Program-made: the position numbers and the translations under genes
In this document: positions 1-24,822 of the stretch, one piece after another
Layout of the letters: every line of letters starts with the position of its first letter
How positions within the stretch are numbered: the stretch's first letter is position 1
DNA from: a virus
Reading direction: 5' to 3' (one strand)
Virus record (IMG/VR): IMGVR_UViG_3300025664_000080
Span: 1 to 24,822 of that record
DNA: 24,822 nucleotides
The notes under the pieces: model-generated
What the model was told of the DNA's origin: nothing
What the model saw: only the letters and a program-made list of their open reading frames with translations
Databases searched by the model: none

Positions 1-441
1 ATGTTTCTGCCCTTTTCAAACTCGCTAATCGTCACGACCCACTTTGACGGCGAGATGTCCATGCTCGCCGACCGGCATTATTCGCGGCGCACCGTTGGTG
101 CGCGGCAGTTCATGTATTCAGGCCGAAAGATCGTGATTCGCAACACCGAAGGGACGGTCCTATTCGGCTGGCTTTGGGCGGATGACGATAAGCGGATGGA
201 CGGGCAGACCGGTTACGGATGCTCCATTTTCCGCAATGAATCAGCCCGGCTAAGTTCGGACATCATTCTCGAATGTGAGCGAATCGCCCTCGGCAAATGG
301 GGTCCGAATCGCATGTACACCTACGTAAACCCCGGCAAAATTCTTAGCGTTAATCCCGGTTCCTGCTTTAAGCAGGCCGGATGGAAATTCCTCAGACGCG
401 CGAAAGACGGCAAACATTTACTGGCGAAGGAGCAAGCATGA
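1..441 (+). CDS. GNAT-like phage protein, possibly Mom-related acyltransferase
   Basis: 146 aa. The middle and C-terminal half looks like a GNAT acyltransferase core: beta strands, the stretch RNES...SSDIILECERIA around residues 78-97, then RMYTYVNPGKI, and NPGSCFKQAGWKF near the end, which resembles the acyl-CoA-binding and last-strand region. The N-terminal ADRHYSRRT recalls the HYS motif of Mu Mom-type DNA-modifying acyltransferases, but this is memory-based pattern matching. Related small proteins are common in phages, often called N-acetyltransferase. The ATG is base 1 of the window, so the start and any upstream RBS cannot be checked. Its stop overlaps the next start (ATGA), so it belongs to the rightward operon. 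Substrate unknown; DNA modification is an inference supported only by the methyltransferase genes downstream. Confidence 0.7.
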   Translation: MFLPFSNSLIVTTHFDGEMSMLADRHYSRRTVGARQFMYSGRKIVIRNTEGTVLFGWLWADDDKRMDGQTGYGCSIFRNESARLSSDIILECERIALGKWGPNRMYTYVNPGKILSVNPGSCFKQAGWKFLRRAKDGKHLLAKEQA

Positions 442-629
442 GCACCGATGTGATTTTGTATCCGCCAATTCCAGGACCGGACGGCGCAAAGGTTTCCCGC
501 TACGAGAACGTTGCGAGCATTGAAACCGAGCACGTCGGGCACGCATGGTTCACATTCGTTGATGCGGACGGAGACACCCACCACACTACCCTGCCTTTTG
601 AAATCATCGCGAGGGGCAAGAAACCATGA
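438..629 (+). CDS. Small hypothetical phage protein
   Basis: 63 aa, not recognised. The start is the ATG that overlaps the upstream stop (ATGA, 438-441), preceded by AGGAGC about 5 bases upstream, a good ribosome binding site. The composition is acidic and beta-prone (FTFVDADGDTHHTTLPFEII), consistent with a small single-domain beta protein. It couples by ATGA to the following gene at 626. No cysteine pairs, membrane segment or signal peptide are seen. Confidence 0.7.
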   Translation: MSTDVILYPPIPGPDGAKVSRYENVASIETEHVGHAWFTFVDADGDTHHTTLPFEIIARGKKP

Positions 630-1027
630 CCGGCCTCGATCCCAAAACCATTCTCGAATGGATTCGCGCCGCAAAAGCCAAAGGCGTCGGCCTTGAAGTC
701 GAGACGAAACGAGAACCTATCGGCGCAATCATCGTGCGCAGCGTAAACGGCGAAGTCGGAGAATCCACTCTTCACACCTACGGAGATGCGATAGCAGAGT
801 TCTTAGAGGAACAAGAGAAACGCTGTACTCGCTGCCAGTCGCCCGCGCCTCATCTGCATCCTGCGATGCAATCTGAAGGAGAAGTTCAACCGTGTAACGA
901 CCCTTTTCATCTGCGAGTTACGCCAGAGAATACGCCGGACAAAATCGCACGCGCACAGCAGTATTCCGGCGAATGCATTAGTTCGTTGATGTCCACCGTG
1001 GAACAGATGGAGAAGAAGGCGTCATGA
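626..1027 (+). CDS. Hypothetical protein with Cys/His metal-binding segment
   Basis: 133 aa. The start overlaps the previous stop (ATGA). Residues about 1-65 are a mixed alpha/beta segment ending in a helix (DAIAEFLEEQEKR). Then comes CTRCQSPAPHLHPA, followed after a short spacer by PCNDPFH, giving two Cys pairs or Cys/His ligands that look like a small structural zinc site. The C-terminus is helical and ends EQMEKKAS. No function recognised. Its own stop overlaps the next start at 1024. The Cys-x2-Cys...Cys...His pattern is seen directly; zinc binding is inferred. Confidence 0.75.
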   Translation: MTGLDPKTILEWIRAAKAKGVGLEVETKREPIGAIIVRSVNGEVGESTLHTYGDAIAEFLEEQEKRCTRCQSPAPHLHPAMQSEGEVQPCNDPFHLRVTPENTPDKIARAQQYSGECISSLMSTVEQMEKKAS

Positions 1028-1284
1028 GTTGCAACTATCAAGGGTACGAGTTCGGAGCCGGTGCTTACCCGGATTCTGTTTGCATCGGCGGCAGGCTGTT
1101 CGATGCTGACAACTGCGACGATAAAGGCAATCTCTACGAGCCGACAGAAGAGATTCCCTGCCCGATGTGCAACGAGGCCGGAGCCGTCGAATACTGGACT
1201 CAGCAGCACATGTCGAGCCAAGGATGGCCGCGCAAGCACGCCATGGTAATCGCAAAGGGCCCTAGTCAAAAGCATTCGCCGTAA
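1024..1284 (+). CDS. Small Cys-rich phage protein
   Basis: 86 aa. It starts at ATG 1024, overlapping the stop before it (ATGA). It has an N-terminal block YEFGAGAYPDSVCIGGRLFDADNC and a later CPMC, suggesting a compact metal-binding fold; I recall similar small proteins in phage early regions but know no function. After its stop the operon coupling is broken for the only time in the first 4 kb: about 124 bases follow that carry one copy of an 81-bp duplication before the next start. Confidence 0.75.
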   Translation: MSCNYQGYEFGAGAYPDSVCIGGRLFDADNCDDKGNLYEPTEEIPCPMCNEAGAVEYWTQQHMSSQGWPRKHAMVIAKGPSQKHSP

Positions 1285-1311
1285 CCGGGAGAATGGAACC
1301 GAACCTTGGAA

Positions 1312-1392
1312 AGATTGGGAAAACGCCGGACCTCAGCTAGTCCGATGGGCAACCGACAAATTCGACAAAGAAAAAGTAGAACAAATCACCAT
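1312..1392. repeat. 81-bp perfect direct repeat, copy 1 (intergenic)
   Basis: By hand comparison these 81 bases are identical to 1654-1734 (offset 342). The neighbouring bases differ (1311 A versus 1653 G; 1393 G versus 1735 C). The length is exactly 27 codons, and copy 1 is in the same reading frame as copy 2, encoding DWENAGPQLVRW and onward. The frame is open back to a TAA at 1247-1249 but has no start codon there. The 1285-1408 gap holds only this copy, a 27-base lead-in (1285-1311), and the RBS of the next gene. The lead-in frame reads ALVKSIRRNRENGTEPW, resembling ALVNRLIETREASNGT in the gene downstream. Confidence 0.9.
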
Positions 1393-1408
1393 GGAAAGGC
1401 GTTGCCTC

Positions 1409-1954
1409 ATGATCCTCGAAATCACCAAAGACGAACGGCTTCTCATTCTCCGGCATCTTCTCGCCGGTACTCCACTACATGATCCGCAAGTAACGGCGCT
1501 GGTAAACCGGCTTATTGAAACGCGAGAGGCTTCGAATGGAACGTCCGCGCCAGCGCAGCCGAGTCTGAATCTTGCGCCCGGCGAACCACTTTGGGATAAG
1601 CCGAAAGAAACGAACCAGCCGCAACGCGCTCAAGAAAGCCCCGAACCTAAACGAGATTGGGAAAACGCCGGACCTCAGCTAGTCCGATGGGCAACCGACA
1701 AATTCGACAAAGAAAAAGTAGAACAAATCACCATCACGCCAATGGGCGCAAAGCGGGACGACTTGTTTAAGGCTGGCAAGAAAGTTCCCCGCATGAGCGT
1801 GTCCTGGCAGTCTCCAAAAGTTCGCGGATACAACTACGCCACAGTGTGGGACGAAAAGTTATTTCCTTGGGTCGCAAACCGATTGAAACAAGAGACGGTG
1901 TTTTACGTGGTGAACAAAGGGAAGTTTACGGACGTGGTTGGAGTGAAAGCGTGA
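1409..1954 (+). CDS. Probable OB-fold-like nucleic-acid-binding protein
   Basis: 181 aa from ATG 1409. I prefer this start over ATG 1391 because GGAAAGG lies 9 bases before it, while 1391 has no Shine-Dalgarno. Residues 1-40 are helical (MILEITKDERLLILRHLL), followed by a Pro/Glu-rich low-complexity linker (about 45-83) and a C-terminal beta-rich domain (about 105-181) with VSWQSPKVRGYNYATVWDE, ETVFYVVNKGKF and DVVGVKA. That last pattern recalls a small OB fold of the kind found in single-strand DNA-binding proteins; function is inferred. The second copy of the 81-bp repeat lies inside it. Its stop overlaps the ATPase start (GTGA), suggesting a shared role in DNA handling. Confidence 0.75.
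   Translation: MILEITKDERLLILRHLLAGTPLHDPQVTALVNRLIETREASNGTSAPAQPSLNLAPGEPLWDKPKETNQPQRAQESPEPKRDWENAGPQLVRWATDKFDKEKVEQITITPMGAKRDDLFKAGKKVPRMSVSWQSPKVRGYNYATVWDEKLFPWVANRLKQETVFYVVNKGKFTDVVGVKA
1654..1734. repeat. 81-bp perfect direct repeat, copy 2 (inside CDS)
   Basis: Identical to 1312-1392. Here it is coding, in the linker-to-OB-domain region of the 181-aa protein (DWENAGPQLVRWATDKFDK and onward). The bases between the two copies (1393-1653, 261 bp = 87 codons) bring in the RBS, the start codon and the whole N-terminal helical and linker part of the gene. Confidence 0.9.
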
Positions 1955-3702
1955 GCAAGATCGTGCTCGGCGATGCGGCCGGCAAAGCGCTAAAGATTGA
2001 CCTGGACGTGTTGATCACGACTCGCCTGCTAATCCAGGCGAATTCAGGTGGCGGAAAGTCATGGCTGTTGCGCCGTCTCGCCGAGCAATTCTTTGGGAAA
2101 GTTCAAACCATCATCATCGATCCAGAAGGCGAGTTCTCTACCCTGCGCGAAAAGTTTGGTTACGTTCTAGTTGGTGAAGGTGGCGAAACTCCCGCCGACG
2201 TGCGATCTGCCGCGATGCTCGCCGAGAAACTTCTGACGTTGAAAGCGTCTGCTATTTGCGACGTGTATGAAGCCTTTCGTTCTCGACCACTGGACCGGCG
2301 CCAGTGGGTTCGCCATTTTCTGAATGCCCTACTCGATGCGCCGCGCTCGCTGTGGCATCCGCTGATTGTGATCGTTGACGAGGCTCATAAATTCTGCCCA
2401 CAGGAAACTCCGAAAGCTGGAAACCAGTTGGACCGGGAAATTATCGGCGGTTGCAAAGACGCGATGATCAGCCTCAGCACCACTGGCCGCAAGCGTGGAT
2501 TCTGCCCGATCTGGGCGACGCAACGACTCGCGAAGCTGGACAAAGACGCGAGCGCCGAGTTCTTCAACCGCCTGGTCGGAATGACGATTGAAGACGTGGA
2601 CGTTGACCGCGCCGCGGACCTGATGAGCGTGTCGAAGGAGGACAAGCACGACTTTCGCACGTCGCTCCGGAACCTCGCGCCCGGCCAGTTTTATGCGTTC
2701 GGCCGAGCCATCACGACCGAGCGCGTTTTGGTCACGGTCGGCGACGTTGAAACGAAGCATCCTGAGAGCGGCAATGCAAAAGCTTCTGTAGCTCCACCGA
2801 CTCCCGAAGAGGTAAAAGCCTTCCTACCCCAGCTCGCCGATCTGCCCAAGGAAGCGGACGACCGCGCAAAGAGTCTCGCTGAATTGCAGCGCGAAAATAA
2901 GGCGCTCAAGCAACAGGTGAAAGCAGCCGAGAAAGGCGTTCCGAAGCCCGTCACGGTCGCGGCCAAGGTTGACCCGAAAGCAACCGAGCGGGCAGTTCGA
3001 GAAGCGACGACGCCCCTGCGGAAGCAACTTGAGGCAATCCAGCGCGGCGCAAAAGAAGTCTGCGGATATCTCTACAAGGCAAACGTCAAGCTTGGAGAAA
3101 TTGCCAGCCTGGAATTGCCGAAGCTCGAACCGCTGAAATTGTTGCCGCAGGAACAATGGCCGAAGCCCGCACAAACCAAAGAGCGAGCCATCCCGGTCCG
3201 CCCAGCGCGCGAAGTAGCCGAATCAAATGGCGACCCGTCACTTCAACGTGGCCCGCTCGCTGTTTTGAAAGCCGTCGCTCAATATCCCGATGGCGCAGCC
3301 CGCGATCAGATTACCGTGCTCACCGGGTACAAGCGCTCGACTCGTGACGCCTACCTGCTTCGCCTAGCTCAATGCGGATACGTGACCGAAGGTGGGAACG
3401 GAATGCAAGTGACAGAGCACGGCATTGCTGCTTTGGGCGCGAACTTTGAGCCACTACCGGTTGGCGATGAGTTGCGGGAATACTGGCGCAACCGCTTGCC
3501 AGAGGGCGAGCGCAAGATTTTTGAAGTATTGGTTGAGAACTATCCAGATTCGGTTTCCAAGGACAAGATCAGCGATCTTACCGGCTACAAACGATCAACT
3601 CGCGACGCCTACCTTCAGCGGATGGCGTCGAAGCGCCTGGTCGAAGATGCCGGCAGAGCCGCAGCACGCGCCAGCGACAACTTATTCGACGGAGCAGCAT
3701 AA
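1951..3702 (+). CDS. HerA/FtsK-superfamily P-loop ATPase with tandem winged-helix tail
   Basis: 583 aa from GTG 1951 (GTGA overlap; GGAG about 9 bases upstream). Walker A is ANSGGGKS at residues 30-37, Walker B is LIVIVDEAH with D143-E144, and WATQR at 188-192 fits the HerA/FtsK sensor strand. Family knowledge: such ATPases pump DNA or strip proteins from it as hexamers, and relatives package DNA in tailless viruses. Residues about 300-340 form a coiled coil (LAELQRENKALKQQVKAAEK). The C-terminal part has two similar winged-helix-like units, each with TGYKRSTRDAYL (near 458 and 544), which probably bind DNA or protein. At 583 aa it is much longer than typical viral packaging ATPases (about 200-350 aa), so a replication or recombination role is equally possible. 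Confidence 0.85.
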   Translation: MSKIVLGDAAGKALKIDLDVLITTRLLIQANSGGGKSWLLRRLAEQFFGKVQTIIIDPEGEFSTLREKFGYVLVGEGGETPADVRSAAMLAEKLLTLKASAICDVYEAFRSRPLDRRQWVRHFLNALLDAPRSLWHPLIVIVDEAHKFCPQETPKAGNQLDREIIGGCKDAMISLSTTGRKRGFCPIWATQRLAKLDKDASAEFFNRLVGMTIEDVDVDRAADLMSVSKEDKHDFRTSLRNLAPGQFYAFGRAITTERVLVTVGDVETKHPESGNAKASVAPPTPEEVKAFLPQLADLPKEADDRAKSLAELQRENKALKQQVKAAEKGVPKPVTVAAKVDPKATERAVREATTPLRKQLEAIQRGAKEVCGYLYKANVKLGEIASLELPKLEPLKLLPQEQWPKPAQTKERAIPVRPAREVAESNGDPSLQRGPLAVLKAVAQYPDGAARDQITVLTGYKRSTRDAYLLRLAQCGYVTEGGNGMQVTEHGIAALGANFEPLPVGDELREYWRNRLPEGERKIFEVLVENYPDSVSKDKISDLTGYKRSTRDAYLQRMASKRLVEDAGRAAARASDNLFDGAA

Positions 3703-3885
3703 ATGTTCGCAGAACAGAAGATCACGATCAAGTCCGGCGAAGGCAAGAATTTCTTCGAAGCAACCGTGGAGCTTAACGCCATGGCAGGCAAGCAAGAAAT
3801 AGACGCGTCCATGGCTGGCTTGCGAGCGATGCAAAAAGATCGAATGGAGTGGGCGGCACGAAACATCGACACGCCGAAAAAATAA
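3703..3885 (+). CDS. Small hypothetical protein
   Basis: 60 aa. The ATG follows the ATPase stop directly with no spacer (TAAATG), so translation is probably coupled. It is charged, with a beta-prone first half (KITIKSGEGKNFFEATVEL) and a helical second half (SMAGLRAMQKDRMEWAARNI). Not recognised; no membrane segment or cysteine. Confidence 0.7.
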   Translation: MFAEQKITIKSGEGKNFFEATVELNAMAGKQEIDASMAGLRAMQKDRMEWAARNIDTPKK

Positions 3886-3887
3886 CT

Positions 3888-4376
3888 ATGGCAAAGATCA
3901 ACAAACTCGCCCTTGTCCGAATGACTCTCCGGCACTGTATCAAGGAATTGAGCCTGGAAGAAAAGCTTTGCGTGTTAGCCGACATCAACTGCCCCCTGTC
4001 CGACGGGAGTGGGATTCGATGGTTCGGCGGAGTTTATGGGAGTGGCGCGTCCGGCTTGGACCAAGGAATCTACGGACACATGACCACCTTCCGGCGAATG
4101 TGTGATTTGTGGACGAAGCTGAAAGACTGCGGCGCCAACCTTCGCGACGAAGAAATTGCGATCCGTAATTTGCTGTGGGAAGAAATTCCCGAGCCGCAGA
4201 GGCCGGATCTTCTCGACGTGGATTCGCTTAATTCAGCCGATACCCCGCTTCCCGGAAGTGATTCCGCGAAACGTCCGCAGGCGGTTGTTTCCGAGCCGAC
4301 ACAGCTCAAGCTTGCCGTCAATTCTTACAACGGCCCCTATGCGCCGAAAGACCCGAAAGCGGGATTTTCTATATGA
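3888..4376 (+). CDS. Hypothetical phage protein
   Basis: 162 aa from ATG 3888, two bases after the previous stop; no strong Shine-Dalgarno is visible. The N-terminal half has helices around KLALVRMTLRHCIKELSLEEK and a glycine-rich loop GIRWFGGVYGSGASGLDQG. The C-terminal third is low complexity and polar. Function not recognised. It ends with an ATGA overlap into a tiny membrane protein gene. Confidence 0.7.
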   Translation: MAKINKLALVRMTLRHCIKELSLEEKLCVLADINCPLSDGSGIRWFGGVYGSGASGLDQGIYGHMTTFRRMCDLWTKLKDCGANLRDEEIAIRNLLWEEIPEPQRPDLLDVDSLNSADTPLPGSDSAKRPQAVVSEPTQLKLAVNSYNGPYAPKDPKAGFSI

Positions 4377-4522
4377 GAACTGTATTTGAGCACCCCGTCG
4401 TCGCGTGGATTGTTGTCGCGGTTTCGCTGCCTTTCATTTATCCCTACATCGTCGTGCGCATGGCTGGATTCGCTGTTTGGCACTGGCGCGACCTATGGAG
4501 CTACATGCAGGAAGAGGAATAG
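4373..4522 (+). CDS. Tiny single-span membrane protein
   Basis: 49 aa, starting at the ATG overlapping the previous stop (ATGA). Residues about 8-30 form one hydrophobic span (VVAWIVVAVSLPFIYPYIVV), followed by an aromatic amphipathic segment (WHWRDLW) and an acidic tail MQEEE. The next gene starts on the base after its stop. Two consecutive tiny membrane proteins suggest a paired membrane function, for example an inhibitor of host envelope processes or a small holin-like pair, but nothing in the sequence decides this. Confidence 0.65.
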   Translation: MRTVFEHPVVAWIVVAVSLPFIYPYIVVRMAGFAVWHWRDLWSYMQEEE

Positions 4523-4648
4523 ATGACCTGGTACGAGTGGGTACTTCTCTTTGCCGCGGTTTTCGTCGCAGTGGCAGCCATTTTGTTTATTTCGATGGAA
4601 TTGTCGCGGGACGAACCGGACGATCACAGCCACGGAGGATGCGAGTAA
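4523..4648 (+). CDS. Tiny single-span membrane protein
   Basis: 41 aa. It begins directly after the TAG of the previous gene; GAAGAGGAA inside the end of that gene could serve as RBS. Residues 6-26 are a clear hydrophobic helix (VLLFAAVFVAVAAILFI). The C-terminus is acidic and His-rich (RDEPDDHSHGGCE), which could bind metal. Its stop overlaps the next start as TAATG. Function unknown. Confidence 0.6.
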   Translation: MTWYEWVLLFAAVFVAVAAILFISMELSRDEPDDHSHGGCE

Positions 4649-4869
4649 TGCTCAATAAGCGAGAAGTAGATCAGTTCCTCAATATCAGCGGGAAATTCAT
4701 CGTCCGCAGCATCACGAGCGGCGACAAGTCCGGCCCCACTCGCTTTTCATTTGTGCGGGATGCGAATGGCAACCTCTTGCGCTTCGACAGCCAGATATCG
4801 GCAGACAAATGCGCGACGGAACTTACCGCAAAGCATGCAAGCGGCTCTGCTACGTGGTCCCGCTATTGA
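4648..4869 (+). CDS. Small hypothetical protein
   Basis: 73 aa, starting at ATG 4648 within TAATG; GGAGGATG lies about 8 bases upstream, a strong RBS. The sequence is beta-prone and basic (KFIVRSITSGDKSGPTRFSFVRD, NLLRFDSQIS) and looks like one small folded domain. Not recognised. Confidence 0.7.
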   Translation: MLNKREVDQFLNISGKFIVRSITSGDKSGPTRFSFVRDANGNLLRFDSQISADKCATELTAKHASGSATWSRY

Positions 4870-4910
4870 ACCGAGCCGGAACGCTTCCACAGCAGTTACG
4901 AATGGAGCGC

Positions 4911-5342
4911 ATGACTAAACCTTTCAAACTTCGCCGCGGTGAATTCTGCCGTATCCACAGTTCTTACTTTTGCTGTGGACGCGAAGCCCCGTCGCGCCGA
5001 AGTTCGCGAATTGCGTCCCGGCGACAAAAAGCCCCGAATAGCAAGTGGACTTTCGTAGGCAGAGGGATTTGGAGAATTCCAGACCTACACCATTTTCGCG
5101 GATATCGAGAACGCCGCAATGACGCCGCTATGCACGAACTGGTAAAGCAGAAAATCTCCGAACAGCACAATTGCTGCGCGATCTGCCACGAAGAATTCAC
5201 CGACTCTTCGCAAATCGTAGGGGAACACAAAGAACCTAAAGGCATGGGTGGAGCGCGGCGCGACGATCACCCAGACAATATTCAGGCGGCCCATTCTTAT
5301 CCGTGCAACATCCAGAAAGGCTCTAGGAGGATTGCGTCATGA
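4911..5342 (+). CDS. HNH endonuclease-type protein
   Basis: 143 aa from ATG 4911, chosen because GGAG lies 3 bases before it; ATG 4902 is the alternative. The C-terminal domain is a recognisable HNH nuclease: CCAICHEEF, then GEHKEPKGMGGARRDDH with the central His, DNIQAAHSYPCN with the Asn and second Cys set, and a KGSRR tail. The N-terminal 80 residues are strongly basic (RREAPSRRSSR-like), suited to DNA contact. Family knowledge: phage HNH proteins nick or cut DNA and act as homing nucleases, host-DNA nucleases or packaging partners; which applies here cannot be seen. The stop overlaps the next start (ATGA). Confidence 0.75.
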   Translation: MTKPFKLRRGEFCRIHSSYFCCGREAPSRRSSRIASRRQKAPNSKWTFVGRGIWRIPDLHHFRGYRERRNDAAMHELVKQKISEQHNCCAICHEEFTDSSQIVGEHKEPKGMGGARRDDHPDNIQAAHSYPCNIQKGSRRIAS

Positions 5343-5536
5343 GTTCCGCAACCCCGCCGCGATCAAAGCTTCGAGACAATGCCCCGCGCATGTGGAATCT
5401 GATTCGCCGATTCGTTGAATGCGAATGTTCGCAAACTTCATACGCCGACCTTAAAGGTTCGCAATCAATGGATATCCCGGTTGAATTTTTAGCCCTCTGC
5501 GAATTCGCAGAAGAAATGGGAGTAAATCTGCCATGA
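5339..5536 (+). CDS. Small hypothetical protein
   Basis: 65 aa, starting at ATG 5339 in an ATGA overlap with the HNH gene; CTAGGAGG a few bases upstream is an excellent RBS. It is helical, with VECECSQTSY and ALCEFAEEMG segments. Not recognised. Couples by ATGA to the gene at 5533. Confidence 0.65.
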   Translation: MSSATPPRSKLRDNAPRMWNLIRRFVECECSQTSYADLKGSQSMDIPVEFLALCEFAEEMGVNLP

Positions 5537-6024
5537 GAGAAGACACCATAACTCGCCAGATTCAGGAAAAGTACACCGCCGAAGAGTTGGCCGACCGGGC
5601 AAAGAATCTCGCGGGCAAACTCGCCGACCTGGAAACCGTTGCCTCTGACAAGAAGGCCGCAGACGCCACTTTCAACGAGCGCAAAAAGGTTTTGGAAGCG
5701 GAAATCGAAACCATTTATCGCCAATACAACAAGGGCTACGAATTGGCCCAAGTTGGTTGCGATATCCGCTACAACGATCCCTCACCAGGCCAGAAATCCA
5801 TTTACCGGATGGACACACACCAGCATGTCGAAACCGTTGACATGTCATGGGAAGAAAAGCAGGAAGAGCTTCAATTCAACCTCAACGCGCCGCTCGAAGG
5901 ACAGCCGCAACCGAGCGACGACCAGGTTAACGACATTCTCGGCGAAATCGCGAAGGATACGGACGCGATTATTCCGCCGCCGACCGATGTTCCACCAGAC
6001 GCGGAAGCAGAGGCAAACGACTAA
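5533..6024 (+). CDS. Coiled-coil phage protein
   Basis: 163 aa. Residues about 10-65 are a long charged helix (EELADRAKNLAGKLADLETV, ATFNERKKVLEAEIETIYRQ), followed by a beta segment GYELAQVGCDIRYNDPSPGQKSIYRMD and an acidic, Pro-rich disordered tail. This architecture (long helix, then beta hairpin with NDP.PG) recurs in phage early regions as an uncharacterised family, from memory. Role unknown. ATGA overlap with the previous gene; the next ATG follows its TAA directly. Confidence 0.75.
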   Translation: MREDTITRQIQEKYTAEELADRAKNLAGKLADLETVASDKKAADATFNERKKVLEAEIETIYRQYNKGYELAQVGCDIRYNDPSPGQKSIYRMDTHQHVETVDMSWEEKQEELQFNLNAPLEGQPQPSDDQVNDILGEIAKDTDAIIPPPTDVPPDAEAEAND

Positions 6025-6312
6025 ATGCCGTTCCGTCGCAATCACCGCACTAAACACTCGAACAAGATCAACCCCAATTGGTCCGGCGGCCCACGCTACG
6101 CCATTCCGTACCGAGAGCAAGCGCCAGCCAGCCTTACTGAATTCGACATGTTAGTTGAGAAGCGCCGCTTACAGAACCGGGAGAAAGACTGGCCTTCAGA
6201 TCCATTGCTTCACTTATTCGCAAAGCAGAACAGGAACAGCCGGTACGTGCCGGAATGGCTTTTAGAGAAGTGGGGAATGGAAGTGAAGATTCATGAAGGG
6301 GCGGGAATTTGA
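6025..6312 (+). CDS. Hypothetical basic protein
   Basis: 95 aa. It starts on the base after the preceding TAA. The N-terminus is basic (RRNHRTKHSNK) and the middle helical (EFDMLVEKRRLQNREKDW). No motif recognised. After its stop, intact coding ends for 211 bases, which contain the methyltransferase remnant. Confidence 0.6.
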   Translation: MPFRRNHRTKHSNKINPNWSGGPRYAIPYREQAPASLTEFDMLVEKRRLQNREKDWPSDPLLHLFAKQNRNSRYVPEWLLEKWGMEVKIHEGAGI

Positions 6313-6331
6313 AGGCCCGGAGCTTTGGTAA

Positions 6332-6527
6332 ATGCCCCTAACTTACGAAGATTTTCTCCGCTCTAAAGTAGTTGACCGTCCCTTACTGTGCCCTGAAGAT
6401 GGGAAGAAAAGGCTACGGAGTTGAGTTAAACGCGAGCTATTTCCGGGATGGAGTTTATTACTGCGAATCAGCAGAGAGAGAAATAAGTACCCCGACTTTG
6501 TTTGATCTGACGGAGGTTGCGGGATGA
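6332..6527 (+). pseudogene. Internally deleted phage DNA methyltransferase remnant
   Basis: Two short ORFs in different frames look like the two ends of one lost gene. The first (6332-6424, 30 codons) reads MPLTYEDFLRSKVVDRPL, like the start of large phage DNA methylases that begin MTYEEFLASK. The second (6399-6527, 42 codons from ATG 6399) reads GRKGYGVELNASYFRDGVYY then TPTLFDLTEV, the familiar end of SAM-dependent N4/N6 DNA methyltransferases (G.GVEL...YF). The catalytic DPPY/NPPY region and SAM-binding core are absent. The original RBS region (CCGGAGC upstream of 6332) and the ATGA overlap with the gene at 6524 are retained. I infer a deletion of more than 1 kb plus a frameshift, junction near 6380-6405. 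Confidence 0.65.
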
Positions 6528-6730
6528 CCCTTCAGGAATGGACGCAAGCTGTCATTGCGGAACTAAAATCCGCTGGCTTCGAAGCGGCCGAGTATCAAGG
6601 ATTTCCGATGGCAAACACCCCGCCCGACGCGGAAAAGTATCGCTTCCTTAAATTTCGCACAACACTCCCGGCCGATCGCACGATCTACGCCGAAGGAGTT
6701 CTGTTTACCCCGGCAGGTTTGAAAAAATGA
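6524..6730 (+). CDS. Small hypothetical protein
   Basis: 68 aa, starting at ATG 6524 which overlaps the stop of the methyltransferase remnant; GGAGGTTGCGGG just upstream is the RBS. It has helix LQEWTQAVIAELKSAGFEA then beta segments RFLKFRTTLPADRTIYAEGVLFTP. Not recognised. Its stop overlaps the Gp37/Gp68 gene (ATGA). Confidence 0.65.
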   Translation: MTLQEWTQAVIAELKSAGFEAAEYQGFPMANTPPDAEKYRFLKFRTTLPADRTIYAEGVLFTPAGLKK

Positions 6731-7794
6731 CAAAGACTTCGATTGAATGGACACACCGCCCGCAGACTGGCGGCGAAAAGGGCGGTTACTCATGGAATCC
6801 TATCCGCGCACGTCGCAAATCGAACGGCAAAGCCGGATGGGCCTGTACTCATGCTTCCCCAGGCTGCATTAACTGCTACGCCGAAAGCATCAACAAGAGA
6901 TTCGGTACTGGACTCGCGTTCAACGTTCCATCGTTGGATCAGGTGGAATTGTTTATTTCCGAAAAGATTCTCCAAGAGCCGCTGCGACTAAAGAAACCCG
7001 CAACGATCTTTGTCGGAGATATGTTCGATTTGTTTCATGAAGCGATCACCGACGAGCAAATCGAAGCGGTTGTCGCGGTTGCGGCGCTCTGCCAGCAGCA
7101 CACGTTCCAATTCCTAAGCAAACGTGCCGACCGCCTGCTTCGATGGTTTCAAGAGAACAATGGCCCGATGGAGACATGCGAACAGGGAGTGCAGCGTCGT
7201 AGTGAATTTATCGGAAAGATTGTTTGGGATGGTCGCGGTAGTCAACCGCATCTGTATTTCCGCGCAACCGCCGAATCCGTCGCTAATCGCAGAGCGTGGC
7301 CCGGCTGGCCCTTGCCTAATTGTTGGTTCGGCGTCTCCGTCGAATCCCAGAAGTACGCCGACGAAAGAATTCCTTTGTTGCTCCAAACACCGGCAGCAGT
7401 GAGGTTTTTAAGCGTAGAGCCGATGCTGGAGAAAATCACATTTGACGAACGCCTTGGGCCTGGGAATCGCCCGTGGCTAAAAAAAGGTTGCCACTACGCA
7501 AGCGACGGATTCGTGATGGACGTTGCTCACTCGTGCGAAGAAGACTGCACCAGTATTGATTGGGTTATCTGCGGCGGGGAATCAGGCCCTAAAGCGCGGC
7601 CGTTCAATCTCGCCTGGGCTGAAAACCTGCTTCAACAATGCAAAGAAGCGGGAGTCCCGTTTTTCATGAAGCAGATGGGCAGCAATCCCTACCTTTACAA
7701 CGAGGACGCAAAGATGCGGTCAATTCGAGATCGCAAAGGCGGCGACATGAACGAATGGCCCGAATGCCTAAGGGTAAGAGAGTTTCCGGCGTGA
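6727..7794 (+). CDS. Phage Gp37/Gp68 family (DUF5131) protein
   Basis: 355 aa. TSIEWTH at the N-terminus, a Cys cluster C40-x6-C47-x2-C50 in CTHASPGCINCYAES, IFVGDMFDLFHEAI, FLSKRADRL, WFGVSVESQKYAD, RFLSVEPML and VICGGESGPKARPF are the successive hallmarks of the phage Gp37/Gp68 family. Family knowledge: the Cys cluster and barrel-like fold resemble radical-SAM proteins, but no reaction is established. This copy carries an extra segment of roughly 50 residues around 140-190 and an N-terminal insertion between W8 and the Cys cluster. Its stop overlaps the C5 methyltransferase start (GTGA), suggesting a linked role, perhaps in nucleic-acid modification (inference). Confidence 0.9.
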   Translation: MTKTSIEWTHRPQTGGEKGGYSWNPIRARRKSNGKAGWACTHASPGCINCYAESINKRFGTGLAFNVPSLDQVELFISEKILQEPLRLKKPATIFVGDMFDLFHEAITDEQIEAVVAVAALCQQHTFQFLSKRADRLLRWFQENNGPMETCEQGVQRRSEFIGKIVWDGRGSQPHLYFRATAESVANRRAWPGWPLPNCWFGVSVESQKYADERIPLLLQTPAAVRFLSVEPMLEKITFDERLGPGNRPWLKKGCHYASDGFVMDVAHSCEEDCTSIDWVICGGESGPKARPFNLAWAENLLQQCKEAGVPFFMKQMGSNPYLYNEDAKMRSIRDRKGGDMNEWPECLRVREFPA

Positions 7795-8756
7795 AACCGC
7801 TGGCCATTGATTTGTATTGCGGTCTTGGCGGATGGGCAGAAGGCCTTCTAGCAGAAGGATTCCGCGTAATCGGCTTCGACATCGAACGCCACGATTACGG
7901 AACCGGACCTTACCCGGCACAGCTTGTCATCCAGGACGTTCTTACGCTTCATGGCTCACAATTCAAAGACGCCGCGTTAATTGTCGCGAGTCCGCCGTGC
8001 CAGGCGTACAGCTATCGGGCAATGCCGTGGAAACGAGCGAAGGCTTTACCGCCGCCGGATAATTCACTTTTTGAAGCGTGTTTCAGAATTCAGCGGGAAG
8101 CGATTCGCGCCACCGGGAGAGAGTGTCCTGATTGTGATACCGGCTGGCCAGAGGGTCGCATGTGTCTGAATTGTCGCGGAGTCGGAGCCATTAACACCCG
8201 CTACATTCCGCTGATCGTTGAGAACGTCAGAGGAGCGCAGAAGTGGGTAGGGCGGGCGAAGTGGCATTTTGGAAGCTACTACCTTTGGGGAGATGTGCCA
8301 GCGTTGATGCCGATAACGTTGAGCGCGGCGAAGGTTTCAGGATCCCGGTTTGACGGGAGCGGACGCTCGTTTCAGACCGCAAGCGTGGAAGCACAGAAGC
8401 GCAATCCAGACGGTACCGAGCATGGACCAGGCTCATGGTTCAAGATCGCAGACTCTAAAAATCGGGGCGCTCGATCGGAAGCGGTGAAAGTCCCCGGCAT
8501 AAGCTTTAACGCTTCCAAGGCTGTGGGCTTCAACGTCACAGCAGCGCAGAGATACCGGGAAGGCGTGAAGAATGAACACGGCGGATCGTGGTACGGAAAT
8601 TATCAGGACGCGAAAGCCGCGGGCAAACTCGCAACCGGGCGCGGCTTCTCAAGTAAGCCCGACTCCCGCAAGGCTGCTTCCGCTCAAATCGCGAAGATTC
8701 CGTTTCCCCTTAGTCAACATATTGCGAGAACTTTCAAATATGGCGCATCCGTTTAA
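7791..8756 (+). CDS. C5-cytosine DNA methyltransferase
   Basis: 321 aa from GTG 7791 (GTGA overlap). KPLAIDLYCGLGGWAEGL at the N-terminus is motif I (SAM binding). SPPC at residues 67-70 carries the catalytic Cys70, VENV at 143-146 is motif VI, and PFPLSQHIARTF near the end fits the closing motif. It transfers methyl from SAM to cytosine C5 in DNA, presumably shielding phage DNA from host restriction. A Cys insertion between motifs IV and VI (C112, C115, C125, C128; CPDCDTGW...CLNCRGVG) probably binds zinc. The region after residue 170 is variable and would be the target-recognition part. No restriction partner is adjacent. Confidence 0.9.
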   Translation: MKPLAIDLYCGLGGWAEGLLAEGFRVIGFDIERHDYGTGPYPAQLVIQDVLTLHGSQFKDAALIVASPPCQAYSYRAMPWKRAKALPPPDNSLFEACFRIQREAIRATGRECPDCDTGWPEGRMCLNCRGVGAINTRYIPLIVENVRGAQKWVGRAKWHFGSYYLWGDVPALMPITLSAAKVSGSRFDGSGRSFQTASVEAQKRNPDGTEHGPGSWFKIADSKNRGARSEAVKVPGISFNASKAVGFNVTAAQRYREGVKNEHGGSWYGNYQDAKAAGKLATGRGFSSKPDSRKAASAQIAKIPFPLSQHIARTFKYGASV

Positions 8757-9060
8757 CCGAAACGAAATCGAATCCGCGACTCTCGGAGTCCTAACCCGCC
8801 TTGCGCTTTGGTTCGACTTAGAAAACCGCGGCACGGTTTTTACCGGCCATGACGTTTCCGGAATCCTCATCGGCGCATGGCACTCCTATGAGAGTTCCAA
8901 AGGCGATACCGCTGAAATCGCGTCCCAGCCTTTAGACTTGGCTCATGAAAAGAGCCGCACTGTACGCGAGGGTATCAACGACGGACAAGGGGCAAGATCC
9001 CGGGATGCAGTTCAAAGAAATGATGGAGGACTGCAAACGCCGAAAGTGGACGCCGGTTAA
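8740..9060 (+). CDS. Hypothetical protein, C-terminus overlaps recombinase
   Basis: 106 aa from ATG 8740, overlapping the end of the methyltransferase by 17 bases. Residues 1-70 look genuine (NEIESATLGVLTRLALWFDL, GTVFTGHDVSGILIGAWHSY). From about residue 70 the frame runs 116 bases into the recombinase gene and the composition becomes that of an out-of-frame read. The native stop was probably lost by a frameshift or by arrival of the recombinase gene near 8945. Function unknown. Confidence 0.55.
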   Translation: MAHPFNRNEIESATLGVLTRLALWFDLENRGTVFTGHDVSGILIGAWHSYESSKGDTAEIASQPLDLAHEKSRTVREGINDGQGARSRDAVQRNDGGLQTPKVDAG

Positions 9061-9553
9061 GTTTCAGGATGTGGGATGGAGCGGCAGCAAGGAACATCGG
9101 CCAGGATTCGATCAAATGATGAACGAAGTACGCCGCGGGAAGATAGACGTTGTAATGGTCTACAAGTTTGACCGCTTTGCCCGCTCACTGAAGCAATTGA
9201 TCCTCGCCCTGGAGGAGTTCAACGCGCGCAATGTTCAATTCATAAGCGTTCACGAACATCTCGACACAACAACCTCGATGGGGAGATTCGTTTTCCAGAT
9301 TATTGGCGCGATTGCTGAATTTGAGCGCGAGTTGACGCGGGAAAGAGTGCGCTCCGGAATTGCGCACGCCCGCGCCCAAGGAAAACATTTGGGAAGGCCG
9401 CGCGCGAACTTGAATACCGACTATATCCGCAAACGCCGCGCACAGGGCCATCGTTGGGACGTGATCGCAACCGAATTGCAGGTTTCTAAGGAGACTTGCC
9501 GCCGAGCGCTCGTAAACGCCACAAAAGGCCCTAAAAAATGCGCCCGTAAGTGA
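8945..9553 (+). CDS. Small serine recombinase (resolvase/invertase family)
   Basis: 202 aa. YARVST carries the nucleophile Ser11; VYKFDRFARSLKQL supplies the conserved Arg cluster; GRFVFQIIGAIAEFERELTRERVRSG is the dimer/long-helix region; the C-terminus (WDVIATELQVSKETCRRAL) is a helix-turn-helix. The length matches Tn3-type resolvases and DNA invertases rather than large phage integrases. Family knowledge: such enzymes resolve cointegrates or multimers, invert segments, or occasionally integrate elements. No inverted crossover pair was recognised in the window. No good RBS precedes the ATG, and its start lies within the previous frame. Stop overlaps the next gene (GTGA). Confidence 0.9.
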   Translation: MKRAALYARVSTTDKGQDPGMQFKEMMEDCKRRKWTPVKFQDVGWSGSKEHRPGFDQMMNEVRRGKIDVVMVYKFDRFARSLKQLILALEEFNARNVQFISVHEHLDTTTSMGRFVFQIIGAIAEFERELTRERVRSGIAHARAQGKHLGRPRANLNTDYIRKRRAQGHRWDVIATELQVSKETCRRALVNATKGPKKCARK

Positions 9554-9819
9554 TTGATTTCATGAATGCGATTTTTCGCACATTGAGAACGCGATTAACA
9601 TCTCTTTTTGAGGTTCTTAAGGAAATGAGCTTCTTCGTTGAAGAATTCAGGCTGCATCACAAATTCGACGGCGACACCTGCCCGAAGTGCGGCAATGCAA
9701 TTTGTGAGTGCCACGGCTGTTTAACTTGCGGCTTCAATCCCAAGCCCACCACAGCGCCGCTAACCCCGCAGCTCCAAGAAGGACCGGCGCCAACACCGTT
9801 GGGTCAAGAGAAAAGATAG
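9550..9819 (+). CDS. Small zinc-ribbon-like protein, last gene of rightward block
   Basis: 89 aa from GTG 9550 (GTGA overlap); ATG 9562 is an alternative start. A helical N-terminus (SLFEVLKEMSFFVEEFRL) leads to CPKCGNAICECHGCLTCG, six cysteines in about 18 residues, surely a metal site. The tail is Pro/Thr-rich. Its last 86 bases overlap, antisense, the 3' end of the leftward transglycosylase gene. Confidence 0.65.
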   Translation: MIDFMNAIFRTLRTRLTSLFEVLKEMSFFVEEFRLHHKFDGDTCPKCGNAICECHGCLTCGFNPKPTTAPLTPQLQEGPAPTPLGQEKR

Positions 9820-10267
9820 AAGAAGTGTCCAACGATGCGGAGGCGTCTCCGCTCGAATCCACTGGCGAAGCTACAGCAACGGCCGTGCTCACATTCTGCG
9901 CATTTGAATCGGCAATTCCGAGGACCGTAGAAACATAATTTAAGACCGTCACGGGAACTGACTTCCCCGAATCAACGTTTCCGCTTCCCCAGTTATAGGC
10001 AGCGAGGGCCGTATTCCAGTTCCCGTACTTCGCGTAGAGCTGTTTTAAATAAGAGACGCCAATACTGATGTTGCTGGAAAGATCTGATATTGGTTGGCCT
10101 GGGAAGCTCGAGGGCATCAACTGGAATAATCCGAGTTCGCCGGCCGCTCCTACCGCGTTTGGATTGAAGCTGGATTCGTGCTGCGCTACGGCAAGCGCGA
10201 TCGAGGATGGAACGCCTTGCGCGTTGGCTTCCTGGACGATCTGGGATTGGATGTCAGAAGAAGCCAT
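9734..10267 (-). CDS. Membrane-anchored lytic transglycosylase (SLT fold)
   Basis: 177 aa, starting 1 base after the stop of the upstream fibre gene. IALAVAQHESSFNPNA carries the catalytic Glu31; GELGLFQLMP (about 43-52) and NTALAAYNWGSGNV are the other signatures of soluble-lytic-transglycosylase domains, which cleave the glycan of peptidoglycan to 1,6-anhydro products. After a low-complexity stretch the protein ends in a hydrophobic helix (VLAPVLLGAAGLAALWWAW), so it is tail-anchored to a membrane with no signal peptide. That suits a virion-membrane or inner-membrane enzyme used in entry (compare PRD1 P7) better than a tail-tip enzyme, but either is possible. Last gene of the leftward block; overlaps the convergent gene by 86 bases. 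Confidence 0.85.
   Translation of the reverse strand: MASSDIQSQIVQEANAQGVPSSIALAVAQHESSFNPNAVGAAGELGLFQLMPSSFPGQPISDLSSNISIGVSYLKQLYAKYGNWNTALAAYNWGSGNVDSGKSVPVTVLNYVSTVLGIADSNAQNVSTAVAVASPVDSSGDASASLDTSSIFSLDPTVLAPVLLGAAGLAALWWAWD
10237..10257 (-). repeat. 21-bp near-repeat at transglycosylase start
   Basis: Matches 12476-12496 at 20 of 21 positions in the same orientation. Both copies encode DIQSQI just after the start codon of their gene (transglycosylase and 743-aa fibre). Confidence 0.7.
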
Positions 10268-10268
10268 T

Positions 10269-12500
10269 TCAATTCTCTGCTACCCACGCACCGTTTTTGC
10301 ATCCGTAGGCGGTTGAAAAGTTTCCGCTGTCAGTCCGAAGATACTGCCACCCGTTGCGCGCTGATGTGCAGAGACCGGATGCAGGAAGGCCGGTGTTTTT
10401 ATAGGTTCCGATATTCCCCTGAAAATCGAGGAATCCATTCGGAGGTTGCGTACCTACCACGATCGGGGTTGCGAAGTCGGTAGTAAAACCGCCTATAGAT
10501 GGAGTATCCCCGCCAAGAATGTAGTACGCTTCTGCTTCACTGCCGCCTGAATCTTGATCCCCTCCCCAGATAGAAATGTTTGTCGCATTGGTAGTGAAGC
10601 CAGCTTCAGTTTGTGCGCTCGCCGCTGCCACTCCATTGCCACGTGTGGAAACGTTTGCAACCGCTGTTTCGGGGCAGGCTATCGTTGCGCCGCTATAAGA
10701 ATTTGCCCAAAGATTCCCGCCTGTGATTGATGGAGCTACGCTCGGATCGCAGGCGCTTGTGATTGTGATTCCATCCCCAACATTGGTTGCCGTTTGCGTG
10801 GCTTGCGCGAATCCTGCCGTCCCGGTGAACGTTCCCGCCTGCTCGGAGTAAACGCCGGAGATGATTGCGTTTCGCCCGCCGTTTGAGCCGAGATCAAGAT
10901 AGATGCCGGAGTTATTGTTTTGACTGGCGAAGATGCCAGATGCCCAAAAGTCAGCGAGGCCCGAAGTGGTAGCCGCCGAACACGAGATATGGAATCCGTA
11001 CTGCTCGTTACCGAATGCTTGCGCCCATCCTGAGAAATGTGGCGAGGTTCCTTGGACACTGGTGAACGCAGCGGGGCAGGTAGCATCATACCCGCTCCCT
11101 AAATTCTGTTCGCTCAGGGTTCCGCGAACTTCCCATTGCAGCGTCTTATGAGTGGCGTCGGGAACAAAGTGGAATCCATCACCGTTGCCGAATTCAGCGA
11201 CCGAGCGGTCTATCTCGCTGTACGTCGTCCAGCCTAAATCGTAGTTGTGATAGTTGAAGTTCGCGTGAACGTTTTCAATCTTGGCCCGCGAAGCTCCGCC
11301 CAGAATTTGCAGTCCATCTCCACAGGTGCTCGATAACGCCCCGCCCGCGCACGTCGGACTGTTTGTGATGTGCTGGAAGGTAAGATTTTCAATCTGCGGT
11401 GCGCTCAACCCGCTGCCGCTCACGGTTAAATCGGGCGAGGAAGCAGTTGCGCATTGAAAGACCGCGCCGCCTTCGCTCAATCCCGTCAGCCGCACGTTAG
11501 CGACCGTCAGCGTCAAGCCGCACGCGGCATAAGTTCCACTGAATAGCAGCTGAGACCCGGAAGTCGCTGAGTTTAAGAAAGTCTGAATCGCCGACTGACT
11601 CGATCCCGGAGTGACGTAGATAATCGCCGCTGGTAACCCGCTTGAACTTCCGCAGGGATTTGAGGTTGTGGTCAGCAAGCCGAGCGTCCCAGCTTGTAAA
11701 CAGTTTCCCGGCGTGAGGGCTGAATCTAAAAGGGACACAAAAGTAGGACCGTTGTTGAACACAGCAAGCCCAGTTCCAGTGGGATTGGTTAACGTTCCAA
11801 AGAATTGCGCCGAAGTAGTAGAGGCAAACTGCGAAAGCGGATTGGCCGTGAGTCCGATACCTGCCGGAAGATCGGAGAGGCCAGCTACGGCGGTTACATT
11901 CAGAGCCGTGCGCTTGAGGAGTCCATTTGCGCCGGGATCCGCGAGTCCGCCGCCAAGATTTTGCTGGATTCCATTAACCCTGAAAATGATGGCGCTTGCC
12001 CCCGCTCCCGTTGGTTCGTTGTCTATGGTCGCGAGCAAGGAACCCGGATTCAATGTCGTGACGGTATAGCTCGACAAAGAATTCGACTGGACGTTTGCCG
12101 AACTGGTAGAGGTCGCAGTCAGGACCGCGCAGTTGCAGGCTCCGCTCGGCTGCGAGGGAGTCGTTGTCATCAAGAGATCGTAGGAGTTTGCGCCCAGAAC
12201 TTTGTTCCACGAAATGAAGCAGTAATTTCCGCTGGTTAAAGTTTGTGGAGCGTTGAAGCAGGGGAAGGGACCGGAGAGAGAAGAGTTTCCTACCGTGAAT
12301 TCCGAAGCCAGCCAAAAATAGTAAGTGCTCGAGCCAGGCTGTCCGACAACCGATGGAGCGCCCGCGACGTTGGGCGGTTGCGGAGTTGAGCTCAGTGGAA
12401 GATAGATAGTCTGCGCTGTGACGCTCTGTCCTAGTGCGCCCGCGCAAAGCAAAAGAACGACTCCAGCGACCTTAGCGATCTGAGATTGGATGTCAGTCAT
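10269..12500 (-). CDS. Secreted or virion fibre-like beta-helix protein
   Basis: 743 aa from ATG 12500, chosen because it places a Sec-type signal directly at the N-terminus (KVAGVVLLLCAGALGQSVTAQ, probable cleavage near residue 28). The first roughly 170 residues are paralogous to the start of the upstream 773-aa protein: both contain PSGACNCAV, QSNSL.SYTV and DNEP.GAG.S. The central region (about 290-600) is rich in short beta repeats with N/G turns, consistent with a right-handed beta-helix of the pectate-lyase type, as in phage depolymerases and fibres. The end (LCTSARNGWQYLRTDSGN) resembles fibre tips. Likely receptor binding or polysaccharide degradation; no catalytic residues were identified. 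Confidence 0.8.
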   Translation of the reverse strand: MTDIQSQIAKVAGVVLLLCAGALGQSVTAQTIYLPLSSTPQPPNVAGAPSVVGQPGSSTYYFWLASEFTVGNSSLSGPFPCFNAPQTLTSGNYCFISWNKVLGANSYDLLMTTTPSQPSGACNCAVLTATSTSSANVQSNSLSSYTVTTLNPGSLLATIDNEPTGAGASAIIFRVNGIQQNLGGGLADPGANGLLKRTALNVTAVAGLSDLPAGIGLTANPLSQFASTTSAQFFGTLTNPTGTGLAVFNNGPTFVSLLDSALTPGNCLQAGTLGLLTTTSNPCGSSSGLPAAIIYVTPGSSQSAIQTFLNSATSGSQLLFSGTYAACGLTLTVANVRLTGLSEGGAVFQCATASSPDLTVSGSGLSAPQIENLTFQHITNSPTCAGGALSSTCGDGLQILGGASRAKIENVHANFNYHNYDLGWTTYSEIDRSVAEFGNGDGFHFVPDATHKTLQWEVRGTLSEQNLGSGYDATCPAAFTSVQGTSPHFSGWAQAFGNEQYGFHISCSAATTSGLADFWASGIFASQNNNSGIYLDLGSNGGRNAIISGVYSEQAGTFTGTAGFAQATQTATNVGDGITITSACDPSVAPSITGGNLWANSYSGATIACPETAVANVSTRGNGVAAASAQTEAGFTTNATNISIWGGDQDSGGSEAEAYYILGGDTPSIGGFTTDFATPIVVGTQPPNGFLDFQGNIGTYKNTGLPASGLCTSARNGWQYLRTDSGNFSTAYGCKNGAWVAEN
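12476..12496 (-). repeat. 21-bp near-repeat at 743-aa fibre start
   Basis: Partner of 10237-10257 with one mismatch. It covers codons for DIQSQI immediately after the start ATG, suggesting that one gene start was copied from the other. Confidence 0.7.
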
Positions 12501-12508
12501 TAGCGTGT

Positions 12509-14830
12509 CTAGTGTCCGCTGCAGGAGAGCCAAAGAGTGTCTGTGCCCGTTCCTGCGAGGGTAACGGTAGTAGCTGACGCTGGGACCGCCTTACAGGCGT
12601 TCACGGCGGTTTGATCCGTGCAGGTGCAACCGAAAGTTGAAGAACTGGTGAAAGTGAAAGAGTTCGCAAAAGTGTGGGTCGCGGCACCGGCGGTCAAAGC
12701 TTGCGTATTGGTATAAATCTTTTCGGCGGTGGTAAGCGTGCCAGCTTCGAACGCGCGCGGATGATTCGACAGCGTAAGATTTGCGACGGCTGTAGTGCTC
12801 GAAATCGAAAAGGGCGCAGTTCCCGTCGCCAAAGTAGAAACGAACTGCCCGGAAAGGGTGGCGCTATTATCATTTTTCAGCAGCAACCCGCCGAACAAGA
12901 AGGCATTTCCACCGGTAGAGGTTTCGGAATAGAGCGGGTCGTAACAGGCGTTCTGATTTTGCAGGAAGGTGCTCGAAAGAACGTGATCGTTGACCGCGTT
13001 ATGCCCGGTCCCACCGGTGATGGTGCCGCAAAGTCTAAGGCCATTCAGCAGCGCCGGCGAACTTTCGCTGACGTCGAAGGCGTAAACAGTGGACCCGGCG
13101 GGCTCACGAAGGAAGTGGTAGTTGCTTATGGCAACGCCTTGCACGTCTCGCAGCTTCCCGAGCGCCGTAGTGGTATCTGACGAATTGCTCTCCACGTAAA
13201 GAGAGGGAATCGTGATTTCTGATAGTTCGTGGCCATTGCCGTTAAATTCAAAAACATATTGCCCGACTCCGGGATGGCCCCAATCCGGACGACCCCCGAA
13301 GTCCACATTCTGACCGCAGCTTGCAAAGGCGCAGTCAATAACCAAGTCCCGCGCTCCCGCGGCATGGCTGCCATCAAGCAATAGATCCGGCAGATGTACG
13401 GAGTTGAAGCCCACTACGGAATTAAGGTCATGGATATGAAGCAAAATCGTAGTGGCGGATGTTGTCGATCCGCCGACCGTAAAGGAAGCGAAAGTCGAAT
13501 CGAAGACGCCTTGCAAATCAACCAGCGAGTCAGTAACCGTGCTGCTTGCGGCCGTGTTCCCGGTAAATTCCAACCCCTGGTCGAAGATGTGTGTGGCAAG
13601 CCCCTGTGCGGTATCGGGCAGAGTCACGAGCAGGGCGGTAGGCGCGGCACCAGAACCGAGCGTTATCTGAGTCATGTTTGTTCCCTGGCCGTCACCCTTA
13701 ATGGTGGTGCCGGAATACTGGCTAAAGCAGGGAGTGCCGCTCATGGTGCAAATGTAATCCACGCCCGTGCCAAGCAAGAGCGTAACTGCGGTAGGAGTCA
13801 CATTGCCGATCGCTACGGTCGCAGCCACCGTCTGATTTCCCACTAAACCCCGTGCATCGCATATTCCACCGGGACCATTAAGCTCCGCCGAGGTAATGCA
13901 GGTATTCAATTTCACGTCGGCAGTCAAACCTGAAAGGCGGTCCGCCAAGAAAACATTATTTAATTTCGTAAAGGAGCCGGTATTCGGAGTGGTGCTTCCA
14001 ATCGGACCCGGCGCCAAAAAAAATGCGGTTGTCGCCAGTTTAGTTGTGCTGTCGCCTGCGGTCGGTGTGGGAGCTGATGGCGCGCCGGTTAAAGCTGGCG
14101 AAGCGAGCGGTGCGGCGCCCGTAATCTGCCCGACAGAATAATCTCCGGACGTGGCAACTACCGCTCCCGTTCTCCCAAACACGCTTGTCGGCGCACCGGT
14201 GATCTGGCCAATCGAATAATCCCCGCTCTGCCCGGTGACCGCGCCGGTCCTTCCGAATACAGTGCTAATTGGCGAACTGCCTCCTCCGATGCTCAAGTCC
14301 GCGACCTGCACGCCATTCTGCCGATAGATCAAATGAGATTGCCCAGCGCCAACGGGTTCGTTGTCCAAGGTGATATTGAGGGCGTTCACGTTGACGGGTG
14401 AGACGGTGTAAGAATTCAGACTGTTCGATTGATCGTTGATCACCCCAGAAGTTATTCCGGTCGCTACGGCGCAATTGCACGCGCCAGATGGTGCGAATGG
14501 AATGGAGGTGCGGAGAACATCCACACTGACGATGCCGAGCGGGTAGTTTGGGGAAACCTGATTATAGTTCGTGCCGGATAGCGTACTGGCCGCACCTAAA
14601 ACGTTTCCCACGAAGTAAGGCGATCCCGCGCCAATCAGGTAGTTGGGAACTGTCCAGTAGAAGTACGTTGCGTTGCCGGGATTGCCGATGCGAGTGACGG
14701 TTGCGCTTGCGGGCTGAAGATTCTGTGATATCGGGAAAGTTATTTGCTGGGTAATGACGGGGGCTTGCGCCCACAGAAACACCGGAGCTAAAAGGATTTG
14801 CGCGAAAATGAAGCGGAGAAGTTTGTTCAT
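12509..14830 (-). CDS. Secreted or virion fibre-like protein with GRTGAV repeats
   Basis: 773 aa from ATG 14830 with AGGGATC about 5 bases upstream. It begins with a Sec signal (MNKLLRFIFAQILLAPVFLWAQ). Then comes the N-terminal domain shared with the 743-aa protein, and two copies of VFGRTGAV...SGDYS.GQITGA (about 190-245), a motif commonly seen in phage tail fibres. A long beta-rich, probably beta-helical domain follows, and the tail is Cys-containing (FGCTCTDQTA...TLWLSCSGH) like many fibre C-termini. Many Cys residues (GACNC, CTC) fit an oxidising, exported environment. Role inferred as receptor binding or surface-polysaccharide recognition. Next gene starts 8 bases after its stop. Confidence 0.8.
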   Translation of the reverse strand: MNKLLRFIFAQILLAPVFLWAQAPVITQQITFPISQNLQPASATVTRIGNPGNATYFYWTVPNYLIGAGSPYFVGNVLGAASTLSGTNYNQVSPNYPLGIVSVDVLRTSIPFAPSGACNCAVATGITSGVINDQSNSLNSYTVSPVNVNALNITLDNEPVGAGQSHLIYRQNGVQVADLSIGGGSSPISTVFGRTGAVTGQSGDYSIGQITGAPTSVFGRTGAVVATSGDYSVGQITGAAPLASPALTGAPSAPTPTAGDSTTKLATTAFFLAPGPIGSTTPNTGSFTKLNNVFLADRLSGLTADVKLNTCITSAELNGPGGICDARGLVGNQTVAATVAIGNVTPTAVTLLLGTGVDYICTMSGTPCFSQYSGTTIKGDGQGTNMTQITLGSGAAPTALLVTLPDTAQGLATHIFDQGLEFTGNTAASSTVTDSLVDLQGVFDSTFASFTVGGSTTSATTILLHIHDLNSVVGFNSVHLPDLLLDGSHAAGARDLVIDCAFASCGQNVDFGGRPDWGHPGVGQYVFEFNGNGHELSEITIPSLYVESNSSDTTTALGKLRDVQGVAISNYHFLREPAGSTVYAFDVSESSPALLNGLRLCGTITGGTGHNAVNDHVLSSTFLQNQNACYDPLYSETSTGGNAFLFGGLLLKNDNSATLSGQFVSTLATGTAPFSISSTTAVANLTLSNHPRAFEAGTLTTAEKIYTNTQALTAGAATHTFANSFTFTSSSTFGCTCTDQTAVNACKAVPASATTVTLAGTGTDTLWLSCSGH

Positions 14831-14901
14831 CTGATCCCTAGAAAATACTGCACGGCCAGCTTTATCCCTTCGAAGCCCACTACCAGCAAGCCGCTCGTTA
14901 C

Positions 14902-15318
14902 TCAGAGTTTGAGTTGCGCTTTCGATAACTTTGCCGTGAGAATTGAGATTTGCGCGGCCGCTTCGGATTGCGATTTGCGATATTTGTCGTAGTAACTGTT
15001 TACGTCTTTCTTGAGGTCCGCTATCTCGTCGCGGTATTTTTGCAGCATGGCTTGAAGGACGATTTCGGGTAGGTCTGCCATAGGTTGTGGTCCAAGCTGT
15101 GGTCCATCCGGCCACGGCGCGAGGTCGTGAAACTGTGAACTTTCGGTCGCGATCTTGGCGGAAACGACCGCAACAATCAGAGACTCGCTTGCCAGCCTCT
15201 CTTGCTCCTGCTCGGGAAGTTCCATGTAGCGCTCGAGTACTTCCTCGGCAAAGGCCATGTACCAGTTAATCGAGAACGGCGACAAATCATTTTCTAAGTG
15301 TTCGCCGCCGTCCACCAT
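14902..15318 (-). CDS. Coiled-coil hypothetical protein
   Basis: 138 aa from ATG 15318; no Shine-Dalgarno is visible before it. A helical N-terminal half (WYMAFAEEVLERYMELPEQE) is followed by a Pro-rich link and a long coiled coil to the end (QKYRDEIADLKKDVNSYYDK...ILTAKLSKAQ). It sits between two fibre-like genes, so a chaperone or trimerisation helper is possible but unproven. A 26-codon ORF with AGGAAAG just before its ATG (15294-15374) overlaps this start and could be a coupling leader. The 71 bases after its stop hold only the RBS of the next gene. Confidence 0.65.
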   Translation of the reverse strand: MVDGGEHLENDLSPFSINWYMAFAEEVLERYMELPEQEQERLASESLIVAVVSAKIATESSQFHDLAPWPDGPQLGPQPMADLPEIVLQAMLQKYRDEIADLKKDVNSYYDKYRKSQSEAAAQISILTAKLSKAQLKL

Positions 15319-15386
15319 GCGGATGACAATACAGCGAAATGTGTATCTCGCCTTAGTCTGTGTACAGTTCGCATCTTTCCTGATTC

Positions 15387-15398
15387 TTTCCTAGGAAA
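15387..15398. promoter_or_regulatory. Perfect 12-bp palindrome in intergenic gap
   Basis: TTTCCTAGGAAA is a perfect dyad in the 88-base gap (15319-15406) between the 266-aa and 138-aa genes, the second-longest intergenic gap of the leftward structural unit. It could be an operator or chance. No convincing -35/-10 pair was found beside it. Confidence 0.3.
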
Positions 15399-15406
15399 CG
15401 AACAAA

Positions 15407-16207
15407 TTAGAACTGCGCGTAGGTGACGCTTCCTTGCACTGTGGTCGTGATCGCGCCCGCAGCGAGGCAAACGTTTTGACCGAATGGAGCCTTCACGAGT
15501 GAGCCGAAGGGCCCACCTGCAAAAAATAGAAGCGGCGTATTCGCACTTGTGGCCAATGGTCCCCAGCGATTAAAGCCGAACGTCGAACAGGTAGCGCCGC
15601 CGCCCGTCGAGAGTGCAATCGTCCCGTTCCCCGGCGCTGCTACGAAGCTAAGAGCGATAGAGCAGACGTAAATATTGGTGCCCGCAACTCCGGAGATTAT
15701 GTTGGTCGTTGTGCCGGTGGCCACGCTGAAAATAGCCTGCTGATCGCATACCGCTGGGGTTGTGGCGCCCAGGCTATTGATCGCTGGCGGAAAGACTGAA
15801 ATGGTTCCCTGAGTTCCGGAGTACCAGATGCTTACGGTTCCTCCGCTGATAGAAAGCACGTTGATCGCGGGATAGGTGAAGTAATTTCCGACTTGGATAG
15901 TGTTGCAATTGTTCCCGTTCAATTGCGCGAGCGGTGGACCGTAAACCGGAGAGATCTGGGTGTAGTGGGAAGAAACGTTGTCGGGACTTTCTTCCACGAT
16001 GAGCTGAAGCGTGGTCGCTGAACTGCAATAAGTGAAAAGGTGTGCGCCCGCACCAATCTGATTTGCTGCGGGCACCACGACGCGGCCGGTCGCGCTTGAG
16101 TTATTCAGCAATTGCACGGTGGTCGTCAGATTGTTGTTAGTTCCCTGCCCGTGCGCGAGGCCTGAGAAAAAAAGAGCTGCGACAATCAATAATGCTTTGA
16201 TCTTCAT
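15407..16207 (-). CDS. Secreted or virion beta-rich fibre-like protein
   Basis: 266 aa from ATG 16207 (ATGA overlap with the glucosaminidase). The N-terminus is a textbook Sec signal (MKIKALLIVAALFFSGLAHGQ, cleavage probable after AHG or Q). The mature part is Thr/Ser/Gly-rich, beta-prone and contains spaced cysteines (YCSS, NNCNT, VCDQQ, VCSIA, TCSTF, NVCLA) that could pair in the periplasm. It ends TVQGSVTYAQF. Phage fibre-like by composition; not recognised by family. Translational coupling to a lysis enzyme is notable for an exported protein. Confidence 0.75.
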   Translation of the reverse strand: MKIKALLIVAALFFSGLAHGQGTNNNLTTTVQLLNNSSATGRVVVPAANQIGAGAHLFTYCSSATTLQLIVEESPDNVSSHYTQISPVYGPPLAQLNGNNCNTIQVGNYFTYPAINVLSISGGTVSIWYSGTQGTISVFPPAINSLGATTPAVCDQQAIFSVATGTTTNIISGVAGTNIYVCSIALSFVAAPGNGTIALSTGGGATCSTFGFNRWGPLATSANTPLLFFAGGPFGSLVKAPFGQNVCLAAGAITTTVQGSVTYAQF

Positions 16208-16677
16208 GGATGCTCCACTGCTGGCGGTTTTCCGTATCCGGCTTCGCGATAAATGCTCAAGACTTTCAGGGCGCGATCGGGATCTGTGGACCAGGTCTTT
16301 GAAACTTCTTTTATGTACGTCTCTGCGTCGGGAGCTCGCAGCGCGGCCGCGTAATGCGGGTAGTCGTGACAGAGACGTTGCAGTGTGGCGGCGCGATCGC
16401 TAAAACAGAGCGCGGTTGATGGGTAGTGAATCCATTTCGCGTCTTGCGGTATCCACTTTCCGCCGATGACTTCCTTGCTGGGGAGAATCGCGGTTCCGTA
16501 TTCCGGGTGAAGGTGCTGCTTCATCCCGAATAGATTGTTGTCCTGGATGGCGAGAAGAGAACGGCCGTAAGAGGATTCGAGCGCTGCCTCGCACGCGGCC
16601 ATTTTTGGGAATGGATGCTCTGCAACTTCCGCAGAGATAGCGCAGTCGTGAATGAATTTGAATTGCTCCGGCGTCAA
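16204..16677 (-). CDS. Glucosaminidase-type (GH73/FlgJ-like) endolysin
   Basis: 157 aa from TTG 16677; GGGAGGAG lies 6-7 bases upstream and the product begins TPEQFKFIH, as such enzymes usually do. Longer in-frame starts would be read from the previous gene's sequence. AACEAALESSYGRS carries the probable catalytic Glu34, and DNNLFGMK (46-53) is the classic NNLFG signature of beta-N-acetylglucosaminidase domains that cut peptidoglycan. No signal peptide or membrane helix, so it would need a holin or be virion-borne. Stop overlaps the 266-aa gene (ATGA). Confidence 0.85.
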   Translation of the reverse strand: MTPEQFKFIHDCAISAEVAEHPFPKMAACEAALESSYGRSLLAIQDNNLFGMKQHLHPEYGTAILPSKEVIGGKWIPQDAKWIHYPSTALCFSDRAATLQRLCHDYPHYAAALRAPDAETYIKEVSKTWSTDPDRALKVLSIYREAGYGKPPAVEHP

Positions 16678-16700
16678 GCGCTTCTCCTCCCTACAGCTTT

Positions 16701-16862
16701 TCAGGCCGATTCCGCTATTACTTCCCGAATCGCCTTGCAGATGTCGCACGGACATCCCTCTTCCCTATGTTTCAGGTGCAGAGCACCGAAGAGTCCGAAC
16801 TTCGCCTCGATGAATTGCTTGAGGTCCGCTTTGGTTTCGGGTTTAAGTGTGGGTTCGCTCAT
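16701..16862 (-). CDS. Tiny Cys-containing protein
   Basis: 53 aa, starting at the ATG that overlaps the stop of the 121-aa gene (ATGA). Helix LKQFIEAKFGLFGALHLKHR is followed by CPCDICKAIREV, a His/Cys cluster that may bind metal. Not recognised. Short enough to be missed by gene callers, but the phased overlap and codon pattern support it. Confidence 0.65.
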   Translation of the reverse strand: MSEPTLKPETKADLKQFIEAKFGLFGALHLKHREEGCPCDICKAIREVIAESA

Positions 16863-17224
16863 TTCGCGCTAGGAGCGGGGGCGGCATTCAGCACCGTCAC
16901 CACGGAATTGATGTAGGAAGTTACGGCAGCGGTATCGCTCGGCCTGCCCGCATCAGTCAAACCTTGAGCGATAACTGGTTCGGAAATTTGCAGGACGTCG
17001 GCGAGTTTTTGCGCGCCGGTCCCGTTTTGCTTGCCGAGAGCCGCGTACTTCTGTTCGGCGAGAACTACCGCCGAAACGGTTGTGTTGAATAACGAGCCCA
17101 GGCTGGGAGCGAAAATACTCACGGCGGTTTCGCCCATTGTCGCGGCGTAGGGCAGGATGGCGTTCAAACCTTTTACGAAGTCCTTGCCGATTGCTTCAAG
17201 AAAGGAGATTGCTTTGTTGCTCAT
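16859..17224 (-). CDS. Hypothetical Ala-rich protein with amphipathic helices
   Basis: 121 aa from ATG 17224, with CAGGAG about 8 bases upstream (strong RBS). It has moderately hydrophobic helices (LNAILPYAATMGETAVSIFA, LGSLFNTTVSAVVLAEQKYA), a conserved-looking GTGAQKLADVLQ segment and a C-terminal helix. It may be a small virion-membrane-associated or lysis protein given its neighbours; no direct proof. Confidence 0.7.
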   Translation of the reverse strand: MSNKAISFLEAIGKDFVKGLNAILPYAATMGETAVSIFAPSLGSLFNTTVSAVVLAEQKYAALGKQNGTGAQKLADVLQISEPVIAQGLTDAGRPSDTAAVTSYINSVVTVLNAAPAPSAK

Positions 17225-17248
17225 CTGTTTTTCTCCTGTTGATTGTTG

Positions 17249-17659
17249 TTAATTTCCTGTCGCCGCTTTCGGCGTGTCGCCGGTCGCGCTAGTCGTAGCG
17301 GGTGACGGCGGAATAATCTGCCCGAGTTCCACACGGAATGCGGGAAAGAATCCGAGGATCTGATAAATGACCGTGCAGGAAAGCAATCCGGCCATGCCGG
17401 CGAGGCCCCAGGTAGTTGCCTTGAGTCCGGCCGCGAGCAACGGCGATTCAATTTTCCCGATGACGTAAAGCTGAATCGGAACTTGGAGGCAGAGACAAAG
17501 GAAGGCGCGCGCCAGCAAGTTTTTGGAGTTGAGCAGAATCCACAGCCCCACGCCGCGAAAATCGGCAGTGAGTCCGTTCGAAGTTGAGCGAACAGAATTT
17601 GGCGCCTGTAGCATTACGAAAACCAGCCAGCCAAGCCAGTACATGAAGAGGTCAACCAT
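17249..17659 (-). CDS. Integral membrane protein, about three spans
   Basis: 136 aa from ATG 17659, 11 bases after the previous stop with AAAGGGA as RBS. Upstream in-frame starts would overlap the preceding gene without need. Hydrophobic spans lie at about 5-20 (MYWLGWLVFVML), 45-70 (NLLARAFLCLCLQVPIQLYVIG) and 75-105 (GLAGMAGLLSCTVIYQILGF). The tail is Pro/Ala/Thr-rich. Size and topology would suit a holin, next to a glucosaminidase, or a viral membrane protein; the sequence does not choose. Confidence 0.75.
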   Translation of the reverse strand: MVDLFMYWLGWLVFVMLQAPNSVRSTSNGLTADFRGVGLWILLNSKNLLARAFLCLCLQVPIQLYVIGKIESPLLAAGLKATTWGLAGMAGLLSCTVIYQILGFFPAFRVELGQIIPPSPATTSATGDTPKAATGN

Positions 17660-17670
17660 GGTTCCCTTTC

Positions 17671-18279
17671 CTAACTTTGCAAGCTTGGGGGCAGAATCGC
17701 TTCGGATAAAGGCAACGTCCATCCGTGAAAGCGCGCTGCGGTTGTGCCTGGCGGTGGAATCTTGCCAGCCGGTACCTGCACAGTCACGTTGATGACGTCA
17801 CCTTCGATTAAGAGAATTTCAGTGTCATTCGGCGCGGCGTAGGTTCCTACCTGCGACGTGAGGTTATTCAAACCTTTGACGCCTGCGCCGTTTACTACTA
17901 CTTGCCAGAGCACGTTGCCGGTTCCGTCCGGAGGATTTCCGCCGATGTGCACGATCGCGATCTTGTTGATAACCGCAATGGCTCCCTGTGGCGCGGTGTA
18001 CGTCAGAACTACGACTGCGGCCGCTCCCGCTGCCGGATATGCCGTGAAAAGATTCGGCGTTTGAATGAAAGCCTTCGAATCAGAGGGCGGCAAAAACATG
18101 GTTAGGTTCTGATTCAAGTACGACGGCTGATTTGCCGCCACGCTGGCCAGATTGGACGCTGCGAGCTTTTGATAGTCCGACCAGGTGCGATCGTTGAAGT
18201 CTGGCAAAGAAGATGACGCATCGCCCAGACGCCCGAGATGGTGACCGCGCAGCCGACGTTCTAGTTGCTGAAGGTTCAC
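17671..18279 (-). CDS. Putative beta-sandwich virion protein (fourth of cluster)
   Basis: 202 aa from GTG 18279, overlapping the previous stop (GTGA); the longer in-frame read is out-of-frame sequence of the gene before. A basic helical N-terminus (LQQLERRLRGHHLGRLG) and linker lead to a beta-rich domain from about residue 85: VVVLTYTAPQGAIAVINKIA, VLWQVVVNG, EILLIEGDVINVTVQVP, and a closing RFHGWTLP. The I..GD.I.V.V... arrangement ahead of a final strand recurs in the three preceding proteins. Jelly-roll-type fold is inferred from strand pattern only. Confidence 0.7.
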   Translation of the reverse strand: MNLQQLERRLRGHHLGRLGDASSSLPDFNDRTWSDYQKLAASNLASVAANQPSYLNQNLTMFLPPSDSKAFIQTPNLFTAYPAAGAAAVVVLTYTAPQGAIAVINKIAIVHIGGNPPDGTGNVLWQVVVNGAGVKGLNNLTSQVGTYAAPNDTEILLIEGDVINVTVQVPAGKIPPPGTTAARFHGWTLPLSEAILPPSLQS

Positions 18280-18824
18280 TTGTTTCCTTGGGGCGACATC
18301 TGCCCAGCGAATAACACGACCTGAATCGAGGTCACGGCTGGCGCGACCGGGCTGCCGAGATTCTTTACCTGGCACTCGATCGAGTCTCCCGGTAAAAACA
18401 AATGCGGCTGGCGAAGGATCGCCGGATTTCCGAGTTTCCCCAGAACTTCGGCGTTGAAAACGTCGCGATTGAAAAAGCGATACTGGCTTCCGTTGTGAGT
18501 ATGGAAAATATTCAGATTGAAGCCGAGATTCGAATTCCCCGGGCCGGTGTTGTCATTCGATACGCCTGCCATGCCCCAAAGGAAAGTAGGAACCATGATC
18601 TGAACGGTCTGGTTCTGCGTGTCGAGGGCGGCGAGGCCTGGCGCTGGCCCGAACAGTCCCCAGCCGAAGCCGATTGCCTGGAAGTCGAGGTCTTGGGGCA
18701 GATTTAAAAGCTTGGGGAGATAGTGGCGGTTGCGCAATTTGCGCTGAGGGAAAAAAAGCGGGGTTATCCGGTAATCGGCAAACTGCTGGGTTGCCAAAGC
18801 AGCGATGTCTTTAATAGATAGCAC
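18276..18824 (-). CDS. Putative beta-sandwich virion protein (third of cluster)
   Basis: 182 aa from ATG 18824, 20 bases after the previous stop; GGGAG lies upstream. Residues 1-30 are helical (IKDIAALATQQFADYRI), then FFPQRKLRNRHYLPKLL. A beta-rich core follows: QTVQIMVPTFLWGM, FNLNIFHTHNGSQYRFF, PHLFLPGDSIECQVKNL and IQVVLFAGQM. Strand spacing and the LPGDSI.C.V / IQVVLFAG ending suggest a single jelly roll like small capsid or coat proteins; no homolog is recognised with certainty. Confidence 0.7.
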   Translation of the reverse strand: MLSIKDIAALATQQFADYRITPLFFPQRKLRNRHYLPKLLNLPQDLDFQAIGFGWGLFGPAPGLAALDTQNQTVQIMVPTFLWGMAGVSNDNTGPGNSNLGFNLNIFHTHNGSQYRFFNRDVFNAEVLGKLGNPAILRQPHLFLPGDSIECQVKNLGSPVAPAVTSIQVVLFAGQMSPQGNK

Positions 18825-18844
18825 AAGCGTTTGATTGCTCCCTG

Positions 18845-19315
18845 TTATTGCGCACTCTCGCCCAGGTTGCGGCCGATGAAGGCCAAAGCCACAGTGTTGC
18901 CCGCGCCGCTGAGCTCGTTGAGCGTGACCTGAATCGAGCTTCTTTGCGCGAAGGTATAGGGGGAGAGTAAGGGGAACGGGTTTTGCCCATTGCCCAGCAT
19001 TTCGGATGAATGAATCGCGATATTAGAGAACTGGCGCGAGGTGCCGAGATCGGTGATCAGGAACGAGAACGCGCCGGTAGATTCGCCGGTCAGTTCGAGC
19101 CATTCAAAATCCCAATTGACAATGGTGACGACGGCTTGAAGATTCGCTTGGTTTGCTCCGAGAACTACGGGCGCCATGCGATAGGTGTAGAAGAGGCCGG
19201 AGCGTGGGTCTACGCCGCTCCCGTCACAGACCGGACACTTCTGTATACCCAAAGTTCCTTGTATCGCTTTCGCGCCTTTGCAGTAGGTGCACGGTTTTTT
19301 TTGGGTAGTCGCCAC
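18845..19315 (-). CDS. Zinc-knuckle plus beta-sandwich putative virion protein (second of cluster)
   Basis: 156 aa from GTG 19315, preferred over GTG 19321 because GAAGG lies 5 bases before it. The first 40 residues hold a DnaJ-type Cys pair set (CTYCKGAKAIQG...KCPVCDGSG), ending DPRSG. The remainder is a beta-rich domain: AVVTIVNWDFEWLELTG, AFSFLITDL, QFSNIAIHS, PYTFAQRSSIQVTLNELSG, NTVALAFIGRNL. The ending mirrors the neighbours (S-I-x-V...h-h-h-x-G). Fusion of a zinc knuckle to such a domain is unusual. Confidence 0.7.
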   Translation of the reverse strand: MATTQKKPCTYCKGAKAIQGTLGIQKCPVCDGSGVDPRSGLFYTYRMAPVVLGANQANLQAVVTIVNWDFEWLELTGESTGAFSFLITDLGTSRQFSNIAIHSSEMLGNGQNPFPLLSPYTFAQRSSIQVTLNELSGAGNTVALAFIGRNLGESAQ

Positions 19316-19389
19316 TGCCACCTTCGCGTTTCAAAGTTAAGCGGGAAGGCCTTGGAGGCTCTTCCCGCCGAGGGGTACAACCATGCAGC

Positions 19390-20115
19390 TTAGGAAACGC
19401 CGCGTTCCAAATTGCCGTCGAGGTAGACGGTGATTACAGTCCCGACGCCGGGAGGGTTGGTGGAATTCGCGGTCAAGTTGAAAGCGGTTTCCGGATTCAG
19501 GCTGACGGAGAATTGCTCCGTCTCTTCGATCGTGATCGGGATATCGAGCAATCCCGCATCCGAGCTCAGCGGTCCGTTCGAGGTGGAAAATACCGGAGCG
19601 GAACCGGCCGGCGGAACTCCGACGTTTGCAGCCGCGTCCACTTTCCAGCCGCGGCCTGCGGGGAACATGGACAGCGGACCTTGCTGATAAACCTTGGATC
19701 CGATGGCAAGCTGGAAGCTCACATTCTGGAGAAGGTTTTGCAAGTCTGCGGGAATCGTGTTGTTCGAGATGTGGGCGCAGATTTTGTAAATCGTGAAACG
19801 CTGCGGAGTGGGAAGCGATCCGGCCTGCGACAGATTGGTTTGCGCCAAAGTCTTCCCAGCCTGGCCAAGCGGCGATTGAAACAAAATCGTTCGCGTGAAA
19901 GCCGCGGACTGGGCGAAGGACACCTGATCGTACAAGGAGTACGAAAGCGACTGAACCACGCCGCCGATGTTGGGATTGTGGGCGCGTCGAAGATTATCAA
20001 ACCCCATGCGCGCGAAAAGCGATTCGCGATGCGCCTGTTTCCGCGAAAGTTGACGGGATACGAATCGTGATGCTTGGCGCTCTTGGCGTTCTTCACTGCG
20101 GGCTGCTGTATTCAT
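19390..20115 (-). CDS. Putative major beta-sandwich virion protein (first of cluster)
   Basis: 241 aa from ATG 20115; GAAGG lies rather far (12 bases) upstream. A very basic, Arg/Gln-rich N-terminus (about 1-40) precedes a beta-rich body: QSLSYSLYDQVSFAQ, RFTIYKICAHISNN, VSFQLAIGSKVYQQGPLSMF, IPITIEETEQFSVSLN and a final VGTVITVYLDGNLERGV. Strand order, size and the preceding hairpin-regulated leader make it my best candidate for a jelly-roll major capsid protein. A basic arm reaching the genome would fit. No family assignment is certain, and it shows no HK97-fold features. Confidence 0.7.
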   Translation of the reverse strand: MNTAARSEERQERQASRFVSRQLSRKQAHRESLFARMGFDNLRRAHNPNIGGVVQSLSYSLYDQVSFAQSAAFTRTILFQSPLGQAGKTLAQTNLSQAGSLPTPQRFTIYKICAHISNNTIPADLQNLLQNVSFQLAIGSKVYQQGPLSMFPAGRGWKVDAAANVGVPPAGSAPVFSTSNGPLSSDAGLLDIPITIEETEQFSVSLNPETAFNLTANSTNPPGVGTVITVYLDGNLERGVS

Positions 20116-20136
20116 AGCGGTTTCACACCTTCTTTG

Positions 20137-20175
20137 AAAGTTTTCTCACTCCCCGCATGGCGGGGTTAAAACTTT
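20137..20175 (-). promoter_or_regulatory. Nested hairpin upstream of putative capsid gene
   Basis: Outer arms AAAGTTTT (20137-20144) and AAAACTTT (20168-20175) enclose a perfect inner stem CCCCGC/GCGGGG (20151-20156 and 20160-20165) with a 3-base loop. It begins 14 bases after the stop of the membrane-protein gene and ends 21 bases before the capsid-candidate ATG. There is no U-run, so it looks like an RNA-stability, processing or attenuation element rather than a simple terminator. Confidence 0.55.
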
Positions 20176-20189
20176 TGCCTCAATGCCTC

Positions 20190-20846
20190 TTAGCGGCTGT
20201 ACGGACTCTTAAAAGCCCTTCCGGTTGTCGCTGCACCACTTGCCACAGCGCCCGCCTGGGCTGCACTAGGAGCCGCTATCGGCGTTCCTGCTGGGGCCGC
20301 AAGCGCATAACTTCCGCCCGCTGTCGTAGTAGGCAGAGCATAATTTCTCGCGCTGTAGTAGCCGAGATAATCGCCGTTGCCAAGACCGGACATCGAGACG
20401 TTGCCAGAAACCTGTTCTTGCCAGACGCGCTTGATCAGCGCTCCGAAGCCGCCAGCGATGACGCCTTCCGCGACCTTTGGCCCAGAAAACTTGTTTGCCG
20501 CCCAGGCTAGAACCAAGGTTGCGACGGCATCGCCGGCATAGCCCATGAATCCAGCGTTCGAAGTGTTCAAAAGCATCTGGGTTAAGTACCCGGAGCCAAT
20601 CGCGCCGCCGAAGGCACCGAGGCCGAGTTTCAAAATGTCAGAGGATCCCATCCCTATCGGGTTGCGGCTGCGCGAGTGACGGCGCCGCATACTGAAAGGA
20701 TTCTTGGCGCGACGACTGCGACGATGACGGGGAAATGCGGAATTGCGTGCGCGTCTGTTGCGAGACTTTTTTCTTCGTGGATTCGCCATAAGATAGATCA
20801 CTCCATTGCGCTTGCGATGGGATTTTCTCGGGTTCACAAGTTTCAT
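20190..20846 (-). CDS. Basic DNA-binding-like membrane protein
   Basis: 218 aa from ATG 20846; alternatives are ATG 20864 and ATG 20789 (199 aa, GGAGTGAT upstream). I favour an upstream start because NPRKSHRKRNG there repeats the style of NPRRKKSRNRRARN that follows. About the first 80 residues are Arg/Lys/Ser/Asn-rich like a nucleic-acid-condensing arm. Next come two hydrophobic, Gly-rich helices (LKLGLGAFGGAIGSGYLTQM, GYAGDAVATLVLAWAANKFS), then an Ala/Pro/Gly-rich tail. Such a protein could tie the viral genome to a membrane; that role is inferred. First gene after the terminator at 20881-20922. Confidence 0.7.
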   Translation of the reverse strand: MKLVNPRKSHRKRNGVIYLMANPRRKKSRNRRARNSAFPRHRRSRRAKNPFSMRRRHSRSRNPIGMGSSDILKLGLGAFGGAIGSGYLTQMLLNTSNAGFMGYAGDAVATLVLAWAANKFSGPKVAEGVIAGGFGALIKRVWQEQVSGNVSMSGLGNGDYLGYYSARNYALPTTTAGGSYALAAPAGTPIAAPSAAQAGAVASGAATTGRAFKSPYSR

Positions 20847-20880
20847 CGTTGTAACCGTAGGCATCGCAAAAAATTGGCCC

Positions 20881-20922
20881 TTAAAAACGAATAGCCAACG
20901 CTGCAACTTGTGCAGGGTTGGC
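20881..20922 (-). terminator. Rho-independent terminator for upstream leftward unit
   Basis: On the minus strand GCCAAC and GTTGGC (20917-20922 and 20894-20899) with inner CTGCA/TGCAG form a stem of 11 pairs with one C-C mismatch and a 5-base loop, followed by TATTCGTTTTT. It lies about 90 bases past the stop of the 77-aa gene. The bases 20923-21009 hold no gene; no convincing promoter for the next unit was found. Confidence 0.75.
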
Positions 20923-21009
20923 TCACCAATTCAGAACTCTTAATCTACTGCTTCGACAGAAACAAGAATGCCCTAGTCCGGTTTCGCGCTCAAGGAAAAA
21001 GTGTGATTT

Positions 21010-21243
21010 TCAGTTACCAGCGGTAGCAGGAAGAGGACCGTGAGCGAGAACGATAGCTTTGTCGCAGGCTTCCGCTTGATCTCTGAGTGCGCGCCCTATG
21101 GTGCGAGCGTTCTTCGAATCCAGCGTAAAGGCCATGGCCAGCAGTCCGGATTCAACGATCAGTTGCACGGCAAAGGTTCCGTTCGGAAGCTGGATCTTGT
21201 TTACCTGGACGGGAGTGGCGATTGCGGGATTGGGAGTGCTCAT
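21010..21243 (-). CDS. Small hypothetical protein, last of upstream unit
   Basis: 77 aa from ATG 21243 (ATGA overlap with the zinc-knuckle gene). Beta strands PVQVNKIQLPNGTFAVQLIVE precede FTLDSKNARTIGRALRDQAEACDKA, a helix. Small phage proteins with this strand-then-helix plan are common but uncharacterised. Followed by the terminator at 20881-20922. Confidence 0.65.
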   Translation of the reverse strand: MSTPNPAIATPVQVNKIQLPNGTFAVQLIVESGLLAMAFTLDSKNARTIGRALRDQAEACDKAIVLAHGPLPATAGN

Positions 21244-22049
21244 CGGCTGGCCCGCTTCGCGATTCCGCCCATTAGAAAAGCCTGATGCGCTTTTTCATCC
21301 ACCATTAAACACATGCCATCCCCGTACACGTCCGTCATCACGTCGAAGATGTAGGGAGTGACGGCGCGGTTTGCTCCGGGGAGCGGACGAACTGAGAAAC
21401 GGATGATTGGACCTAACGCCTGCATGCCGCCGTATTCTCCACAGGCGAATTCGCGCGGATCGTGAATCGTTTCTTTCGACTGGAATTTCCGCCCATGGCA
21501 ATCGGGACAGAGGCCTTTGCTGGAATCGTAGCTTCCGGCTGCTAGGCCAGTAGCTTTATTTCCGAGGCCACGACAGGAAGAGCATGGAGCTTCGCCGGTG
21601 CCTTTGCAGGAAACGCACTCGCGAGGTCCATTCGGAAGATGCTGCGTTCCGGAGCCGCCGCAGTACTGCGCTTCGCAAATCTTTTCGCCTTTGCCGTTAC
21701 ACACGTCACAGACCGCGAGACATGATTCGCAGAAATCCTCAGAGATTTCCACATGCGGCGGTATCCCTTCCCAGGGAGAGACGATTACTAACTGATTCAT
21801 GGTGCGGGCTTGAGCTATGGCGGGACCTGATTTCCGGAAGTCAATTAACGGAGCTTTGGCGTTCGGGTCGCGGGGCTGAATGTTTACGAAACTAAGATGA
21901 CCGAGAACGTCGAATTCGCCTTTGCGGATTACGTCGCGCATCGGCTGCAATGTTTTATTGAGCCAGGCGAGGTCGCGCTTATCAACAAGAACGGGTTCTG
22001 GCTTGGGTTGTGACTTTGCGCGGGGAGCGGGTTTGGCGTGAACTGGCAA
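21240..22049 (-). CDS. Protein with four DnaJ-type CxxCxG zinc knuckles
   Basis: 269 aa if it starts at TTG 22049, three bases after the previous stop. The frame is open upstream, but that part overlaps the 51-aa gene and reads as out-of-frame sequence. After a Pro/Lys-rich start and a helical segment (LNKTLQPMRDVIRKGEFDV), the core carries CDVCNGKG, CVSCKGTG, CSSCRGLG and CPDCHGRK, as in the cysteine-rich domain of DnaJ, with no J domain (no HPD). The C-terminal part is beta/alpha (IIRFSVRPLPG, YIFDVMTDVYGDGMCLMVD). Family knowledge: such knuckles hold two zinc ions and bind unfolded peptides. A virion-assembly chaperone is a reasonable guess. Confidence 0.75.
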   Translation of the reverse strand: MPVHAKPAPRAKSQPKPEPVLVDKRDLAWLNKTLQPMRDVIRKGEFDVLGHLSFVNIQPRDPNAKAPLIDFRKSGPAIAQARTMNQLVIVSPWEGIPPHVEISEDFCESCLAVCDVCNGKGEKICEAQYCGGSGTQHLPNGPRECVSCKGTGEAPCSSCRGLGNKATGLAAGSYDSSKGLCPDCHGRKFQSKETIHDPREFACGEYGGMQALGPIIRFSVRPLPGANRAVTPYIFDVMTDVYGDGMCLMVDEKAHQAFLMGGIAKRASR

Positions 22050-22051
22050 AG

Positions 22052-22207
22052 CTACTTCTTTATCCCGAGCGCTTTTTGCATCTGGTCGCGCTGCTCTTTC
22101 GCCATCTCGATTTGAGTACGCTGGTTTTGGACGTGCTCTTTGAAGCAATCCCAGAGGCCTTGGAGAATGGCTTTGGTTTCGGGTGCGAAGTCAATGGTGT
22201 AGGTCAT
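22052..22207 (-). CDS. Tiny helical protein
   Basis: 51 aa from ATG 22207, overlapping the previous stop (ATGA). Helical throughout, with a heptad-like second half (ETKAILQGLWDCFKEHVQ, QIEMAKEQRDQMQKALG) suggesting a short coiled coil. Not recognised; overlooked easily because a longer frame runs across it. Confidence 0.6.
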   Translation of the reverse strand: MTYTIDFAPETKAILQGLWDCFKEHVQNQRTQIEMAKEQRDQMQKALGIKK

Positions 22208-22506
22208 TGGTATGGTACCTTCCACTCAACATCATCGAGGCCGCGAAGCCAGTCAATTGCCTTCGCCTCCGTCATGTCGCCCTTTTGGTGCCACTTCTTG
22301 TCATTGACGACGCACCAGAGTTCAAGTGGGCTTAAGCCTCCGCGTTCCGCTAGGTGCGTCAACGTTTGCGAATGATTACTCTGGGCCTGCTCGTCGTGAT
22401 CCTTTACTAGCTCCCACGAAACGCTGCGAGGATAGGGCGTGCGATTACGGCGAGCTTCGTAGGCTTCGTCCGTCTGCCCACTCAATACCGGATACCGACC
22501 AGCCAA
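22204..22506 (-). CDS. Hypothetical phage protein
   Basis: 100 aa as read from TTG 22506, immediately after the previous TAA, with GAAGAAG about 10 bases upstream. The start is uncertain because TTG is the only candidate nearby. The second half is better structured: LTHLAERGGLSPLELWCVVNDKKW then AKAIDWLRGLDDVEW. Function unknown. Stop overlaps the 51-aa gene. Confidence 0.6.
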   Translation of the reverse strand: MAGRYPVLSGQTDEAYEARRNRTPYPRSVSWELVKDHDEQAQSNHSQTLTHLAERGGLSPLELWCVVNDKKWHQKGDMTEAKAIDWLRGLDDVEWKVPYQ

Positions 22507-22677
22507 TTAGGCTACTTCTTCGCCTTCTTCGTCCGATTCCTCTAGGGGCTCGGCTGGTTCGTGCTCGCCTTCGTGACCTTCGTCGAGTCCGCAGACTGCA
22601 TGGACGGGAGAGGGATAGCCTTTGGTGGTTTTTGTGAAGTGCGCGTTGCAGGGTGCTTTTTCTTTTTTGGTCATCAT
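22507..22677 (-). CDS. Small Cys/His protein with acidic tail
   Basis: 56 aa from ATG 22677 (or the next codon, also ATG), with GAGGTG directly upstream. CNAHFTKTTKGYPSPVHAVCGLDEGHEGEHEP has the C...H...C.L..GH.G.H layout seen in many small phage zinc proteins. The last 18 residues are almost all Glu/Asp. Function unknown. Confidence 0.65.
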   Translation of the reverse strand: MMTKKEKAPCNAHFTKTTKGYPSPVHAVCGLDEGHEGEHEPAEPLEESDEEGEEVA

Positions 22678-22683
22678 TTCACC

Positions 22684-23727
22684 TCAGTCTACAATTCCTT
22701 CCGGCTTGATCCGATAGGATCCGCCGAGAAGGTAAAGCCGTCGTTTGACCCGATTGTACATAAGACGCGGATTCAGCCCATTGTCGCCGGGGAATCCTCC
22801 CGACTCTTCGCCCAGGCAGTGAAAGTAAACCTGCGGCTTGAATTGGTCGAAGCCTTTCTCCGCGTGGTACTCCAAAACCATGCATGGGCCAAGGTCTAAA
22901 AGGTCTTTGTGAATGTCCACGTGGAACTTCGGAAGGTATTCGGAGATGTCCTGGTTTCCGCCCACAAAATAAATCTGCCGGCCGCTCGGTTCGGATGCGA
23001 CGTGCGGGGGATTCTGGCGCGGATGGAATTTAATTTGGACGCACCATCCTTCGTCTTCTCCCTCTTGTTGCTTGATCGCAGTGATGCCGCGAGTATCGTT
23101 TATTTCGAGATCGACGCGCTCGCCGACGTAAAGCGATACGGCGATGCCAAGTTGAGCTAGAGACTTATGAGAGTTGTAGTCAGCATCATCTGGAAAGTCT
23201 GTAACGCGGCGACCGGCACGGCCATGGAACTGCTTATAAAGATCGGCAGATGACGGCGGATTCTTTTTGCGCTTTGGATTCTTGTGCGCTTTCCTGAAAG
23301 CGATTTCGCGCGCGAAGGATTTGCGTTTCCCTTTCGGAGTTTCATGGATTACCTTTCCGCCTGCGTCGTGAGCTCCGCGAGTGTGCTCTACCGCTGCTTG
23401 AACGTATTCGCCTAAAGTCTTTGCTCCGGGATTGAACTGGCGCGTTCGAACGCCGCGGCCGATTCGTGCGTCTCGCTTCCCTTCCCTTGTATTGCAGCTT
23501 TTGCAGCGATAGTCAAGATTCGATCTGCGGGTATTCGATTCGTCGCCGTCTTTGTGAGCGCGGACTAGATTCCGAGTTGAGCCGCATCGCCCGCCATTAA
23601 TGATTGCGTTGCAGCGTCGAGGTCCGAAGGGTTTGCATGCCGGATGATTGGCGCGGTATCGCTTGGCTCGGTCCGTGATCTGGTGGACGGGCTTTCGACC
23701 TACTCCGCATTTTGGTTTACGCTTCAT
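22684..23727 (-). CDS. HNH-like zinc domain protein with phage-specific C-terminal domain
   Basis: 347 aa from ATG 23727, overlapping the previous gene by 11 bases. It opens with the leader MKRKPKCGVGR shared with two upstream genes. Residues 39-79 form an HNH-type site: C39, C48, H58 in RAHKDGD, N70, C75-x2-C78 and N79 where a His is usual. A basic linker (about 130-160, KNPKRKKNPP) separates it from a 190-residue C-terminal domain (DLYKQFHGRAGR, LGIAVSLYVGERVDLEI, IYFVGGNQDISEYL, MVLEYHAEKGFDQF, YLLGGSYRI). I do not know the C-terminal family; it looks like an alpha/beta domain. Nuclease or DNA-binding role inferred. Confidence 0.75.
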   Translation of the reverse strand: MKRKPKCGVGRKPVHQITDRAKRYRANHPACKPFGPRRCNAIINGGRCGSTRNLVRAHKDGDESNTRRSNLDYRCKSCNTREGKRDARIGRGVRTRQFNPGAKTLGEYVQAAVEHTRGAHDAGGKVIHETPKGKRKSFAREIAFRKAHKNPKRKKNPPSSADLYKQFHGRAGRRVTDFPDDADYNSHKSLAQLGIAVSLYVGERVDLEINDTRGITAIKQQEGEDEGWCVQIKFHPRQNPPHVASEPSGRQIYFVGGNQDISEYLPKFHVDIHKDLLDLGPCMVLEYHAEKGFDQFKPQVYFHCLGEESGGFPGDNGLNPRLMYNRVKRRLYLLGGSYRIKPEGIVD

Positions 23728-23965
23728 CGGCTTCCGGCTCGTCTTGATCTGAGAACGTCTCGATTTGCAAATCGTAAGGCGATGGATCGCCTTTCAGCCG
23801 AACGCGAATGGCTGCCGATATGTGGACAGAGTCGCATGGTGAGCCGATATCGTTGCGCACGGCGATTCTGGCGCCGGTAACGTAAGTGCCAACCATCAGT
23901 TCGAGGGTGCGCCTCTTCTCGTCAGATAACAGGCGCCCTACTTCGCATTTGAGTTTAGGTTTCAT
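23717..23965 (-). CDS. Small protein with MKxKLKCxVGR leader
   Basis: 82 aa from ATG 23965 in an ATGA overlap. It begins MKPKLKCEVGRLL, the same leader as its neighbours at 23727 and 24407. Then helix SDEKRRTLELMVGTY and beta strands GARIAVRND, SAAIRVRLKG, with an acidic tail. Function unknown. Its last 11 bases encode the start of the next gene in another frame. Confidence 0.65.
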   Translation of the reverse strand: MKPKLKCEVGRLLSDEKRRTLELMVGTYVTGARIAVRNDIGSPCDSVHISAAIRVRLKGDPSPYDLQIETFSDQDEPEADEA

Positions 23966-24111
23966 GCGCTTTTCGAATCTCTATAAATTGAGCGAAATGT
24001 TTCTTTTGCTTCGTACTCAGCTTTTACGTTCTTCACGGTTTCATTGAAGATGCCAAAACATGCGCCGAACCCTACTATGAGCCCGAGTCCGAAATTGAGC
24101 ACGAAATGCAT
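23962..24111 (-). CDS. Tiny single-span membrane protein
   Basis: 49 aa from ATG 24111. Residues 2-22 (HFVLNFGLGLIVGFGACFGIF) form a hydrophobic, Gly-rich membrane helix; the rest is charged and helical (ETVKNVKAEYEAKETFRS). The stop overlaps the next start as ATGA, supporting it as a real gene. It overlaps the end of the zinc protein before it by 37 bases. Confidence 0.6.
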   Translation of the reverse strand: MHFVLNFGLGLIVGFGACFGIFNETVKNVKAEYEAKETFRSIYRDSKSA

Positions 24112-24254
24112 GGGGCTTTAAGAAAAAAACAACTTGGACATTGCCGCAACTCTATGGCCCTTCCGTCGCGCGTGAAAACAAAATAACCAGAGGCTTGCAG
24201 CTTGATCGAAGGTGTTGTTTTAAGAATGCAAAGCGGGCAATGTTCATTATCCAA
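24075..24254 (-). CDS. Small zinc-ribbon-like protein, TTG start
   Basis: 59 aa from TTG 24254, with GGGGAG 7 bases upstream. CPLC near the N-terminus, beta segment GYFVFTRDGRAIELRQ, then CPSC gives a zinc-ribbon layout; a further CISC follows in the part overlapping the membrane-protein gene. Likely missed by callers because of the TTG start. Function unknown. Confidence 0.55.
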   Translation of the reverse strand: MDNEHCPLCILKTTPSIKLQASGYFVFTRDGRAIELRQCPSCFFLKAPCISCSISDSGS

Positions 24255-24294
24255 CTTTCATCTCCCCGGTTCGCGCCTCAAGCTCCGGCTTCAT
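24247..24294 (-). CDS. Possible 15-codon coupling peptide
   Basis: MKPELEARTGEMKVG, starting in an ATGA overlap with the 38-aa gene and ending 7 bases into the start region of the 59-aa gene. It contains the RBS (GGGGAG) of that gene. It may only keep ribosomes moving between genes; a functional peptide is unproven. Confidence 0.3.
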   Translation of the reverse strand: MKPELEARTGEMKVG

Positions 24295-24362
24295 AGAAAC
24301 TTTCCCACGATGTAAGAGGCCAGCGCTTTTCTTCCGTTTGGATTTTTTGCGGCGAAGATCAC
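24291..24362. repeat. 72-bp imperfect direct repeat, copy 1
   Basis: Aligns without gaps to 24592-24663; I count 62 of 72 identical bases by hand. Encodes the common C-terminus IFAAKNPxGRKALASYIVxKFL plus stop on the minus strand. Confidence 0.8.
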
Positions 24363-24407
24363 GTCCGCATCTGGGCGGCCTACTCCGCGCTTGAGTTTGC
24401 GTTTCAT
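24291..24407 (-). CDS. Tiny chimeric protein: leader plus duplicated C-terminus
   Basis: 38 aa from ATG 24407 (ATGA overlap). It begins MKRKLKRGVGR, the leader shared with genes at 23965 and 23727, and ends IFAAKNPNGRKALASYIVGK, nearly the same as the end of the gene at 24822-24592. It therefore looks like a fusion of two locally repeated modules. The longer in-frame read starting at 24485 is out-of-frame sequence of the preceding gene. Confidence 0.6.
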   Translation of the reverse strand: MKRKLKRGVGRPDADVIFAAKNPNGRKALASYIVGKFL

Positions 24408-24595
24408 TTGTCCAGTTCTTCTTCGTGTCCGCACTTGCACGAACAGTCCAACTTGGTACACATCGAATGATTGTTTCGTTTGCAAGCCGCGCTGACTACG
24501 CCGCGCTCTGGATGCGGATATCGCGATGCGGTTGGCCGACGTCCACCTATATCGGGCAGAGCGGAGAAACTCGGGGCCGAATGATTAATGGTCAT
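24404..24595 (-). CDS. Small Cys/His cluster protein
   Basis: 63 aa from ATG 24595 (ATGA overlap with the previous gene). The first half is polar and Pro-rich; the second half carries CKRNNHSMCTKLDCSCKCGH, a dense C-x7-C-x4-C-x-C-x-C-x-H arrangement that recalls the C..NH..C....C.C.CH zinc motif of small phage proteins. Function unknown; ends in an ATGA overlap. Confidence 0.6.
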   Translation of the reverse strand: MTINHSAPSFSALPDIGGRRPTASRYPHPERGVVSAACKRNNHSMCTKLDCSCKCGHEEELDK

Positions 24596-24663
24596 AAGAA
24601 CTTATCCACGATGTACGAGGCCAGCGCTTTTCTTCCGGCTGGATTCTTGGCGGCGAAGATCGC
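24592..24663. repeat. 72-bp imperfect direct repeat, copy 2
   Basis: Partner of 24291-24362. It codes for the C-terminus of the 76-aa protein at the window edge. Confidence 0.8.
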
Positions 24664-24822
24664 CTTGTGCATTACGTGTTCCATGCTCTGCCCCATTCCG
24701 ACTAGAAGCCATCCGAACAGGTGAGCCATGTTGCAGAAGTGGAACGTCTTGCCGCTGGCTGAATTATTCAGCGTCAACGGAAGATGCTTCTCTTCGTCGC
24801 ATTCATTGAAGGCGCACTTCAT
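24592..24822 (-). CDS. Small Cys/His protein at window edge
   Basis: 76 aa, reading from an ATG formed by the last three bases of the window, so a longer N-terminus cannot be excluded and the RBS is not visible. CAFNECDEEKHLPLTL...FHFCNMAHLFGWL has a C-x4-C...C-x3-H layout resembling a small zinc finger in phage proteins. The C-terminal module IFAAKNPAGRKALASYIV is duplicated in the gene at 24407. Confidence 0.6.
   Translation of the reverse strand: MKCAFNECDEEKHLPLTLNNSASGKTFHFCNMAHLFGWLLVGMGQSMEHVMHKAIFAAKNPAGRKALASYIVDKFL

Follow-up and report, generated by a model that had tools for sequence, protein, structure and literature searches.

Does the long run of minus-strand genes in this viral contig encode the particle of a tailless, membrane-containing phage, as a preliminary description of the DNA proposed, and, if so, to which known viruses is that particle related? 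The window, by which we mean the whole stretch of DNA analysed, is an entire linear IMG/VR record of 24,822 bp; it lacks a terminal repeat and is therefore probably a fragment of a larger genome. Its plus strand carries early-type genes (1-9819), and all predicted genes from 9734 to the right end lie on the minus strand (Table 1). The conserved part of this minus-strand block extends to 23727 and, judging by its relatives, would continue past the window end. The ORFs named in the preliminary description are all present where it placed them; for two of them it chose starts at 19315 and 18279, which remain as possible as those of the longest ORFs, 18845-19321 and 17671-18375, listed here.

Table 1 Features of the window discussed in the text (G001, G002 and G003, G260 and G481 denote related contigs and genomes; SSIP-1, Salisaeta icosahedral phage 1)
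Feature	Coordinates	Strand	Remarks
Early-type genes	1..9819	+	SSB-like protein, HerA/DUF87 ATPase, DUF5131-type protein, methylase-like protein, serine resolvase
HerA/FtsK-type (DUF87) ATPase	1951..3702 (longer start 1846)	+	Early region; PF01935 E 2e-10, HTH_IclR
Serine resolvase/invertase	8945..9553	+	Block edge; SSIP-1 gp3 counterpart (phmmer E 1.5e-25 to gp3)
SLT transglycosylase with C-terminal hydrophobic anchor	9734..10267	-	PF01464 E 3e-23; SSIP-1 gp54 counterpart
Putative receptor-binding fibre 2	10269..12533	-	Paralogue of fibre 1
Putative receptor-binding fibre 1	12509..15115	-	True start probably internal, ahead of signal-type segment
Secreted-type beta-rich protein, fibre-associated	15407..16207	-	27-31% identity in G001/G002/G003; N-terminal signal peptide by eye
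Glucosaminidase	16204..16755	-	PF01832 E 1.5e-13
Three-span membrane protein	17249..17722	-	Hydrophobic segments read from sequence; G002 homologue in module; near endolysin gene
Fourth beta-rich protein	17671..18375	-	202 aa from 18279; 53-60% identity in G001/G002/G003, also in G260 and G481
Third beta-rich protein	18276..18824	-	Paralogue of 18845 product; capsomer-partner or penton candidate
Second beta-rich capsid-type protein	18845..19321	-	41-46% identity in G001/G002/G003; SSIP-1 gp47 best match, E 1.5e-3
Candidate major capsid protein	19390..20115	-	Predicted single jelly-roll-like sandwich; 241-aa model
Basic, Arg-rich two-helix membrane protein	20190..20846	-	SSIP-1 structural gp44 counterpart; HMM family in 12 loci
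Cysteine-rich conserved module protein	21240..22148	-	DnaJ-like CxxC repeats; 34-35% identity in G001/G002; also in G003 provirus
P22684, conserved module protein	22684..23727	-	HNH-like N-terminal part and conserved C-terminal domain

Just three of the ten window proteins scanned matched Pfam (transglycosylase, glucosaminidase and ATPase), and no Pfam family was found for the four beta-rich ORFs or the fibre-like proteins. A DNA search, and searches of phage records with the beta-rich products as protein queries, returned chance-level matches at most, and sequence searches of the PDB with the same four proteins returned chance-level matches only. On the evidence of conservation, the ORFs of the block are real genes, since most of the block is conserved, in order and at about 30-55% identity, in two IMG/VR contigs and an Acidobacteriales MAG.

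The two contigs, G001 and G002 (37 kb each), were identified by scanning viral contigs with the candidate capsid protein, to which their counterparts show 43-45% identity, and both are collinear with the greater part of the block (22684 gene to transglycosylase); each also has a homologue of the serine resolvase. Beyond the equivalent of the window end, G001 encodes a run of small proteins, mostly with a C-terminal membrane segment, together with a transglutaminase-like protein. The family of the fourth beta-rich protein led to the MAG, G003, in which the same order is found within about 29 kb and the capsid protein is 46% identical to that of the window; from this relative we infer, without its having been shown, that the window phage has an acidobacterial host. 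Profile searches of overlapping samples of Acidobacteriota (396, 399 and 93 genomes) found the capsid family in 13 genomes, and homology combined with gene order now links the block to 15 other loci plus SSIP-1. Nearly all loci share one order: the transglutaminase-like protein, tail-anchored proteins, P22684, the basic membrane protein, a protein of the candidate capsid type and one or two of the 18845 type. Two groups are exceptions: in that of G193 no 18845-type protein could be recognised, and in that of J569/N524/O531 no basic protein. The transglutaminase-like protein, itself tail-anchored, is present in 14 related loci, and the capsid gene adjoins the basic-protein gene in all loci where both were found. 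P22684, whose HMM family is found in the majority of loci, where it lies upstream of the basic-protein gene, was assigned to the module by position and is given no function.

Several relatives have recognisable ends. The G193 element lies between 45-bp repeats of the 3' end of a tRNA-Arg gene (151713 and 172971; 21.3 kb) and the G519 element, on a contig of 4.86 Mb, between 45-bp tRNA-like repeats (20.6 kb). The 34,655-bp contig of G481 has an exact terminal repeat of 169 bp, and we read it as a complete, circular genome. Integration at tRNA-type sites and a circular form are both seen among the relatives. A search for att sites around the G003 provirus found no repeat. The G003 (contig C42 175129) and G260 (contig C10 103100) proviruses both lie near truB, which suggests a common integration neighbourhood.

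The isolated phage to which the block can be tied is SSIP-1, which has a 44-kb genome and a tailless 100-nm particle (T=49) containing an internal membrane; its type of jelly roll was left open (PMC6260650), and two major capsid types are described for it (PMC6356626). It is unclassified in the NCBI taxonomy, and its gp34, 44, 45, 46 and 47 are annotated as structural. When the transglutaminase-like protein of G001 was compared with 50,697 phage records, it matched SSIP-1 gp34 only (two records of one genome, E 5e-7). Six family HMMs, built without SSIP-1, were searched against the SSIP-1 proteins with reversed decoys as a control, and the syntenic protein ranked first in six out of six cases, with E-values of 1.2e-39 for gp34, 5e-12 for gp54, 3.6e-4 for gp44 (best decoy 0.07), 1.5e-3 for gp47, 5e-3 for gp33 and 0.62 for gp45; across families, the best reversed-decoy E-values ranged from 0.03 to 1.2. 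By these comparisons the proposed links can be graded as strong for gp34 and gp54, weak for gp44, gp47 and gp33, and resting on rank alone for gp45, whose score is meaningless by itself, so that only its rank and its position in the row count. By sequence, the link of the candidate capsid protein to gp45/gp46 is not significant, neither in this HMM search nor in a profile comparison (hhalign E 0.0032, probability 10%), and this counts against the reading favoured here.

Within the window, the order seen in SSIP-1 is met as the basic membrane protein followed by capsid-type proteins (gp44-gp47), and a counterpart of gp34 would lie past position 24,822, outside the window. The lineage as a whole resembles SSIP-1 in the succession of gp33, gp34, basic membrane gp44, capsid-type gp45-47, membrane gp49 and anchored transglycosylase gp54, in its serine recombinase (gp3) and in having circular DNA of similar size. 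It differs in host phylum, in capsid proteins that share almost no sequence with those of SSIP-1, in the integrated state of several Acidobacteriota members, and in showing no counterpart of the giant structural protein gp43 or of the RecA-like ATPase gp40 (a gp40-type P-loop protein was not found in the window, G001 or G002). Used as queries, SSIP-1 gp45 and the G193-type family yielded no new viral contigs. In the open-access literature, which leaves most subscription journals uncovered, we found no description of SSIP-1 relatives or of tailless membrane phages of Acidobacteriota.

How might such a capsid be built? A first model of the candidate capsid protein, made from three sequences, was poor (pLDDT 49) and was superseded after 12 more homologues had been added; the AF2 model from 15 homologues has a mean pLDDT of 77, with a core above 90, and is predicted to form a single beta sandwich with some eight main strands and, in front of it, a basic helical N-terminus. 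Foldseek searches of the PDB placed two capsid chains of Sulfolobus polyhedral virus 1 (SPV1; 6oj0, E 1.5e-3) at the top and satellite panicum mosaic virus next (E 3.4e-3). Many further capsids of the single jelly-roll type follow, P23-77 VP16/VP17 coming in at rank 46; some phage tail proteins are also in the list. Since the best match reaches only E 1.5e-3 and a TM of about 0.4, the jelly-roll reading rests on topology and on the nature of the matches: for this model the E-values are weak, but the type of match, to viral jelly-roll capsids, is consistent. At the level of sequence, the family had no significant match among the 50,697 phage records and none in a scan of genome contigs, and no link to solved capsid proteins was found. 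A further fold match, in BFVD, is to I1ZBH9 (211 aa), which from its length is possibly an SSIP-1 protein.

The second and third beta-rich products are, by profile comparison, paralogues (hhalign E 2.9e-5, within one shared HMM family), and the fourth is a probable vertex or spike-base protein. An N-terminal CxxC...CxxC zinc-ribbon-like segment precedes the capsid-type part of the 18845-19321 product and is kept in relatives. We infer that the candidate major capsid protein would form the capsid lattice, while the paralogous pair would supply partner capsomers or pentons.

For the neighbouring proteins, too, everything between the assembly of the capsid and entry is inference, drawn from the gene content and from tailless membrane phages already known, PRD1 among them. 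The basic two-helix protein would tether the genome to the lipid layer, which the many tail-anchored proteins of the relatives, including the transglutaminase-like one, would fill. The family of the basic protein is rich in basic-NP motifs (four in the window protein against 0.6 expected, two in SSIP-1 gp44). The two paralogous fibres have in common an N-terminal domain of ~190 aa, 41-48% identical to fibres of G001, G002 and G003, and would bind the host. Signal-peptide-like N-termini ending near ...AQ are seen in both fibres and in the 15407-16207 product, and in most of their relatives; such N-termini on fibres are unexpected if the particle is put together in the cytoplasm, and count against the reading favoured here. 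The transglycosylase does combine its Pfam match with a hydrophobic C-terminus, as first reported, and, with PRD1 P7 as the analogue, would open the peptidoglycan at entry. No support was found for counting the glucosaminidase and the three-span protein as parts of the virion. In the same part of the block, relatives encode an M15 peptidase (G001) and, by eye, a lysozyme-like (G002) and an M15-like protein (G003); because lytic-type genes lie there, the two proteins fit a lysis cassette, with the glucosaminidase as its probable endolysin and the three-span protein as its probable holin, which together would lyse the cell.

A terminase large subunit, a portal or a tape-measure gene on the same genome would have refuted a tailless reading. 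We therefore looked beyond the window, where the absence of tail and HK97-like genes had first been noted, by scanning pooled ORFs against Pfam and PHROGs for the contigs G001 and G481 and the proviruses of G003 and G260, and against Pfam only for G002, G519, G177 and G193. Among the matches listed there was no portal, HK97 capsid or tape measure in these relatives, and none of the three refuting genes in the circular relative G481; the sole terminase name among the matches listed, phrog_2666 ('terminase large subunit'), was matched by HerA-type ATPases that are also DUF87 matches.

Because the block is homologous and syntenic with SSIP-1 virion genes, because its candidate capsid protein has a single jelly-roll-like predicted fold and because no refuting gene was seen among the matches listed for the circular relative, we hold with considerable confidence that it is the module for morphogenesis and lysis of an SSIP-1 relative that infects Acidobacteriota, a temperate phage whose tailless, icosahedral particle has an internal membrane. 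The earlier suggestion of a new lineage larger than most of its kind fits both the synteny with a 44-kb isolate and the predicted fold. Membrane and capsid remain inferences, as particles have never been seen for any of these elements.

Could the window instead hold a P23-77/SH1-type virus in the strict sense (Helvetiavirae), with two single jelly-roll major capsid proteins and the FtsK/HerA-type ATPase at 1951-3702 as its packaging motor? Matsushitaviridae and Sphaerolipoviridae have a conserved packaging ATPase of this type and genomes of up to about 30 kb. Like P23-77, IN93 and the Sphaerolipoviridae, which have a membrane but no tail, more than one capsid gene and capsid proteins of the vertical single jelly-roll type, the window has a predicted, though not solved, single jelly roll, with VP16/VP17 among its matches, and a paralogous pair of further beta-rich proteins, and its ATPase is faintly similar (E 8e-3) to the packaging ATPase of an archaeal icosahedral virus. 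The ATPase, however, lies on the early strand, has winged-helix-like repeats at its C-terminus and is not conserved with the capsid genes: outside the window, G003 encodes a relative (E 8e-21) and G481 a divergent analogue, and no P-loop protein of the HerA kind was found in G001, G002, G260 or G193, although the capsid block is intact there. Nor was any sequence link of the candidate capsid protein to solved capsid proteins found. We regard this alternative as unlikely, if the most durable of those considered. Since it is encoded in the early region and was not found in most relatives, the ATPase is a poor candidate for the packaging motor first proposed; that role, unsupported by conservation, is probably not its own in this lineage, and its actual role is uncertain.

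PRD1 (Tectiviridae) has in common with the window an anchored transglycosylase and small membrane proteins, but the capsid proteins of PRD1, PM2 (Corticoviridae) and FLiP are double jelly rolls, a test that the single sandwich of the 241-aa model does not meet. SPV1 (Portogloboviridae), the best solved fold match, is an archaeal virus and is similar at the level of fold only.

Returning to the SSIP-1-like phage, no packaging motor has been identified, and the entry of the genome into the capsid is unexplained. We offer, tentatively and as somewhat less than an even bet, the proposal that these Acidobacteriota proviruses form, with the orphan SSIP-1, a tailless membrane phage lineage of family level or higher that has no conserved packaging ATPase, and in which either a motor of the host or an unrecognised one would package the genome, or the genome would be enclosed during particle formation. 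The missing ATPase could also be taken as a sign that these are domesticated or defective proviruses, or satellites, with capsid-like genes and no infectious particles, the more so as the relatives come mostly from bacterial genomes and none is known as an isolate; we consider this very improbable, given the open frames kept across divergent members, the lysis genes, integrases and fibres, and the occurrence of independent metagenomic contigs (G001 and L008, from two samples, are identical in their shared genes). The block might, finally, hold the baseplate, spike and lysis genes of a tailed phage, with head and tail genes that have diverged too far or lie off the contig. In favour of this, neither the window nor either of the 37-kb contigs is complete, the transglycosylase also matches PHROGs named lytic tail proteins, and some phage tail proteins do figure in the Foldseek list. 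The idea can nevertheless be dismissed almost entirely: the block lies within the 34.5-kb terminal-repeat contig and within compact att-bounded proviruses (20.6 and 21.3 kb), the matches listed for the relatives scanned include neither a portal nor a tape measure, and the synteny of the block is with a tailless isolate.

On the favoured reading as an SSIP-1 relative, the apparent orphan belongs to a widespread lineage whose gene block recurs as proviruses in many Acidobacteriota genomes, and SSIP-1 gains both a set of relatives and a testable single jelly-roll capsid model. Tailless membrane phages would thereby be extended to the Acidobacteriota, abundant soil bacteria, with candidate lysogens for the induction of particles, and the question is raised of how genomes of 20-40 kb are packaged without a conserved motor.

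The capsid family itself is varied. G002 encodes a second, divergent member (3890-4525; L006) upstream of its gp33-like gene; the idea that this was a false family member was dropped, as it looks like a true divergent paralogue. In L031, L033 and L034 (G569, G524 and G531), the capsid-family proteins carry an insertion of ~100 residues, have 460-aa partners and form a separate branch.
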